From: a bacterium
Lineage (GTDB): Bacteria; Bdellovibrionota_G; JALEGL01
Assembly: GCA_022763185.1 (NCBI GenBank)
Contig: JALEGL010000005.1
Location: forward strand, 62,001 to 126,000
Length of the DNA stretch: 64,000 nucleotides
Direction of reading: 5' to 3'
Position 1 is the stretch's first letter. Each line of letters opens with the position of its first letter. The notes below the pieces were generated by a model. That model was not told where the DNA came from and did no database searches. It saw only the letters and a list, made by a program, of their open reading frames with translations. This document shows, in pieces, positions 1-64,000 of this stretch. Both the position numbers and the translations under genes were made by a program.

Positions 1-552
1 AATGTATTTTTCATCAAAAACTGCCTTATCTATAAATTGTTGTGCAAACCGTTTACAGTTACCTTTGTACAATTTCTTTTTCATTTTGGCCAGTGTGTTT
101 CTATTTTGCGGTAAATTGCCTGGCCGAACTCCCAGCAGCAAATAAGAAATAGAACGTCTTGCCGGCAGAACTTCACCTTTAGCCTTACCCAGCACAGTTG
201 TGTAATCCACATCAAAAAACTCTAATTCAAGGTAGCGTAGCTTGGGATAACGAGCAAAGATCTCAGAGGCACCTTGACCGTACTTTCCTCGCCCAAACAA
301 TAACCAACGATAGGCATTACAAATCTCTCGCTCACTATCTCTGCCTTTAAGACTCCGCCAGTAAGTAATTTTTGCAGCATAGGCTTGACCATTGCGCAAA
401 CGTTTAACAGTCACTTTCTCTTCTTTGCTGCGCAAATGCGGTTGGACCAAGTAAATTTGCATCAGCTGGTCAATGTTTTGCAATTGATTGTAGTTTTGAG
501 CAAAACCTATGCTGGTCAAGACCAAAAAAGTTGATAACACTATATTTCGCAT
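1..552 (-). CDS. secreted hypothetical protein, 3' end cut by window edge
   Basis: An uninterrupted reading frame of 184 codons starts at ATG 550-552 and runs off the left edge of the window. The N-terminus (MRNIVLSTFLVLTSIGFAQ) reads as a cleavable signal peptide, so the product is probably periplasmic or exported. The visible mature part is basic, with two visible cysteines (CNAYRW and a later GNCKRF), and I recognise no family. A TATAAT hexamer on the minus strand at 562-567 lies only 9 bases upstream of the ATG, with TTTTCA 16 bases further up, so the transcript may have almost no leader. The neighbouring gene downstream on the plus coordinates (608-3328) is on the same strand. The call as coding is sure; the function is unknown. 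Confidence 0.75.
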   Translation of the reverse strand, partial: MRNIVLSTFLVLTSIGFAQNYNQLQNIDQLMQIYLVQPHLRSKEEKVTVKRLRNGQAYAAKITYWRSLKGRDSEREICNAYRWLLFGRGKYGQGASEIFARYPKLRYLELEFFDVDYTTVLGKAKGEVLPARRSISYLLLGVRPGNLPQNRNTLAKMKKKLYKGNCKRFAQQFIDKAVFDEKYI

Positions 553-607
553 TAATGCTTCATTATACCGCAACTTGCGCAAATGAAAAGCCTTCAAACA
601 AAGCGAC

Positions 608-3328
608 TTAAAAACTCTGATCAAACCCTAAATAAAATTTTATGCCACCATGCTGATCATCCAATGTTCTGGCAGCATCAAAACGAATAACCGATGGGTT
701 AACTCCAAAATAATCGACATGGAAGCGTAAGCCATAATTGGCACCATAGGTAAACTTTAGTACATTCCATAAATCCCCAAAGCCTGTGTTGGCTGCATTT
801 GGATTTAAAACTTGTTCAGCTTGCTCCTGAACCGTTGCAGTTACATGCCCTGCATCCAGACCAAAGGCTCCCTGAATGTCTCTAATTCTAAACAAACCAA
901 GGTTGATATCAATATCTTGCAACAAAAAATGTCTGTACTCAGCGCTGCTAAGTAGTCGGTATCGCCCTTGAAAATCTTCATCATTAAAAGAAATACCTCT
1001 TATAGCTGCTGGACCACCCAATCTTGGCTGAATTTGACTTGGGATACCTTTTGAATTGACACTTATATTGTAACGCAAAGCCAATAAATGATTAACGCTA
1101 CTGACTGGAAACACCCACGAAGCACCGTGATTCACACTGATATAATCATGATCTGCCCATAAAGCAGAACTTCCCCATTGGACTGAAAAAGAACCACCCC
1201 AACCAGATAAAGGGTTGGTGAAAGACAGCTGATTGCCAAAAAAATAGCTCAAGCCCAAGCTGCTAACATTACTGGCTGGCGTTAAATCCACCACGTCCCC
1301 AGCATTGGTTAAAATACTATCTTCGGTCACTCTTGAAAAATTAGCCGTTATGGATGCACCATGACTGAGTCTTAAGCCATCAACAGCACGACCAAAAAGC
1401 CGTGTATACCCTAAACCTACGCCATAGTTTTCTCCCAAATAAAATCCACTGACTCTATATCGGTTATATCCGCCTTGCTTTTTACGCAGTACCCCCCCTA
1501 AAAAAATTAGAGGAACACTTTCGTTGACGTCATAGTCTAAAAGCATTTGCTCAAGAACAAACTTGTAAGGGGCTGGCTTGGTATTATCATAGCGTTGCCA
1601 CTCTGATAATCTTGACCTGGGGTCTAGGTATATTTTTTTAAGTTTGGCTTTGGACCTAAACTCAATGTCATACTCTTCTTGAGTATCAAACCAATTAAAT
1701 TTAAATTGCTTGCCGTCTTTATCGACCGCTAAAATTTCAACCGGCTCTTTAAATGTTTTTTCCGATTCTTTGATAAACTGGACTTGGTGTTGGTATTGAT
1801 TCTTACCCAGCTTTTTAGTTTTACGCTTGGTGATTTTATAATTTGCTTTTGGCGGTCTAAATTGCCATTGTTGATAAGCTTCATCAATATTACCGTCATA
1901 AACAGCTTGGGCCATAGATTTTAAACGTTTTCCCTGATTCAAATAAGTTTTAAAAATCTCAGATGTTTCATTTTTCCCCAACCAGTCGTTCATTTTTTCA
2001 ACCAAGCTTCTACCCCAGGTTTTATCATCGTAAAAATGAACTGGATCATCACGATTGTAGTCCCAAGGATAAGGATTATTGTAAAAGGTATCGACAAATG
2101 CAAATTGCGGTGAATAAATCAACAAATCCACAACCGGTAAAAAACTGAACATTCTGAGCAGTGGCATCTTGCGAGCATCTATATGCTTAAACTCCAAATC
2201 TTTTAAAAATTCATGCGTCCAATACCAAGCCAAAGCATCGGTAATCCAGGGCGCATCTTCAGCCAATTCATTGGCCTGCACTTTTTTTGCAAACATCTGA
2301 TAAAACCAAGCTTGGACAACAGGAATATAATGGTACTTGTGCAAATAACCGTTGAGTTTAAACAAACGATCCGAAACAAAAGCCATGGAAGCAGTTTTTT
2401 TAACGAGAAACCTTCGCATGGGTGTCTGAGCCATATAAATATTATCCGGCAATTTAAGTTCTGACTGATCTTGAACAAAACCTTGCCATTGTTGCGCTAA
2501 AAACTGCATTGACTCTGAGTAAGATTTGTTCAAGTGTTTATAGTGATAAAGCTTTAACCATGGCGTTGTTGCAAAAACTTTTTTTTTAATGCCAGATCCT
2601 AAGCGCAAGCTTAAATCATGCTGTTGATCAAGTCTCAGTGTTTTTTTATCCTGTTTCTTAAAGTATACTCCATTGATAACAGTTGGCTGTTGACTATCTA
2701 CATTGAGCTGTAAAGATGTGAATACAGGCAAATAATTTTCATCCTTGGTTTCAGTTGTACAAATATTGTATAGATAAGGATACCAAGCTTTTTGCAATGC
2801 CACCTGCTTACGATAATAACCAAAAGCGCCAAATTTTTTAGGCATATCTAAAAAAGTTTTTATCGATAAATTTAATGTTTGGCCTTGATTCAAACGCTCT
2901 TTTTCTGCTTGGCTTAAAGCAACTGTAAATAAAGTTTTTTTGATTCGTTGAGGCTTTTCATCATTCCAAACAATTTTTTTAATCCGACCATCCAACTCTA
3001 CAGAATAAACTTGACTAGAACTTGATTGAAAACCTTTTGGGTAGATTCGATGATAATTAAGATCATGCAAATAAGGCAATTTATCTTGATATCGTTTGGG
3101 ATAAAAAACAAAATCTAATGTGTCTTTCTGCCAAGTAGCACTGGTTTTTAGCTTGATCTGAGTATCCAGTTCAAATTGATTGGTTTTTTTTTGAAGCAAA
3201 TTTAAAGTGTACTGTGTTTGCAAACAATCTTTGGCATAGAGCTTTACCCAAAACAAACTGATTACTAAAATCAGTTGACCCATAAAAAATCCTTGAAAAC
3301 CTTTTTTTCTTTTGAAAAAATAAGACAT
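608..3328 (-). CDS. Omp85/BamA-type barrel protein with degenerate M1-peptidase-like N-terminal domain
   Basis: The 906-residue product has an N-terminal hydrophobic export segment (about residues 12-32). The C-terminal third (about 600-906) has the look of a surface-antigen (D15/Omp85) 16-strand barrel: alternating aromatic strands, a GGPAAIRGIS segment near residue 780 resembling the conserved loop of that family, and a terminal phenylalanine. The middle (about 160-400) resembles a gluzincin (M1-like) peptidase: FGAFGYYRKQ and AWYPYLY near 168-187 and W-I-T-D-A-L-A-W-Y-W at 361-370, which is where M1 enzymes have WLxEGxA. The zinc motif HExxH is absent; its likely counterpart is YHYIPVVQAW at 332-341. 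I infer an outer-membrane protein with an inactive peptidase-like domain. It is divergent to the lytic transglycosylase gene, with 69 bases between the starts. Confidence 0.7.
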   Translation of the reverse strand: MSYFFKRKKGFQGFFMGQLILVISLFWVKLYAKDCLQTQYTLNLLQKKTNQFELDTQIKLKTSATWQKDTLDFVFYPKRYQDKLPYLHDLNYHRIYPKGFQSSSSQVYSVELDGRIKKIVWNDEKPQRIKKTLFTVALSQAEKERLNQGQTLNLSIKTFLDMPKKFGAFGYYRKQVALQKAWYPYLYNICTTETKDENYLPVFTSLQLNVDSQQPTVINGVYFKKQDKKTLRLDQQHDLSLRLGSGIKKKVFATTPWLKLYHYKHLNKSYSESMQFLAQQWQGFVQDQSELKLPDNIYMAQTPMRRFLVKKTASMAFVSDRLFKLNGYLHKYHYIPVVQAWFYQMFAKKVQANELAEDAPWITDALAWYWTHEFLKDLEFKHIDARKMPLLRMFSFLPVVDLLIYSPQFAFVDTFYNNPYPWDYNRDDPVHFYDDKTWGRSLVEKMNDWLGKNETSEIFKTYLNQGKRLKSMAQAVYDGNIDEAYQQWQFRPPKANYKITKRKTKKLGKNQYQHQVQFIKESEKTFKEPVEILAVDKDGKQFKFNWFDTQEEYDIEFRSKAKLKKIYLDPRSRLSEWQRYDNTKPAPYKFVLEQMLLDYDVNESVPLIFLGGVLRKKQGGYNRYRVSGFYLGENYGVGLGYTRLFGRAVDGLRLSHGASITANFSRVTEDSILTNAGDVVDLTPASNVSSLGLSYFFGNQLSFTNPLSGWGGSFSVQWGSSALWADHDYISVNHGASWVFPVSSVNHLLALRYNISVNSKGIPSQIQPRLGGPAAIRGISFNDEDFQGRYRLLSSAEYRHFLLQDIDINLGLFRIRDIQGAFGLDAGHVTATVQEQAEQVLNPNAANTGFGDLWNVLKFTYGANYGLRFHVDYFGVNPSVIRFDAARTLDDQHGGIKFYLGFDQSF

Positions 3329-3397
3329 GCACTACTCTATAAGTTCAACAAACAAGAATTATTTTTTTATTCAACCATCAATTTTAGGGTATTAATC

Positions 3398-5002
3398 ATG
3401 AATTTTAATAAAGCTTTTTTCTTTTGCATAACATTTATTGTAACTTTGATTGTTAGTTCTTGTACACAAAAAAAACCTCAAGATTTATCTACTGCCCAAA
3501 TATCAGGACAAAATGAAGCAACAGCCTTTTTTGAAGCCGAGAAATCGCTAGCAAACACTGCTCAAGAGGAAAATCAAACGTCTAAGGCTAAAAACAATAA
3601 AAAACAGGCAAAACAGAAACAGCCTGAATTTGACATCCCTGTTGTCATGAATGACAAAGTAGAAAAATGGCTAAATTATTTTCAGGGTAGAGGCAGAAAA
3701 TCCTATGCTCGTTGGCTTGCACGTTCAGGAAAATACATTCCTATGATGAAAAAAATATTGGCTGAAAATGGTTTGCCTTTAGATTTAGTCTATCTTTCTA
3801 TGATTGAAAGTGGCTATCATCCAAAAGCTTACTCTCATGCTCATGCCAGTGGATTATGGCAGTTCATCAGTGGTACTGGCAGACGCTATGGCTTAAAATC
3901 CAATTGGTGGATAGATGAGCGCAGAGATGCTGAGAAATCATCCTTAGCTGCTGCTCAATACTTAAAAGATCTCTACAATATGTTTGACCACTGGTATTTG
4001 GCTGCTGCAGGCTACAATGCTGGTGAGTTTAAAATTCTACGCGCCATAAAACGCTATGACACCAATGATTTTTGGGAAATGTCTCGTTTTAGATATCTAA
4101 AACCTGAAACAAAAAACTACGTGCCAAAAATGATTGCTGCAGCCATCATTGCTAAAGAACCTGAAAAATATGGCTTTACAGACATTGAATATCAAGAACC
4201 TCTTCAATACTCTAAAGTTCTTATTCAAAAACCTACGGAACTTTCGATTATTGCAAAGTACTTAAACATTCCCTCAAAAACTTTAAAAGATCTTAACCCA
4301 GAGCTTTTACGGGGCGTAACCCCACCAAAATATCCCAACTATGAGTTAAAAATTCCTTTGGGTATGGAACTTGCCTTTGAAGAAGCTTTACCCCAAATCA
4401 GCAAACATACGGTTGACTTAGTAACCAAGCATCGCGTACGCCGTGGTGAAGTTTTATCGACTATTGCTAGAAAGTACCGTGTTCCTTATAGAAGCATTAT
4501 GCGCATCAATAACATGCATTCGACTCGTATCCGCGCCGGTCAACTCCTGGTTATACCCCAAAAACGTGGCAACGTTTACTCGGGGTCACAAACAACGGCA
4601 AAAAAATCCTCTTCTGTCGCCGTAAAAACACGCCAACAAGCTATTCCTGCATCAGGCCAATACAAAGTCAGGTCTGGGGACTCTTTATGGTCAATTTCAC
4701 GCAAATTTAGTGTTTCTGTAAGCCAACTTAGACAGTGGAACAAAATCAAAAATTCAAGAACCGTGCAAATTGGTCAAAATATTTTTGTTCAATCTCCAGG
4801 TGTTGTATCAGGTCAGAAACAAACTGCACAAAATGATGGTCAGTGGATTTATTACCAAGTTCAACAAGGAGACTCTCTATGGTCTATTGCTAGAGAACAT
4901 GGAACCAGTGTCAACAATGTTGTAGAGTGGAATGATCTTAATCCAAATAATATTACGCTCTATCCTGGAAATACCATCAAGATTAAACCTATTAAGTCTT
5001 AA
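3398..5002 (+). CDS. mltD: MltD-like membrane-bound lytic murein transglycosylase with three LysM repeats
   Basis: The 534-residue product cleaves the glycan strands of peptidoglycan. A lipoprotein signal (LIVSSC) follows the ATG at 3398, which I prefer over a longer frame from 3275 that would run into the divergent gene. The SLT/GH23 domain spans about residues 120-270: the catalytic glutamate sits in LSMIESGY and the family motif SGLWQFISGTGRRYGL follows, then AAGYNAGE. Three LysM repeats follow (around residues 355-400, 430-475 and 490-534), each starting with V-x-x-G-(D/E)-x-L. This architecture is that of MltD; most members carry two or three LysM repeats. It acts at the periplasmic face, probably in wall remodelling alongside RlpA encoded 1.6 kb away. 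Confidence 0.92.
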   Translation: MNFNKAFFFCITFIVTLIVSSCTQKKPQDLSTAQISGQNEATAFFEAEKSLANTAQEENQTSKAKNNKKQAKQKQPEFDIPVVMNDKVEKWLNYFQGRGRKSYARWLARSGKYIPMMKKILAENGLPLDLVYLSMIESGYHPKAYSHAHASGLWQFISGTGRRYGLKSNWWIDERRDAEKSSLAAAQYLKDLYNMFDHWYLAAAGYNAGEFKILRAIKRYDTNDFWEMSRFRYLKPETKNYVPKMIAAAIIAKEPEKYGFTDIEYQEPLQYSKVLIQKPTELSIIAKYLNIPSKTLKDLNPELLRGVTPPKYPNYELKIPLGMELAFEEALPQISKHTVDLVTKHRVRRGEVLSTIARKYRVPYRSIMRINNMHSTRIRAGQLLVIPQKRGNVYSGSQTTAKKSSSVAVKTRQQAIPASGQYKVRSGDSLWSISRKFSVSVSQLRQWNKIKNSRTVQIGQNIFVQSPGVVSGQKQTAQNDGQWIYYQVQQGDSLWSIAREHGTSVNNVVEWNDLNPNNITLYPGNTIKIKPIKS

Positions 5003-5043
5003 TCAATCATATCATGCCCTATTCAATAACAAGGCTTGGCATA

Positions 5044-5835
5044 TTATTTTATTAAATTAATAAAATCAATGATGGCGTCTTGGGTATCCATGAACTGCTG
5101 TGAATCTTTTAATAGATAAGCAGCACAAACCATCAGCACGGTTAACAAAAAGCCACTAGCCACCCAACGATAATTTCTCACGCTTTGAATATGACTGTAG
5201 TAAATTTGTAGCACTTCCAAAGCATTTGAAATCAAAGACATCAAGATCAAAAAAATGCTAGCCAACAAAAGCAACCATGTATAGGCCATCAAGCGTTCAT
5301 TGGTATAGTTTAACCATATATGATCAGATGAGGTATAAAACATATTAAGAATCAACAAGCATGCAGGAAATAATAAAAAACCCAAGCCTGTCACATGACC
5401 TCGCTTGAACTTACCCTGCCAATAATAAGGTAAGAAAGGTAAAAACCAGATATAAAATAGTGTCTTGTGTGAAACGTCCTGGTAAAAAAATATAGGACGT
5501 GTCATGTCTACTGGGAAAATAATGGATACCCACCATAAAAATACAAACAACATTGCCGTTATACAATAGACAACAAACATCTGCTGTTCACCTATCAAGA
5601 TGTTAAGATCTTCTACCCAACCCAAATTGATCACTTTTGCTCCATCAAGCAAACAAAAACCCAATACGCATAAAACAATAAAAGTCAGGATGGCTAAAAA
5701 ATACTTTTTAAGTGTAAGGTAGCCTGCACCAAAAAAAAATAAACTCAAAAACGCTGCTTTGATTGGAGCATTGATAATTTTTTCATTTTCCTCAACAATA
5801 TAATCAAGATCTTGTTTTACATCAGGCGCTATCAT
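5044..5835 (-). CDS. polytopic membrane protein of unknown function
   Basis: The 263-residue product has about six or seven hydrophobic segments (roughly residues 28-45, 46-66, 86-110, 125-142, 150-172, 186-210 and 225-244) with no catalytic motif that I recognise. A short acidic N-terminus (MIAPDVKQDLDYIVEENE) precedes the first segment. It lies 29 bases downstream of the RDD-family gene on the same strand, so the two are probably co-transcribed. It could be an inner-membrane partner of the RDD protein; nothing in the sequence shows what it transports or senses. Confidence 0.7.
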   Translation of the reverse strand: MIAPDVKQDLDYIVEENEKIINAPIKAAFLSLFFFGAGYLTLKKYFLAILTFIVLCVLGFCLLDGAKVINLGWVEDLNILIGEQQMFVVYCITAMLFVFLWWVSIIFPVDMTRPIFFYQDVSHKTLFYIWFLPFLPYYWQGKFKRGHVTGLGFLLFPACLLILNMFYTSSDHIWLNYTNERLMAYTWLLLLASIFLILMSLISNALEVLQIYYSHIQSVRNYRWVASGFLLTVLMVCAAYLLKDSQQFMDTQDAIIDFINLIK

Positions 5836-5864
5836 GTTTTTTTAACATTAAACATCGTTGCTTG

Positions 5865-6302
5865 TTAAGCCTTGATTTCCAAACTTTTTTTTTCTTCATT
5901 GATCACTTGTGTTTCGGCATAGATATCTCCAACGCGAATTCCTTTATGATCATTTAAAACAAAGTAAAGCTCAAGCGCACAAAAAACAATTGCTAAAAAC
6001 AAAAAGATAACCCCAATAACAGGTATACCATGCAAAACAATAAAAACGGAAAAAGGTAAATTTCTAACAATAGAATCTTTAAAGCCGCACTCACGCATTT
6101 CTCTTTCTTCACCAATGACTTTGACCTGTAAGTTTAAAAACTTTTTACCAAGGCTCTGGCCGTTAAAAAACCCATCGCCAATCATTATATAAATAGCGCC
6201 GGCTAAAGATCCAAAAAAAGGCGAAACACTGGCTAAAAAGCCAACAATTAAAAAATCAATTAATTTTGCAATAACTCTATGAACTGAATCTGCTTTTGGC
6301 AT
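5865..6302 (-). CDS. RDD-family membrane protein
   Basis: The 145-residue product matches the RDD family in order and spacing: an N-terminal HRVIAKLIDFLIVG segment with the Arg-x-x-A-x-x-x-D signature, a first membrane helix, then NGQSLGKKFLNLQV before two more helices. RDD proteins are small inner-membrane proteins, some linked to Na+ tolerance, but their role is mostly unknown. The start is well fixed: the mRNA reads AGGAGG seven bases before the ATG at 6302. The gene leads a two-gene unit with the polytopic protein at 5044-5835. Confidence 0.85.
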   Translation of the reverse strand: MPKADSVHRVIAKLIDFLIVGFLASVSPFFGSLAGAIYIMIGDGFFNGQSLGKKFLNLQVKVIGEEREMRECGFKDSIVRNLPFSVFIVLHGIPVIGVIFLFLAIVFCALELYFVLNDHKGIRVGDIYAETQVINEEKKSLEIKA

Positions 6303-6610
6303 GAAGCAACCTCCTCAGATAGATGATGATGCCAAAGATATATATTCTCTTAACATACAGTGCCTATAAAAAAATTACAACTTTCACGTTATGAACAAAC
6401 AAACTAACTGTATCTGCTTCCATAGTTTTAGAGCTACAAAAACTCAAATAATTGATTTAAGTTTTCTCTATGGCATTAGGTATAATGCCTTTACAAAAGC
6501 TAATAAATAATGCTTGTTTTTCGTACACATGATCATTATGTTCTTAAAAAAACAAACTAAAGCGTTGATAAATTACGCATTCTTTTCATTCTCAGATAAG
6601 ATTATCACGC
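6303..6610. other. divergent intergenic region between RDD gene and rlpA
   Basis: This 308-base AT-rich gap separates two divergent genes. I see the Shine-Dalgarno of the RDD gene at its left end and one TATAAT overlapped by a 7-base inverted repeat (6472-6489, listed separately). No RNA gene or credible small coding frame is visible. Confidence 0.5.
6472..6489 (+). promoter_or_regulatory. TATAAT -10 hexamer embedded in a short inverted repeat, upstream of rlpA
   Basis: GGCATTA (6472-6478) and TAATGCC (6483-6489) are perfect inverted repeats with a 4-base spacer. The hexamer TATAAT (6481-6486) overlaps the right arm. It lies about 125 bases before the rlpA start. A repressor site over a promoter is one reading; no convincing -35 (best TAAGTT at 17 bases) is present, so this stays tentative. 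Confidence 0.35.
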
Positions 6611-7291
6611 ATGATGCAAAGAAAAAAATACACTTCAAGCTTATGGACAATGTTATTGTTGCTCAGCTTATCTTTTTTTAAGACTGCCTGCGGACATAAA
6701 TCCATGCGCCGTTCAGTGGTTGCTCATCCAGGCAATAGCCAAGTTGGTTACGCATCTTGGTATGGCCCAGGCTTCCACGGTAAAAAAACAGCTTCTGGAC
6801 AGACCTATAACATGCACAAAATGACAGCTGCCCATAAATCTTTGCCCTTTGGTAGTCAAGTTAAGGTTACGCGCTTAGATACTGGAAACTCAGTCACGGT
6901 TACCATCAATGATCGAGGTCCATTTATTGAGGGGAGAATCATTGATCTATCCTACAAAGCTGCAAAAAAACTAGGACTTGACCAAGACGGTGTCAGTAAA
7001 GTTAGAATGACGGTCATAAAAGGTAAAACCGAGTCATTTGTTGATAACACTTACCCCAACCAATATTGGGTTCAACTGGGTTATTTTAGTGTCCATAATA
7101 ATGCCAAAAGTTTCTTAAAAAAACTAAAAAAACAAAATGTTTCCAATAGCTTAAGTATTATTTCTGCCCCCAAAAAACGTTACAGAGTGTGTTCCGGGCC
7201 ATTTTCAGATCGGGCGCAGGCAGAGCAGGAGCTGGCAAAAATAAAATCCTATGGACACGATGGCTTGGTCTTGCATAATCCAAGAAAATAG
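6611..7291 (+). CDS. rlpA: RlpA-like lipoprotein, septal/peptidoglycan transglycosylase with SPOR domain
   Basis: The 226-residue product has a lipoprotein-type signal (LLLLSLSFFKTACG), then a double-psi beta-barrel at about residues 45-135 with the RlpA hallmarks G-Y-A-S-W-Y-G, F-H-G-K-K-T-A-S-G, the MTAAHKSLPFGS segment and VTINDRGPF. A C-terminal SPOR domain (about 150-222; YWVQLGYFS and YRVCSGPFSDRAQAE) should bind denuded glycan at the division site. RlpA enzymes of this type cleave glycan strands lacking stem peptides. Two adjacent ATG codons (6611, 6614) could both serve as start. It precedes the 42-residue basic protein and tmk. Confidence 0.93.
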   Translation: MMQRKKYTSSLWTMLLLLSLSFFKTACGHKSMRRSVVAHPGNSQVGYASWYGPGFHGKKTASGQTYNMHKMTAAHKSLPFGSQVKVTRLDTGNSVTVTINDRGPFIEGRIIDLSYKAAKKLGLDQDGVSKVRMTVIKGKTESFVDNTYPNQYWVQLGYFSVHNNAKSFLKKLKKQNVSNSLSIISAPKKRYRVCSGPFSDRAQAEQELAKIKSYGHDGLVLHNPRK

Positions 7292-7309
7292 CATATAGTT
7301 GCTCTCATT

Positions 7310-7438
7310 ATGGCAGCACCTTACAGAAGAACTAAAAAAGTTAGAAAAAGAAAAATCAGAACTCAAGGCAAAGAAGGTAAAAGACAAAGACGCATTCACG
7401 GTTCTACACCTTCGCTTAAAAAGCTTTTGGATGACTGA
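7310..7438 (+). CDS. very basic 42-residue protein
   Basis: An ATG at 7310 opens 42 codons closed by TGA 7436-7438 in the gap between rlpA and tmk. The product begins MAAPYRRTKKVRKRKIRTQ and contains 16 Lys/Arg in 42 residues, followed by a G-S-T-P-S-L-K-K-L-L-D-D tail. The composition is like that of small ribosome- or nucleic-acid-binding proteins, and frame, length and clean placement argue for a real gene, although the Shine-Dalgarno is weak. I vaguely associate the pattern of a basic stretch followed by HG-(S/T)-TP with small conserved deltaproteobacterial proteins but cannot name a family. Confidence 0.6.
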   Translation: MAAPYRRTKKVRKRKIRTQGKEGKRQRRIHGSTPSLKKLLDD

Positions 7439-7494
7439 TTGAATTTCTTTCACTCTTTATTATTCAATATTGATTTAACCACTTCGTTTTACTT

Positions 7495-8133
7495 TTGAAA
7501 AAAGCAACGTTTATTGTTTTTGAAGGCATCGAGGGTGTTGGCAAAAGCACCCAGGTTAAACTGTTGCATGATTTCCTTGAATCCCAAGGAAAAACCGTTG
7601 TTTCTACACGAGAACCTGGAGGAACACCCCAGGCTGATGAAATAAGAAAATGTATCGTTCGCTCTAGCAAAGGATCTCTGTTACCTTTAACAGAGCTTTT
7701 TCTTATTGAAGCTGCTCGCAAAGAACATGTTGAAAAAGTCCTTAAACCACAACTTCAATTGGCAGACTATATTCTCTGTGACCGCTATATTTATTCATCC
7801 TTGGCTTATCAAGGTTATGCTGGTGGCTTAGATTTAAACACTATTGGCATGCTCAACCAATTGGCAACTGATAATGTATTGCCTGATCAAGTTATTTTAC
7901 TCGATACCGAACCTGAACTGGGAATACAGCGTTCCCTTGCACGATTATCAAAACAAAAACAACAACTTCGTGAAGATCGTTTTGAAAACGAGGGTTTAGA
8001 TTTTCATCAAAAAGTTAGAAAGGGCTTTTTAACCATTGCCCAAAACAATAAGCGTTTTACTGTTTTAGATGCCAATCAGGATATTGATACGCTCCATCAT
8101 TCTATTCTTAATACATTAGGGTTAAGTCAATGA
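7495..8133 (+). CDS. tmk: thymidylate kinase
   Basis: The 212-residue product phosphorylates dTMP to dTDP. The P-loop is F-E-G-I-E-G-V-G-K-S-T near residue 9, the DR-(Y/H) motif is D-R-Y-I-Y-S-S-L-A-Y-Q-G near residue 98, and the REPGGTPQADEIR segment is typical. The start must be TTG 7495: an in-frame TGA lies at 7471 and no other start falls between. Its last four bases overlap the holB start (ATGA), so the two are translationally coupled, as in many bacteria where tmk and holB are adjacent. Confidence 0.95.
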   Translation: MKKATFIVFEGIEGVGKSTQVKLLHDFLESQGKTVVSTREPGGTPQADEIRKCIVRSSKGSLLPLTELFLIEAARKEHVEKVLKPQLQLADYILCDRYIYSSLAYQGYAGGLDLNTIGMLNQLATDNVLPDQVILLDTEPELGIQRSLARLSKQKQQLREDRFENEGLDFHQKVRKGFLTIAQNNKRFTVLDANQDIDTLHHSILNTLGLSQ

Positions 8134-8963
8134 AATCTGAATTCTTTTTGCAGCGTTTGACAGAACTTTTTCAACAAAATCGTTTGGTCCATTCCATTAG
8201 TGTCTCTTGTGATTTTTCCCAAGCACGATTGCATCTGGCCAAGAATCTTTCTCAAAGACTGTTCTGTCAAAATCTAAAGAACTCTGTGCCCTGTTTGCAA
8301 TGTCCCTCTTGTCAAAAAGTTGAACACGGTAACTTTCCAGATATTTATCTTTACCAACCAGAAAAAAATGAAATTCCCTTAGAAGACATTAAAAATATGT
8401 TACGCTGGTTGCATATATCTCCTCATGAACAAAGCCATAAAATCTTACATATTCATGATGCTCACCGTCTCAACGCTTCCTCCTCTAATGCTTTATTAAA
8501 AAGCATGGAAGAGCCTCCTACATTTGCACATATATTTTTGTGGACAGAAAACCAAAATCGGCTGCTCAGAACCATTCTTTCACGTAGCATAAAATGTCAT
8601 ATTCAGGATGACATCCAGCAAGACAAAACCCAGCTTACGCCACCTGCATGGTTGCATGAACTCAATGAACTTTTGCAGCAAAAGGGGCATACCGCATTGG
8701 ATAAAATATTTAATTTTTCAAAATCTATTGCCAAACAAAAAGAAGAACATTATTTTTTCTTTGAACAGTTTTATAAAGTTTTTCTTAAACACTATGAAAT
8801 TGAAGCTGGAAAAAACAATTTCTTACACATAAACCGCATGGAAAGCTTTCATACCCTTCTTAAACAAGCAGAATCACAAGCACTTAACCGCTATGGAAAT
8901 GCTCAATTATGGATTGAACGCTTGATGATTGATTGGAAAAAAATATGGAATCTAGCTCAATAA
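8130..8963 (+). CDS. holB: DNA polymerase III delta-prime subunit (clamp loader)
   Basis: The 277-residue product belongs to the clamp-loader complex that loads the beta clamp. It has the zinc-module cysteines (C-L-Q-C-P-S-C near residue 55, with another Cys upstream) and the sensor region S-S-N-A-L-L-K-S-M-E-E-P-P near residue 120 followed by an arginine finger-like S-R-S. The canonical Walker A is missing, as expected for delta-prime. It overlaps tmk by 4 bases and runs into tatD. Confidence 0.9.
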   Translation: MKSEFFLQRLTELFQQNRLVHSISVSCDFSQARLHLAKNLSQRLFCQNLKNSVPCLQCPSCQKVEHGNFPDIYLYQPEKNEIPLEDIKNMLRWLHISPHEQSHKILHIHDAHRLNASSSNALLKSMEEPPTFAHIFLWTENQNRLLRTILSRSIKCHIQDDIQQDKTQLTPPAWLHELNELLQQKGHTALDKIFNFSKSIAKQKEEHYFFFEQFYKVFLKHYEIEAGKNNFLHINRMESFHTLLKQAESQALNRYGNAQLWIERLMIDWKKIWNLAQ

Positions 8964-9772
8964 CACCAGTAGCGCCCTACTCAATTATTGACTCTCATGC
9001 TCACCTCGATCAAGATGCCTTTAAGGGTGATGTTACAGGAGCAGTAGCCCGTGCAAAACAAGCAGGTGTAATTGCAATGCTACAAATCATCATGGGCCCA
9101 GACAAAGAGCAAATACAGGAAAGTCTTGATTTAGCAGAAGAGTATAAGCCATTTATGTTTCCTACATTGGGCATTCATCCGCATGATGCAAAACTTTTCA
9201 ACGATCATGCTTTAGAAACTTTAAATCATTTTTTTGACAACCATCATCTCTATGCTGTTGGTGAAATTGGCTTAGATTACTATTATGAAAACTCAGCAAA
9301 AGAAAAACAAATAGGCTGTTTTGATCAATTGCTCAATCTTGCTCAAGAAAAAAATAAACCTATTTGTGTCCATACCAGAGATGCCTTTGATGATACCTAT
9401 GCCTTATGTAAAAATCATGACATCTTTAATCGTCAAGGTGGCGTTATCCATTGTTTTTCTTCCAATAAAACTGAAGCAAGAAAGTTTCTAGACCTGGGCG
9501 CCTACATTTCTTTTTCTGGAATTGTTACCTTTAACAAAGCTCAAGACGTCCAGGAAGCTGCAAAGTATGTTCCCGTTGACAGAATACTCATTGAAACTGA
9601 CAGCCCATTCCTTGCACCGGTGCCCTTGAGGGGAAAGCGCAATGAACCTGCTTACACTGTAAAAGTTTTAGAACACATTGCTGCTTTAAAAGGTTTAAAC
9701 TCTCACGACCTAGCTAAACAAACCTTTAACAATACGCAAAGTTTATTTAAACTTCCTTTAGATGCTCAATAA
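8945..9772 (+). CDS. tatD: TatD-family metal-dependent DNase
   Basis: The 275-residue product has all TatD metal-binding segments: D-S-H-A-H-L-D near the N-terminus, G-E-I-G-L-D-Y-Y near residue 105, H-T-R-D-A-F, the H-C-F-S segment and I-E-T-D-S-P-F-L-A-P near residue 215. TatD enzymes are 3'-5' exonucleases/DNases linked to DNA repair. I take ATG 8945 over an in-frame TTG at 8933; either way the start lies inside the end of holB. Position after tmk-holB is a common bacterial gene order. The 3' end overlaps the convergent gene by 15 bases. Confidence 0.93.
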   Translation: MESSSITPVAPYSIIDSHAHLDQDAFKGDVTGAVARAKQAGVIAMLQIIMGPDKEQIQESLDLAEEYKPFMFPTLGIHPHDAKLFNDHALETLNHFFDNHHLYAVGEIGLDYYYENSAKEKQIGCFDQLLNLAQEKNKPICVHTRDAFDDTYALCKNHDIFNRQGGVIHCFSSNKTEARKFLDLGAYISFSGIVTFNKAQDVQEAAKYVPVDRILIETDSPFLAPVPLRGKRNEPAYTVKVLEHIAALKGLNSHDLAKQTFNNTQSLFKLPLDAQ

Positions 9773-10684
9773 ATAATCCAGACCAGCTGTTATCGCTGCA
9801 ACCTGAGCGACAATGCAGTTTTCATCGTCCACCTTTGGGCTATCTGGATAAACTTCAGTTGTGGTTGAATATTCTGGCTGGCTCAAAGCCATACATAAAT
9901 GTAGTTTTCTAGCGTCATATTGAATAACCCCAGGTTGATCAGTTTTGACATCCAAAATATTGCCTTGTGAATCGGCTTGGGCAATATGAGTCACTGTTTG
10001 AACGCGGTTAATCATAGCTTGATGAAAGCTTGGACAATAATTATCCTGGTCTGCAACCAGGTAAAATCCATCGGGCACTTCGTCTCGCTCTATTACCCTC
10101 CCATCTCTTGCTGCTAGAGCAGGTGTAAATTCACTGGCATCGGTATCGGTGGTTTCATGCAAATCAAAATGAACTAAAATATCTTGCCCTATGCTCTCTA
10201 CCACCTCAATAATGGATGTACATTCCTGTGCCCGACTCTCTTTATAAAAAGATCGATTTGGATCGATTGCATCAGGATTCCAGCGATTGATGGTTTCATA
10301 GCTCCATGGACTTACACAGGGAAAAATTAAAAAATTAAAATCATCTTTATATCTTTTTGCATGCATTTCTAAAAAACGTAAGGCTCCGTGGACACCGCTG
10401 GTCTCATAACCATGAACACCTCCTGTTATTAGAACATTGGGCTTGGTCTTTGACCAGTTGTGACTTTTTACTAAAAACTGCGGATATTGTTTAAACCTAT
10501 AATCCAGAATGCCAAATCGCTCTAAAGCAAAGTGCTCTGTTGCTAGCTTTTGAAGAGGCACGCAAACATCTTTTTCATAAGACCTTTGAACAACTTGCTT
10601 TTCAAACCATTGCTTTTTTTCTTCTTTTGACCAAGCTTTTCCTGGTTCACCTATTGGATAATAATTTTGAGTTGTTTTCATCAT
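9758..10684 (-). CDS. M14-type metallocarboxypeptidase / AstE-AspA-like hydrolase
   Basis: The 308-residue product has the zinc-site pattern of the M14 fold: G-G-V-H-G-Y-E-T (H and E ligands) near residue 85 and, about 85 residues later, H-F-D-L-H-E-T-T-D-T-D with the third ligand. No signal peptide is visible, so it acts in the cytoplasm. The family includes succinylglutamate desuccinylase, aspartoacylase and amide-bond hydrolases; the substrate cannot be chosen from sequence alone. The gene is convergent with tatD, with overlapping ends. Confidence 0.82.
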   Translation of the reverse strand: MMKTTQNYYPIGEPGKAWSKEEKKQWFEKQVVQRSYEKDVCVPLQKLATEHFALERFGILDYRFKQYPQFLVKSHNWSKTKPNVLITGGVHGYETSGVHGALRFLEMHAKRYKDDFNFLIFPCVSPWSYETINRWNPDAIDPNRSFYKESRAQECTSIIEVVESIGQDILVHFDLHETTDTDASEFTPALAARDGRVIERDEVPDGFYLVADQDNYCPSFHQAMINRVQTVTHIAQADSQGNILDVKTDQPGVIQYDARKLHLCMALSQPEYSTTTEVYPDSPKVDDENCIVAQVAAITAGLDYLLSI

Positions 10685-10728
10685 TGAACAAATGTTTACC
10701 TTATAACATTGACTTTTGTCGACAATAT

Positions 10729-11631
10729 CTAATTTTCAAAAACTTGATCCAAGGTCTGAACTTGTCCCAAATCTACTTCCAGTTCATTTAACTCACGATT
10801 GGCACTGTTGAAACTATTTTCAGATATAGCGGACTCAACTTGCTTTAAACGAATATTGAAATCATTTTTTTCATCAATGGTTAGTTGACTGGTGGCTACT
10901 TTTTCTGAAATTTTTCTGTATTTTTGCTTCACATAACCCCGTGAAACTCTGGCATCTTTAAGCTTACTCTCTATGACAGCCAGTTTTTCATTGGTTTTTT
11001 CAATATCACCAAACTTTATATAATTGTCTATGCTTAAACTTTCAGGAATCAAGTGGTTAACATCTTCCCCAGAAAAGCCTCTTCTTGAAGCAAAGTTTTT
11101 CAGCTCTAGCCATTGTCGACGTACCTTTTCTCTTGGATCTAATGTTTCATTTACAGTATTTTTTTGACTCGGTTTTTCTGTTGGGGTTGCATCTACAGCC
11201 ACTTTTACATTTTTATCTTTACTGTTCTTGTTGTCTTCTGGCACATCTTGTTTGGTAAAATCTGAAGACAACTCAACTTTTTTATCTGCTTCAGAGGCTT
11301 GAGCTCCCTCTTCTTGCTTCTTTGTTTCTACTACTTGTTCTTTAACAAGAGAAACAGCTTTCTCTTCTGTATTTTTTTCTTCATTGTTCTCATTGTTTTT
11401 GGGGGCATCTTGCTTTACTTTTTCTACATCTTTTTCTTCCGGTTCGTTGTTTTGCTCACCAGACTCATTTTTATTTTTTTGCGCCAACAACTGTGTCTGA
11501 TCTTCCGATTTGATGTTTTCTTGTTGCTTAACCATTACAGGCACGATGACATTGAATTGCTCTTCCTTGTAAACTTCTTCACAAGACTGAACAAACAGCA
11601 ATAGACATAGACTTAATATCTTTTTAATCAT
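10729..11631 (-). CDS. lipoprotein with charged low-complexity linker and helical C-terminal domain
   Basis: From ATG 11631 the product is 300 residues and begins with a lipobox signal (MIKKILSLCLLLFVQSC). A longer frame starting at 11706 would add a basic stretch with no signal and is less likely. Residues about 25-185 are a Glu/Lys/Asn/Gln-rich low-complexity segment; the last 110 residues are predicted helical and Lys/Glu-rich (LDPREKVRRQWLELKN onward). The start overlaps the end of the upstream gene by 8 bases (ATGATTAA), so translation is coupled. I infer a periplasmic spacer tethered to a membrane with a helical end domain; the function is unknown. Confidence 0.75.
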   Translation of the reverse strand: MIKKILSLCLLLFVQSCEEVYKEEQFNVIVPVMVKQQENIKSEDQTQLLAQKNKNESGEQNNEPEEKDVEKVKQDAPKNNENNEEKNTEEKAVSLVKEQVVETKKQEEGAQASEADKKVELSSDFTKQDVPEDNKNSKDKNVKVAVDATPTEKPSQKNTVNETLDPREKVRRQWLELKNFASRRGFSGEDVNHLIPESLSIDNYIKFGDIEKTNEKLAVIESKLKDARVSRGYVKQKYRKISEKVATSQLTIDEKNDFNIRLKQVESAISENSFNSANRELNELEVDLGQVQTLDQVFEN

Positions 11632-12880
11632 GAGACTCATCCTTATCTTTCTCACCCTGCCGATAACGAATCTCAGAATATCTACATAATCCACCCCAAA
11701 CAGCAACGCCTAAACCGCTTTGAAAACCAGCATTTGGTGACGAAGTTTGGATATCCGATTTTTTTAAGCGCCAGTTTTCTTCACCGTTGATAATACCCAC
11801 GACCTCATCAGATAAGCATTGTATCTCAATATAATACCAACGATCTTTTTCTATATTCAATGTATTTTGAGTACGTGCATAACCTGCGACTTCTGTTCTA
11901 GTATTATGCCAACCACCAATAACCCATGTTAATTGATGGGAACCTACTGGAAAAAGGATAATAAATGCATCTTGGCCTGCCATTTTTAATGCCTTAAGCT
12001 GATAGTCATATTTTGATTCAATAGGTAAATCTTTTCTTACAGCACTAGACCCCCAAGGTCTGGCAATCAGGTCTTCACCTGACATATAAATCACGCCTTC
12101 TTTTGACCAAGCACTCACGTCTCCATCAGGAAGCAAAAGACTCCAAGACTTGCCTTTATCATCAATAAAAACTGGCTCTGTTTTGCCTGTATCATCATCT
12201 TCAATCCACTGTACTTCAAATTCTTCTTTTTCAAGTTCAGTATATAAACTTGGATCTATAATTTTTTTTCTTTTCCCAATAAAGGGACCAAAAATAATAC
12301 TTAGAAAAGATAATGTGGTTAAGCTATAGATAAAAAACAAAATATAACGATACGCTCTTCCAAAAGAAAGCCCCAAAATATAGCCTGGAACGGCATATGC
12401 AACCTTAACTTGCCCTAAAGCATCCTCATCATTTTGATAGTCCGATGGAATCAAATTAGCATGAACCACATGCAAATGAGGGTTAACGTAGGTTTTTTGA
12501 TTATCCAGTAAATTATTCAGCAATAAATCTCTAGGTGCAGTCTTAACATCGTGCTCTAACATGGCCGAAACTTGATGTATCTTTTTTGGATGGAAAAAAG
12601 CTTGTCGGTAAGCTAGTGGCTTATATGAAAAAACTAAATATACAATTTGATCATTGCGTGTGATAAATTTTTTCCATAACTCATCATTGACCTCGCCAGT
12701 TCCAGCTGCATTAAAGCCGAGCTCTTGTGCTAGCCTAAATGTATTCTCTCTGAGCCTAAATTCAAACGATTCCAGCCAAAAATAACGTATTGCTGTGCAT
12801 GTTATAGAAATAAAAATAAATGCAATAAATAGCAAAAACTTTAATTCAAAAATTTTAGTTCTAGGTTGCGTAACTTCCAT
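11624..12880 (-). CDS. membrane-anchored protein with ConA-like (DUF1080-type) C-terminal domain
   Basis: The 418-residue product has a membrane helix at about residues 14-34, an extracytoplasmic stretch of about 130 residues, a second helix near residues 178-198 followed by a K-R-K-K, and a C-terminal domain of about 200 residues. That domain reads like a concanavalin-like sandwich of the 3-keto-disaccharide hydrolase/DUF1080 type: HNTRTEVAGYARTQ, then DRWYYIEIQ and the GVAVWGGLCRYSEIRYR ending. After the second helix it should face the cytoplasm if the first is an uncleaved anchor, which is odd for a glycan-binding fold; topology is uncertain. It is first in a two-gene unit with the lipoprotein. 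Confidence 0.7.
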   Translation of the reverse strand: MEVTQPRTKIFELKFLLFIAFIFISITCTAIRYFWLESFEFRLRENTFRLAQELGFNAAGTGEVNDELWKKFITRNDQIVYLVFSYKPLAYRQAFFHPKKIHQVSAMLEHDVKTAPRDLLLNNLLDNQKTYVNPHLHVVHANLIPSDYQNDEDALGQVKVAYAVPGYILGLSFGRAYRYILFFIYSLTTLSFLSIIFGPFIGKRKKIIDPSLYTELEKEEFEVQWIEDDDTGKTEPVFIDDKGKSWSLLLPDGDVSAWSKEGVIYMSGEDLIARPWGSSAVRKDLPIESKYDYQLKALKMAGQDAFIILFPVGSHQLTWVIGGWHNTRTEVAGYARTQNTLNIEKDRWYYIEIQCLSDEVVGIINGEENWRLKKSDIQTSSPNAGFQSGLGVAVWGGLCRYSEIRYRQGEKDKDESHD

Positions 12881-13121
12881 AAAATTCAGTTGCCATGTTA
12901 AGGTCTATAAACTGAAGATTCATTTATAGTACCCTCTTTTACATAACGTTAAGTTGCATCTTATAGTCTACCAGATATTACTTAGAAGTAGAAACTATTA
13001 TCCGTTTACAATAGCGTAATTGATACCAGTAGGCATTTAAATTTAAAATATGCCCTAAAATGAAATGAATTGTTTTTGAAATCTTAATATTTAAGCTTAA
13101 ATACTTAGTCCAAATTTAAGC

Positions 13122-13469
13122 TTATTCTGAGTCCACTATAGTTTTCTCTATAATATCCACCATTTTTGGATCGGGATCAATAAAACGCACCCCCACGCCA
13201 TATAATTGCTTGCCAAAACTATTGGGATCACTCAAACTCATCAAACGAGTTACTTTGCCTTTTAAAATATAATGCCCTAGATCATCTGGAAAACGCATTT
13301 CCAGTTCAATTTCGGCATTGGGGTCTAAGAGTTTATCTGTTTTGATAAAAATACCCCCACCACTGATATTATGCGTATACTCGTGCACCAAGTCTTCTAA
13401 AGTCTTAAAAATAACTTTAACTTTAGCGTCAACCCGCTTATGCAGCCTTTTTTCTGAATAGTCGCTCAC
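13122..13469 (-). CDS. PilZ-domain c-di-GMP receptor protein
   Basis: The 115-residue product is a stand-alone PilZ domain. It keeps both c-di-GMP motifs: R-L-H-K-R (RxxxR) near the N-terminus and N-I-S-G-G-G (NxSxxG) about 30 residues later. I choose GTG 13469 because GAGGGG sits five bases before it; a TTG at 13481 in the same frame overlaps the stop of the preceding PilZ gene (TTGA). It probably binds c-di-GMP and acts on motility or an envelope process through a partner not visible here. Confidence 0.88.
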   Translation of the reverse strand: MSDYSEKRLHKRVDAKVKVIFKTLEDLVHEYTHNISGGGIFIKTDKLLDPNAEIELEMRFPDDLGHYILKGKVTRLMSLSDPNSFGKQLYGVGVRFIDPDPKMVDIIEKTIVDSE

Positions 13470-13477
13470 ATTTCCCC

Positions 13478-13840
13478 TCAAGACATGCTTTCTAATAACG
13501 CTAATTTTTTAATCACAGCTAAAATACTTTGCCGATCCAAATCACTTAGCTGAACAAATTTCAGTCCCATTCCAGCATGATAATTTTCTTTTGCTTGTTC
13601 TTTAACTGGGTTGATCCACATCACCTCAGCTTTTGCCTCTATTTCAACTCCACTATCTGGTAATGTAAATTTTAAATGAACGACTGTCCCCAGGTCCATG
13701 GGTTGGTCTGTTTCTAAGAAAATCCCATGTTCACTGATGTTGGTTGCATTTTCAAAAAGGTAATTACCCTCCTTTAAAAAATCAACTTTAAACTCAACAG
13801 GAACTCTTTTTGACTCTCTTTGATCGCTAAAATTTTGCAT
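13478..13840 (-). CDS. PilZ-domain c-di-GMP receptor protein
   Basis: The 120-residue product is a second stand-alone PilZ domain, with R-E-S-K-R near residue 7 and N-I-S-E-H-G about 26 residues later, both intact for c-di-GMP binding. It is transcribed just ahead of the other PilZ gene and their ends touch. The two share about the same length and motif spacing but differ clearly in sequence, so the pair is an old duplication or a heterologous pair rather than a fresh one. Confidence 0.9.
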   Translation of the reverse strand: MQNFSDQRESKRVPVEFKVDFLKEGNYLFENATNISEHGIFLETDQPMDLGTVVHLKFTLPDSGVEIEAKAEVMWINPVKEQAKENYHAGMGLKFVQLSDLDRQSILAVIKKLALLESMS

Positions 13841-13930
13841 ATATCATCGCTACCATAGCTATTATTGCTTGTAAAAGTATTCTAGAAAACTTAATTTTTC
13901 ATTTTCAAACAAGATAAAGCTAAAGCTTAC

Positions 13931-14530
13931 TTAATGAATAATCCTTTCTTCTTGTTCAAAAACGACAATTCCTTTTTCTTTTAATCGTTTTAAAAGATGT
14001 TTATTTTTTGTCGCAAGCCAACGTTCATATAAAGCCAGTAAGTTTTTATTGTTGGTCATATTCATGTCTTCACTCAACTCTGACATAATAAATACCAAAT
14101 CTTTAAAGTGCTTAGCCAACAAAGAAAAAATTTTAATCTCTTTCTCCTGATTTAACCTTGTTTGTATATCGGAAGCTTGTTCATAAGCCAGTGAACCCAT
14201 CTGAATATAATAGTCTATATCAAATAACTGTTGATTGAAATAATCGGAAAAAAATCCTGCTACATACAATGATCGATCCCCTACTGCAACCAAGTCTTTA
14301 AAGCGCTTAAACTGTGAAGCTTCTTTAATGGCTTTTCCCCATGAAAAAGCCAAAGGCACTTCTCCTTCAGAGTCAAAGGAAAAAATATTTTCGCTACGAA
14401 CCGCCTTTAAACATAAACTCACCATATAGATTTGTATAAACTCATCCAAATCTAAATTATGTTGTTCTAAAATACTAAAAATACGCTTGCTAAAAAATTT
14501 TTCTAGTTGTTCATAGGGTGACTGCTCCAA
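13931..14530 (-). CDS. hypothetical cytoplasmic protein
   Basis: The 199-residue product has no signal peptide or membrane helix and appears largely helical (MEQSPYEQLEKFFSKR onward). I recognise no family. The start is TTG 14530: AGGAGG lies about six bases upstream, a strong ribosome-binding site that supports this unusual start. A TATAAT on the minus strand near 14588-14593 could be its promoter. It lies between the sigma-54 activator and the PilZ pair on the same strand, so it may belong to the same regulatory group. Confidence 0.72.
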   Translation of the reverse strand: MEQSPYEQLEKFFSKRIFSILEQHNLDLDEFIQIYMVSLCLKAVRSENIFSFDSEGEVPLAFSWGKAIKEASQFKRFKDLVAVGDRSLYVAGFFSDYFNQQLFDIDYYIQMGSLAYEQASDIQTRLNQEKEIKIFSLLAKHFKDLVFIMSELSEDMNMTNNKNLLALYERWLATKNKHLLKRLKEKGIVVFEQEERIIH

Positions 14531-14638
14531 TAAAACCTCCTGGATTTTTTTGAGTATGAAATAGAGCTATAAAATACTCTTAATTCTATTATACCAAAAA
14601 CAAACTAAAAAAATCTAGCAGATATTATTTAAGCCTAA

Positions 14639-16474
14639 TCACTCTTCCTTAATTTCATATTTCTTAATCTTAGAAACCAAGGTTCTTCGAGGGACATTCA
14701 GCATTTGTGCAGCTTTGGTTTGATTCCAACTATTTTTTTTCAAGGCATTAATAATCAATTGTTTTTCATAGCCATCTACAATCTCTTTCATATCGCCCAC
14801 TTCAGTGTCAACAGGTATAGATTGTTGAATCTGTCCATGATCACTTTGAGTTACTTGTTGGCTTTCTGGCTTTAAACCAGCCATACTAATTTTATTGGAT
14901 AAATCTTCAGGCTTTATCGTATCGCCTTCAGAAATAATGACTGATCGTTCAACTGTATTTTTTAACTCTCTAATATTTCCTGGCCAATTGTACTGGTGCA
15001 TTAAACCCAAAGCTTGTGAAGAAATATGCTTACGATCAAAACCATTTTCCTCACATACTGACTCAATAAAAGCATCAACCAAATATGGAATCTCTTCTCT
15101 TCTTTCACGCAAGGGTGGTATCTCTATTGTAGCTGCATTTAAACGATAAAATAAGTCTTCTCTAAATTTCCCTTCCTGAACCAAATTATCCAATTTTAAA
15201 TTGGTTGCTGCAACAATCCTAACGTCACTTGAAATTTCTTTGTTAGAACCTACACGCATAAATGTTTTGTTTTGCAAGACACGCAACAACTTGGCTTGAG
15301 TTTTTAATGGCATCTCTCCAACTTCATCTAAAAAAATAGTTCCGCCATTGGCTGTTTCAAATAAACCAATCTTGGTTTGATCAGCACCGGTAAAAGCACC
15401 TTTTTCATGACCAAACAACTCACTTTCCAGTAAAGTTTCTGTTAACGCCGCACAATTGACACAAACCATTTGTTCATTTTTACGGTCACTATGGTAATGG
15501 ATGGCTTCAGCAATCACTTCTTTTCCAACACCCGTTTCACCCAATAAAAGTACCGTAATTTTAGATTGGGCTACTCTTTGCGCCAAGCTGAAAAGTTCTT
15601 GCATCTTTTTGCTTTTAATAATGGCTTCTTGTTTACCCATGCTGAATTTACGAACATCTTGTTTAGCATGGGCAACATGCCCCTTATTGGATGCTTTTGC
15701 AGACTTTAACGCTTCTCTAGATTTTTCTACCAATAAATCTATGGAGCCGCCGTCTTCTGGAAAACTGGCCACACCGACAAATACGGCTTTTCTATCTGCA
15801 GAAGGTACTTCTTTAAAAATCCTTTCCCCTAAAGCCACTGCATTGGCTTGATCTGTTTCTGGTAGCATCAACTCAAGTTGATTGCGTCCATAATGGCCAA
15901 CCACATCCATGGTTCGAATCATTTTTCTTATTTTTTCTATAATCCTAGCAAAATCTTGTAGTTTAAACGGTACTTGGTCATCTTGAATCTGAATCATTGC
16001 TAAAGACAAAGGTCGTTTGTAGCGATGCGCCCTATCCATTTCTTCATGTAAACGCTGATCAAAGTAACTGTGCGGTAAGACACCAAATTTTTCTAAGCCC
16101 ACGGGATTACGCAAAGAAAACCTAAAAACGTGCTCTCCAATTTGGATTTGATCACCTTCTTCTAAAACCATGGTGCGCAACAAAGGTTCACCATTAAGCA
16201 AGCTGCCATTGGTACTCCCCAAGTCCTCAACAACGACTTGACCGGATTTATTATCAAACTTGAGATGGGCTCTAGAGATTTGCCGGTCATCAATGGTAAT
16301 TTTGCAACTCTGACTTCTTCCTAAATCTGTCGCCCCTTGATTGATAGGGTACACACTGCCGGCTAATGGACCTTCAATCACCAACAAAAATCCACGATCT
16401 AAGAGTAACTCTTCTTCTTGTAAATCTCGCGTATCCAGTTGCGGCAGGGTTTTTTCATTTTCAATTTGAGACAT
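14639..16474 (-). CDS. FHA - GGDEF-like - sigma-54 AAA+ - Fis HTH transcriptional activator
   Basis: The 611-residue product has four parts. Residues about 28-118 form an FHA domain (G-R-S-Q-S-C, S-R-A-H, G-S-T-N-G) that should bind phosphothreonine. Residues about 135-268 resemble a GGDEF domain, but the signature is G-R-N-Q-L, so cyclase activity is unlikely. The AAA+ sigma-54 interaction domain follows ([20 protein letters not shown]), with the GAFTGA loop intact. A Fis-type helix-turn-helix ends the protein ([20 protein letters not shown]). It activates sigma-54 promoters, probably under control of a Ser/Thr kinase and perhaps of c-di-nucleotide. A TATAAT is 6 bases before the ATG. Confidence 0.92.
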
Positions 16475-16576
16475 GCTTCTATTATAACCAACTGCCTATT
16501 TTTTGCACATCAAAAAGTACCTTAAACACAAAAACGTGGTCTTTTTTACCATCTTTGACTACAGTGAATATACATC

Positions 16577-17374
16577 ATGCAAGATATTGAAAAAGCTGCC
16601 ATCCAAGCAGCTCAAAAAGCCCAAGAGATACAAAAGCAGTATTTTAAAAAATCGGACCTTCAGATACAGCATAAAGGCGTCCTTGACCTGGTCACGCAAG
16701 CTGATTTGGACTCACAAAATGCCATCATTGACACTCTAAAGCAGCATTTTCCATCACATCAATTTTTGGCTGAGGAAAACGATATGGATAAAAGTCAATA
16801 CCAAAACAAACCGACATGGATCATTGACCCTCTGGATGGCACCACCAATTTTTCTAAACAATTCCCCTATTTTGCAATATCGATCGCTCTTTATGATCAA
16901 AATGCAATCCAATTTGCCCTCATTGTCAACCCAATGATGGATGACTGGTACATTGCACATAAAAACCAAGGCGCCTACAAAAATAAAAAAGCTCTACATG
17001 TCAGCAGCACCAAAGAGCTCGATCAAGCATTTTTGGTCACAGGCTTCCCTTATGATCGTAGAATATCGCGCAATAACAACCTAGAAACATTTAAGCACAT
17101 GGAGCTTAACAGCTTATGTGTGCGCAGAACTGGGGCTGCCGCACTTGACTTAGCTTATGTTGCTGAAGGCGTTTTTGACGGTTTTTGGGAAATTAAACTC
17201 AAACCCTGGGATATTGCAGCTGGGATACTCTTAATTGAAGAAGCTGGTGGTATTGTTACAGACTATTCTGGTCAGCCCATTACAGATTTATGGAAACAAC
17301 AAATCATTGCCAGCAACCCTTCCATTCATCCAGAGTTCGTTCAGCAAATTAGTTCATTGAACAATGATAATTAA
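16577..17374 (+). CDS. suhB: inositol monophosphatase family protein (SuhB-like)
   Basis: The 265-residue product has the metal-binding motifs of the family: A-E-E-N-D near residue 68, W-I-I-D-P-L-D-G-T-T-N-F near residue 85 and K-P-W-D-I-A-A-G near residue 213. The usual length is about 260-270. It hydrolyses inositol phosphate or a related sugar phosphate in the cytoplasm; in many bacteria the SuhB homologue also has a transcription role, which cannot be judged here. It is divergent from the sigma-54 activator. Confidence 0.9.
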   Translation: MQDIEKAAIQAAQKAQEIQKQYFKKSDLQIQHKGVLDLVTQADLDSQNAIIDTLKQHFPSHQFLAEENDMDKSQYQNKPTWIIDPLDGTTNFSKQFPYFAISIALYDQNAIQFALIVNPMMDDWYIAHKNQGAYKNKKALHVSSTKELDQAFLVTGFPYDRRISRNNNLETFKHMELNSLCVRRTGAAALDLAYVAEGVFDGFWEIKLKPWDIAAGILLIEEAGGIVTDYSGQPITDLWKQQIIASNPSIHPEFVQQISSLNNDN

Positions 17375-17649
17375 ACCTTAAGCTATTTTCTCTTTGTATG
17401 CTTTGACTCCAATACTTAGAAGCCTCAAAGCCCATTGAGTCATAAATAGCTGACAATCAGACAGGTCAATTCAAGCCCACCTGCCTTAAGACAGATATCA
17501 CTTTATTGATGTCCACAAGCCATTCATTCTATAGCTTGAAGCATCATGCATTTTATTTTTTCTCTAAGCACCAAGAAAAACAAAAATCAGATTTTTATTG
17601 ATATCGGTGAAAGGGCACAACGGCCCCCTAGAAAAATACCAAAGCAATC

Positions 17650-18435
17650 TTACTTCATATTAATAAAAGGAACGCTGTTACCCATCATGTACTGAGGCAA
17701 TTTTCCGTCCCATTTTTGTACCGCTTCATACTCCACCAAGCTTTTATTTTGTGTTAATGCCCTTGCTCTAATAGACATAGACTCCGCTTCAGCTTTGGCA
17801 GAAATGACTTTTTGTTTGGCTTCTTCTTCAATTTGCTTGGTTTTATTCTCAGCTTGTGAGGCATTTTGAATAGCAATCACTTTACGTTCAACAGCTTGTT
17901 CAAAGGCATCTTCATAAGAAATATCAGTCATTTCAAAACGATTAACATCAATAAACTTATCCCTTAAGCCCTCTCTTATTGCCTCTTGTGCTTCAACCGT
18001 TGCTTTTTGTCGATTACCAATCAAATCAACTGCATCCCATTTACCAATCACCGCTTTCAATGAACCTTCAATCACTTGTGGAATCACGCGTTCACGCCAG
18101 TTTAACCCTAAGTTTTGATAAACATCATGCACATGTGCTTTATCTAGAGCAAAGTTGATCACATAACGAATGGTGGCCTGCTGAACATCTTTGGTATACG
18201 TTTGAGTTTCTCCACTTAACTTCAACACACGCACTTCCAAGTCTTGAATTTTGGTGGTGATTGGATTGTAAAAATATAAACCTTCATCCAAGGGTTCTCC
18301 CACCACTTTTCCAAAGCGAGTTTTAACACCACGGTGACCGGTATCAACAATTTTTATTCCATAACCTGTAATTGCTCCAATCAAAACGACTGCTGCAATC
18401 ACAACCAAAATTACATTTCTTTTCATTTCATCCAT
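17650..18435 (-). CDS. prohibitin-like SPFH (band 7) membrane protein
   Basis: The 261-residue product has one N-terminal membrane helix (about residues 6-26), a band-7 domain starting D-T-G-H-R-G-V-K-T-R-F-G-K-V, and a long Ala/Glu coiled segment (about 180-230). The length and layout match prohibitin/HflC-type proteins that form membrane-anchored rings at lipid microdomains and regulate proteases. GGAGG precedes the ATG. It follows ilvA by 19 bases, so the two are co-transcribed, though a functional link is not obvious. A second SPFH protein is encoded at 50673-51587. Confidence 0.88.
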   Translation of the reverse strand: MDEMKRNVILVVIAAVVLIGAITGYGIKIVDTGHRGVKTRFGKVVGEPLDEGLYFYNPITTKIQDLEVRVLKLSGETQTYTKDVQQATIRYVINFALDKAHVHDVYQNLGLNWRERVIPQVIEGSLKAVIGKWDAVDLIGNRQKATVEAQEAIREGLRDKFIDVNRFEMTDISYEDAFEQAVERKVIAIQNASQAENKTKQIEEEAKQKVISAKAEAESMSIRARALTQNKSLVEYEAVQKWDGKLPQYMMGNSVPFINMK

Positions 18436-18454
18436 TAGCTTTAAACCTCCAATT

Positions 18455-19654
18455 TTATTGTCTTATCACATAACCTTTTTCTTTAAGTCCGGCCAATATT
18501 TCTTGTAAATGCTCTGGACCTTTGGTTTCCAGTTTTAGTTTTACACTGGTCTCATAAAAAGGAACATCTATGGCACTGCGCTCATGATGAATTTGTAAAA
18601 TACTTGCCCCCAATTGAGCAATAACTGTTGTTAGTTCATTTAAACCACCCGGACGATCGGATATCATCAGCTCAATACTGGTTTGTCGACCTCTTTTAAC
18701 CAAACTCTTTTGTATAACCTTTGACAACAAGGTTAAATCAACATTACCACCGCTGGCAATGGCCACTGTTTTACGACCATTGGTTTTAACCTTATTGGCC
18801 ATAATTGCCCCAAAGGCTGCAGCTCCCGCCCCTTCTAGTAAAACTTTACTGCTGTGCAACAAATAAACCATGGCTTCAGCCATTTCCTCTTCTGTAACGG
18901 TAACAATGTCATCCAAATACTTCTGCATTACCGGAATGGTATACTGACCAATGGTTTTGATGGCAATGCCATCTCCTATAGTGCTTTTGTGACTATGTTC
19001 TAAATCTTTTTCAGAAGCACCCTTGACCAACTGCGACACCAAATCGCAATTGGCAGCCTGTACACCAATAATTTTAATGTCTGGATTACTCTCTTTGACA
19101 GCTACGGCTAAACCAGAAGCAAGCCCTCCGCCACCGACGGGCACCACAATCAACTCAAGCTCTGGCAACTGCGCCAAAAGCTCTAAACCCACCGTTCCTT
19201 GTCCTGCCATAACTCTGAGGTCATCAAATGCATGAATAAAATGCGCACGCTCATCTTCAGCCATTTGTTTACCCACGACCATCGCATCAGAAAACGTTTC
19301 CCCTTCTAAGTGCACTTTGGCTCCCCAACTTTCAGTCGCGAGAATTTTGGTTAAAGGTGTGTAGGTTGGCATACAAATTTTAACATCAAAGCCAGATTTT
19401 GTGCCATGATAGCTCACTGCTTGAGAGTGATTACCTGCTGATGTAGCAACTATTTTTTTCTGATTTGAATCGAGTTGAATGATGGTGTTCAAAGCCCCAC
19501 GCTCTTTAAATGAACTGGTTCGATGAAAGCTTTCCATCTTTAAAAAAATTTTTTCTTGCTCAACACTGGGATGTTGAGTGCGCATGATTGGGGTTCGTAA
19601 AATTTTTCCCGCTATTCTTTCTTGAGCCATCAATATGTCTTGAAGTTTAAGCAT
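18455..19654 (-). CDS. ilvA: threonine ammonia-lyase with C-terminal ACT domain
   Basis: The 399-residue product deaminates threonine to 2-oxobutyrate with PLP. The PLP lysine lies in S-F-K-E-R-G-A near residue 52; the phosphate-binding loop is V-P-V-G-G-G-G-L-A-S-G near residue 175. A single ACT domain (about residues 325-399, S-I-E-L-M-I-S-D-R-P-G-G-L) fits the shorter IlvA/TdcB class with one ACT domain rather than the two of long IlvA. The product could feed isoleucine synthesis or, through 2-oxobutyrate, the propionyl-CoA pathway encoded at 48-62 kb (inference). Confidence 0.92.
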   Translation of the reverse strand: MLKLQDILMAQERIAGKILRTPIMRTQHPSVEQEKIFLKMESFHRTSSFKERGALNTIIQLDSNQKKIVATSAGNHSQAVSYHGTKSGFDVKICMPTYTPLTKILATESWGAKVHLEGETFSDAMVVGKQMAEDERAHFIHAFDDLRVMAGQGTVGLELLAQLPELELIVVPVGGGGLASGLAVAVKESNPDIKIIGVQAANCDLVSQLVKGASEKDLEHSHKSTIGDGIAIKTIGQYTIPVMQKYLDDIVTVTEEEMAEAMVYLLHSSKVLLEGAGAAAFGAIMANKVKTNGRKTVAIASGGNVDLTLLSKVIQKSLVKRGRQTSIELMISDRPGGLNELTTVIAQLGASILQIHHERSAIDVPFYETSVKLKLETKGPEHLQEILAGLKEKGYVIRQ

Positions 19655-19899
19655 GCCAATCTATAACAGTGTGCTCCGTTTTTATAAAGATAAAAAATTG
19701 TCTTAAAGTGTGCATTTTTCAAAGGGCTTTGCTCCCCCTTATTGATATTCCTCAGTTTTTATTTGAGGTGGCTGCATGATTTTAAAGGAACTATTACATT
19801 ATTTTTAGTCTACGGTGTTTTTAAGTGGAACTGCTGTGGCATTAAAAAAATTACTTCGTCATTTCTTCAATTTATATACAGTTATGCTAACTTAAACTG

Positions 19900-21012
19900 A
19901 TGGACGGTATTGTATTAGGAATAGATATTCATAGTGCTTATATTGACGTATGTGCTTTATATAAAAAAGAATTTCGTTCTGTCCGTATACCCGGGCAACA
20001 ACATGATAATCGCATCTATTTTAATATTTTTTCTAGTGAAGATTATATTTATCACAACCATAGCCCCCTAAACTTTAACACCAGTTTTATTCCTTACAGT
20101 TTAGTATGGGGAGTGGAAAAGCAAGATATTGATCCATTTTTTTTACATACTTTTCCTGAGCATTTTATTTTTGACAACAATCTTTGTGTGGGTTTGCAAA
20201 ATTTTAACACTCAAATTGTGTTTGACGCTATTTTCAAACAGCACTTTGATCAATTGGCCCAGACCATAAAGCAACAGATTTCACCGCATATTTCGGCATT
20301 GAACCTACACATGCCAGAGCACTACAATGCCTTTCTTGTAAAAAGCCTTACTCAACTGCTAGAAAGCAGTTTTCAATGTAAGGTTAAGCTGCATTCATCA
20401 AAAAGTTTAATTGTAAACCCGTTCAATGAAAAAAACACCCCATTAAAGCAACATGTTCATGTATTTGCCAACTACACTAAACCTTATTTGTATTACTATA
20501 ACAGCAAAAACTCTCAATTACATCATCACATGTTTACGCAAAATCTTTATCGACTGGACTTGGCTTTTTTAGAAAAAATGAAATATCAACTCATTAAATC
20601 CATTACGCCATATCATGTTTCTTTTAATGCCCATCAACGCAACCAACTTTTTAATACAGCTTGTCATTTAAGGCGTGGATTAACTGAACATACTCAAATC
20701 AAGGCTTTCATTCCTGCTCTTTGCTATTCTGATGAGCACGGCTTACATGATTTTAATTTCAGTTTTCAACGCAATGACTATGAGCAATTTATTCAACAAA
20801 ACAGTGCTGATTTTTTAAAAGAGATGGATACGTTTTTTTTGAGTCATAAAATACTGCCTCATGACATTCATACTTTATTTTTACATGGTGAAGGCCTTGA
20901 TGTACCGGGCTTGGGCTCTGTTTTAACTCATTATTTTCAAAAACCTAAAGAAACCCTGATTGCAAAACCAAATTTTATTGTTCAGCGGTGCGCAAGTTTT
21001 CAACAGCAATAA
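19900..21012 (+). CDS. degenerate actin/Hsp70-fold-like protein
   Basis: The 370-residue product has no signal peptide. Its start (V-L-G-I-D-I-H-S-A-Y-I-D-V) resembles the phosphate-1 strand-loop of actin/Hsp70-fold ATPases, and its end (L-F-L-H-G-E-G-L-D-V-P-G-L-G near residue 330) resembles their adenosine-binding loop, followed by a helix and a strand. Intervening sequence is divergent and rich in His, Gln and Asn. I infer a drifted ASKHA protein that may have lost ATPase activity. It is followed 53 bases later by the YD-repeat gene on the same strand. Confidence 0.6.
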   Translation: MDGIVLGIDIHSAYIDVCALYKKEFRSVRIPGQQHDNRIYFNIFSSEDYIYHNHSPLNFNTSFIPYSLVWGVEKQDIDPFFLHTFPEHFIFDNNLCVGLQNFNTQIVFDAIFKQHFDQLAQTIKQQISPHISALNLHMPEHYNAFLVKSLTQLLESSFQCKVKLHSSKSLIVNPFNEKNTPLKQHVHVFANYTKPYLYYYNSKNSQLHHHMFTQNLYRLDLAFLEKMKYQLIKSITPYHVSFNAHQRNQLFNTACHLRRGLTEHTQIKAFIPALCYSDEHGLHDFNFSFQRNDYEQFIQQNSADFLKEMDTFFLSHKILPHDIHTLFLHGEGLDVPGLGSVLTHYFQKPKETLIAKPNFIVQRCASFQQQ

Positions 21013-21065
21013 AACTTAGACTTGGCAAGGCAGGGTATTCATTTTATAATGAAGTTGTGGTCACT

Positions 21066-22676
21066 GTGAAAAAATTAGTCTTTATAAGTCTTCTGTTGAC
21101 CAGCTTTAACCTTTTTGCTGGCGTTAACCCCCAAACTGGCAACTTTTTCTTTACTGTGCAAGATTACCAAAAACAATGTCATCAAATGACACTTTCTGTA
21201 CAACGCAGCTACAATAGTCTTTACCGCCAAAGTGGCTTGTTTGGTAAAGCCTGGCTATCCAATCTAGAAAGAAGGATTGTCCCTCTTTCTAATATTAGTT
21301 TAGAACTAATAGAAGCCGATGGTTATATCAGTAAATTTTATTTAAAATCTCTGATCACAGACAAAGAAAAAAGTGTTCAAGCCATAATCAAGAGAAAAAA
21401 AAACCTGGACGTAAAACACAGTGGTAACCCAAAGGGCAATGGTGACCAACATTATTTAGATCTCAAAGAAAAAATGCTCAGTGACCATGATTACTTTTTA
21501 ACTCTATTGCAACGCTATCAACCTGATTCAATAAGCTCAAAAAATGCTATTTTTGTATCCAATGATAGAAAAAGCTCTACGCTCACCCAACATAAAAATG
21601 GTTTTAAAAGGATTTTTATCAATGGGGATAGTGAAGAATACAATACCAACGGCGAGTTGATTTTAGAAAAAAATAGGCACGGTACTTTTATTCGTTATAT
21701 TTATAACAATAGCTTATTAAAAACCATCCGAGACTCCTGCGGGCAGTACCTTAACATTCGTTACGACAAAAAAAACAGGATAAAATCAATGCACAGTTCT
21801 CATAGCATCAATATTTATTATACCTATGATGACCAAGTGATTAAAAACACCCTGTCTCGTTTTACAGGAATGGATGGTCAGTCTCTTAAATTTGGCTACG
21901 ACAAGCTTTTTCGATTAGATACCATCCAATTTCCTGAACAAACCATCAAAATTGTTTACGATAAAAACTCTGGCAAAGTTATAGAGCACCATGGACCAGG
22001 TAAAAATAAAAACACCTATACTTATACCAGCCAGCGAGGGAAAAAAATAACGCATATTCGCAATGAAAAAAATCAAGCTCACACCTACACATTTATTCCA
22101 GGCAAAAACCAAAGCATCTACACAGCTCCAGATGGAACTGAACAAATCAAGACACAGCTTGCATGTTGTGGAAAATTGAGTTCTGTTAAAAATAAAAAAG
22201 GTCAGGGAGAAACCTATATCTACGATGAGAATAAGCGTAATTTAATCGAGTTGCAGACAAGCAAGGCCGACAACACTATTTACACATACAATGACATGGA
22301 TCTGATCAAAACCATTCAAAAAGGTAAAGTCATATTAACCGTTAACTACAACTCAGCACACTTACCCAAATTGATTAAAAAAAACAAACAAACCTTGGTT
22401 GAAGCTGACTATGATACTCATGGTAATTTACTGAGAGTTCAAGATGATACAAGTGATATTTTAATTCAACGCAAAAGCAACGGCGATTTACGACAAATAC
22501 AACTTAAACAAAACAACAAAAGCTATAGTGTCAATATCCAGTATAACCGTAATGATCAAATCAAAGACAAAGTGTTTGAGCCGAATTCAGCTTATACGGC
22601 CTCTATCCTTGAACAGGAATTTAAACGTTTATTGAATTTACTCCAGTTAAAATCTTACCTACCCCATACAGCATGA
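21066..22676 (+). CDS. secreted YD-repeat (RHS-like) protein
   Basis: From GTG 21066 the product is 536 residues with a signal peptide (KKLVFISLLLTSFNLFAG). An N-terminal segment (G-N-F-F-F-T-V-Q-D-Y and V-Q-R-S-Y-N-S-L) matches the DUF6531-like start of RHS proteins. From about residue 190 onward there are many YD-type repeats (G-F-K-R-I-F, G-T-F-I-R-Y-I-Y-N-N-S, L-N-I-R-Y-D-K-K-N-R). The RHS core motif and a variable toxin tip are missing; the protein ends with N-L-L-Q-L-K-S-Y-L-P-H-T-A. It could be a shell-only relic or an envelope protein. Its last bases overlap the NYN nuclease start (ATGA). Confidence 0.72.
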   Translation: MKKLVFISLLLTSFNLFAGVNPQTGNFFFTVQDYQKQCHQMTLSVQRSYNSLYRQSGLFGKAWLSNLERRIVPLSNISLELIEADGYISKFYLKSLITDKEKSVQAIIKRKKNLDVKHSGNPKGNGDQHYLDLKEKMLSDHDYFLTLLQRYQPDSISSKNAIFVSNDRKSSTLTQHKNGFKRIFINGDSEEYNTNGELILEKNRHGTFIRYIYNNSLLKTIRDSCGQYLNIRYDKKNRIKSMHSSHSINIYYTYDDQVIKNTLSRFTGMDGQSLKFGYDKLFRLDTIQFPEQTIKIVYDKNSGKVIEHHGPGKNKNTYTYTSQRGKKITHIRNEKNQAHTYTFIPGKNQSIYTAPDGTEQIKTQLACCGKLSSVKNKKGQGETYIYDENKRNLIELQTSKADNTIYTYNDMDLIKTIQKGKVILTVNYNSAHLPKLIKKNKQTLVEADYDTHGNLLRVQDDTSDILIQRKSNGDLRQIQLKQNNKSYSVNIQYNRNDQIKDKVFEPNSAYTASILEQEFKRLLNLLQLKSYLPHTA

Positions 22677-23197
22677 AAATCATAATAGACGGCTATAACT
22701 TAATGTTTTGCGGTGGTTTTTCAGATAGAGATCAGCTGCTTGAAAGATTATCCAACTACAAGATACAGTTACAAAACCAGCATACTTTTTTAATTGTGTT
22801 TGATGGAACGCATCAAGGTACGCTGGGTGGCGATAGAGATTTTTATAAAGGCATAGAGATTGTGTTTACACCCATCAAAGAAATTGCCGATGACTGGATT
22901 GCTGATTATTTACAGCAACATAAGCATGAGTCAGCATCTTTTTTGGTGGTCAGCTCAGATAGAAAAGTACAAAAAGCGGCACAAAGCATTGGCAGTGACT
23001 GGATAAGCTCTGAAGACTTCAGTCAACGCATAGAAAAAAAGTCTGAAGCCAGCTTTGCCGACATGCTCAACAACAATATTTGGGATGAAGGCAGAAAAAA
23101 CCTTGATCAGCTTTACAAACAAAAGCCTAAAAAAGGCAATCCTAGAAAACTCTCAAAAAAAGAAAGACAAAAACGCAAAAAATTTAAAAAGCTATAA
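22673..23197 (+). CDS. YacP-type NYN-domain ribonuclease
   Basis: The 174-residue product has the YacP/NYN signature: I-I-I-D-G-Y-N-L at the N-terminus, V-F-D-G near residue 42, A-D-D-W-I-A-D-Y near residue 79 and V-V-S-S-D-R-K-V near residue 98. These supply the PIN-like acidic residues. The C-terminus is a Lys/Arg tail (KPKKGNPRKLSKKERQK). Related Rae1 enzymes cut mRNA at the ribosome. It is coupled to the YD-repeat gene by an ATGA overlap, which is unusual context for this family. Confidence 0.87.
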   Translation: MKIIIDGYNLMFCGGFSDRDQLLERLSNYKIQLQNQHTFLIVFDGTHQGTLGGDRDFYKGIEIVFTPIKEIADDWIADYLQQHKHESASFLVVSSDRKVQKAAQSIGSDWISSEDFSQRIEKKSEASFADMLNNNIWDEGRKNLDQLYKQKPKKGNPRKLSKKERQKRKKFKKL

Positions 23198-23539
23198 CGT
23201 GTATTCTGACATATTAATTTCATCTATTTTTAATAGAAAAACTATTTAAAACGAAGTTGGGCACGACCAAATTATCGTATCTGCTATAAAAAACATCTCA
23301 TTGTATGATTTTAAATACGCATGGTTATTCATAGCATTTTTATAGGTTTACTTAAGAACATCAAATTTTCATTTTAATCCATCTTTTTTTATATAGATTA
23401 TTTATAATAAAAATTAATTATGATTTAAAAAAAATTATTAATTTAATAAAAGATTAATCTTTGTGTAGTGTTAGCTACATCATAAGATTTTCGCTCATTG
23501 CTGAATGCAAACTGATATTTTAGCTGTAGTGGAGATCAC
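23198..23539. other. AT-rich intergenic region
   Basis: About 340 bases without a supported gene. The stretch around 23390-23460 is almost pure A/T. A short hairpin (TGTAG/CTACA, near 23464-23480) is visible, without a T-tract. I see no tRNA-like fold or strong promoter here. Confidence 0.5.
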
Positions 23540-23629
23540 ATGTTAAAATACAATTTGCCTCGTTCTTATCATAATTCAAATTTGATAGCTGGCTATTGTA
23601 TTTCACTGTTCTGGGGGAATGATGATTAA
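23540..23629 (+). CDS. 29-codon leader ORF overlapping the start of the next gene
   Basis: ATG 23540 lies five bases after GGAG (23531-23534) and opens 29 codons (MLKYNLPRSYHNSNLIAGY and a short hydrophobic end ...FWGNDD) that stop with TAA 23627-23629, inside the third and fourth codons of the next gene. The Shine-Dalgarno is better than that of the downstream gene. I read it as a possible translational-coupling leader, though chance remains open for such a short frame. Confidence 0.4.
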   Translation: MLKYNLPRSYHNSNLIAGYCISLFWGNDD

Positions 23630-24266
23630 AAAAAAATTTATACGGTTTATAATACTTTTAAATTTCTTTTTTATAATTTCAAATTTTAAATTTGATCTTT
23701 TTGCGCAAGATATTGATTTAAGAACAGAGTGTATTTTAAATGAGTTGAATGACCTAGAAGGAACTGTTTCTTTTTTAGAAAATATAGAGTACAGCCAGGA
23801 AGAAAAAAATAAACTTAGACAGTTGTTACACAATATTGAGGGCAGCTATGTTTTCTACGAATCCGAAAAAAATCTCTTTCCACAACTTAAAATTAACCTA
23901 AAGATCTCTGTTGTGAATGATAAAGACTTTCCATTCGTTTTAAGAGTTTTTGGCTTAAATGGTAGAGGAAGTAAAGAAGATTTTTATTTTGGCAGACACC
24001 AGACGCTTAATGGCAATGGTGTTGAAGCAAAGTCCAACCACAATAACATGCTCTACCTAATTTCATTTTTTGATGGTCAGACCTTAAGACGATTTAAAGC
24101 TTACGATTTTTACAACTGCCTTACAGAAAATATGAATAAAGGAAGACCTATTGACAGAGCACGCTTAGACAAAACACTTTTCTTTGAAGAGCGTGATAAT
24201 AAGCTATTCCTTAGCTTTGATATCCGAGATGATTATTACAGTTATTTAAAAACAGATGAATCATAA
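23619..24266 (+). CDS. secreted hypothetical protein
   Basis: The 215-residue product starts at adjacent ATGs (23619, 23622) directly after GGGGGA. The N-terminal 30 residues (MMIKKKFIRFIILLNFFFI) read as a signal peptide ending at F-A-Q-D. The rest is acidic/basic mixed, with a Cys near residue 41 (R-T-E-C-I-L-N-E-L) and another in Y-N-C-L-T-E-N. No family recognised. A 29-codon leader ORF overlaps its start. It is convergent with clpB. Confidence 0.75.
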   Translation: MMIKKKFIRFIILLNFFFIISNFKFDLFAQDIDLRTECILNELNDLEGTVSFLENIEYSQEEKNKLRQLLHNIEGSYVFYESEKNLFPQLKINLKISVVNDKDFPFVLRVFGLNGRGSKEDFYFGRHQTLNGNGVEAKSNHNNMLYLISFFDGQTLRRFKAYDFYNCLTENMNKGRPIDRARLDKTLFFEERDNKLFLSFDIRDDYYSYLKTDES

Positions 24267-24311
24267 TGTACTATTATTCCTCCGGCACAATACTCTATAA
24301 GTTAGTCATAT

Positions 24312-26897
24312 CTAGTTCAATGTAGGTAACTCAAATTGAAAATGATCGTCAGCATAATCTAGAAGCACTTGGTGACCAGGTAAAATTTCTTCATCCAAAA
24401 TCTTTTCAGCCAAAGTGTTTTCAATTTTCTGTTGAATGACACGTTTTAGCGGTCTTGCCCCATACAGTGGATCAAAGCCTTCTTTGGCCAGTTGTTCTCT
24501 TGCAGCATCTGTTAACTTGATCGTTATATTTTTTTCTTTGAGTCGTGCTTGCAAACGTTGGATTTGAATATCAACAATATGCTTAATTTGCTCAGGGTTT
24601 AGAGCATTAAAAATAATAAAATCATCCACTCGGTTTAAAAACTCTGGTTTAAAAAACTCTCTCAATACTTGCATGACTTGAGTATTGGCTTTTTCAGTAT
24701 CTTCACCTGAGGCCAATATCTCTTTCCCAGCCAAGTTTGAGGTCATGATCAAGACGGTGTTTTTAAAATCAACGGTTCTGCCCTGACCATCAGTCAATCT
24801 GCCTTCATCAAGAATCTGTAAAAACACATTAAAAACATCCGGATGTGCTTTTTCTATCTCATCAAATAAAATTACTGCATAGGGCCTTCTTCTAACTGCT
24901 TCGCTGAGCTTGCCGCCCTCTTCATAGCCCACATAACCTGGAGGCGCCCCAATCAAACGCGCTACAGAATGTTTTTCCATGTACTCTGACATGTCAATTC
25001 TTAACAAAGCCTGCTCATCATGAAATAAAAAATCTGCCAAGGCTTTGGCGGTCTCCGTTTTACCAACGCCTGTAGGCCCTAAAAACATGAAGGAACCCAT
25101 GGGTTTGTTAGGATCAGCAATCCCAGCTCTTGAGCGTTTTATGGCTTTGGTTAAAACCTCTAAAGCATGATCTTGACCAATCACCTTCTCATTTAATAAG
25201 GATTGCATGTTTTTTAAACGCTCTTTTTCACTGTCCAGCATGCTGGATAAAGGAATCCCGGTCCATAAAGCCACAACTTTCGCAATATCCTCTTCTTCAA
25301 CTTCCTCTTTAAGCATAGGGTTATTTTGCTGAATTTCTTTAAGGTGGGCATTTTTTACTTCAAGTTCTTTTTCCAACTCAGGAATTTCACCGTATTTGAG
25401 TTTTGCTGCCAAAGACAAGTCCCCCTGTTCTTGTGCAGTTTGTACTTGCACACGCTTAGTGTCTAAACTGGATTTGATCGTTCTAATTTCTGTAATGACA
25501 TTTTTTTCTTTGTCCCAAATGGATTTGAGTTGACTTATTTCATGGTCCAAATCTTTAATGGCTGCTTTGACTTTATCCAAACGTTCTTTGGAATGCGCAT
25601 CTTTTTCTTTTTTCAATGCCTCTTGCTCAATTTCTAATTGTGTTTTTTTTCTCTGCTTGACATCAATTTCAGTGGGTACAGAGTCAATTTCAATACGTAA
25701 GCGACTGGCGGCTTCATCCATCAAATCAATAGCCTTATCCGGTAAGAATCGATCTGTGATGTACCTGTTGGACAGTTTAGCTGCCGCAATGATGGCACTG
25801 TCTGCAATTCTAACGCCGTGATGCACTTCATATTTTTCTTTTAAGCCACGTAAAATAGAGATGGCATCTTCTACACTGGGTTCTCCAGCATACACCGGTT
25901 GAAAGCGCCTTTCCAAAGCCGCATCTTTTTCTATGTATTTTTTGTATTCTTTTAAAGTGGTCGCGCCAATACATCTCAACTCACCTCTGGCCAATGAGGG
26001 TTTGAGCAAATTGGATGCATCCACAGCCCCTTCACTGGCGCCAGCACCAACGATGGTGTGCAACTCATCAATAAACAGTACAATTTCTCCATTGGAACTT
26101 TTTATTTCTTTTAAAACGGCTTTAAGCCTATCTTCAAACTCTCCTCTATATTTGGCGCCTGCAATCATGGCCCCTAAATCCAAGGATAAAAGTTTTTTAT
26201 TTTTTAAGGTCTCAGGCACATCATTGCTTACAATTCTTTGGGCCAAACCTTCAGCAATCGCTGTTTTACCCACACCCGGTTCACCAATCAGCACAGGGTT
26301 GTTTTTACTGCGCCTGGACAAAACCTGAATGATTCGTCTTATTTCCGTATCTCTCCCAATCACCGGATCCAATTTTTTTTCTCTGGCTATAGCTGTAAGA
26401 TCCTGGGTGTACTGCTCTAAACTTTGGTATTGGGTCTCTGCATTTTCAGTCATGGCTTTATGCTCTCCTTTGGTGGTCTGAAGTATTTTTAAAAAATCCT
26501 GCTCGTTGATATTGAGTTGGTTTAAATATTGTTTAAAATTATCATTGTTCAGTGCTGCTTGTAAAAAATGTTCAGTGGAACAAAACGCTTCTTGGTTCTT
26601 ATCCCGTATTTTTTCTGCGTCACTTAAACATTGAAACAAGGGGCCCGACAAGGCTGGCTGGTTTTGTGAGCCTTCTACTTGAACAAAGCTATCAATTTTT
26701 TGTTTTATTTGCTGCTGATGCTTGGATAAATCCGCACCCAATTGCTCTAAAACCTTTACATACATACTTTGCGGATTTTCCAGCAAAAAATGCAATAGAT
26801 GCTCTATCTCAACGCTTTGCTGTTTTAAACTTTGCGCATACTGAGCTGCCTTGGTCAAAACCTCTCTTAACGCCACCGTAAACTTTTGTATATCCAT
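24312..26897 (-). CDS. clpB: ATP-dependent disaggregase ClpB
   Basis: The 861-residue product (E. coli ClpB is 857) rescues aggregated proteins with DnaK. I take ATG 26897 (M-D-I-Q-K-F-T), which gives the usual N-terminus; a longer frame starts at 26966. In order: Clp N domain (1-150), first AAA+ module with Walker A G-E-P-G-V-G-K-T, the coiled-coil middle domain (about 400-520), second AAA+ with G-P-T-G-V-G-K-T-E and the pore-loop G-Y-V-G-Y, and the C-terminal D2-small domain. The gene is divergent from a secreted orphan at 27110. No sigma-32-type promoter was obvious. Confidence 0.96.
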   Translation of the reverse strand: MDIQKFTVALREVLTKAAQYAQSLKQQSVEIEHLLHFLLENPQSMYVKVLEQLGADLSKHQQQIKQKIDSFVQVEGSQNQPALSGPLFQCLSDAEKIRDKNQEAFCSTEHFLQAALNNDNFKQYLNQLNINEQDFLKILQTTKGEHKAMTENAETQYQSLEQYTQDLTAIAREKKLDPVIGRDTEIRRIIQVLSRRSKNNPVLIGEPGVGKTAIAEGLAQRIVSNDVPETLKNKKLLSLDLGAMIAGAKYRGEFEDRLKAVLKEIKSSNGEIVLFIDELHTIVGAGASEGAVDASNLLKPSLARGELRCIGATTLKEYKKYIEKDAALERRFQPVYAGEPSVEDAISILRGLKEKYEVHHGVRIADSAIIAAAKLSNRYITDRFLPDKAIDLMDEAASRLRIEIDSVPTEIDVKQRKKTQLEIEQEALKKEKDAHSKERLDKVKAAIKDLDHEISQLKSIWDKEKNVITEIRTIKSSLDTKRVQVQTAQEQGDLSLAAKLKYGEIPELEKELEVKNAHLKEIQQNNPMLKEEVEEEDIAKVVALWTGIPLSSMLDSEKERLKNMQSLLNEKVIGQDHALEVLTKAIKRSRAGIADPNKPMGSFMFLGPTGVGKTETAKALADFLFHDEQALLRIDMSEYMEKHSVARLIGAPPGYVGYEEGGKLSEAVRRRPYAVILFDEIEKAHPDVFNVFLQILDEGRLTDGQGRTVDFKNTVLIMTSNLAGKEILASGEDTEKANTQVMQVLREFFKPEFLNRVDDFIIFNALNPEQIKHIVDIQIQRLQARLKEKNITIKLTDAAREQLAKEGFDPLYGARPLKRVIQQKIENTLAEKILDEEILPGHQVLLDYADDHFQFELPTLN

Positions 26898-27109
26898 ATA
26901 TATTAATAAAAGCGCATTTTTAACGGCGTCAACTGATGAATCCTCACTTTTAACATTGCATCGCATATAGTTGTGTGTTATTCACGAGAAATTATTTCTG
27001 CGGGGGAAATAACTACAAAAAAACAGTTGTATAATCTAGGAACTGCGCTATCAACTTTTGAAGCTTGCACTCCTAAGTTATAAATTTTAACGCGTTTGGG
27101 GGAAAGACG

Positions 27110-28213
27110 ATGTTTAATGCATATGTGCGTAATAGCGCATTAATTTTTTTAATATTCACCTTTATATCTATAGGCAAAGCACAAACACCAAATCAATTTG
27201 GATTTGTAAGCGGCAACTGCAAATTTGCTGATGGCGACACCATTAATGTACCCTTTTTTTATAGTGGCAAAGGCTATCTAACCAAAATTTTAGATGTCCC
27301 AACACTTCAAATGAACTACTCTGATGCTAGAAGCCGTTTGCCTGATAGTTATCAGGATAGCTGCTTAGCTTATTTTTTTAATGGCTGTAGAATATACAAA
27401 GCATTTAAAGAATTCAACATCCCTCCAATGGAAAATATTGCAAGTGCAATGTCATATCAAAACTTAAGCGCATTAAAAGAAATAATCTCAGAAAACCGTA
27501 AATTGATTAAAGAGTTAGCGCTATATTCTGTACCTAGTCCTCTGATTACGCGATTCAATAATCTAACGTGTTTACCTGGGGGAAAGATTGATGATATCCA
27601 AAATAACCCTAACCCAGAACGCATCCCTGACCCCAATGATGTTTTACCGGTTATAGACGATGTGTTAGAGCCCTATTTCAGAACACCACAACTTCAGCCA
27701 AACATACAACCAGGAAACTATTATATTCCTGAATTAGAAAGTGTTATTCAATACATTCGAGACAACTGGAATACTTTTGCACTGTCTTTAACCCTTGCTC
27801 TCATTGGAGCTTTAGCTGTTTATGTAGGTGTCAATGGTGTACCTGCTATTATTACAGGTGGGGCAAGTTTACCGAGCTTTGGTGCAACTGCACCCATTCT
27901 GGCAGCCACTCTGGTTGCTATTTTAGTTCAACATGGCGCTTGGCAATCTAAACCCAACAGTAACTCAGGCATGCCTTCAGCATCTGTTCATGATTTAATG
28001 ATTGAAATCAATGAGGAGCACAATACCTTTATCATTAAAGGTAAAGTCAATGGTGTTGACATTGAACAGTCTGAAATTAATTTAGATGATATCAAAAACG
28101 CTGCTCAACAGATTAAAACAATTTTAAGCAATGACTTGCACTTGCAAGAAGGAGAGTTTTCGCAAGAAAACTCCTCAAACAATGCCTTCAATAACTCTAA
28201 ATCAGGCTTTTGA
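27110..28213 (+). CDS. secreted hypothetical protein with central hydrophobic hairpin
   Basis: The 367-residue product has a signal peptide (LIFLIFTFISIGKAQ) and the ATG is preceded by GGGGGAA eight bases upstream. Residues about 225-285 hold two hydrophobic, glycine/alanine-rich segments (SLTLALIGALAVYVG and APILAATLVAILVQ) separated by a Gly/Pro/Ser turn, so a membrane-inserting hairpin is plausible. Residues 160-205 are Pro/Asn-rich. The last 90 residues are soluble and acidic. No family recognised. A bidirectional terminator follows at 28245-28277. Confidence 0.72.
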   Translation: MFNAYVRNSALIFLIFTFISIGKAQTPNQFGFVSGNCKFADGDTINVPFFYSGKGYLTKILDVPTLQMNYSDARSRLPDSYQDSCLAYFFNGCRIYKAFKEFNIPPMENIASAMSYQNLSALKEIISENRKLIKELALYSVPSPLITRFNNLTCLPGGKIDDIQNNPNPERIPDPNDVLPVIDDVLEPYFRTPQLQPNIQPGNYYIPELESVIQYIRDNWNTFALSLTLALIGALAVYVGVNGVPAIITGGASLPSFGATAPILAATLVAILVQHGAWQSKPNSNSGMPSASVHDLMIEINEEHNTFIIKGKVNGVDIEQSEINLDDIKNAAQQIKTILSNDLHLQEGEFSQENSSNNAFNNSKSGF

Positions 28214-28244
28214 TTGCTGTAAATTTTCAAAAATAAAAAGTGCT

Positions 28245-28277
28245 AAAACAAACACTCACTTGGTGAGGGTTTGTTTT
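28245..28277. terminator. bidirectional intrinsic terminator
   Basis: A 15-base stem (one mismatch) with a 3-base loop: AAAACAAACACTCAC pairs with GTGAGGGTTTGTTTT. An A-tract precedes and a T-tract follows, so it can work on both strands. It sits between the convergent secreted orphan (plus) and the DUF1844 gene (minus). Confidence 0.85.
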
Positions 28278-28666
28278 TATGACTTTTTATCTTGAACTTC
28301 TACATAACGCATGCGCAGTTCATACAGTACCTGATCCATGAGTTTTTGCTCATTTTCATCCAAATTGCCTTTGGTTTTTTCACCCAACATCTCCAGAATA
28401 TCTACCTGTTGCTTAGCCAAAACCATATTTTTCTGGGTCTCATTGCTCACTGGATCAGGAACCAAGCCCATTTGGACTAAAGCTGAAGTGCTTATAGAAA
28501 GGACAAAAGAGGTAAAATTAATGGTGGGTGTATTTTGTGTTTCAGTTGATTGTGTTTCAGCTTCGGGTGCACTCGTCTTTGCTTGATTATCTTTTTCAGG
28601 CTTTTCTTGGCCACGCTTATCATTGACTGTGTAAGATTGTTCTGATTTTTTTTCATTGTTGCTCAT
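28277..28666 (-). CDS. DUF1844-family protein
   Basis: From ATG 28666 the product is 129 residues. The first 45 are Lys/Glu/Gln/Thr-rich and disordered; the conserved DUF1844 core follows (I-N-F-T-S-F-V-L-S-I-S-T-S-A-L-V-Q-M-G, then a helix with L-A-K-Q-Q-V-D-I-L and E-K-T-K-G-N-L, ending L-Y-E-L-R-M-R-Y). The family is small and occurs mostly in deltaproteobacteria-like genomes; its role is not known to me. The gene overlaps the end of the DUF4340 gene by 14 bases, so it belongs to the ABC/Gld-type operon. Confidence 0.85.
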   Translation of the reverse strand: MSNNEKKSEQSYTVNDKRGQEKPEKDNQAKTSAPEAETQSTETQNTPTINFTSFVLSISTSALVQMGLVPDPVSNETQKNMVLAKQQVDILEMLGEKTKGNLDENEQKLMDQVLYELRMRYVEVQDKKS

Positions 28667-30071
28667 TTTTATTATCCTTTGGTTTTGCATTCATGCTTAT
28701 ATCTACTGCATCAGATATAGACTTTATTGACTCTTTGTCAAATAGCAAATGTGAATTGTAGACTGAACTGTAGGCCTGAACATAGCTTAAGTTATGTTTC
28801 TTGTATGCTTCTTTATAAACCACCAAGCTCTGCTCTTGACCATCTTTACCTTTTAAAACAACCGTGTAGTCAACACTGAGATTTTTATTTTTATCTTGCT
28901 TTAAAAACCTATCGGCTTTTAGAGCAAACATAGCCCGACTGGCACCAAAAGCAGGACCTTCTTTATCATCCTGACTTACCCACTGATCACCACTTTGAAT
29001 AAAATTTTGGGTTTTATTGTTTTGAATCACCTCAAAAGCATTAATTTCACTGCCATTGATTGAAAATACTTTTTTAACCGCCAAGTCGCTTAAAGTATAA
29101 TAAAAGTGCCCTGGATCAACCGGGTCTTTTTTAAAAACATACGGTAAATCATCTCGATACAAAAAAGCATGGTAAGGCGTATCTTGACCTCCCTTGGGTC
29201 TAGACTCTCTCACATACAGTTTTTTAGTCTTCTGATTGTCTTCAACCACCTCAAACATAAAATCTGGCTTATTCAACAATGACTTTTTGATTACTGTTGA
29301 TAACTCTTTTTCTTCAATTAAGCCATCCACTTCAAAACTTTTTAAGTGATTTAATAAACCTTCAACTGCCAATTGATCTGCAAGTATATTGATGGGTTTT
29401 AGTAGCTGCCATTGATTGTTTTGCTTGCTTAAATGAAACTGTCCAGAAGTATTTTTTATATGAATGTCTTGAGGACGATTAAAGCCCATTAAATTTTTAT
29501 GCACATAGTCCTTGGCGTGTTCAGTTTGGGTTTCTTTGAGCTGTTGATCACTTAAATAAATAGACTCATTTTTTTTTGCAACATAGATGTAAGTCTCCAT
29601 TGTATTCATGTCACCGGTAAGAATAGTTTGTTCTGGAGTCTGTTGTTGGGCAGTAAAAATTTGTATTTCTGACTTTTCTGGACCAATGCCATAATCTGCA
29701 AATACATTCTTGCCTTTTGCGATGTATTTTTCTGCTTTGGCTGAGCTTATGTCTTCCAACAAACCTTCAACTTTTTTTTGATCTGCCAGATAACGAAACT
29801 CACCCCACTCAATGTACCATTGAGGCTCATCTTCAAACTCTTTGGCATATTCAGAAAATTCACTGGAATTCTCTTTGCTGCGTTTAAGCAATTGCCAGTG
29901 TCCTTGAGCATTACTGACTTTTATTTTTGTTATAGCATCTTTATTTAAGCTCAAAAGCAAAGCTTGTTGCTCTTTTATGGCTTCTTTTTTTTCTGATTGC
30001 TTAACATTCCACCAGTTTAAAACAATCAATGCCAGTAAAATAAAAAAAACAACGGCTATTTTTTTTAACAT
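28653..30071 (-). CDS. DUF4340-family protein of Gld-type ABC cluster
   Basis: From ATG 30071 (GGAG six bases upstream) the product is 472 residues, with one N-terminal membrane helix (residues 2-20; IAVVFFILLALIVLNWW) and a large periplasmic part. The repeat of W-Q-L-L-K-P/R segments (WQLLKRSKEN near residue 47 and WQLLKPINI near residue 225) and the A-D-Q-K/L-A-V-E-G-L-L motifs fit DUF4340, which is usually next to GldG-like genes. It probably forms part of the exporter complex encoded just upstream. Confidence 0.85.
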   Translation of the reverse strand: MLKKIAVVFFILLALIVLNWWNVKQSEKKEAIKEQQALLLSLNKDAITKIKVSNAQGHWQLLKRSKENSSEFSEYAKEFEDEPQWYIEWGEFRYLADQKKVEGLLEDISSAKAEKYIAKGKNVFADYGIGPEKSEIQIFTAQQQTPEQTILTGDMNTMETYIYVAKKNESIYLSDQQLKETQTEHAKDYVHKNLMGFNRPQDIHIKNTSGQFHLSKQNNQWQLLKPINILADQLAVEGLLNHLKSFEVDGLIEEKELSTVIKKSLLNKPDFMFEVVEDNQKTKKLYVRESRPKGGQDTPYHAFLYRDDLPYVFKKDPVDPGHFYYTLSDLAVKKVFSINGSEINAFEVIQNNKTQNFIQSGDQWVSQDDKEGPAFGASRAMFALKADRFLKQDKNKNLSVDYTVVLKGKDGQEQSLVVYKEAYKKHNLSYVQAYSSVYNSHLLFDKESIKSISDAVDISMNAKPKDNKNEQQ

Positions 30072-30129
30072 CACAATCTCCAAATTTTAAGATTCAGACC
30101 ATCATAAATTAGGCTTCATTTTTTAATGC

Positions 30130-31776
30130 TTAGCCTAATCTTTTTCTGTATAACCATAAATTTAAACCAAACAGCAAAACAAGCATGGGCAGTATAATAA
30201 TGGACAGATAAAAAATTACGTTGGCTTGTTTTGGGCTGAGCTCTATGGCCGAGCTTTTGATCAATTTAGGTCTAATGGATATTTGTTCAGTTTCGCCTCT
30301 TAAAAAGTTAAGGGCATTGATAAACAAATCATAATTGTACCGGTTCTGCCCCACCATGGCATTGGAAATAAAATCACTGTCACCCCACACAACAAGCTGC
30401 GCTTGTTTAATTTCTGGATCGTTGTCTCCTTCAACTTTAATTTCTAAATCTTTTTCTGACACTACACCTATACTGACTTTACCCACTGGATCAGTTTCTT
30501 TAATCACTGGTTTTTTATCAATGAACAAAGCTTGCAAGTCAGATTGTCCCCAACTGTTTTCTCCAGGAGCTGAAAAAGCCAATTCCACAACGGTTCCCTC
30601 AAATCCAGGAGCTTTGTTAACAGATCTTACTTGATCAAAGCTGGTATTTAAATTGCCGTTCATCCCTTGTTTTAAGGGTTCTACAATTGGGTGAGGGCCA
30701 TAATCGCTGATCATCAATTCTGTGGTTATTTGTACACCTTGCAGTAACGCCAAACGTTTTTCCAAAATAACGTTGTCACCCAAAGCCACACCCCAAGAAT
30801 TTAAAAAGTCTTTCAAACCACTCTCTACCAAGCGTACGGTGTTTTTATTCCCTGACAAGGTACTAATGTTGGGATCAAGTAACAACTGCACTTTTCCACC
30901 TGAAAGTAGATACTCATTTAAACTGATCACTTCATTGGCGCTGAAGGCACTTTGCGGACCAGCAATAACAACAATACTACAGCTTTTATCTATACTGGGC
31001 AGCATATTGCTGAGTGTTCTGATTTTAAAGCCTTCATTGACCAAACCAGGTTTGATAAAGCTTAAGCTTCTGGGATCTTGCGCATCTCCTTCTAATTTCA
31101 ATTCACCATGCCCTTGAGTAAAACAAAGCAAGGTTTCTCCGTTACGGGTTACTTTAAGGATAGCTTGGGTAATCTCTTGTTCTGAAGCTGCTTGCAAAAT
31201 ATGTTGTTGCTCACCGTACTGAATTAAAATATCTCCATCTTGCGCAGAGATTTTTTGTGCTTCAAGCTTGGCTACATCTGGGTCTTTAAACTCAACAAAA
31301 ACTTGCTTGCTTGCATCTTGGTAGTATTGCAATAGGTTTTTTAACCCTGGCTTTTGCTGATTGCTCTCCACCATAAACACATGAATCTTCAAAGGTTGCT
31401 TCAATTGCTCTAAAATTTTTATACTTTGATCAGACAGACTGTTAATTTTATTTTGGGTATAATCTTTTTTCCAATTTAAACTTCTACTGGAAATAACGTT
31501 CAACACAGCCAGGCAACACACAACCAAGACAATAAATACCGTATTGCCTAACCTTCCCTGATTTTTTTTATTGCCTAAGGCATCCTTGAGACCCCCTGGG
31601 CTTTTCATCAAGTGTTGAATACTCATCACCAAGTAATAGGCTAAAAATAACAAGGCTCCAATCATCAAACTTCTAAAAAACCAGTTGCCGCTGTCTTTGG
31701 TAATGGCATAGCCCAGTATGGCTCCCAACAAAAGAACCAAGCCAGTAACACCGCTCATCAATGATGTTGTCTTCAT
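30130..31776 (-). CDS. GldG-like ABC auxiliary protein
   Basis: The 548-residue product has hydrophobic segments near residues 10-25, 35-55, 78-95 and a C-terminal helix at about 520-542, with a large extracytoplasmic domain between. The domain matches the ABC auxiliary family linked to gliding (T-Q-G-H-G-E-L-K, I-V-V-I-A-G-P-Q-S-A-F-S, L-L-D-P-N, and V-W-G-D-S-D-F-I-S-N). These proteins sit on the ABC permease and probably handle an extracytoplasmic substrate. Only 3 bases separate its 5' end from the permease gene. Gliding itself is not shown. Confidence 0.85.
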   Translation of the reverse strand: MKTTSLMSGVTGLVLLLGAILGYAITKDSGNWFFRSLMIGALLFLAYYLVMSIQHLMKSPGGLKDALGNKKNQGRLGNTVFIVLVVCCLAVLNVISSRSLNWKKDYTQNKINSLSDQSIKILEQLKQPLKIHVFMVESNQQKPGLKNLLQYYQDASKQVFVEFKDPDVAKLEAQKISAQDGDILIQYGEQQHILQAASEQEITQAILKVTRNGETLLCFTQGHGELKLEGDAQDPRSLSFIKPGLVNEGFKIRTLSNMLPSIDKSCSIVVIAGPQSAFSANEVISLNEYLLSGGKVQLLLDPNISTLSGNKNTVRLVESGLKDFLNSWGVALGDNVILEKRLALLQGVQITTELMISDYGPHPIVEPLKQGMNGNLNTSFDQVRSVNKAPGFEGTVVELAFSAPGENSWGQSDLQALFIDKKPVIKETDPVGKVSIGVVSEKDLEIKVEGDNDPEIKQAQLVVWGDSDFISNAMVGQNRYNYDLFINALNFLRGETEQISIRPKLIKSSAIELSPKQANVIFYLSIIILPMLVLLFGLNLWLYRKRLG

Positions 31777-31779
31777 TTT

Positions 31780-32571
31780 TTACCTCCACCCTTGTGCATC
31801 TAAAGAACGATGGGTTAAAAACACAAATAAACCCGATAAACTTAAAAAATAAACAATATCCCTGCTGTCCACCACACCTCTAAGCATGGATTTCATATGT
31901 TCCGGTATAGAGATGTACTGAACTACACTGTAAAGCATACTACCCTCTTTCAAACCAATAGAACTGATCACAAATAACAACAGCAAAGCAACAAAAGTCA
32001 TCACAGCCGCCACAATCTGATTTTCTGTTAATGAGCTAGCAAACATTCCAATAGCCAATGCAGCCGCCGCATAAAGAAAAACACTCACATAGCCAGTTAT
32101 CACTGGCCCTAGCTCAGGGGGACTATCCAAACTGGCAAATAAAAAAACTTGATAAACAATGGTCGGCACAATCATCATCACCACAAACAAAAATGCCGAT
32201 ACATATTTTCCCCATACAATGTGCGTTGTACTTAAGGGCGCTGTTTTTAATAGCTCATCTGTTTTTTTACTTTTTTCTTCTGCAAAACTACGCATCATCA
32301 ACAGTGGAATTAAAAACAATAAAATAAACGCCATATTAAATAAGCTGGGGGCAATTACAATGTCATTAAGATTTAAACTTTCAAGATACTGCGGGTTTTG
32401 TGTCATTTGCGCTAAATTTTTATAGTTCTCATACATCATGCTGAATTTGCTTAAACCCACATAAAAGAAAAATCCCGTTAAGGATAAAAATACCACCATA
32501 ACCACATAGGCTATAGGCGAATAAAAATAGTGCTTCAACTCTTTCTCAACAATGGTCCACATCTTTTTCAT
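31780..32571 (-). CDS. GldF-like ABC transporter permease
   Basis: The 263-residue product has six membrane segments in the ABC-2 type layout: a first helix after W-T-I-V-E-K-E-L-K-H-Y-F-Y-S-P, then L-L-M-M-R-S-F-A-E-E-K (the E-x-x-x-G-like loop region) and G-K-Y-V-S-A-F-L-F-V. The family ABC-2 permease works with the ATPase upstream. The mRNA reads GAGG before ATG 32571. It is the second gene in the operon 33331-28277. Confidence 0.9.
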   Translation of the reverse strand: MKKMWTIVEKELKHYFYSPIAYVVMVVFLSLTGFFFYVGLSKFSMMYENYKNLAQMTQNPQYLESLNLNDIVIAPSLFNMAFILLFLIPLLMMRSFAEEKSKKTDELLKTAPLSTTHIVWGKYVSAFLFVVMMIVPTIVYQVFLFASLDSPPELGPVITGYVSVFLYAAAALAIGMFASSLTENQIVAAVMTFVALLLLFVISSIGLKEGSMLYSVVQYISIPEHMKSMLRGVVDSRDIVYFLSLSGLFVFLTHRSLDAQGWR

Positions 32572-32611
32572 GACTTACCTCTTTCAATAAACGCTCATTA
32601 TACCTAAACAA

Positions 32612-33331
32612 TTAATTTGTTTGGTTGAGCATGACATCAACAAACACTTCTTCTAGAGTTTTATTCTGAGTCAACTCTTTAATAGAGCCCTCAAGTGCTA
32701 TTTTCCCCTGATGCACAAACACCGCCCGATCACAAATCATATTCACCTCCGGTAAAATATGCGTGGACAAAATAATGGTATGCTCTTGGGATAAAGACTC
32801 AATAAGCGCTCTTATTTCTCGAATCTGCGTTGGATCCAAACCCACAGTGGGCTCATCAAGTATCAAAACATCTGGCTTATGGACAATGGCTTGGGCCAAG
32901 CCCACTCTTTGTTTGTAGCCTTTGGACAAGTTACCAATCATGCGTTTGGCAACTTGTTTCAAGCCACATTTCTCAATAGCCCACTCTATTTGTTCTTTTT
33001 GTAACTTGCTTGGAATTTCTCTAACTTTAGCCACAAACTTCAAAAAAGCTTCTACTGTAAAGTCAAAGTAAACAGGTGGCGTCTCAGGCAAATAGCCTAT
33101 GCGTCGCTTGACTTCCATAGGCTCTTTTAAAATGTCATAGCCTGCGATCAAGGCTGTTCCAGAACTTGGTTGCAAGGAACCGGTCATAATTCGCATGGTG
33201 GTGGTTTTACCGGCACCATTGGCACCTAAAAACCCCAAAATCTCACCTTTCTTTACTTTGAAAGAAATATCATTCACGGCTGTTATATCACCGTAGACTT
33301 TATAAATATGCTGCGCTTCAATCATGGGCAC
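32612..33331 (-). CDS. ABC transporter ATP-binding subunit (GldA-like)
   Basis: The 239-residue product has Walker A G-A-N-G-A-G-K-T-T near residue 36, the Q-loop L-P-E-T-P-P, the signature L-S-K-G-Y-K-Q-R-V near residue 135 and Walker B V-L-I-L-D-E-P-T. A 40-base gap separates it from the permease; a TATAAT in that gap (minus strand, near 32597) may be an internal promoter or chance. It leads the five-gene operon ATPase-permease-GldG-DUF4340-DUF1844. Confidence 0.93.
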   Translation of the reverse strand: MPMIEAQHIYKVYGDITAVNDISFKVKKGEILGFLGANGAGKTTTMRIMTGSLQPSSGTALIAGYDILKEPMEVKRRIGYLPETPPVYFDFTVEAFLKFVAKVREIPSKLQKEQIEWAIEKCGLKQVAKRMIGNLSKGYKQRVGLAQAIVHKPDVLILDEPTVGLDPTQIREIRALIESLSQEHTIILSTHILPEVNMICDRAVFVHQGKIALEGSIKELTQNKTLEEVFVDVMLNQTN

Positions 33332-33508
33332 CTCGTTTTGCTGCTTGAATCCTAAGACTTTTATGACTCAAATTTTTACCAAAACCTCTCAATAACTCAA
33401 GTTATTCAAAGAAGTTAGGAGAACTTACTTTAACAAAAGATGTATGATTTTAGATTTTTAAAAGACAAACATCGCTTAAACCGTTAAACTGTTGTTTATA
33501 TTATAATT

Positions 33509-35491
33509 ATGTCAAACGGTATTATTTACAATAAGCGCAACAAAAAGAAAAAAGGGCCTCCTAGTTTTCCGGTAACCTCACTTGAAGATTTAAAGATCAT
33601 TAAACTTTTTCGTGATATTCCTAACTTCACTTTAAAGCAGCTGCAAGGTAAAGTCAGACGCGCTAGCGCCTTAGCCAATGAAGACATCTTAGAATTTGAA
33701 ACCGACACAGAAAGTTTTGCTCACTTTTTTTTCATTGCCAAAGGCCAAGTTAAAATTATTGGTTTTGACGAAAACGCGCGTAAAATTCCCATTAATTTTT
33801 TACGCAAAGGTGAGTTTTTTGTGGATAAACCCATGACTTGGAACAACCTAACTGCCAGTAAAGTTGTTGCCATCACCGATGCTGAGATTTTGATTGTTCG
33901 TAAAGAAGATTTAAAAACCTTTGCTCGCAGCAGCCAAGTTTTTGAAAACAGACTTAAACAAATCAGTGATCGTATTGATTACCGAAACCGAATTTACTGT
34001 GAAGACAGTTATTCACGTTCTGTTTTGGATTTTTTGGTGGATACCGCTTTAACTCAGGCCTCCCGTATTAAAATTACACAAATGAATAAGTGTATTGAGT
34101 GCGATACCTGTTATGATGCCTGTGAAGATCGACATGGCTTTCAAAGAATTGAACGCGGTTATGCCAAGTTTGGGGTGATGGACATTGCCCAAAGCTGCTT
34201 AACGTGCTTTTACCCTACCTGTATTCCCTCTTGCCCGGTTGAAAGTGTTATTTTCAACCCAGACAGCGGTGAAGTTGAAATCAAAGATGATTGTATTGGC
34301 TGTCAGTCTTGTGCAAAAGCTTGTCAGTATGGTGCCATCACCATCCATAAAGTGGATCAAAAAGACGAACGTTTTTCTCGCTTTTTAAACCACCCTGGTC
34401 AAAAACGGCCTCCTAAGTTTATCGCTGACAAATGCAATCATTGTGATGGTTTTAGTGATCTGGCGTGTATTTCACATTGTCCCACCGGCGCCATTATTGA
34501 ACTAAGTGCCAACGAACTGTTAGAAAACCCAACCATTTTTAGCGTCAATCAAAACACACAAGCCAAAAATGAAGAGCTGGATGAACGCTCTGGTCTGGTT
34601 AAATTTCTGCAAAAAATATATTTTCTCTTGGCCTTTAGCATAATCACTTGGTTAAGTTTTGAATTTCTTGCCTTACAAGAACAATTCTACTCGCAGTTTT
34701 CTCTTCTACTCAAAGCACAGCGCGTGGGTTTTATTGATTCAAGCATAGAACTTAATTTTAATAAAGGCTCACAACTCTGTTTGTTTATTGGCAATATTGG
34801 CTTTTCAATGATTGTTGCTGCAATGATTTATCCTATGCGTAAGGCCTTTCCTCGCCTCTTTGGACGCTTTGGCTCCAAGCCTCTGTGGCTTGATTTTCAT
34901 AACTTTGCTGGCTTTGTTGGTACCATTTTGGTTTTATTTCATACCGGCTTTGAATTTGAAATGGGTTGGGGTACCTTAGGTATGGTCTCTTTACTGTTTG
35001 TGATGATTACCGGCATGTTTGGTCGTTTTTTATATCAAATTATTCCCAGAACCGTGGCCACAACAGAGCTCAAATTTAGACAAATTCAGGAACAAGATCG
35101 TGAATTGGCGTATAAACTAGATGCTATTTTTGAAAAAGGAACACGCAGCCGACGCATTATTGATAAAATCGTAGAAGAAACCAATTTTGAAGAACTGGAT
35201 GATCCAAGCATGCTTAAGCTTTTGAAATCTGTTGTTCATACTGGGTGGTTATTGATTAGGATCAAATACTTTACGCCCAAAGAAATGGAAAGCTACAAAC
35301 GTCAGTACAGCACCTTTAGAAATATGGTTTATCGTAAAGTGCTGTTAATGCGCAATGTTCGCTTCTTGGAATTTGCTTCGCGCTTGTTTATTAAATGGCA
35401 GTATGTGCATAAGCCTCTGGCTTACGTCATGGGGATCTTTGCCATCATCCACGTGATTTACAACCTGTTCTTTTTTACCGGTTGGACTTAA
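33509..35491 (+). CDS. cyclic-nucleotide-binding / 4Fe-4S ferredoxin / membrane cytochrome b-like fusion protein
   Basis: The 660-residue product has three parts. Residues about 30-160 resemble a cAMP/cGMP-binding (CNB) domain (F-F-F-I-A-K-G-Q-V-K-I-I-G). Residues about 190-330 carry ferredoxin-like cysteine groups: C-I-E-C-D-T-C-Y-D-A-C, C-L-T-C-x6-C-P, C-I-G-C-Q-S-C-A-K-A-C and C-N-H-C-D-x-F. Residues about 365-660 hold several membrane helices; His residues in F-H-N-F-A-G-F, L-F-H-T-G-F-E and Y-V-H-K-P-L-A-Y and the last helix (A-I-I-H-V-I-Y) could ligate b-type hemes. I infer a regulated membrane electron carrier between quinone/NADH-side Fe-S clusters and periplasmic cytochromes. A TATAAT is almost at the ATG, so the start or promoter is uncertain. 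Confidence 0.82.
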   Translation: MSNGIIYNKRNKKKKGPPSFPVTSLEDLKIIKLFRDIPNFTLKQLQGKVRRASALANEDILEFETDTESFAHFFFIAKGQVKIIGFDENARKIPINFLRKGEFFVDKPMTWNNLTASKVVAITDAEILIVRKEDLKTFARSSQVFENRLKQISDRIDYRNRIYCEDSYSRSVLDFLVDTALTQASRIKITQMNKCIECDTCYDACEDRHGFQRIERGYAKFGVMDIAQSCLTCFYPTCIPSCPVESVIFNPDSGEVEIKDDCIGCQSCAKACQYGAITIHKVDQKDERFSRFLNHPGQKRPPKFIADKCNHCDGFSDLACISHCPTGAIIELSANELLENPTIFSVNQNTQAKNEELDERSGLVKFLQKIYFLLAFSIITWLSFEFLALQEQFYSQFSLLLKAQRVGFIDSSIELNFNKGSQLCLFIGNIGFSMIVAAMIYPMRKAFPRLFGRFGSKPLWLDFHNFAGFVGTILVLFHTGFEFEMGWGTLGMVSLLFVMITGMFGRFLYQIIPRTVATTELKFRQIQEQDRELAYKLDAIFEKGTRSRRIIDKIVEETNFEELDDPSMLKLLKSVVHTGWLLIRIKYFTPKEMESYKRQYSTFRNMVYRKVLLMRNVRFLEFASRLFIKWQYVHKPLAYVMGIFAIIHVIYNLFFFTGWT

Positions 35492-35749
35492 TACTTTATA
35501 TGCATATTTATAAACCTATTAGGCATCAAAACTGAAATCATAAAATATATCATTGTGCTTTATGCCTAAGCAGTACTTTTTAATATTTTCCTTTGTAAAT
35601 TTAAGTTCTGGCACATTCAACACCATCAATACAAAAATTATTACACTTTTTTAAACACTTAATAGCGCAATGTTCAATCAGAACTCCAACCTTTTATTAT
35701 TTTTTAAAGTTGAGCATATTTTATTTTATACGATGATTAAAAACTTTTT

Positions 35750-36505
35750 TCATTCACCAGGATTAAGCTCATAAAAGCCATCCGTTCCGGTTACATCTCC
35801 ATTTGTATCAATATAAATTCCACGCGAGATCGTCCAAAAAGCATCTTGAGTTAATGGTGATGGCTGTGCAGCAATAGAATAACCAGTTGAACCCGTGTAA
35901 TCTCCGTCAGTATCAGCAAAAGCATAAATCATGAGTGTATTATTTTGATCTACACTATATTCAGCTGCCATATCAGAAGACGTATTGGCTTTGATTAAGA
36001 AATATCCCGGGCTTTCACTAATTAATGAAACACCCATAGTAGGATTTAGTGGATATTGCTTTTCTTCCCTATTGAATATCATTTCTGCTCCTACGTTTTG
36101 ATAGCTGGTTTGAACAGAACAGTTGTTATCGATATATAAGTTAGCTTTAGGTAAAACAAGACTACAAACATATTGTTTATTCATAGAAGGCCTATGGGAT
36201 GATGCCACATTCATATCGCAGTCAACTGTTTGACTGCTATAGCTCGATATAGGTGAAAAAGTAGGTGTAAAGTTAGCCGCACATGTTAAACCTAAAGAAT
36301 TAATTTTAGGATCCGCGTACCAAACAATCTCTGCATCATAAGCTTTACGCAATAGCAACTTAGCTTCGCTAGACTTACTTTTTTGAATATATTTTAAATA
36401 AGCCGGTACTGCTGTTGATGCCAACAAGCCAATAATAGCAATTGTAATCATCAGTTCGATTAGTGTAAAACCACTTAAAAAAAAGAAATTGAACTTATTT
36501 TTCAT
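35750..36505 (-). CDS. type IV prepilin-like protein
   Basis: The 251-residue product has a classic class-III signal: a short basic leader MKNKFNFFFLSG, cleavage before F-T-L-I-E-L and the conserved Glu5, then a hydrophobic alpha-helix (MITIAIIGLLASTAVPAYLKYIQ). The C-terminal globular part is Ser/Asn/Tyr-rich with three or more Cys, and is longer than a usual pilin (about 150). No pilus-assembly genes are present here. It sits on the minus strand between the membrane redox fusion and the multiheme genes. Confidence 0.85.
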   Translation of the reverse strand: MKNKFNFFFLSGFTLIELMITIAIIGLLASTAVPAYLKYIQKSKSSEAKLLLRKAYDAEIVWYADPKINSLGLTCAANFTPTFSPISSYSSQTVDCDMNVASSHRPSMNKQYVCSLVLPKANLYIDNNCSVQTSYQNVGAEMIFNREEKQYPLNPTMGVSLISESPGYFLIKANTSSDMAAEYSVDQNNTLMIYAFADTDGDYTGSTGYSIAAQPSPLTQDAFWTISRGIYIDTNGDVTGTDGFYELNPGE

Positions 36506-36743
36506 TATTATATTTTACGTATTATAAATAATTGTTACAACATTTTAAATACAATTTTAAAAAGACGATTACATATTTAACTCACCAACAATCGCATAAA
36601 CTATAAAGTTAGTAAAATCACTTCTTTAGAGCTTGCTATTCTAAATAGCTAAATCTATTCTGTATCAGTTTTTTAGAGCTGAACCGAAACTGAACAAAAA
36701 AACCTTTAATAACAATTACCTAGATATACTCTGCTAAACTTGT

Positions 36744-36749
36744 TATAAT
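36744..36749 (+). promoter_or_regulatory. TATAAT near-leaderless -10 before the 6-heme cytochrome gene
   Basis: TATAAT lies 9 bases before GTG 36759, so the expected transcript start would be only a few bases before the start codon. No good -35 is visible. The same pattern is seen before 552(-) and 16474(-). Confidence 0.3.
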
Positions 36750-36758
36750 TAAAAGTGC

Positions 36759-37331
36759 GTGCGTAAGTTATTGTTTTATAGTTTTATCCTAAGCTTATCT
36801 TTACCCTATATGGCTAAAGCACAGTTTTTTTCACCCGGAGATTTAAGTAAAGCCCATTACAAATATCTTAACGGCTTTTCTAAATGCACCAAATGCCATA
36901 CGGGCAATCGTAAAAAAGCCTGCTTAAAGTGTCATACCGATATTGCAAAAAAAATTGAATCGAAATCTGGCTACCATTACCGCAATGATAATAAACGCTG
37001 TTATCAGTGTCATGGCGAGCACCGGGGTAAAAAACATGATTTAAGAGATTTAAAACGCATTGGCTTTAAACATGAAGACACTGGCTGGCCTTTAAAGGGC
37101 AAACATAAACGCCTTGATTGTGAAGACTGCCACACGGATAAACGCGTTAACGCCATTACCGGTAAAAAAACTAAATTAACCACTTACCTCAAAAACTCTA
37201 GCAAATGCAGCTCCTGCCACCCAAATCCACACAAAAAACCAGAATACCAAAAACCTTGTGACGAGTGTCACAATGCCCAAGACTGGAATTATTTTGATTT
37301 TGCCAAAGATAAAAAAGTAAAGAAAAAATAA
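36759..37331 (+). CDS. 6-heme c-type cytochrome
   Basis: The 190-residue product has a signal peptide (KLLFYSFILSLSLPYMAKAQ) and six CxxCH heme-attachment motifs: CTKCH, CLKCH, CYQCH, CEDCH, CSSCH and CDECH. The start is GTG. After the signal, F-S-P-G-D-L-S-K-A-H-Y begins a stretch closely similar to the first 160 residues of the 27-heme protein (shared motifs include S-G-Y-H, G-W-P/S-L-x-G-K-H-K and A-I-T-G-K). It is a periplasmic electron carrier, likely working with the larger protein encoded 86 bases later. Confidence 0.93.
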   Translation: MRKLLFYSFILSLSLPYMAKAQFFSPGDLSKAHYKYLNGFSKCTKCHTGNRKKACLKCHTDIAKKIESKSGYHYRNDNKRCYQCHGEHRGKKHDLRDLKRIGFKHEDTGWPLKGKHKRLDCEDCHTDKRVNAITGKKTKLTTYLKNSSKCSSCHPNPHKKPEYQKPCDECHNAQDWNYFDFAKDKKVKKK

Positions 37332-37416
37332 GGCCCTTGTGCTTGACAATTTTATTGGTTTAATCGTGTTTTTACTTTGTATCCCACTCATATCCCCCTA
37401 AAATAGAGTCAAGATT

Positions 37417-39450
37417 TTGCTAACCAAGAATAAAAATGTTGCTGCTGTTTATTTTTTTTGCTGGGTATTAGGCTATTGTCAAATTGGACTTGCCCAGTTC
37501 AATACATGGATAAGTCCAGGTGCTTTATCTAAAGCCCACCAAGAAATCTCGGGCGTGAAAAATTGTACACTTTGTCACTCTACGGCTCAGGGCTTACCCA
37601 ACAAAAAATGCTTGACCTGCCATCAAGCCATTGCCAACAAGATCAAAAATAACTCTGGCTATCATGCTGTACAAACCGCACAGTGTTATCAATGTCATAA
37701 TGAACACAAAGGCATTGATTACGAACTTTTAGGTTTAAAACGACTTAACTTTGAACATGATCAAACCGGCTGGTCCCTTACTGGCAAACACAAACAGGTG
37801 CAATGCAAGCAATGTCACACCCAAAAGCGTAAACATGCCATAACAGGTAAGACAACTAAAAAAACCAGTTACCTTGCAGCCTCACCTCGCTGTTCTACTT
37901 GTCACAAAGATGTTCACAATAGTAAAAAGTCTCGCTTCAAACGTTGTCAAGACTGCCATCACTCTTACAACTTTAACAGCCTGATCAAACATTTGCGTTT
38001 TAATCACAATAGAGAAACAAACTTTCCCCTGACTGGCGCACATAAAAAGGTTGAATGTTACAGTTGCCACACTAAAAAAGTTTGGCGGCCTTTAAAATAC
38101 AAGCGCTGTACAAACTGCCATAGTGACCCGCACAAAGGAAGTTTTGGTTCCAATTGTCAAAAATGTCATAGCACAGACTCCTGGAAGGCGGGCAGTCAGT
38201 TAAGCAGCACTCAAAGTTCTTTTAAAGACTTCGATCATCAAAAAACACGTTTTCCTTTAACCGGTCAACACAGAAGCGTGACGTGTAAACGTTGCCACGG
38301 TAATACCATTGGTAAAATTAAAAATTTTAGCAAGTGCAGTGACTGTCACAACAATCCGCATGGGCAAGAATTTAAAAAACTATGGAAAAGCAAACAATGT
38401 CAAGACTGTCACTTAACTGAAGGATGGCAAATTTTATCTTTTCTTCACAATAAAGATTCACGCTATACATTAACCGGGCAACATACGGTTGTGGCTTGTG
38501 AAAAATGCCATCAAAACAGAAAATATCGCTGGTTAAAAAGCTCTCCCAAATGCAGTCAATGTCATCAAGATATTCACAACAATCAATTTGGTCAACAAGC
38601 TTGCTCTAACTGTCATAGCACCGCTGGTTTTTCACAAATGCAGTTTGACCACAACACTCAATCACGATTTAAGCTGGAGGGAGTTCACCGTTATGTCAGT
38701 TGCAAAAACTGTCACCAACAAGGAAAGTTTAGACCCCTTTCAACCAACTGCAAATCGTGTCACAATGACTTCCATCAGGGAGAACTGGGGCAACAATGTC
38801 AAAATTGTCACTCACCAACCCGCTTCAACGCGATTGAGTTTGATCATAACAAAAACTCTAGTTTTAAATTAGATGGTCAACATCGCTACCTCAACTGCAA
38901 TCAATGTCACCAAAACTTTAAATACAAACTTGGTATCAAGCGTTGTTCAGAATGTCACACAGATGTGCACAACAACTCATTTGGACAAAACTGTGAGCGT
39001 TGTCACAACACGCAAACTTTTGCCATGAAAAATAATTTTCATGATTTTGGTGAATATGAGCTCAAAGGTGCTCACAATCAATTGAATTGTTTGGTCTGCC
39101 ATGGTCCAAAGCAAGCGGTAAGATCTATTAAACCGCAATGTCAAAGTTGCCATCAAGACCCACACATGAATAGTTTTGGCTTACGCTGCCAAGACTGCCA
39201 TGGTCAAAACACTTGGCTCCCCACACAATTTAGACATGCGCAAACCGGCTTTGAGTTGTCCGGTGCCCATCGCTTCTTGTCCTGTGAGCAGTGCCATGTC
39301 AATCGTATCTTTGGTGGCTTGCCCAACGAATGTTCATTTTGTCATCTAAAAGATTTTGCATCTCCCATGATTATTCCTCAGCATGCTGGCGGCAATACTA
39401 ACTGTAAAGATTGTCATAGAACCTATGGTTGGAGACCCTCCAAACTATGA
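37417..39450 (+). CDS. 27-heme c-type cytochrome built from eight repeat units
   Basis: The 677-residue product has a signal peptide ending near G-L-A-Q and 27 CxxCH motifs by direct count. Eight repeat units start at residues about 112, 195, 272, 342, 410, 475, 540 and 605, each with a phenylalanine-led opening (often F-D-H-N), an L-x-G-x-H-R segment and three hemes. The start is TTG 37417, the only plausible one giving a signal peptide. The stop overlaps the ATG of the barrel gene (ATGA), which implies coupled translation. The protein is exported and covalently loaded with heme by machinery not in this window. Likely role: electron storage or long-range transfer in the periplasm or through the barrel. 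Confidence 0.93.
   Translation: MLTKNKNVAAVYFFCWVLGYCQIGLAQFNTWISPGALSKAHQEISGVKNCTLCHSTAQGLPNKKCLTCHQAIANKIKNNSGYHAVQTAQCYQCHNEHKGIDYELLGLKRLNFEHDQTGWSLTGKHKQVQCKQCHTQKRKHAITGKTTKKTSYLAASPRCSTCHKDVHNSKKSRFKRCQDCHHSYNFNSLIKHLRFNHNRETNFPLTGAHKKVECYSCHTKKVWRPLKYKRCTNCHSDPHKGSFGSNCQKCHSTDSWKAGSQLSSTQSSFKDFDHQKTRFPLTGQHRSVTCKRCHGNTIGKIKNFSKCSDCHNNPHGQEFKKLWKSKQCQDCHLTEGWQILSFLHNKDSRYTLTGQHTVVACEKCHQNRKYRWLKSSPKCSQCHQDIHNNQFGQQACSNCHSTAGFSQMQFDHNTQSRFKLEGVHRYVSCKNCHQQGKFRPLSTNCKSCHNDFHQGELGQQCQNCHSPTRFNAIEFDHNKNSSFKLDGQHRYLNCNQCHQNFKYKLGIKRCSECHTDVHNNSFGQNCERCHNTQTFAMKNNFHDFGEYELKGAHNQLNCLVCHGPKQAVRSIKPQCQSCHQDPHMNSFGLRCQDCHGQNTWLPTQFRHAQTGFELSGAHRFLSCEQCHVNRIFGGLPNECSFCHLKDFASPMIIPQHAGGNTNCKDCHRTYGWRPSKL
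37750..39420 (+). repeat. eight tandem triheme repeats in the 27-heme cytochrome gene
   Basis: Unit starts in DNA are near 37750, 37999, 38230, 38440, 38644, 38839, 39034 and 39229. Periods shorten from 83, 77, 70 and 68 codons to 65, 65 and about 65, so the C-terminal copies are the most regular and probably youngest or most constrained. Confidence 0.75.
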
Positions 39451-40880
39451 TGCGTTTTTTTATTCAATCTTGGTTTTTCATCAACTTTTTCAACTGCATG
39501 CTTTTTTTTAAGCTGTGCTATGCCCAAAACACTGACCAACAATTCAATGGCCATCTCAACCTAGGGTATTGGTCTGTAAGGCAAAATACTCTTGATCAAG
39601 ACAATGCTTTGCAAAATGATGGCGTGGGTCTAGACTACTTACAAGATCGTTATCGTTTATTGATGCTTGATCTTCGTTTGTACCAGCAAAAGACTATTTC
39701 AAATACAAAACAAACAAACTTTCGTTTTGTGGGCAAAAGTCGTTTCAATTTAGATGAGAGCGCTTACAGTCTGGCTTACAATCAAAAGAATCGCTATGAT
39801 ATCCGTGAGCTTTCCTTAGAGTATAAAAATCTTTTTGCAGGTCATGACTTTTGGTTGGGAAGACAGATTGTTTTTCAAAGTGGCGGTATGCGTTTTGATG
39901 GAGCTCGCATTGTATTTAACCTTGATAGCAGCAAACAACTGGGATTTTTCTCTGGCCTTGGTCAAGATCCAAGAAGCAACCTGGGCTTTATTGGCAATGA
40001 TCAAAACAATCAATTGATCAGCACTGACTTTTTTAGCTTAGGGAGTTATTACCAACTTAAAAATGATACCTTAAATTTTAGTAGCTCTTTTAATGCACTC
40101 CTCTATCAAGGGCAAATAGACCGTTTGTACAGCTTTATTCATAGTAGCTATACGCCGCATCGTCGTATACGTTTATCGGCTTTACTCAATTTTGCTTTTG
40201 TTCCTCAATCCTTAGATCAGCTGATGCTCAACATTTATTATATTTTTTCTGATCAAGTGAACAACAGTTTAAGCTTTACCCGTTGGTCCAACGTTGAGTA
40301 TGCCGCTTCACAAAGCTCACAAATTCCCAGCCAAGGACAATTTACACCAGACAGTTATGTCAATGGCAATGTATTCAACGACACCTTTTACACACAAATT
40401 AGAGACCAGATCAGTTACACTTTTTTACCAGGGCAAACTTTATTCACTGGCCTAGAACTAACCAAAAGAAGCTTTGACGACTTAAACCGGTCGCGTTATT
40501 TTATAGGATACAAAAACAATGCTTTATTTGATCCCAGCATTGATTTTAAAAGCCAAATTAATTTTATCAACAATTATAAAAGCGCCCATGTTGCTTTTGA
40601 TGTTGTATTGGGCAAAGATTTTTCTGATGGAAAATTGCGTTTAGAAAGTTTTTTTAATCGAGTTAGAACTGAACGGGATGTTTATTTAAACAACAGTTTA
40701 TCCACTTTGCCCACAGAAAATGAGCAAGAATATAGTTTTGGTGGCAATGCATTTTGGTACTTTAGCAGAAAAAACCTTTTACATGCTCGTTACCAAATAT
40801 TTAAAGAAGAGGACAGCCTCAATGATAATGATGCAATTACCGTCAATGATTTGTATGTGGGTACCAGCTTTAAATTTTAG
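39447..40880 (+). CDS. outer-membrane beta-barrel protein linked to the 27-heme cytochrome
   Basis: The 477-residue product starts at ATG 39447, whose last two bases overlap the cytochrome stop (ATGA). A signal peptide (FFINFFNCMLFFKLCYAQ) precedes a long run of alternating beta-strands rich in Tyr, Phe, Asn and Gln. The last residue is Phe in a G-T-S-F-K-F ending, the hallmark of outer-membrane porins. I see no clear match to MtrB, OmcB-type porins or another named family, but the fixed coupling to a multiheme gene suggests that the barrel holds or passes electrons from the cytochrome. It could instead be an unrelated porin that happens to be adjacent. Confidence 0.8.
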   Translation: MMRFFIQSWFFINFFNCMLFFKLCYAQNTDQQFNGHLNLGYWSVRQNTLDQDNALQNDGVGLDYLQDRYRLLMLDLRLYQQKTISNTKQTNFRFVGKSRFNLDESAYSLAYNQKNRYDIRELSLEYKNLFAGHDFWLGRQIVFQSGGMRFDGARIVFNLDSSKQLGFFSGLGQDPRSNLGFIGNDQNNQLISTDFFSLGSYYQLKNDTLNFSSSFNALLYQGQIDRLYSFIHSSYTPHRRIRLSALLNFAFVPQSLDQLMLNIYYIFSDQVNNSLSFTRWSNVEYAASQSSQIPSQGQFTPDSYVNGNVFNDTFYTQIRDQISYTFLPGQTLFTGLELTKRSFDDLNRSRYFIGYKNNALFDPSIDFKSQINFINNYKSAHVAFDVVLGKDFSDGKLRLESFFNRVRTERDVYLNNSLSTLPTENEQEYSFGGNAFWYFSRKNLLHARYQIFKEEDSLNDNDAITVNDLYVGTSFKF

Positions 40881-40891
40881 TTGCTCAACCC

Positions 40892-41296
40892 TTAATGCGC
40901 AACATAAGGTTGTTTTTGTTCCAATATATTGTCAATGATTTTAGCTATTTGATGAGGTCGTAGCATTTTTTCCAAAAACGCGCTGGGCTTATAACTATTC
41001 AAACGTTTTTTTATTTCTTGATCGCTGATCCACGATAAAATAATCACGGGCAAATCTTTAAGACCTAATTTTGTATCTACCCTCAAGCTTCTTAATAAGT
41101 CTTCACCTGTTTTAACGGGCATTTTAAAGTCTGTTACACATAAATCAAAATCATCACTTTCAAGCATTTCTAAAGCTGTGTCTACAGACAAGGCAATTTG
41201 AACATCAAAGCCTTCATCGGATAAACGGCTGTGCATGTACTCAAGAAAAAAATCATCATCATCCACTAAAAGGATTTTTGCTTTATTATCCTGCAT
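40892..41296 (-). CDS. single-domain response-regulator receiver
   Basis: From ATG 41296 (GGGAG about six bases upstream) the product is 134 residues. It has the receiver signature D-D-D-D near residue 11, the phosphoacceptor Asp in T-D-F-K-M-P near residue 55, and the conserved Lys in S-A-F-L-E-K. No output domain follows, so it must act by protein contact as CheY does or inside a phosphorelay. The neighbouring kinase is not in this window. Its 3' end is 11 bases from the end of the barrel gene. Confidence 0.9.
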   Translation of the reverse strand: MQDNKAKILLVDDDDFFLEYMHSRLSDEGFDVQIALSVDTALEMLESDDFDLCVTDFKMPVKTGEDLLRSLRVDTKLGLKDLPVIILSWISDQEIKKRLNSYKPSAFLEKMLRPHQIAKIIDNILEQKQPYVAH

Positions 41297-41457
41297 ATCT
41301 TCTCCCAAAACCATCTCTTTTCTAGCTTTATGCCCATGCTTTATTGCCTATTAACCATTTTAACAACATTTATTTCTAAAAAAAACATTAAAAAAGAAAA
41401 AAGTCTACACTTGAAAAATTAATTTTTTCTTAATATTACTATGGTTAAGGAGCCAAA

Positions 41458-42735
41458 ATGACGATTACTTTTAAAGTTAAAAAACAGTATGTGCTGTATC
41501 TTATTCTATATTTTTCATGTTCTTTTGCTTTTGCAAAGAATACGCAAGTTAAAACAATAGAGCTTCCTAACAATATCAAACTGGGAAATACTTTAGCCAA
41601 AGAAACCATCTACTTAGGCGGATTTTCAGGTTTGACTTTTTCTCACCAGAAAAAAAATAAACTGTATTTTTGGACGCTGACAGATCGTGGGCCCAATGCC
41701 GAGCCCTTTGCTTTTGAAAAGAATTCAGAAAAAAGCAGACCTTTTCTCTTACCTCAATATCAATTGCAACTCGTTCAACTGGTTTATCATACTAAAAAAA
41801 ACACCCTAAAAATAAAAAAACAACTCCCTTTGCAAGATCCTAAGGGTAAAAAATTAACAGGTGTTCCTAATTTATCAACCAGCCAAGATAAAAAACATCT
41901 GCATGAGCCTCCTGCTGACCTCTTGGGTAAATCATTGGCTTTAAATCCGTATAGCCTTGACCCAGAAGGAATCGCCATAGACGAAACCGGACATTTTTGG
42001 TTGGTTGACGAATATGGTCCTGCCATCATAGAGTTTAACAAAAAAGGCAAGATGTTGGCTAAATATGTTCCAGAAGGAACAGCTTATCAAAGCAAACACA
42101 TTCACCCTGTTCTGCCAGAAGTCATCAAAGAACGTAAAAAAAACCGAGGTTTTGAAGCCATCAGTATTGCTAACCATAAATTGTATGCTGTTTTGCAGAG
42201 TCCTCTTCCTACAAAAAAGAAAAATGATGTCATTAGAATCATTGAGTTTGATCTTAAAAAAAGACAGACCACTGGGCAGTACATCTATCTATTAGATAAC
42301 GTCAAAAAAGCTGATAAAATGGGCGGCATGACGGCTCTCAATGAAAATGAGTTCTTGGTCATAGAGAGAGATGGAAAAGATGACAAAGATGCCATTAAAA
42401 AAATATACAAAATCAACTTTGCTGCTGATAAAAACTTATTGAACAATGCTTATGATGCTACGATGTTTAACACCACCAAACTTGAAACGCTTTCAAAAAA
42501 AGAGCTGCAAAAAAAGTATGCTCTCTCTAAAACTTTATGGATGGATTTAAAAGATCATAAGTTGAATAGCCTTGCAGACAAGTATGAAGGCATAGCTTAC
42601 GTTCCAACGCATAATGCATTATTTTTAATCAATGATAATGATTTTGGTATCACAGGCATTTTCAATCCAAAAACGGGAAAACTGGATAAAGGAACGCAAT
42701 TGTTTAAATCGTATTTTATTCAAGTAAAACAATAA
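41458..42735 (+). CDS. secreted esterase-like protein of the phytase-like family
   Basis: The 425-residue product has a signal peptide (YVLYLILYFSCSFAFA) and the beta-propeller-type motifs of the esterase-like-activity-of-phytase family: G-G-F-S-G-L-T-F near residue 55, L-T-D-R-G-P-N-A, D-P-E-G-I-A-I near residue 170, W-L-V-D-E-Y-G-P and Y-E-G-I-A-Y-V. Members are exported and have been linked to phosphoester or alkaline phosphodiesterase activity; the substrate is open. AAGGAGC eight bases upstream supports the start. Confidence 0.85.
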   Translation: MTITFKVKKQYVLYLILYFSCSFAFAKNTQVKTIELPNNIKLGNTLAKETIYLGGFSGLTFSHQKKNKLYFWTLTDRGPNAEPFAFEKNSEKSRPFLLPQYQLQLVQLVYHTKKNTLKIKKQLPLQDPKGKKLTGVPNLSTSQDKKHLHEPPADLLGKSLALNPYSLDPEGIAIDETGHFWLVDEYGPAIIEFNKKGKMLAKYVPEGTAYQSKHIHPVLPEVIKERKKNRGFEAISIANHKLYAVLQSPLPTKKKNDVIRIIEFDLKKRQTTGQYIYLLDNVKKADKMGGMTALNENEFLVIERDGKDDKDAIKKIYKINFAADKNLLNNAYDATMFNTTKLETLSKKELQKKYALSKTLWMDLKDHKLNSLADKYEGIAYVPTHNALFLINDNDFGITGIFNPKTGKLDKGTQLFKSYFIQVKQ

Positions 42736-42775
42736 ACTTGATTCAACAATAATATCAAAGACAAGGGGGAATGTC

Positions 42776-43816
42776 ATGATCAACTATTATTATGTATTGC
42801 GAGGCTCTGCAATTGCTATAGGATTAACAATCCAATTTTCTTATGCACAATACCTAAAGCAAGACTTTTTTTCTTTATACAATCAGCTACAACAAAAAAA
42901 TTTAATAGCCGATACAAGCAGTACTCGCAACAGCAACTACATTCAAATTGAAACCGCAAGCAACCTTTGTTTTAGTGACAACCATAAAGCCATTGATCAC
43001 ACAGACCATTTAATCCACATACTGGGCAATAGAGCTCCAAAAAGAATTGGAGAAGTATACAACCTGGATACACACAATAGATTATTGGCTCAGCACGGTA
43101 TCCGAACCCGAATTAGAGCTTGGATAAACAAAAATCGCCAGCCTAAAAAAACATCGCTCACCTTTAAGTTCAACTCTGAGGGAATTGACTTTAAACAACA
43201 TTATGCCTCAGATTTGCTTTCTATTGACACTTCAACACATGAACAAAAACATGAGTTGGGCATAGACTATCCTAGGGAATCGAGCATGTGTTTACTGGAA
43301 AACCTATGGAATACCTTTTCAAGTAGTTCTACCTATTCTTTAAAATATGAACCAGGCTTTGATTTTTTACCCTATACGCAAACAAAAGCCTGGAAAAACA
43401 CCTTAGCTTCTACAAACCATGAATCACGCTTTACACCTTTATCTTCACTTCTAAGGGATCTCCCCTTCTCTGAAATTCAAGAGCAGCTTTTACACAATGA
43501 ACTCATAAGAAATAACTTAGACCTTGATGTGTCTTTAAATACAATTGGCTTTGTCAGTGCCTTTGACCTGATGCGATGGTCTTTGCCAGTCGATGAAAAC
43601 AACCTAATCAAACTCGACATCGACCAAAAAACACCGTTTTACCCACAAAAAAAAGACACACGATTTGAGATCTCCTTCAAAATCAAAGCGCACAAAGAAC
43701 ATTTAAATCCTAAAATATTGCTCAATTTACTTAACCTTGCCATTGAATACAAAAGCAATGGCAAGCTTAAAGCTTGCCCTCAAGAAGAAGCTTTTTCTGA
43801 GTACATTTATTTATGA
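42776..43816 (+). CDS. secreted hypothetical protein
   Basis: The 346-residue product has a signal peptide ending F-S-Y-A-Q and no family that I recognise. Its ATG is preceded by AAGGGGGA five bases upstream, the same G-rich ribosome-binding pattern as at 23619, 27110 and 57459. It is rich in Asn, Ser, His and Lys. It follows the phytase-like gene by 40 bases on the same strand. Confidence 0.72.
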   Translation: MINYYYVLRGSAIAIGLTIQFSYAQYLKQDFFSLYNQLQQKNLIADTSSTRNSNYIQIETASNLCFSDNHKAIDHTDHLIHILGNRAPKRIGEVYNLDTHNRLLAQHGIRTRIRAWINKNRQPKKTSLTFKFNSEGIDFKQHYASDLLSIDTSTHEQKHELGIDYPRESSMCLLENLWNTFSSSSTYSLKYEPGFDFLPYTQTKAWKNTLASTNHESRFTPLSSLLRDLPFSEIQEQLLHNELIRNNLDLDVSLNTIGFVSAFDLMRWSLPVDENNLIKLDIDQKTPFYPQKKDTRFEISFKIKAHKEHLNPKILLNLLNLAIEYKSNGKLKACPQEEAFSEYIYL

Positions 43817-43834
43817 CACAAAAAAACTGTACGT

Positions 43835-44692
43835 TTAAACGTGTTCTCTTGCTAAGGTGAGGCTGGTGCATCTAAATGATCCACCCAGCTTGATGGGCTC
43901 AGAGTAACTGAGCGTTTCTACTTTAAAACCATGTTGTTTTAACTCACTACGAAGTCTTTGCTGTTGTTGCTCTACAATAATGGTTTCTGGGTTTAGAACT
44001 ACAACATTGGTAGCCAATTGTTTTGCCTCTTCATCATTAACCTCAATCAAAGTATATTTTTTTTGCAAATATTGAACATCTTGTTCTTTAAAGCTAGCAC
44101 GATGAATAACGGCTTTATCTTTAGATAGAATCATTAAACGCGTATCAAGATGCATGATATTCTCACCCAGGTTCAATACTTTAACGTCAACATCATGCAA
44201 AGCAAGCTCATCAATGGCTTCCTGTGATGTACGGCTACTTAACCCAACCAAGACTTCATCCTCTGTAGGCATAACATCACCGCCTTCAATGTGACCGGAT
44301 GTAATTTCTATACACTGGCTTTGGTCAATCGAGGCTTGATCAAAGGTGTTAGCCAATTGATCAAATTCTCCATTGCGTTCTTTGAATTTTCTATTTTGGC
44401 TGTAAAACAATTTCTCACCAACAACAAAGGCAACATCTCGTGTATACATCTGCCATGGTAAGTTTTTTTTTGCTTCGATTTCAATTAAATCTACCTTGTA
44501 TGCGTGTAAAAGCTCCAAAAAAGCTTCTTGTTGCTGAACCAAGAGATTGATATCCCAGACTTCCTTTAGTGAGTGAAATTTATGAAACTCAGGGTCTTGG
44601 CTAAGGTAGTTTTTTGCGCTTGGCGAGTATAGACCCGAACAGTAAGCAACTGATTTTAAGGGCGCATATTCATTTTTTACATTCAGCTGCAT
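43835..44692 (-). CDS. DDAH/arginine-deiminase-superfamily hydrolase
   Basis: The 285-residue product has the guanidino-modifying-enzyme layout: Y-T-R-D-V near residue 75, H-I-E-G-G-D-V near residue 140, H-L-D-T near residue 185 and the nucleophilic Cys in G-G-S-F-R-C-T-S near residue 275. It probably hydrolyses arginine or a methylated arginine to citrulline. I prefer ATG 44692 (M-Q-L-N-V-K-N-E-Y-A-P-L-K) because it gives the family-standard N-terminus; an upstream TTG at 44737 lacks a well-placed ribosome site. It follows a nitroreductase gene on the same strand. Confidence 0.85.
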   Translation of the reverse strand: MQLNVKNEYAPLKSVAYCSGLYSPSAKNYLSQDPEFHKFHSLKEVWDINLLVQQQEAFLELLHAYKVDLIEIEAKKNLPWQMYTRDVAFVVGEKLFYSQNRKFKERNGEFDQLANTFDQASIDQSQCIEITSGHIEGGDVMPTEDEVLVGLSSRTSQEAIDELALHDVDVKVLNLGENIMHLDTRLMILSKDKAVIHRASFKEQDVQYLQKKYTLIEVNDEEAKQLATNVVVLNPETIIVEQQQQRLRSELKQHGFKVETLSYSEPIKLGGSFRCTSLTLAREHV

Positions 44693-44744
44693 AAATTTTT
44701 CTCGTTGCACTTTATGTGCCTTTTCATCACATGTCAAACCTGGC

Positions 44745-45524
44745 TCATATTGATAAAAATTGATCTTGATAACATTGCCAAAGGTTTTTTGAATACTCTT
44801 CTAGCTGTTTTTGATCAAACTTCAAAGCTCTATAGGCTTGTGCAATATTATTGACATCATCACGTTCTAAAAACGCTCTACGTTTTGGGTTTTGTTCAAA
44901 TCTCTGCCAATACGTTTGCTCACGTTGACTGTAGATGGCATCTATTTTTTGTTGATCAAACATTTGATACCTTTCTTCATGTAAAACCGCCTGCATCGGT
45001 AAACGCTCTATTCTTTTTTTATCTTCGGCTGCATAGCCTAAACAAATTGTTGTTACCGGAACCACTAGCTTAGGCAAATTGAGTATACTGACAATATCTT
45101 TGATTCCCGTTAAGGTTGAGCCCATATAACAGGTTCCTAAACCCATAGCTTCGGCCGCCACCACCACATTTTGTGCCAATAGGCTGGCATCAATAATGCC
45201 TCTGATAAGACTCACTTCATTGGCAAAAGAAGTTTTGGCTTCTCGTGTATCAAACCAGCGCTGCATTCTATGCAAATCTGCGCAAAAGGTAATTAAAACT
45301 GGCGCTTGCAGAATCATGGCTTGCTCACCATGCGCCGCATACAATTTTTGTTTTTGCTGCTCATCCTTACTGACAACCATCGCATAAAATTGCATGTTGC
45401 CCGATGTTGCTGCCCGCGTTCCGGTTTGCAAAATTTTTTGTAACAGCGCCTCGTCTACAGCTTTGTCCTGGTATTGACGAATTGAACCATGACCATCCAA
45501 TAAAGCTAAAAAATCTAAACTCAT
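44745..45524 (-). CDS. nitroreductase-family flavoprotein
   Basis: The 259-residue product has the FMN-binding signature S-I-R-Q-Y and G-T-R-A-A-T-S-G-N-M-Q near residue 35, L-L-A-Q-N-V-V-V-A-A-E-A-M-G-L-G-T-C-Y-M-G near residue 120 and T-I-C-L-G-Y-A near residue 165. The length is close to the NfsA/NfrA group (about 240-260). It should reduce nitro compounds, quinones or flavin with NAD(P)H. It is transcribed ahead of the DDAH-like gene. Confidence 0.92.
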   Translation of the reverse strand: MSLDFLALLDGHGSIRQYQDKAVDEALLQKILQTGTRAATSGNMQFYAMVVSKDEQQKQKLYAAHGEQAMILQAPVLITFCADLHRMQRWFDTREAKTSFANEVSLIRGIIDASLLAQNVVVAAEAMGLGTCYMGSTLTGIKDIVSILNLPKLVVPVTTICLGYAAEDKKRIERLPMQAVLHEERYQMFDQQKIDAIYSQREQTYWQRFEQNPKRRAFLERDDVNNIAQAYRALKFDQKQLEEYSKNLWQCYQDQFLSI

Positions 45525-45608
45525 CGCATTCCAATAAATGAATCTCGCTCAACAGGCAAATTTATCTTTAGCTATGACCTACCTGGAAAAAGATGCGTTT
45601 ATCCCTGT

Positions 45609-46658
45609 CTAAACATAAGGTGCGATAGGCTGTTCAAAACTTAGAAGCCAATTTTCTATTTGCCTATCATCAATACGTCTGAACATTTCATAGCCGTGTG
45701 CAAACACAGTAACCGTTGTCCATAAGCCCCCTTGCGGAACAGGACAATTGTCATAGGGTGCATTAACCAGATTTGTAGCCCCCGTTACACCATCTAGGCG
45801 GTCTTTCATGGGTTCAATGTCAATGCTGTTTTGAGAATCCGCTCCAAGATAGCGCTCTATAGGATTTTCCCAAAGAAAGGAATCTGGATTATCAATTTCC
45901 ATATTCAAAATACAATTTAAGGCACCCATATCCCCAGCAGTAAAAACATGGTGCGTTTCATCATGAAAATTGTATTTCAAAGGACCTGACATGCCTTCAA
46001 TGTAATCTGCCTTGAGCATTTTTGTTTCTAGATTGTAGGACAACTTAAAAAATGATGGAATGCAAACTTGCTCTGGACATAAAGTAGAATAGACTTCTCT
46101 ATGCAACACTGAGTTTTTATGCCATTGAATCTTTAATTTTATTTTTTTTGCTGCATCTTTTTTAGACTTAAGTGGCTCCAGCACGGCGTATTGCAAGTCA
46201 AAAGCAACATTGGACGTATGATACTCATTCAGGTTATCGTTTTCTGCAGAATAAAATTGAATCCCAAAATCAATGATCTGGTCTGGAACATGGACTGTTG
46301 CATAATTGATCCACTTTCTTGTGTTCGCATTGAGTTCTGCAATAGAATTGTTTTTTAAAATTTTTTGAATGACTCTATCTTGATAAGAGAGCTCTGGAAC
46401 AGTGTTATTTTGAACTTGAGTAACTGCTTCAGAATGTTCTTGTGCAGCTTGAGAATACTCCTTGGGTTTTCTTTGACTGGACTTTAAATCACCTTGCACT
46501 TCTTTTGGTCTGGCTTGCCATATATTTTTTTTTACTGTTTTTACAACAGGAGTATAGCTGTTTTGAGATGTTTTCTGCTTTAGCTTTGGATTGCAGCCTG
46601 CGTTTACAATTAATGCAATAAAAAACAGACTAAACCATACCGTATTATTGTAAAACAT
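45609..46658 (-). CDS. lipoprotein of unknown function
   Basis: The 349-residue product carries a lipobox signal (FFIALIVNAGC) and then a Lys/Gln-rich linker. The mature domain (about 95-349) has five or more Cys, including the pair in L-C-P-E-Q-V-C and N-C-P-V-P, likely disulfides. I recognise no family. It follows the small secreted protein gene downstream on the minus strand, after an inverted repeat at 46696-46715. Confidence 0.72.
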   Translation of the reverse strand: MFYNNTVWFSLFFIALIVNAGCNPKLKQKTSQNSYTPVVKTVKKNIWQARPKEVQGDLKSSQRKPKEYSQAAQEHSEAVTQVQNNTVPELSYQDRVIQKILKNNSIAELNANTRKWINYATVHVPDQIIDFGIQFYSAENDNLNEYHTSNVAFDLQYAVLEPLKSKKDAAKKIKLKIQWHKNSVLHREVYSTLCPEQVCIPSFFKLSYNLETKMLKADYIEGMSGPLKYNFHDETHHVFTAGDMGALNCILNMEIDNPDSFLWENPIERYLGADSQNSIDIEPMKDRLDGVTGATNLVNAPYDNCPVPQGGLWTTVTVFAHGYEMFRRIDDRQIENWLLSFEQPIAPYV

Positions 46659-46695
46659 ACATCAACATCTCTTTTTAATTATTCGCCAAAACTGA

Positions 46696-46715
46696 GGGGA
46701 GATTACAATCTCCCC
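46696..46715. terminator. inverted repeat, possible terminator or attenuator
   Basis: GGGGAGATT (46696-46704) and AATCTCCCC (46707-46715) are perfect inverted repeats. The loop is short and the T-tract weak, so it is at best a weak terminator between the small secreted gene and the lipoprotein gene on the minus strand. Confidence 0.4.
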
Positions 46716-46744
46716 CTAAAATTAGTAAAGTAAAGCCTTTACCC

Positions 46745-47197
46745 CTAGCCTTTACGTTTAATCAGTTCCAGAAGATAATCCCCTAGGTATTCAACCACAC
46801 TGCCATCTTCTTGCTGAACATCTGTAACAGGAATCATATCACCTGAAACTGTGCATGATCGTGTTACTGGATCATAGCTTTCTATTTTGGCGTAATATTC
46901 TAAAGCTTCTCGGTCATCAAACTCATCTAATTCTTCAAAAAGTTCAATGTAGGTTCCTGATTCAAAGCCTAATTCTTGTGCTTCAGAAGAAAAAGAAAAC
47001 TCTCTTTTATGGCCATCATTGCCTCCATCATGTGACACAAAACCTTCAATATCAAAAAAACATACTTGGCTAAGTACATTAATCTCTAATGTGGCTGCGT
47101 CATCTTGATTTAATCTATAGGTTCCTGACGGGTGGGCAAAAGCGTTAGAAAAAATTGCAACTCCTGCAACGGCAAACATTATTTTTTTAAGTAACAT
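46745..47197 (-). CDS. small acidic secreted protein, probably Fur-regulated
   Basis: From ATG 47197 (AGGAGGA six bases upstream) the product is 150 residues with a signal peptide (LKKIMFAVAGVAIFSNAFA) and an acidic mature domain with two Cys. A frame from 47266 would run through the Fur box and is unlikely. No family is recognised. The near-consensus Fur site lies about 35 bases upstream of the ATG, so iron likely controls expression. Confidence 0.75.
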   Translation of the reverse strand: MLLKKIMFAVAGVAIFSNAFAHPSGTYRLNQDDAATLEINVLSQVCFFDIEGFVSHDGGNDGHKREFSFSSEAQELGFESGTYIELFEELDEFDDREALEYYAKIESYDPVTRSCTVSGDMIPVTDVQQEDGSVVEYLGDYLLELIKRKG

Positions 47198-47229
47198 GAC
47201 GGTCTTCCTCCTGATGTGGTTTAAATTAA

Positions 47230-47250
47230 TATTGATAGTCATTATCAATA
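47230..47250. promoter_or_regulatory. Fur box
   Basis: TATTGATA and TATCAATA form a perfect inverted repeat with a 5-base spacer. The inner 15 bases match the 7-1-7 Fur consensus TGATAATnATTATCA at 13 of 14 defined positions. It lies about 35 bases upstream of the small secreted gene and about 195 bases upstream of the bacterioferritin-like gene, so it mainly suits the former. Confidence 0.8.
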
Positions 47251-47445
47251 CTGATAAACTTTGCAAGTGATTTTTATCATTTTTTATTTATGTCAACGAC
47301 CACTTAGTTCTATGACATAGATAACTGTGACTGATTACTTAAGAATTAGAGCTTTACAAAGATCATTCCCCAGGTTTATGATTGCATGGGTAACTCACTT
47401 ATAAATAATAAATTTTTACATCTTAGCAGATACTGAAAGGTTTTT

Positions 47446-47883
47446 ATGGAAAACAAAGAATCCATCATTAAAGTTTTAAATGAAATTATGGAACATGAGC
47501 TGGCAGGCGTTGTAAAATATACGCATTACTCTCTCATGATTTTTGGTCATCATAGAATACCGATTGTTAAATGGTTAAGAGACCAAGCGACAGAGTCCTT
47601 GTTGCATGCAAACACTGCCGGTGAACATATCACCAGTCTGGGAGGCCACCCGTCCTTAAAAATTGCCCCTTTACTTGAAACGCATCAACATGAAGTCAAT
47701 GATATTCTAAAAGAAAGTTTAGAACATGAACAACGCCAGCTTGATAAGTACAAAGAACTGCTTTCAATTGTTGATACCCAGCATATTGCTTTAGAAGAAT
47801 ATTCTAGAACCATGGTGCGTGATGAACAGGAGCACATCAATGAAGTGCAAAAAATGCTCAGAAAACCAGGTGAACTTGATTAG
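47446..47883 (+). CDS. bfr: bacterioferritin-like iron-storage protein
   Basis: The 145-residue product has the ferroxidase ligands of the ferritin-like fold: E-I-M-E-H-E-L near residue 16, E-S-L-L-H-A-N-T-A-G-E-H near residue 49, H-E-Q-R-Q near residue 94 and R-D-E-Q-E-H near residue 128. The heme-ligating Met expected near residue 52 in true bacterioferritins is not evident, so it may lack heme. It could store iron or protect DNA from peroxide; context with a Fur box fits iron homeostasis. Confidence 0.87.
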   Translation: MENKESIIKVLNEIMEHELAGVVKYTHYSLMIFGHHRIPIVKWLRDQATESLLHANTAGEHITSLGGHPSLKIAPLLETHQHEVNDILKESLEHEQRQLDKYKELLSIVDTQHIALEEYSRTMVRDEQEHINEVQKMLRKPGELD

Positions 47884-47980
47884 CATGGTAAATGCGCGTT
47901 ACTAACCACTAATTTTCTTAATCAAGGTGCAGGTGAGTAATTTATAGACAGCTGAGTACTTTTTCACTAAGTTGACTCTC

Positions 47981-49528
47981 ATGTCTAACAACAACCCTGC
48001 ATATGAAAAACTCAAACAAAAAAATACTGCTGCCCTCTTGGGTGGTGGTGAAGATCGCATTAAAAAACAACACGACGCTGGAAAACTCACGGCCCGTGAA
48101 CGCATAGACTTTTTATTGGATGACAACAGCTTTGAAGAAATAGACAAGTTTGTCAAACACCGCTGCGATGAGTTTGGCATGCAGGATAAAAAAATTGAAG
48201 GCGATGGGGTTATTTGTGGTTATGGTAAAATTGATGGTCGCACGGTGTTGGTTTTTGCCCAAGATTTCACGGTTTTTGGCGGCTCACTTTCTGGTGCCAA
48301 TGCCAAAAAAATCTGTAAGGTTTTAGACTTGGCTTTAAAAATTGGCGTCCCCGTTATTGGCCTCAATGACTCAGGCGGTGCCAGAATCCAAGAAGGGGTA
48401 GAAAGTCTTGGCGGCTATGCAGATATTTTCTTGCGTAATACTTTAGCCTCTGGCGTGATTCCCCAAATCTCTGCCATCATGGGCCCTTGCGCCGGCGGTG
48501 CCGTTTACTCCCCCGCCATCACTGATTTTAACTTAATGGTGGATCAAAGCAGTTACATGTTTGTCACCGGTCCAGATGTGATTAAAACTGTGACCCATGA
48601 AGAAATCAGTAAAGAAGAGCTGGGTGGAGCCAATACCCACAATAAAAAAAGTGGTGTGGCACATTTTTCTTACCCAGATGATCAAAGTTGCTTGGTAGGC
48701 ATACGTCAGCTTATATCCTACTTGCCCAGCAACAACATGGAAAAAGCACCCCAACACGCCAATAAAGCTCCTAAAAAATCTGAAGCACTGGACACTTTAA
48801 TCCCACAAGAAGCCAACAAACCCTATGACATGAAAGCTTTGATTAACTTGGTAGTGGATGAAGATTCTTTTTATGAAGTTCATGCCGCTTATGCTCAAAA
48901 TATTGTGGTGGGTTTTGCTCGCGTAGAAGGAAAAAGTATAGGTATCGTGGCCAACCAACCGCAAGTCTTGGCCGGCTGCTTAGATATTCATTCTTCAAGT
49001 AAAGCTGCCCGTTTTATTCGCTTTTGTGACTGTTTCAATATTCCCGTGGTAAGTTTTGTAGATGTCCCCGGCTTTTTGCCGGGCACACAACAAGAATTTG
49101 GCGGCATCATTAAACACGGGGCCAAGCTCTTGTATGCTTATGCTGAAGCCACGGTTCCCAAGATCACTTTTATCACTCGTAAAGCCTATGGTGGTGCTTA
49201 TGATGTTATGTCTTCCAAGCATATTCGTGGTGATTTAAATTATGCCTACCCCAATGCAGAAATCGCTGTGATGGGCGCAGATGGTGCCGTGAATATTATT
49301 TTTAGAAATGAACTCAAACAGGCCAAAGATAGCACACAAAAACATAAAGAGTTGGTGGAAGATTATAAAAAAACTTTTGCCAATCCTTACAAAGCTGCTG
49401 AACTTGGTTTTATTGATGAAGTCATCTATCCATCACAAACAAGAGCCAAGTTGATTCAAGCCTTAGACTTGTTAAAAAACAAGCGCGATAAAAACCCACC
49501 CAAAAAGCATGGGAATATTCCTTTATAG
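47981..49528 (+). CDS. pccB: propionyl-CoA carboxylase beta subunit
   Basis: The 515-residue product is the carboxyltransferase subunit of acyl-CoA carboxylase (usual length about 510-530). It keeps the two crotonase-fold domains with the N-terminal G-D-G-V-I-C-G-Y and [10 protein letters not shown] motifs, the oxyanion G-G-A-V-Y-S segment near residue 165, and the C-terminal D-V-P-G-F-L-P-G motif near residue 352. The partner subunits (biotin carboxylase and carrier) lie 8.7 kb away at 58.2-60.3 kb. The start is ATG 47981; TTG 47972 adds three residues. Confidence 0.93.
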
Positions 49529-49592
49529 TTTTTTATCAAAAGCTAAGCCCTAGCTTTTGATATTGTCTGGATAATCCTGTAAAATTTTTATT

Positions 49593-50618
49593 GTGTCTGA
49601 ACAACAAACTGAATTTTCTCTGAAAAACTGTTTCTTATTTTTTTTTCTTTTACAATTTTTTGTATTCTTATTTTTTTATATCGGCATTAAAAAAACTGAA
49701 AGTAAATCTCAACTTTACACTTGTTCAGAGTTTACTATAAAACCTATTGAAACTTTTTCTTCACCCAAAACTAAACCTTCCCCACAAAGCATAGCTACTT
49801 TAAAAAAAGAACATGAAATTATTGTTACGCCCAAACCTATTAAAAAAAATAATGGACCCCAACCAGAGTACAGTGAGCTCAATACAACCAAACCCAGAGA
49901 AGATACTGAAATTGATATTGTTAACCCAGATGTAAAACACTCCCCAGACTACACACGTGATTTTTTAATTAATCACCAATGCCCAGTTATAAACTGCATT
50001 GAAATGAGTTTAAATTTTAAAGATAAAAATGACGCCAATTTTAATGTGCAAAAAGACGCCGATGGTCAAAATTTGTACACATTTAAAATCCGGGCAAAGC
50101 ACAAAGATAATAGAAGTTTTAAATTTCTCAATGCCATTGTTCAAGGAAAACTTTTATTATCACAATGCAGCTCCTTGGGTAATACTAATGTTGCCGTCCT
50201 AGGGTTTACGCCATCAAAAAACCCAATCATCAGCACTCAAAGAGGTCCCATTATTGTACAAGATAACAATGTATCCATTGGCAAAAAAGAGGGCTTTAAA
50301 ATTTTTAGAAATCAAAAACTAATTCAAAAAGTCACCTCACCTAAGAAAAATTTACTGCACAAGGCGAGCAACTCTATCATTTTTCATTTAAACCCTAATG
50401 GTCAATTGTTCTTCACACGTGCTGGAAGCAATCAATGCATTGCTTATTCTGAAAAACGTACCTTTCAAACAAGCCCTGCTAAACATTGTAATTTTAGATT
50501 AGAAAAAGATCCAAACCACAGTGCAAAATTTGAGCAAAGTGCAAACGAGCAATTTCATATACCAGCCAACAACAATAACAATTATACTGTTGCCATTTAT
50601 AACAAAAATTGCCGCTAA
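49593..50618 (+). CDS. membrane-anchored hypothetical protein
   Basis: The 341-residue product starts with GTG 49593 and has one strong hydrophobic segment (residues about 13-32, FFFLLQFFVFLFF). The extracytoplasmic part is Pro/Thr/Ser-rich near residues 45-105 and beta-like beyond it, with scattered Cys. No family recognised. It is followed by a strong bidirectional terminator. Confidence 0.7.
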   Translation: MSEQQTEFSLKNCFLFFFLLQFFVFLFFYIGIKKTESKSQLYTCSEFTIKPIETFSSPKTKPSPQSIATLKKEHEIIVTPKPIKKNNGPQPEYSELNTTKPREDTEIDIVNPDVKHSPDYTRDFLINHQCPVINCIEMSLNFKDKNDANFNVQKDADGQNLYTFKIRAKHKDNRSFKFLNAIVQGKLLLSQCSSLGNTNVAVLGFTPSKNPIISTQRGPIIVQDNNVSIGKKEGFKIFRNQKLIQKVTSPKKNLLHKASNSIIFHLNPNGQLFFTRAGSNQCIAYSEKRTFQTSPAKHCNFRLEKDPNHSAKFEQSANEQFHIPANNNNNYTVAIYNKNCR

Positions 50619-50620
50619 AA

Positions 50621-50652
50621 AAAAAGGTATGCACTGACGTACATACCTTTTT
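50621..50652. terminator. bidirectional intrinsic terminator
   Basis: AAAAAGGTATG (50621-50631) pairs with CATACCTTTTT (50642-50652) around a 10-base loop, with A- and T-tracts on both sides. It separates the convergent 49593-50618 gene (plus) and the slipin gene (minus). Confidence 0.85.
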
Positions 50653-50672
50653 ACTTAAACTATACTTTTATT

Positions 50673-51587
50673 TTAGCTTTCTTTTTTCTCCAAAAGTTTA
50701 GATGCTGTGGCTACCATACCTGCAATATCAGACAAGTTGGATGGAATGATTAGAGTATTGTTGGTTTTGGCCAACTTACCAAACTCTCCAACATATTGTT
50801 CAGCCACTCTTAAATTAACCGCATCTTTACCACCGTCTTCATTGATGGCTTGCGCAACTTTTCTTAAACCCTCAGCAGTAGCTGCTGCAATCAATTCAAT
50901 TTCTTTAGCGTAACCTTCTGCTTCATTGATCTGCTTTTGCTTTTCCCCTTCTGAACGCATAATGGCTTCTTGCTTATCGGCTTCAGCAATGTTGATTTTA
51001 GACTGTCTTAGACCTTCAGACTCTGCAATGGTCGCTCGTTTTTCACGCTCTGCTCGCATTTGTTTTTCCAAAGCATCGGTAACTGTTTTAGGGGGATCAA
51101 TGTTTTTAATTTCATAACGGGTTACTTTTACGCCCCAAGGATCTGAAGCTTTATCTACCGCTTGAATAATCTCTGAGTTAATGGCTTCACGCTCTTCAAA
51201 GGTTTTATCCAGCTCCAGTTTACCAATTTCTGAACGCATCGTGGTTTGCGCCAACTGAGTTGAAGCAAAACGAAAATTTTCAATGCCATAACTGGCTTTA
51301 ACTGGATCTATCACTTGTAAGTACAAAACGCCATCCACTTCGACAGCAATATTATCTCGTGTAATACAGGTTTGAGACGGTACATCCAAAGCCACTTCTT
51401 TAAGTGAATGCTGATACGCCACTCTATCGACAAATGGTACCAAAATATGCAAGCCAGCTCTAAGAGTCTTAGAGTACTTACCCAAACGCTCAACAATATA
51501 GGCTTGCTTCTGCGGCACAATCCGCACCGACTGCGCCAAAACAATTAAAACAAATAAAGCTAATCCCGCTCCAACAAAAATTCCCAT
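50673..51587 (-). CDS. slipin/QmcA-like SPFH membrane protein
   Basis: The 304-residue product has an N-terminal membrane helix and a band-7 domain (V-P-Q-K-Q-A-Y-I-V-E-R-L-G-K-Y, then R-A-E-R-E-K-R-A-T-I-A-E-S-E-G). It ends with a Lys/Glu stretch. This is the slipin/QmcA class that pairs with NfeD proteins; an NfeD gene lies 91 bases upstream in transcription, which fits the usual pair. They probably maintain membrane microdomains. GGAGG precedes the ATG. Confidence 0.9.
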   Translation of the reverse strand: MGIFVGAGLALFVLIVLAQSVRIVPQKQAYIVERLGKYSKTLRAGLHILVPFVDRVAYQHSLKEVALDVPSQTCITRDNIAVEVDGVLYLQVIDPVKASYGIENFRFASTQLAQTTMRSEIGKLELDKTFEEREAINSEIIQAVDKASDPWGVKVTRYEIKNIDPPKTVTDALEKQMRAEREKRATIAESEGLRQSKINIAEADKQEAIMRSEGEKQKQINEAEGYAKEIELIAAATAEGLRKVAQAINEDGGKDAVNLRVAEQYVGEFGKLAKTNNTLIIPSNLSDIAGMVATASKLLEKKES

Positions 51588-51678
51588 AGATCCTCCTTTT
51601 AATTCATCAAAAGATAAATCCTACCTTTTGATATTTATTCCTCAGGCACAAAAGACAACGACTACCTTTTGTACTTAA

Positions 51679-52122
51679 TTACTCCACAATAAGTTTTATG
51701 CCATCAATGGCTTTGATTTTGACCACTTTGCCAACAGGGTGATCGTTATCTGATAACGCTGACCATTTGGCACCTTTGTATTCAACTGCGCCTGTATGTT
51801 GATCTGCATCAATGGTTTCAACAACCTTGACATGTTCACCCACAAAGTCCTCTAAATTGGCATCGGCATTTTGTTCATCTGTAGTGTAACCGGTAAACTG
51901 ATTTTTAACCCATTTGCGCAGAGAAAATAAAAACCCAACTGATGCAAAAGAAAACAATAAAAGCTGGTGATTGGGATTAGGCAAAATACCAAAGGCACAG
52001 ACAATCGCCACCAGCCAAGCACCCAAACCAAAAAACAAAAACAAAACCGCAGGAACAATAATCTCGCTGATCAATAAAACCAAACCCACAAAAAACCAAA
52101 TCAGCTCAGGTGTCCATTTCAT
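51679..52122 (-). CDS. nfeD: NfeD-family membrane protein
   Basis: From ATG 52122 the product is 147 residues (GTG 52128 would add two). It has three membrane segments (about residues 8-28, 30-45, 48-70) and a C-terminal OB-fold domain (Y-K-G-A-K-W-S-A-L-S-D and V-G-K-V-V-K-I-K-A-I-D-G). NfeD partners with slipins; the gene is transcribed ahead of the slipin gene. It is the short, truncated NfeD class without the protease domain. Confidence 0.88.
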   Translation of the reverse strand: MKWTPELIWFFVGLVLLISEIIVPAVLFLFFGLGAWLVAIVCAFGILPNPNHQLLLFSFASVGFLFSLRKWVKNQFTGYTTDEQNADANLEDFVGEHVKVVETIDADQHTGAVEYKGAKWSALSDNDHPVGKVVKIKAIDGIKLIVE

Positions 52123-52163
52123 GGTCACATACTAACACTTTCATTTTTAACTGAAAAGAAAAA

Positions 52164-55100
52164 TCACTGCTCTTGCATATCAGATTCTACATACCTTTTT
52201 CGAAGTTCAAACTCAGCTGAGCTAACAACAACTTTTTCAGTGTATATCATGCTAGCCAAAAAAGCCTGAGAAAAATTAGGCGACATACGGTTTACACAAA
52301 AATTATACAACATCAAATGGTTTAAAAAAACACTTTTAAATGAATCGGCAAGGTCGAATCCCGTATAAAAAATAAAACGTTTCAGTGTGGGTGCATAGCT
52401 TGGATCGACATTTTTAAACACTGTACTGCCTTCATTTTGTCTGTGAATAAACATAGCATATGCATCAAGCAATTTTTCTTCTAACGCACTATCGCTTATA
52501 CTTTCCCAAAATCTTAAATCTTCTTGAGAAAATAAAATATTTTCATGGTTGTTTTGCTGTTCTAATTGAGAAATTTGATAATCAATTTGTTCTAACAAAT
52601 TAGAAGAGTGTATATCAGTTTTACTTGCATTGTATTGAATCATCTCACGTAACTGACCTTCAATTTCTTCAAAACTGTTACCATTAATATATGTTTGAAT
52701 ATTTTGAAGTTGTATTTCCTCATTATTCCAATAATGGTTATCCAACAATGAGTATAAGCCTGCATCAACACCCAAACGAACCCCCATGCTCAAACTATAG
52801 TCGTACAAAGGAACAAGCAGCATTGATTTACCCGCTGATGAAAAATTAGCAAGCTTTGCTTTTTTAACTAAACTATAAATAAATAAATCTAGAAATAATC
52901 TTGTCCAATATCGACCACTATCAACTTTATCATCCCAATGAACTACAGAATAAGCAGTAGTTTTTCCAGCTAGGCTTGCAAACATTGCTAAACTAGAAAA
53001 GTGTGCTTTATACATTTTATTGATATTAGTAGGAAACTGACATTGTTCAACGATTTGGCGTCTTGCGTTTGCAATCGACTTACTTCTTTCTAAAGCTTCA
53101 TGATGAGTTAACATTTTTCCAGTAACATGATCAGGATAATTTCTAGCTTTTGAATATTGTTTCCAAGCTACTTTTAAGTCTTTTCTTCTCTTGGCTAAAA
53201 TTTGCTTCGCTTTTCTTGCGTTACGTATATTTGGAACAACTCTCTCAATAATGTTATCTGAAACAATTGTAGAGAAATCTAATGGTTGTGAAGAATTACC
53301 GGTAAAATGTGTAAAAAGACCTTGTTCAATTCTTTTCACTTCCTGTTCAAGTTTATAGTAGTCCATAAAATCTAAGTCAATCGATCTTAATTGATTTTGT
53401 AACCTTCCTGTTCTTGACCATGATCTTTGAATAAATGGATTTAATGTTGCTTCATTTGGCCAAGCTAAATTAAAGCGTCTTAGAATCATTGTGTTAGAAT
53501 TTGTAATAGTATCACCATATGCTCTTTGAAACACTTTAAAGTCAAAAGAGGTTCTTAACGTTAAGTGTTCTTGTTCCATTTTAACAATAATTTTATCTAA
53601 ATTATATGTTGGCACATAACGTTCAACCCACTCTAAAAATTTTTCTTTATCACTACTTTGAGAAGCTGTATTATCAAGAATTCTTTTAAAACGACTTAAC
53701 TGTTGTTTTCTTACCGGATCAATTTTTAAAACGTTGTCTCTAAATACAATCTTATAGTCAAATGCGTTTCGTCTTTCATACTCAATAATTTTTCTATGCA
53801 AACTTTGTATATTTATCCTTCCTTGCCGATAGAGCTGATTAATAAAATTAAGCATCTTTTCCAATTCAACAGCGTCATCAGAAAAATAAATTAGTTTCTC
53901 TATAAACCAGCCATTCCTTGAATTCACAGGAAGGGTTAAGACATAATCAAGCAACTTATTTCTTACTCTATGCGAAAAATATCTAATATCATGTGAAAAA
54001 AATTGATTTACTCTTAAATCGGCTTCACCAACTATCCTTCTTAAAGGATCTCTTCTAATACTATTAATATCAATGCCACTGTGTTTTTGGATGATTTGTC
54101 TTGCTCTAGCTTCAAATTGATCTTCAGGTATATCCTTAAGCTCGTGATACATTTTTCTAAAACGAAAAAAATCACCATCATATAGCTTTGGGTCAGAAAG
54201 TATTGTAATTGTATTTATATCCAATACAGCTTCAACATTTTGATTTCTTTTAATTAAAGCTTGCAAGGTTACAAATGCATTTCTTTTAAAATCTCTATAG
54301 GCTGGATTAAATATTAACTCATGTATATGTTGAGCATAGGGCTTAAGGTCTTGAATCACTCTCAATAAAGCAGCTCCATCAAACATCAATGCCAAAGCCA
54401 AAGAAATTTTTGCATCTAAAAACATGCCTTTATATTCGGCATAAACAGCATGACTATCAACTGCATTTTTGTGATTGGCAATAAAACTTTTTCTACTATT
54501 TTGTACTGCTTGATGATAACGATCTTTTGCATTAATAAAAAGCATCGTTTCTAAAGAACCTACTACAAAAAGAGCTGAAATTTTAGTGAACAAAGCATGA
54601 GATCCAACTCCTCGAGTAAAAATTGCAACTAAAACGCCTGAACCAACCAAAGCAATGTTTTGAGCCGTTCTATAAAAAACGTCTCTTTTATACTGTTTAT
54701 CTAGAAGTATCTCACTGACATAATATCCCATTTCCGCTGACGCAATAACTGAATCATCATCAAATAAATTCTCACCAATTAATGCGTCTACTAAAGCAAG
54801 AGGGTAAATTAAAACATAATCATCGAGCCTTTCAGAAAGCTCATAATATCTTCCGCCATTAATAATTTCAAAGTCACTCTTTAAATCATCAAACATTTGA
54901 ATAAGTGTTGAAAAATAAGTGTTCTCGATTTCATTAAGAGAAAAGACTTTTCTTTCTTCAAGAAGTTTCATTGCCCAATGAACTTTAGGTACATCCGATG
55001 ATTTTAAGTACATTTTTAACGGGTGTGAAAAATTTTCTGACCAAAGAGTATCTTGAGGCTTGGCAAAAATATAGCCCATATTTACACATCTATTTTTTAG

Positions 55101-56498
55101 TTCTTCACTGTTGTTACTATAATATATACTGGATAAAAACTGATCTTGACCAAAAAGAAAGTACCATTTTCGTTGTTTAAAAAAAGCAAAAAATGGGTCA
55201 AGTACTTCATAATGAAAGTTACTAGAATTTCTATATTTACTATTGCTACCCCTGTTCATCCAGCATTTTTGATTAAGGGATGAAATAAACTGTTCAATAG
55301 CGTAAACATCTTGTTCAGTATATGCCCATTCTTTTTCATCTGTAGCGTTGTCTAAAATTAGCGTACATTTTTTTTCTTCTTCAGTATAGCTTTGCGCTTC
55401 ATATTCTGTTAAACTATTATCAAGATCACATTGTTCCAGATCCTCAAAAGCATAAACAATACCAATTTCTAAACTAACTTGCATGTGATCCTGTTCACAA
55501 ATTGACTGTGCTTTTTCACCACTCTGGTAGCAAACAACTTGTCTCGCCCAACGATTAAATCTATCCCAACTATTTTTAATCTGGATAAGTTTGTTTCTGG
55601 GCATTCTCCTTAAGTCGTATGCTAATCGCTCTTTTATAACTCTTTTGAGTTGATTTTTGGCTGCACTTTGAAAAAGACTAGTCGCATAAAGCTCAATATT
55701 TTGATTTACATTATCAATTATTATTTCCTGTTGGTTATTTTCATTTGTATTTATAACTTTATGATAGTTAGAGTTTGGATTTAACACTAAACGATCTTTA
55801 TATTCATTAAAATACATAGTATTTATATCATTTGCTTTTTCAAAAAAATCATCTTGTGAATGTTGATAGTCTGAGAACCTATAACTGCGATAACCTGGGC
55901 TTAAATACATACGAGCAAACATTTGTTTTTTTCTTAATGCATCAAAATGATGATGATTTGCAAACTCTTCCTCTATTTTAGCTAGCATAAAGCCAACATT
56001 TTTTTTCAGCTTTGCATTGCTCAATTTCTCAGTTTCATTAAAAAACATTTGCTTTAAATCTTGAGAATAACCTTTCATCTCAGATTGCGTATCGTTGGAT
56101 AAGTTTTCCGAACTGTATAGAGGTGCTAAAAAAGCACAATACCAATAAAGAGACTTTTCTTGTGTTGGTCTTAAAAAATCATGACATTTGACGCCATTTT
56201 CACAGTTATCTAAATAGTTCTTATACTCACCACTTTGAATTGTAGCCGTTAAGTTTTGAATTGCTACTTGAGCAAAGTCTAAAAAATCTTGCTTACATCC
56301 ACCCTCAACAATTGAATAACCTAGTAAATCACTATTATAAACAGATGTACCTAACTTTTCCTTGAAAATATTGGCACACATATTAGGGACGTTGACACTT
56401 ACACTCGAAAAAACGCTAAAAGAAAAACAAAAAGTTACTCCTAAAAAACACCATTTTAACTTTTGAAATGATTTATAGTGTAACTTATCTAAAATCAT
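52164..56498 (-). CDS. 1444-residue secreted protein of unknown function
   Basis: From ATG 56498 (AAAGGA six bases upstream) the product is 1444 residues; the longer frame from 56561 would run into the previous gene. A signal peptide (WCFLGVTFCFSFSVFSS) is followed by a largely helical, Asn/Glu/Arg/Tyr-rich body with several Cys in the first 500 residues. Two hydrophobic segments sit near residues 660-700 (IALVGSGVLVAIFTRG and ALFVVGSLETMLFI) and another near 1250. No family, repeat or catalytic motif is recognised. The start overlaps the preceding gene by 14 bases, so it belongs to a three-gene operon. Confidence 0.75.
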   Translation of the reverse strand: MILDKLHYKSFQKLKWCFLGVTFCFSFSVFSSVSVNVPNMCANIFKEKLGTSVYNSDLLGYSIVEGGCKQDFLDFAQVAIQNLTATIQSGEYKNYLDNCENGVKCHDFLRPTQEKSLYWYCAFLAPLYSSENLSNDTQSEMKGYSQDLKQMFFNETEKLSNAKLKKNVGFMLAKIEEEFANHHHFDALRKKQMFARMYLSPGYRSYRFSDYQHSQDDFFEKANDINTMYFNEYKDRLVLNPNSNYHKVINTNENNQQEIIIDNVNQNIELYATSLFQSAAKNQLKRVIKERLAYDLRRMPRNKLIQIKNSWDRFNRWARQVVCYQSGEKAQSICEQDHMQVSLEIGIVYAFEDLEQCDLDNSLTEYEAQSYTEEEKKCTLILDNATDEKEWAYTEQDVYAIEQFISSLNQKCWMNRGSNSKYRNSSNFHYEVLDPFFAFFKQRKWYFLFGQDQFLSSIYYSNNSEELKNRCVNMGYIFAKPQDTLWSENFSHPLKMYLKSSDVPKVHWAMKLLEERKVFSLNEIENTYFSTLIQMFDDLKSDFEIINGGRYYELSERLDDYVLIYPLALVDALIGENLFDDDSVIASAEMGYYVSEILLDKQYKRDVFYRTAQNIALVGSGVLVAIFTRGVGSHALFTKISALFVVGSLETMLFINAKDRYHQAVQNSRKSFIANHKNAVDSHAVYAEYKGMFLDAKISLALALMFDGAALLRVIQDLKPYAQHIHELIFNPAYRDFKRNAFVTLQALIKRNQNVEAVLDINTITILSDPKLYDGDFFRFRKMYHELKDIPEDQFEARARQIIQKHSGIDINSIRRDPLRRIVGEADLRVNQFFSHDIRYFSHRVRNKLLDYVLTLPVNSRNGWFIEKLIYFSDDAVELEKMLNFINQLYRQGRINIQSLHRKIIEYERRNAFDYKIVFRDNVLKIDPVRKQQLSRFKRILDNTASQSSDKEKFLEWVERYVPTYNLDKIIVKMEQEHLTLRTSFDFKVFQRAYGDTITNSNTMILRRFNLAWPNEATLNPFIQRSWSRTGRLQNQLRSIDLDFMDYYKLEQEVKRIEQGLFTHFTGNSSQPLDFSTIVSDNIIERVVPNIRNARKAKQILAKRRKDLKVAWKQYSKARNYPDHVTGKMLTHHEALERSKSIANARRQIVEQCQFPTNINKMYKAHFSSLAMFASLAGKTTAYSVVHWDDKVDSGRYWTRLFLDLFIYSLVKKAKLANFSSAGKSMLLVPLYDYSLSMGVRLGVDAGLYSLLDNHYWNNEEIQLQNIQTYINGNSFEEIEGQLREMIQYNASKTDIHSSNLLEQIDYQISQLEQQNNHENILFSQEDLRFWESISDSALEEKLLDAYAMFIHRQNEGSTVFKNVDPSYAPTLKRFIFYTGFDLADSFKSVFLNHLMLYNFCVNRMSPNFSQAFLASMIYTEKVVVSSAEFELRKRYVESDMQEQ

Positions 56499-57459
56499 TT
56501 TTAATCCTTTCACAGAGTATTTTATATGCTTGAAAGGATTGTTGTTTCTGGTTTTTATCACTAATTTTTTCTATCCCACTCAACACATTCAAAGTTTTAA
56601 AAATGGTATATGGAATATCTATTTCCATAAGATAGAGACTATTGTTTTCCTGAGCAAGCGAAACATTCATATGTGATTGACTCTGTTCATTCTGTTTATT
56701 AAAAATTAATATTGGCTCATGAATCGGCAACAATTCTATGAGTTCTTTTTTACTAGGATAGTATGTTAGGCTTGTCCTGACATAGCGATAAGGAATCCAC
56801 TTTTTATACTGTTTAACTGAATAATATTGTACTCTTTGATGTAGCTCACCTATCAAAGCATATTGCATTTTTCTTGAATAACCTTCTTCTTGAATAGAAT
56901 TATTAACTAGATAATCTTCACTCAAGTAACTTAAAGACAGATCTTCTAATTCATTAACGCTCAGAGCATCTTTAAAACGAAAAAATTCAATTGAATTGGA
57001 AAAATGATTATTGAGAAAAAAATCACACTGATTTGTTAACCATTTATATTCATCGTTATCAAAGCTAATGCTAGCAGGAATTCCATACTTTTGTACAACC
57101 GACAACGCAGCTTCTAAAGTTTTTGATTCTTGATTGTTGACTATTAAAAAATACAATAGTTTTTCTAAGCTTTTATATTTTCTATATCCGTAACTATTTT
57201 CAACTGAATATCCGGGATAAGCTATTAATCCAAAAGCAGAAGGAGATGATAATTTTATTCTAGGAACTGTATGCATTAATTCAAATGCTCTTGAAAGCAA
57301 AACTGAAGATTTGTAAGTTGGATCATCACTAATAAGTGATTGTTCAGAATATTTAGAGTTAAAAACCCAAATCATTCTGCCTTCTTGAGAAAAAGCAACT
57401 GAAAGACAAATAAATAACGTAACGCAATAAAAAAACCTTAGTTTATACTGATATTTCAA
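56485..57459 (-). CDS. secreted protein of unknown function, operon partner of the giant gene
   Basis: I take TTG 57459, because GGGGG sits five bases before it; a TTG four codons upstream lies on top of the ribosome site itself. The product is 324 residues with a signal peptide (YKLRFFYCVTLFICLSVAFSQ). The mature protein is Ser/Tyr/Asn/Leu-rich; no family recognised. Its end overlaps the giant gene start, and 23 bases separate it from the first gene of the operon. Confidence 0.7.
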   Translation of the reverse strand: MKYQYKLRFFYCVTLFICLSVAFSQEGRMIWVFNSKYSEQSLISDDPTYKSSVLLSRAFELMHTVPRIKLSSPSAFGLIAYPGYSVENSYGYRKYKSLEKLLYFLIVNNQESKTLEAALSVVQKYGIPASISFDNDEYKWLTNQCDFFLNNHFSNSIEFFRFKDALSVNELEDLSLSYLSEDYLVNNSIQEEGYSRKMQYALIGELHQRVQYYSVKQYKKWIPYRYVRTSLTYYPSKKELIELLPIHEPILIFNKQNEQSQSHMNVSLAQENNSLYLMEIDIPYTIFKTLNVLSGIEKISDKNQKQQSFQAYKILCERIKNDFR

Positions 57460-57482
57460 AATAACCCCCAAAAAAAATTCAA

Positions 57483-58121
57483 CTACTGGTTATAGTAGTC
57501 AAAAAAATTATCTCTAAAAGATGTCTGATTAGACCCAGCAACACCTGTAATATTGAAATTAATATCATGGTGCAACGCAAAATACTGCAACAAGCTATTA
57601 TATTTTTGCATTAATTCTTGTCTTGACTGAAGGCTCTTTGCCTTAAAAGTTACACTTTCACAGCTTTTAATTTCTTTAGAACAATTTTGAGCATAATCAC
57701 TTAAATTGAATAAAATTTGTAATGGACATAATCGATTACGATTTTCAGTTCTTGTAGGTCCAAAATGTCTTAATTGTGTGCTTTGGTTTTCATGATTCAA
57801 CTCATTTATATCAAGATCACTAAAGTAATTTACAGCACGATCAACAATTTCAAAAAAATCCTCTAAACTAAATTGAGCTATATGAAGCTCAACTTGATTG
57901 TTGACCATAATTGATTGATTTTGATGTTCTTGTGGCCATTCAAGTTGAACAAATAATTTTGTTGCATAAGAAATACAGCCGTATTTTACCAGTAATCTTT
58001 TATTTTGATTGAGCTGAAAAAACTTATGCTCATACTCGCTATCAAACTGGGCTTTCAATACTCCAACCCACATAAAACTTATAATAATTACTTTGCTTAA
58101 CGTATATTTATATCCCCGCAT
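57483..58121 (-). CDS. secreted protein of unknown function, first gene of the orphan operon
   Basis: The 212-residue product has a signal peptide (KVIIISFMWVGVLKAQ) and a mature part with several Cys (C-I-S-Y, L-C-P-L, N-C-S-K, S-C-E-S) that probably form disulfides. No family recognised. It leads the operon 58121-52164 and is divergent from the carboxylase gene at 58248, with 126 bases between the starts. Confidence 0.7.
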   Translation of the reverse strand: MRGYKYTLSKVIIISFMWVGVLKAQFDSEYEHKFFQLNQNKRLLVKYGCISYATKLFVQLEWPQEHQNQSIMVNNQVELHIAQFSLEDFFEIVDRAVNYFSDLDINELNHENQSTQLRHFGPTRTENRNRLCPLQILFNLSDYAQNCSKEIKSCESVTFKAKSLQSRQELMQKYNSLLQYFALHHDINFNITGVAGSNQTSFRDNFFDYYNQ

Positions 58122-58247
58122 TATGGTTAGAGTTTATAACCAATGAAAATTAAGAAATAATTAATTTTTTATATTTTTGTTGGCTTATTGCTATTTTTTA
58201 CAATTTCAAAACTGGCTCAATAGCTTTACATACGATATAAGTAACCA

Positions 58248-59759
58248 GTGCGTGGAAATAAAACTACAAAACTGCAAACTCAGAAAATCTTGGTAGCCAA
58301 TAGGGGTGAGATAGCCCTGCGGGTGATACGAACCTGTAAAGCTATGGGGCTAAAAACAGTGGCGGTTTACTCTGAGCCTGACATTGAAAGCCTGCATGTT
58401 CGCCATGCCGATGAAGCCTATTGTCTAGGTCCAGCTGCCAGCAGCGAAAGCTACCTTAATATAGATAAAATTTTAGCATGTGCAAAAGATGCCAAGGCAA
58501 CCATGATTCATCCTGGCTATGGCTTTTTATCTGAAAACGCCACTTTTGCCGATGCTTGTAGCCAGAACAATCTCATTTTTGTAGGTCCTTCCAGCGCCGT
58601 GATGAATCAAATGGGAGATAAAATTCAAGCCAGAATTGCTGCCAAGAAAGCTCAACTTCCTCTTATTGAAGGCAGCGAAGACTTAAAAGATGGTTCACAT
58701 GCCTTTGAGATTGCTCAGAGTGTCGGTTTTCCTGTTTTGCTTAAAGCCAAAGCTGGCGGTGGCGGCAAAGGCATGCGCTTGGTTGAAACTGAACAAGACT
58801 TAAATTCTGCCTTTGATATGGCTCAATCTGAAGCGCAAAAAGCGTTTGGCAATGGAACCATGTACATAGAAAAGTACTTGGACAAACCCAGACACATCGA
58901 AGTTCAGGTTTTTGGCTTGTCCAACGGTGAAACCCTGATTTTTGGTTTGCGTGACTGCTCAGTGCAACGCCGGCACCAAAAAATTGTTGAAGAGGCTGGA
59001 GACCTTGGTCTTCAAACAAAAACTCAAGAAAATCTACACACAATGGCCAAAGAACTGTGCCAATCTCTTGATTATCAGGGAGCGGGCACCTTAGAGTTCT
59101 TGGTGGATGCTCAAGAAAACATTTATTTTTTGGAAATGAATACCCGCTTGCAAGTTGAACACCCGGTTACAGAGTGGGTTTATGGGGTAGACTTGGTCCG
59201 CATGCAGATTTTAAATGCTTTAAAAATGGATCAAGACTTTAAAGTTCCACCAGCTCGTGGCCATGCCATTGAAGTGAGAATTTATGCTGAAAAGCCCACA
59301 CAAAACTTTTTACCCAGCCCTGGAAACATTGATTTTATCCAGTGGCCCAGTGGTGCCAATGTCAGAATTGACAGTGCAATTGAAAGCGGCCACAGCATCA
59401 CATCTTATTATGATCCGATGATTGCTAAAATATCCTGTTATGGCCAAGATCGAGTTCAAGCCATCCAACAAAGTTTACTGGCCCTCAATGAGTTGAAAAT
59501 AGCTGGTATCGATAGCAATACACAGTTTTTAAAACAAATTTTAGCGCACCCTGATTTTATAAGTAACCAAGTACACACTCAGTTTATCAACGATGCATTG
59601 TTACAAAACTTTAACCAAAACAATCAAACCGCCAGCTCAGTTGAACTGGCTTTGAGTGCTGCATTGAATTGTCAAACACAAACAGAAATACTAAATCCAA
59701 CAACACCGGATCATACGCCAATATCCAACTGGTGGCAGAGCGGATTGGAAAGCAACTAA
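58248..59759 (+). CDS. accC: acyl-CoA (propionyl/acetyl-CoA) carboxylase biotin-carboxylase subunit
   Basis: The 503-residue product starts with GTG 58248. It has I-L-V-A-N-R-G-E-I-A near residue 14, the G-G-G-G-K-G-M ATP-grasp loop near residue 169, E-K-Y-L-D-K-P-R-H-I-E-V near residue 207 and the F-L-E-M-N-T-R-L-Q-V-E-H-P-V-T-E signature near residue 291. This catalyses ATP-dependent carboxylation of biotin. With pccB and the biotin carrier it would make a propionyl-CoA carboxylase; which acyl-CoA it prefers is not visible. Its stop overlaps the carrier gene start (TAATG). Confidence 0.92.
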   Translation: MRGNKTTKLQTQKILVANRGEIALRVIRTCKAMGLKTVAVYSEPDIESLHVRHADEAYCLGPAASSESYLNIDKILACAKDAKATMIHPGYGFLSENATFADACSQNNLIFVGPSSAVMNQMGDKIQARIAAKKAQLPLIEGSEDLKDGSHAFEIAQSVGFPVLLKAKAGGGGKGMRLVETEQDLNSAFDMAQSEAQKAFGNGTMYIEKYLDKPRHIEVQVFGLSNGETLIFGLRDCSVQRRHQKIVEEAGDLGLQTKTQENLHTMAKELCQSLDYQGAGTLEFLVDAQENIYFLEMNTRLQVEHPVTEWVYGVDLVRMQILNALKMDQDFKVPPARGHAIEVRIYAEKPTQNFLPSPGNIDFIQWPSGANVRIDSAIESGHSITSYYDPMIAKISCYGQDRVQAIQQSLLALNELKIAGIDSNTQFLKQILAHPDFISNQVHTQFINDALLQNFNQNNQTASSVELALSAALNCQTQTEILNPTTPDHTPISNWWQSGLESN

Positions 59760-60271
59760 TGCAACGAATACTCAACTATCAAAATCAACAATGGTCCATT
59801 CAACTTCATTTTGATGACGCTCAAAAAACCTGCAATATTGACATTGATGGGACTGAACTTAACAATATTCAAGTTCAAAAACTTCAACATGGCTGTATGT
59901 TTATTCATCAAAACAACGTTTATACGCTGTATTTAATCAAACAATCCCAACAAAACTTTGAACTGGATATCAACGGCAACACTGTTCACTGCACGCTTTA
60001 CAATCCCAAACAACAAATAAACCAACACCAAGCCAACGGCCATGATCATGATACCAAACTCATGGCAGACATGCCCGGAAGAGTCGTAAAAATTCTGGTA
60101 GAAGAAGGACAAGAGGTAGATCTTGGTGATCCTTTGCTGGTGTTGGAAGCCATGAAAATGGAGAACGAACTTAAAAGTTCTACAAAAGTCACCATCCTTA
60201 AAATTCATGTTCAGGAGGGAGACTCTATTGATAGTGGGCAAACCCTCATTGAATTTGAGAAAGCATCCTAA
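59759..60271 (+). CDS. biotin carboxyl carrier protein
   Basis: From ATG 59759 the product is 170 residues. The C-terminal biotinyl domain (about residues 98-170) has the canonical E-A-M-K-M-E-N with the biotinylated Lys. The N-terminal 90 residues are less conserved, as usual for carriers in acyl-CoA carboxylases. Start and stop of neighbours are coupled (TAATG with accC; 1 base to the mutase start region). Confidence 0.9.
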   Translation: MQRILNYQNQQWSIQLHFDDAQKTCNIDIDGTELNNIQVQKLQHGCMFIHQNNVYTLYLIKQSQQNFELDINGNTVHCTLYNPKQQINQHQANGHDHDTKLMADMPGRVVKILVEEGQEVDLGDPLLVLEAMKMENELKSSTKVTILKIHVQEGDSIDSGQTLIEFEKAS

Positions 60272-60272
60272 T

Positions 60273-61835
60273 ATGAGCATCAGCAGCAAACGATCCGATC
60301 ATAGTCAAAGAGATGCCCTGTATACCCAAGAGCATGTGAATATTGATCCTGGTTTTCCAGGCCAATTCCCTTTTACCCGTGGTGTGCAACCCAATATGTA
60401 CCGCGGTAGGCTGTGGACCATGCGCCAATATGCAGGCTTTGGTTCTGCAGAGCAAACCAATCAACGCTTTTTAGATCTACTTGATGCTGGCCAAACCGGT
60501 TTATCCATGGCCTTTGATTTGCCCACGCAAATGGGCTATGACCCAGACGATGCCATGAGCCAAGGAGAAGTGGGACGTGTGGGCGTTTCCATAGCAAGCA
60601 TTGACGATATGGCGACTGTTCTCAAGAACATCCCTTTGGATCAGGTATCTTCTTCCATGACCATCAATGCTACCGCCCCTATTTTGCTTTGCTTTTACAT
60701 TGCTGTTGCGCAAAACAATGGCATTGACCCCAAACTGCTTAAAGGCACCGTGCAAAATGATATTCTAAAAGAATACATTGCGCGCGGGACTTATATTTTT
60801 CCTCCAAAAGCCTCTATGCGTTTGTGTGCAGACCTTATTGAATATTGCTCCAACCATGTGCCTTTATGGAATCCTATTTCCATTTCTGGTTATCACATCC
60901 GTGAAGCGGGTTCAGATGCTGTTCAAGAGCTTGCCTTTACTTTATCCAATGCGGTGGCGTATGCTCAAACCGTGGTTGACCGTAACATAGACTTTGATCA
61001 CTTTGCTGCCCGCTTGTCTTTTTTCTTTGCTTCCCACAATGACCTTATTGAAGAAATCGCCAAGTTCCGGGCTGCCCGAACCTTATGGGCCCTCATCACC
61101 AAAGAGGTCTTCAAGGCTAAAAAAACCAAATCCATGCTCTTACGCTTTCATGCGCAAACAGGTGGCAGCACTTTAACCGCACAACAAGTCGATAACAATA
61201 TTGTCAGAACCACACTACAAGCTCTAGCAGCGATTTTGGGCGGTTGCCAAAGCTTACATACCAATTCCAAAGATGAAGCGCTGGCCCTTCCCACCAAAGA
61301 ATCTGCCATGCTGGCCTTACGTACGCAGCAACTCTTGGCCTATGAATCTGGAGTTGCCCATACTGTCGATCCTCTTGCTGGAAGTTTTGCTATTGAACAT
61401 GAAACGCAACGGATGATTGAAAAAGTTCAGGCTGAGATGGAAAAAATTGAGAGCATGGGCGGCAGTCAAAAAGCCATTGAGAATAATTACTATCAAAAAG
61501 CCATTGCCGAACGCGCCTATCAATTTCAAAAAGACCTCGACCAAGGACAACAAAAAATTGTGGGTGTTAATTGCTATCAATCTGAAGAAGCGCCGGTCAG
61601 TAACTTATTAAAGCTTGATGTTGATCTTGAAAAAAACCTCAAACAAAACATCACGCAATTTAAAAACACTCGAGATCAAACTAAAACTCATGAAGCTTTA
61701 ACGCAACTTCAAGCCAAAGCCAAAAGCCAGGATAATTTATTGCCTTACATATTAAAGGCTGTGCAAGCAAAAGCAACTTTAGGTGAAATCACTCAAACCC
61801 TCAAAGATATTTTTGGCCGTTATCAAGCACAATAG
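60273..61835 (+). CDS. methylmalonyl-CoA mutase catalytic (large-domain) subunit
   Basis: From ATG 60273 the product is 520 residues, covering only the TIM-barrel catalytic domain; the B12-binding domain (about 140 residues, with DxHxxG) is absent and not found in the window. Substrate residues point to methylmalonyl-CoA rather than isobutyryl-CoA: Tyr in M-R-Q-Y-A-G-F near residue 52 and Arg in E-Y-I-A-R-G-T-Y near residue 170. It converts (R)-methylmalonyl-CoA to succinyl-CoA with a separate B12 subunit, so that partner must lie elsewhere. It completes the propionate branch with accC and the carrier. Confidence 0.9.
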   Translation: MSISSKRSDHSQRDALYTQEHVNIDPGFPGQFPFTRGVQPNMYRGRLWTMRQYAGFGSAEQTNQRFLDLLDAGQTGLSMAFDLPTQMGYDPDDAMSQGEVGRVGVSIASIDDMATVLKNIPLDQVSSSMTINATAPILLCFYIAVAQNNGIDPKLLKGTVQNDILKEYIARGTYIFPPKASMRLCADLIEYCSNHVPLWNPISISGYHIREAGSDAVQELAFTLSNAVAYAQTVVDRNIDFDHFAARLSFFFASHNDLIEEIAKFRAARTLWALITKEVFKAKKTKSMLLRFHAQTGGSTLTAQQVDNNIVRTTLQALAAILGGCQSLHTNSKDEALALPTKESAMLALRTQQLLAYESGVAHTVDPLAGSFAIEHETQRMIEKVQAEMEKIESMGGSQKAIENNYYQKAIAERAYQFQKDLDQGQQKIVGVNCYQSEEAPVSNLLKLDVDLEKNLKQNITQFKNTRDQTKTHEALTQLQAKAKSQDNLLPYILKAVQAKATLGEITQTLKDIFGRYQAQ

Positions 61836-61907
61836 GCCTTACCTAATATCCTTATGCTTTTTGAAAAAGTGACAACATCTTAAAATCATTATACACTCAG
61901 TAAAATC

Positions 61908-63491
61908 ATGTTTATTTTGAAGCGATTTTTGCTGGTTTTAATGTTGTTTATGGCTCATCTTCCTGCATTTGCACTTGATGTTCAACGATTTACACCTAAA
62001 ACCGATCAATATGAAGGTTTTACCAACTTTGGCACGAGCACACTTAAGGCTGGAGCATTTCATATTGCTTTGTTTGCCAATCGTGTTGATGACCCTTTGG
62101 AGTTTAATCGTATTGGTTCCAATACACAAGTTGCACCCATTGTTGCACAGTTTTACACGTTAAATTTTACACCACAAATTGGTATCTTAGATTGGCTTAG
62201 TCTTGGCGCCAGTATCCCGTTTAATTTAACGACATCCGTTCGTAGTGACATTCCCAACTTTAGTCAGCAAGATGATTATTCTCTGGGAGATGCTCAGCTG
62301 TATTTAAAGTTTCGTATACTGGATAACAAAACCAGCCCCGTTGGCTTGGCTTTTATACCCAGAGCCAGCGTGCCTCTGGATAACAATGTACAAGATCATT
62401 TTAATAACCTTGATTACCGACTAGGCGGAAGTTTGGCTACAGACATGTGGCTTAACTCTAGGAACTACATTGCCTTAAATGTTGGTGGTTTTTATCGCCA
62501 GCAAGATGAAGATGTGCTGAGTATTCTTCAGGTTAGCCATGACCTTGATTTTGGCTTGAGTTATGTCCATCATTTTTCTGAAGAAAAAACAATGGATGTG
62601 TTTGCTGAAGTAACCGGTAGAACCGAGCTCACTGATCCTTTTACTTCTGGGCAAAAATCTCCAGTAGAAGCTCTGTTGGGTCTTAGATATAGAATGTTTA
62701 ACAACAAACTAACAACTTTTTTAGGAGGGGGCCGCGGTATCACCAACGGCTTTTCTTCTCCAGACTATCGCATTTTTGCCGGCATTCAATTCTCACACAG
62801 AAAAGATCAAGAAAAACCCGAGCCTGAGCCTGTTGTAGAAGAAAAGCCCAAAGAAATCCCAAATATTGCGCAAATCTACATTAGAGTTTTTGATGAAAAC
62901 AAAGACCCACTTCCTGCAACCATTCTTGTGCGTGATGCTAATGGAGATCTGGTGGCCAGAGCCGATGACCAAGAGCTGCGTAAAAATTTAAAGCCGGCAG
63001 ACTATGATGTCTACGTTGAAAAAACCGGCTATACCTACTCTCAAAAAACAGTCACTTTAAATAAGGGCAAACGTGCCAATCAAAGCATTATCCTAGGCAA
63101 GGTTAAGAAAAAAGGACAAAAAATAGAGTATTTGGGCAAGATCTTATTTGATTTTAACAAAGCCAGCCTACAACAACAGTCTTACGATATTTTGGATAAT
63201 GTGGTTGATGTTTTACAAAGACATGAAGAAGTCAATAAAGTTAGAGTAGAAGCGCATACCGACAGTAAGGGCAGTGAAGTCTATAACTTAAATTTATCCA
63301 AAGCCCGTGCGAAGTCCGTAATGGACTATTTGGTTTCTGCCGGTATTGATCCAGAACGTTTAATTTCAGTTGGATTGGGTGAAAGCCAACCCATAGATAC
63401 CAATGACACTGAAGAAGGCCGCGCCAACAATAGACGTGTAGAGTTTACGATACTCGAATCTAAAAACAATGTTGTGCGTGTGAAACGCTAG
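61908..63491 (+). CDS. OmpA-family outer-membrane protein
   Basis: The 527-residue product has a signal peptide (RFLLVLMLFMAHLPAFA). Residues about 20-290 look like a beta-barrel; a short Glu/Pro stretch (E-K-P-E-P-E-P-V-V-E-E-K-P) follows; residues about 312-400 resemble a carboxypeptidase-regulatory-like/PEGA-type domain; and residues about 405-520 form the OmpA peptidoglycan-binding domain (F-D-F-N-K-A-S-L, A-H-T-D-S-K-G-S, N-L-x-L-S-x-x-R-A-x-x-V, and G-L-G-E-S-Q-P). It anchors the outer membrane to the wall. Confidence 0.88.
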   Translation: MFILKRFLLVLMLFMAHLPAFALDVQRFTPKTDQYEGFTNFGTSTLKAGAFHIALFANRVDDPLEFNRIGSNTQVAPIVAQFYTLNFTPQIGILDWLSLGASIPFNLTTSVRSDIPNFSQQDDYSLGDAQLYLKFRILDNKTSPVGLAFIPRASVPLDNNVQDHFNNLDYRLGGSLATDMWLNSRNYIALNVGGFYRQQDEDVLSILQVSHDLDFGLSYVHHFSEEKTMDVFAEVTGRTELTDPFTSGQKSPVEALLGLRYRMFNNKLTTFLGGGRGITNGFSSPDYRIFAGIQFSHRKDQEKPEPEPVVEEKPKEIPNIAQIYIRVFDENKDPLPATILVRDANGDLVARADDQELRKNLKPADYDVYVEKTGYTYSQKTVTLNKGKRANQSIILGKVKKKGQKIEYLGKILFDFNKASLQQQSYDILDNVVDVLQRHEEVNKVRVEAHTDSKGSEVYNLNLSKARAKSVMDYLVSAGIDPERLISVGLGESQPIDTNDTEEGRANNRRVEFTILESKNNVVRVKR

Positions 63492-63499
63492 TAAACCGT

Positions 63500-64000
63500 T
63501 TAAGCCCGTAACTTTAAAACCGGTCCATCTTTGCATATGAGTTTACGTTCCCCTATTGGCAAAGCACTGGTTTCAGTGACACAGCTTAGGCACACACCCA
63601 TACCACAGGCCATTTTGGCTTCAGCCGATGCATAAACCTCTATACCTTGATCTTTGACTTGATCATAAATGGCTTTCATCATGATGTTGGGTCCACAGGT
63701 GTATACTTTTTGTGGAGCATAGCCCTGCTTTAAATCCTCAAAAAAAGCATGCACAATTAAGCCTTGGGGGTAACGGTCATTTTTTTCATCTGTCCAAATC
63801 ACAAGGTCAACGCCCAAATCATCAAACATTTTTTGTAAAGGTTTTGCCTCAGCATCATTTCTAAAACCAAAATACACTCTAATCTTGGCTAAAAACTCTG
63901 GTTTTTGTCTTTTTAGCCATAGCAAAAAGGGTGCGGCACCAATACCACCTGCTACAATGGCAATATTTTCTCCTGTAGCTTGCTCAAATTGGTTACCCAA
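63500..64000 (-). CDS. pyrK: dihydroorotate dehydrogenase electron-transfer subunit, 5' end outside window
   Basis: The 166-residue C-terminal part is visible; the reading frame continues past the right edge. NAD-binding motif G-G-I-G-A-A-P-F-L-L-W near the start and C-G-P-N-I-M-M-K-A fit PyrK. The [2Fe-2S] cysteines are C-x4-C-x2-C (A-C-G-M-G-V-C-L-S-C) and a final Cys in L-I-C-K-D-G-P-V. It passes electrons from NADH via FAD to PyrD in pyrimidine synthesis. Confidence 0.88.
   Translation of the reverse strand: MGNQFEQATGENIAIVAGGIGAAPFLLWLKRQKPEFLAKIRVYFGFRNDAEAKPLQKMFDDLGVDLVIWTDEKNDRYPQGLIVHAFFEDLKQGYAPQKVYTCGPNIMMKAIYDQVKDQGIEVYASAEAKMACGMGVCLSCVTETSALPIGERKLICKDGPVLKLRA

Follow-up and report, generated by a model that had tools for sequence, protein, structure and literature searches.

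A Likely Periplasmic Wire: A 27-Heme c7-Type Cytochrome in a PCC3-Like Locus of a Bdellovibrionota_G Bacterium

Can both membranes of a Gram-negative cell be bridged by a single protein? This testable question is touched by a cytochrome gene in the 64,000-nucleotide stretch of bacterial DNA analyzed here (the window). A review calculation gives ca 27 as the number of hemes needed to cross a periplasm of ca 200 Å, and the ten-heme MtrA is thought to be too short to reach across (PMC7096707). The cytochrome encoded in the window has exactly 27 heme motifs, and so does its homologue in another family. We consider it likely that this protein serves as the periplasmic wire in a PCC3-like porin-cytochrome system, in which it would bridge an inner-membrane redox protein (IMP) and an outer-membrane barrel.

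PCC3 is a predicted porin-cytochrome complex with a putative role in extracellular electron transfer, and its periplasmic multiheme cytochrome (MHC) has a median of 21 hemes (PMC5566968). This protein carries 21, 24 or 27 hemes in the Gallionellaceae, where it is considered capable of spanning the periplasm (PMC10734462). Since periplasm-spanning cytochromes have thus already been described in iron-oxidizing bacteria, the 27-heme protein of the window is not new in kind. What is new is the unusual set of genes that surrounds it.

The open reading frame of the cytochrome starts with TTG and contains exactly 27 CxxCH motifs, while neither CX3CH nor CX4CH occurs anywhere in its 677 residues. The motifs account for 54 of the 56 cysteines, and the remaining two lie in the predicted cleavable signal peptide. 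In 2000 shuffles of the residues, the mean number of CxxCH was 0.39 and the maximum 3. A sequence-only reading of the window had arrived at the same count and at a density of one heme per 25 residues, both of which are correct, and it had also rightly noted that the period shortens and becomes regular toward the C-terminus, where from about heme 15 onward the CxxCH spacings are ca 33/16/16. The protein has no lipobox, and no transmembrane (TM) helix follows the signal peptide. The protein is real, and its 27 hemes are a prediction from sequence that is backed by the retention of all sites in a homologue that stems from a different family within the order (genome G003, L003:266-2299), which is 52 % identical and has 27 CxxCH motifs, all aligned. 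Among the histidines that lie outside the motifs, 30 in all, 27 are kept in this homologue (His140, His182 and His192 are not), which corresponds to one per heme and three per unit in the comparison of the two proteins. As this number matches the number of hemes exactly, every heme is probably bis-His ligated. A further homologue, in genome G001, is cut off by the contig end after its first 15 hemes, and a scan of 84,980 named genomes using exact peptide patterns from the protein returned a single weak match (L013, 29 % in its best segment).

Cutting the chain after every third heme yields nine units, and not the eight repeats counted earlier. All nine can be aligned, with invariant columns for a leucine, a histidine and the three CxxCH motifs (Table 1), whereas overlapping segments of the protein gave an alignment that was out of register. 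Units 2 to 9 have the common pattern F.H....F.L.G.H..V.C..CH...C..CH.D.H...G..C..CH. Unit 1 is divergent, but its three CxxCH motifs and one leading histidine still align with the other eight.

Table 1. Predicted features of the cytochrome locus, in positions of the window.
Feature	Position	Strand	Basis
IMP, cNMP-type domain, four 4Fe-4S clusters and ca five TM helices	33509..35491	+	domain matches, PCC3/PCC4 signature
Hexaheme paralogue of units 1-2, 190 aa, 6 CxxCH, signal peptide	36759..37331	+	identity to 27-heme protein
27-heme c-type cytochrome, 677 aa	37417..39450	+	signal peptide ca residues 1-27, nine triheme units; PF14522 118 bits
Triheme unit 1, hemes 1-3, divergent, N-terminal	37504..37743	+	unit alignment
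Triheme unit 2, hemes 4-6	37744..37992	+	unit alignment
Triheme unit 3, hemes 7-9	37993..38226	+	unit alignment
Triheme unit 4, hemes 10-12	38227..38436	+	unit alignment
Triheme unit 5, hemes 13-15	38437..38640	+	unit alignment
Triheme unit 6, hemes 16-18	38641..38838	+	unit alignment
Triheme unit 7, hemes 19-21	38836..39033	+	unit alignment
Triheme unit 8, hemes 22-24	39034..39228	+	unit alignment
Triheme unit 9, hemes 25-27, C-terminal	39226..39447	+	unit alignment
Putative outer-membrane beta-barrel (porin)	39429..40880	+	overlaps 27-heme ORF; likely ATG start 39450

Contrary to the earlier suggestion, the repeat can be assigned to a named family. The Pfam family Cytochrome_C7 (PF14522) matches nine stretches of the protein with 118.2 bits (E 1.3e-34), far above its curated gathering cut-off of 24.8. 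Searched against the PDB, the profile of the nine units finds GSU1996 (3ov0, E 2e-10), HmcA-type cytochromes and, weakly, chain A of 6r2q, an entry that we take to be the MtrCAB complex (the database label for the chain differs). On the strength of the Pfam and PDB profile matches, the repeat is placed in the c7/c3 superfamily. The MtrA/DmsE decaheme model TIGR03508, on the other hand, gives 19.4 bits, far below its cut-off of 192.2. The idea of a new nanowire-like or charge-storage protein can thus be retained as regards the wire-like triheme repeat but not as regards newness, since chains of 27 hemes are already found in PCC3 and in GSU2210 of Geobacter.

We now consider the neighboring genes. 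The gene 85 bases upstream of the cytochrome encodes a hexaheme protein whose identity to residues 8-187 of the 27-heme protein, which comprise its units 1 and 2, is 46-50 %. In a small tree it groups with the 27-heme protein of the window and not with those of the relatives (support 82/89), a placement that is tentative because the branches are long. The downstream open reading frame overlaps the cytochrome gene and encodes 483 residues that begin with a signal peptide, end in phenylalanine and contain no heme motif. It has 18 amphipathic strands, compared to a mean of 12.5 in shuffled sequences, a modest signal given that 6 of 300 shuffles reach 18. Homologues are present in G003, where the gene adjoins that of the 27-heme protein, and in G001. 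Gene order, together with these weak sequence signals, suggests a putative outer-membrane barrel. Neither the PDB nor, above cut-off, Pfam gave a match for it; a YutD-like match of 21 bits is below the cut-off and was rejected as chance, and a single-sequence AF2 model with a pLDDT of 31 was discarded. The Pfam and PDB searches found no MtrB or MtrC homologue at the locus.

The IMP consists of 660 residues, with 16 cysteines in four 4Fe-4S clusters between residues 195 and 324. Hydropathy shows four clear TM helices, to which a heme-bearing one at residues 460-478 is added. The conserved IMPs of PCC3 and PCC4 have five TM helices, with WX3HX13H on TM3 and TM5 and SGxxG on TM4, a signature that He et al. 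liken to a di-heme ferric reductase domain (PMC5566968). The window protein has WX3HX13H twice (W460/H464/H478 and W630/H634/H648) and TGMFG at 501, so that the PCC3 signature is present with T in place of S. The signature W and H residues are invariant in an alignment of five proteins, which includes two fused relatives, the stand-alone protein of Emticicia and one FAD/NAD fusion. The IMP is therefore predicted to be a di-heme b protein. In its cNMP-type domain (residues 69-140), the normal arginine of the cyclic-nucleotide pocket seems by eye to be absent (NLTASKVVA), and the domain may for this reason not bind cAMP. It can also be noted that genes for ABC-2 transporter, DUF4340 and ABC_transp_aux proteins (28653-33331, minus strand) adjoin the IMP gene. 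The IMP contig of G003 carries the same set, and G001 has at least its ABC genes, such that ABC-type transporter genes are next to the IMP gene in G000, G001 and G003.

The cytochrome, the putative barrel and the full-length IMP occur together in three (G000, G001 and G003) of the five genomes that were compared for the phylum. In the other two, G002 (74 % complete) and G004, neither cytochrome nor barrel was found, and the IMP appeared only as short Fe-S matches. The window's genome is small and contains cytochrome c assembly proteins and two haem-copper oxidases; RuBisCO was not found in it. Closely spaced CxxCH pairs are confined to the present operon and one pentaheme gene, which is QrcA/ActA-like and located beside a molybdopterin-oxidoreductase-like gene, while the isolated single matches elsewhere are at about the chance level of a control pattern. 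This search, which widely spaced hemes would escape, gave no extracellular MHC at the locus or in the rest of the genome, of which a few percent are missing. The locus is thus unusually simple, and, apart from the pentaheme gene, its function would not be masked by redundancy. Two open reading frames elsewhere in the window have no Pfam match at E 1e-4, namely 52164-56561 (minus strand, 1465 aa) and 608-3328 (minus strand, 906 aa).

Comparison with known systems places the locus close to PCC3. It shares with the PCC3 of Sideroxydans, Leptothrix and Gallionellaceae (PMC5566968, PMC10734462) a heme-rich periplasmic MHC and an IMP in which WX3HX13H occurs twice along with S/TGxxG, and it has a putative barrel gene. 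It differs in that there is no extracellular MHC, that the IMP is fused to cNMP-type and 4Fe-4S domains (660 compared to ca 300 aa), and that the hexaheme paralogue is an extra component. The missing extracellular MHC, the linkage of an Fe-S domain to the IMP (Subgroup II) and the same IMP signature are reminiscent of PCC4 (PMC5566968), but the MHCs of PCC4 are three small ones with 4, 5 and 10 hemes, whereas here there is one of 27 and one of 6. Membership of PCC3 proper was consequently dropped because of the missing extracellular MHC and the fused IMP, and that of PCC4 proper because of the heme numbers, and we regard the system as a PCC3-like variant that is neither of the two. To MtrCAB and MtoAB it is similar in combining a putative porin with a probable periplasmic multiheme wire, and the unit profile has its weak match to 6r2q. 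The 10 hemes of MtrA, the low score of the DmsE/MtrA model and the lack of MtrB and MtrC homologues at the locus set it apart. PCC3-like systems are hereby extended to a small phylum, represented here by five genomes, and linked to cytoplasmic Fe-S chemistry.

A related, PCC3-like cluster is found in the Bacteroidota, on the plasmid pEMTOL02 of Emticicia oligotrophica (L037, 9751-18447), where the genes are annotated merely as 'cytochrome c3 family' and 'hypothetical'. The order is IMP, FeS-NAD(P) protein, 23-heme MHC, 40-heme MHC and hypothetical protein, with a CcsA gene just upstream. A homologous MHC (32 % identity over 87 %), the IMP signature and a hypothetical protein in the position of the barrel are common to both clusters. 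In contrast to the window, the MHC has 23 hemes and is accompanied by a second one of 40, and the IMP is separate from the FeS/NAD(P) protein.

In the mechanism that we propose, the nine c7-type triheme units would form an extended heme chain with a predicted length of ca 200 Å, equal to the width of the periplasm. The cytoplasmic 4Fe-4S clusters and the two b hemes of the IMP would carry electrons across the inner membrane, the N-terminal hexaheme module would dock on the IMP, and the compact C-terminal units would reach into the barrel encoded directly downstream. A diffusing shuttle would then not be needed for electrons to move between the cell exterior and the cytoplasm or inner membrane. 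The hexaheme paralogue probably lengthens the same chain or supplies it with electrons. The function of the barrel, the length of the chain, its docking ends and the direct electron transfer are all inferred. The orientation is suggested by the N-terminal module (SPGxLSKxH, hemes 1-6), which is present in the first but not the second MHC of both the Emticicia cluster and a second system in G003 and which is duplicated as the hexaheme protein, and which we thus expect to face the inner membrane.

The assignment as a wire between the membranes is backed by the overlapping barrel gene, the adjacency of the two genes in G003, the IMP signature and the co-occurrence in three of five genomes. The heme numbers of the PCC3 MHCs, the published estimate of ca 27 hemes, the Emticicia cluster and the cytochrome c assembly genes lend further support. 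A number of observations count against it. The putative barrel resembles no known family or structure in the searches given above. The IMP gene is split from the cytochrome genes by an opposite-strand gene, and in G001 unrelated genes, instead of the pilin-like one, lie in between. The gene in the window, at 35750-36505 on the minus strand, encodes a type IV pilin-like protein (N_methyl). As no extracellular cytochrome was found, the outer terminus of the conduit is unaccounted for. Finally, modelling gave no support for the proposed length of the chain: a model of a two-unit segment, with the sister units as alignment, has a pLDDT of 54 and shows no more than short helices at the CxxCH sites; Foldseek gave no match with this model.

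Among other explanations, a free periplasmic electron store without a fixed bridge to the outer membrane, as proposed for GSU1996 and GSU2210, seems unlikely to us. The periplasmic nanowire cytochromes of Geobacter are considered to be capacitors; GSU2210 likewise carries 27 hemes, and GSU1996 is built from four triheme domains with 12 hemes, including one His-Met heme per domain (PMC10138318). Many hemes per chain and the tandem triheme design are thus shared with the window protein, and its unit profile matches 3ov0. However, the NCBIfam model of the GSU1996 type (TIGR04257, nanowire_3heme) reaches just 17.7 bits with a cut-off of 40, which is why membership of that family was dropped, and the 27 conserved histidines point to bis-His ligation throughout instead of one His-Met heme in each domain. 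It is the gene neighborhood, with the overlapping barrel gene in the operon and the co-occurrence with porin and IMP, that leads us to prefer a fixed conduit across the periplasm to a free store of charge of the kind described for the Geobacter proteins.

The protein could instead be held by the porin and project outward, like the extracellular MHC of PCC3, without connecting to the inner membrane. An extracellular system would require some component at the cell surface, and no separate extracellular MHC was found in the genome; moreover, compactness and regularity are greatest in the C-terminal part. Such an arrangement is nevertheless quite unlikely, as the N-terminal module is shared with the first and not the second MHC of the other clusters, and the IMP would be left with no multiheme partner except the hexaheme protein. 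A very unlikely option is that the protein relays electrons to an enzyme of the periplasm or outer membrane, serving metal or oxyanion detoxification or redox sensing and not extracellular respiration, in which the barrel passes small substrates only. It would be in line with the small genome, its two haem-copper oxidases, the pentaheme ActA/QrcA-like gene and the lack of RuBisCO, and no other genes of this kind for extracellular electron transfer were found in the genome. The operon, however, contains no candidate reductase, and the IMP is the sole catalytic-looking partner.

Regarding the direction of electron flow through the proposed periplasmic wire, the published PCC3 models propose uptake from Fe(II). 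For the window system we lean, by analogy, toward export over uptake, because the fused 4Fe-4S domain (joined by an FAD/NAD domain in a sister system) resembles the cytosolic input side of ferric reductase/NOX-type proteins, and because no RuBisCO was found. A bolder version, which we put forward only tentatively and consider rather doubtful, is that the locus encodes a minimal quinone-independent line from the cytoplasm to the surface. The IMP, with cytoplasmic 4Fe-4S clusters and a di-heme membrane domain on one polypeptide, would here feed a single 27-heme protein of fixed length, the 27 hemes being retained between families, which would act as a ruler of the periplasm and itself thread the barrel, with neither a shuttle nor an extracellular cytochrome.

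The second, different multiheme system in the relatives was not found in the window's genome. It is located in G003 (L016, C311, 3525-8367) and in G001 (L015, C21, minus strand from ca 8350), with a 20-heme and a 10-heme MHC in both. As read in L016, its IMP is fused to 4Fe-4S and thioredoxin-reductase-like FAD/NAD domains. A barrel-like protein is encoded beyond, on the opposite strand. Near this system in G001 (L015, 4632-6008), a decaheme protein with a lipobox-like LIFSGCS signal is encoded, which is a candidate surface lipoprotein cytochrome.
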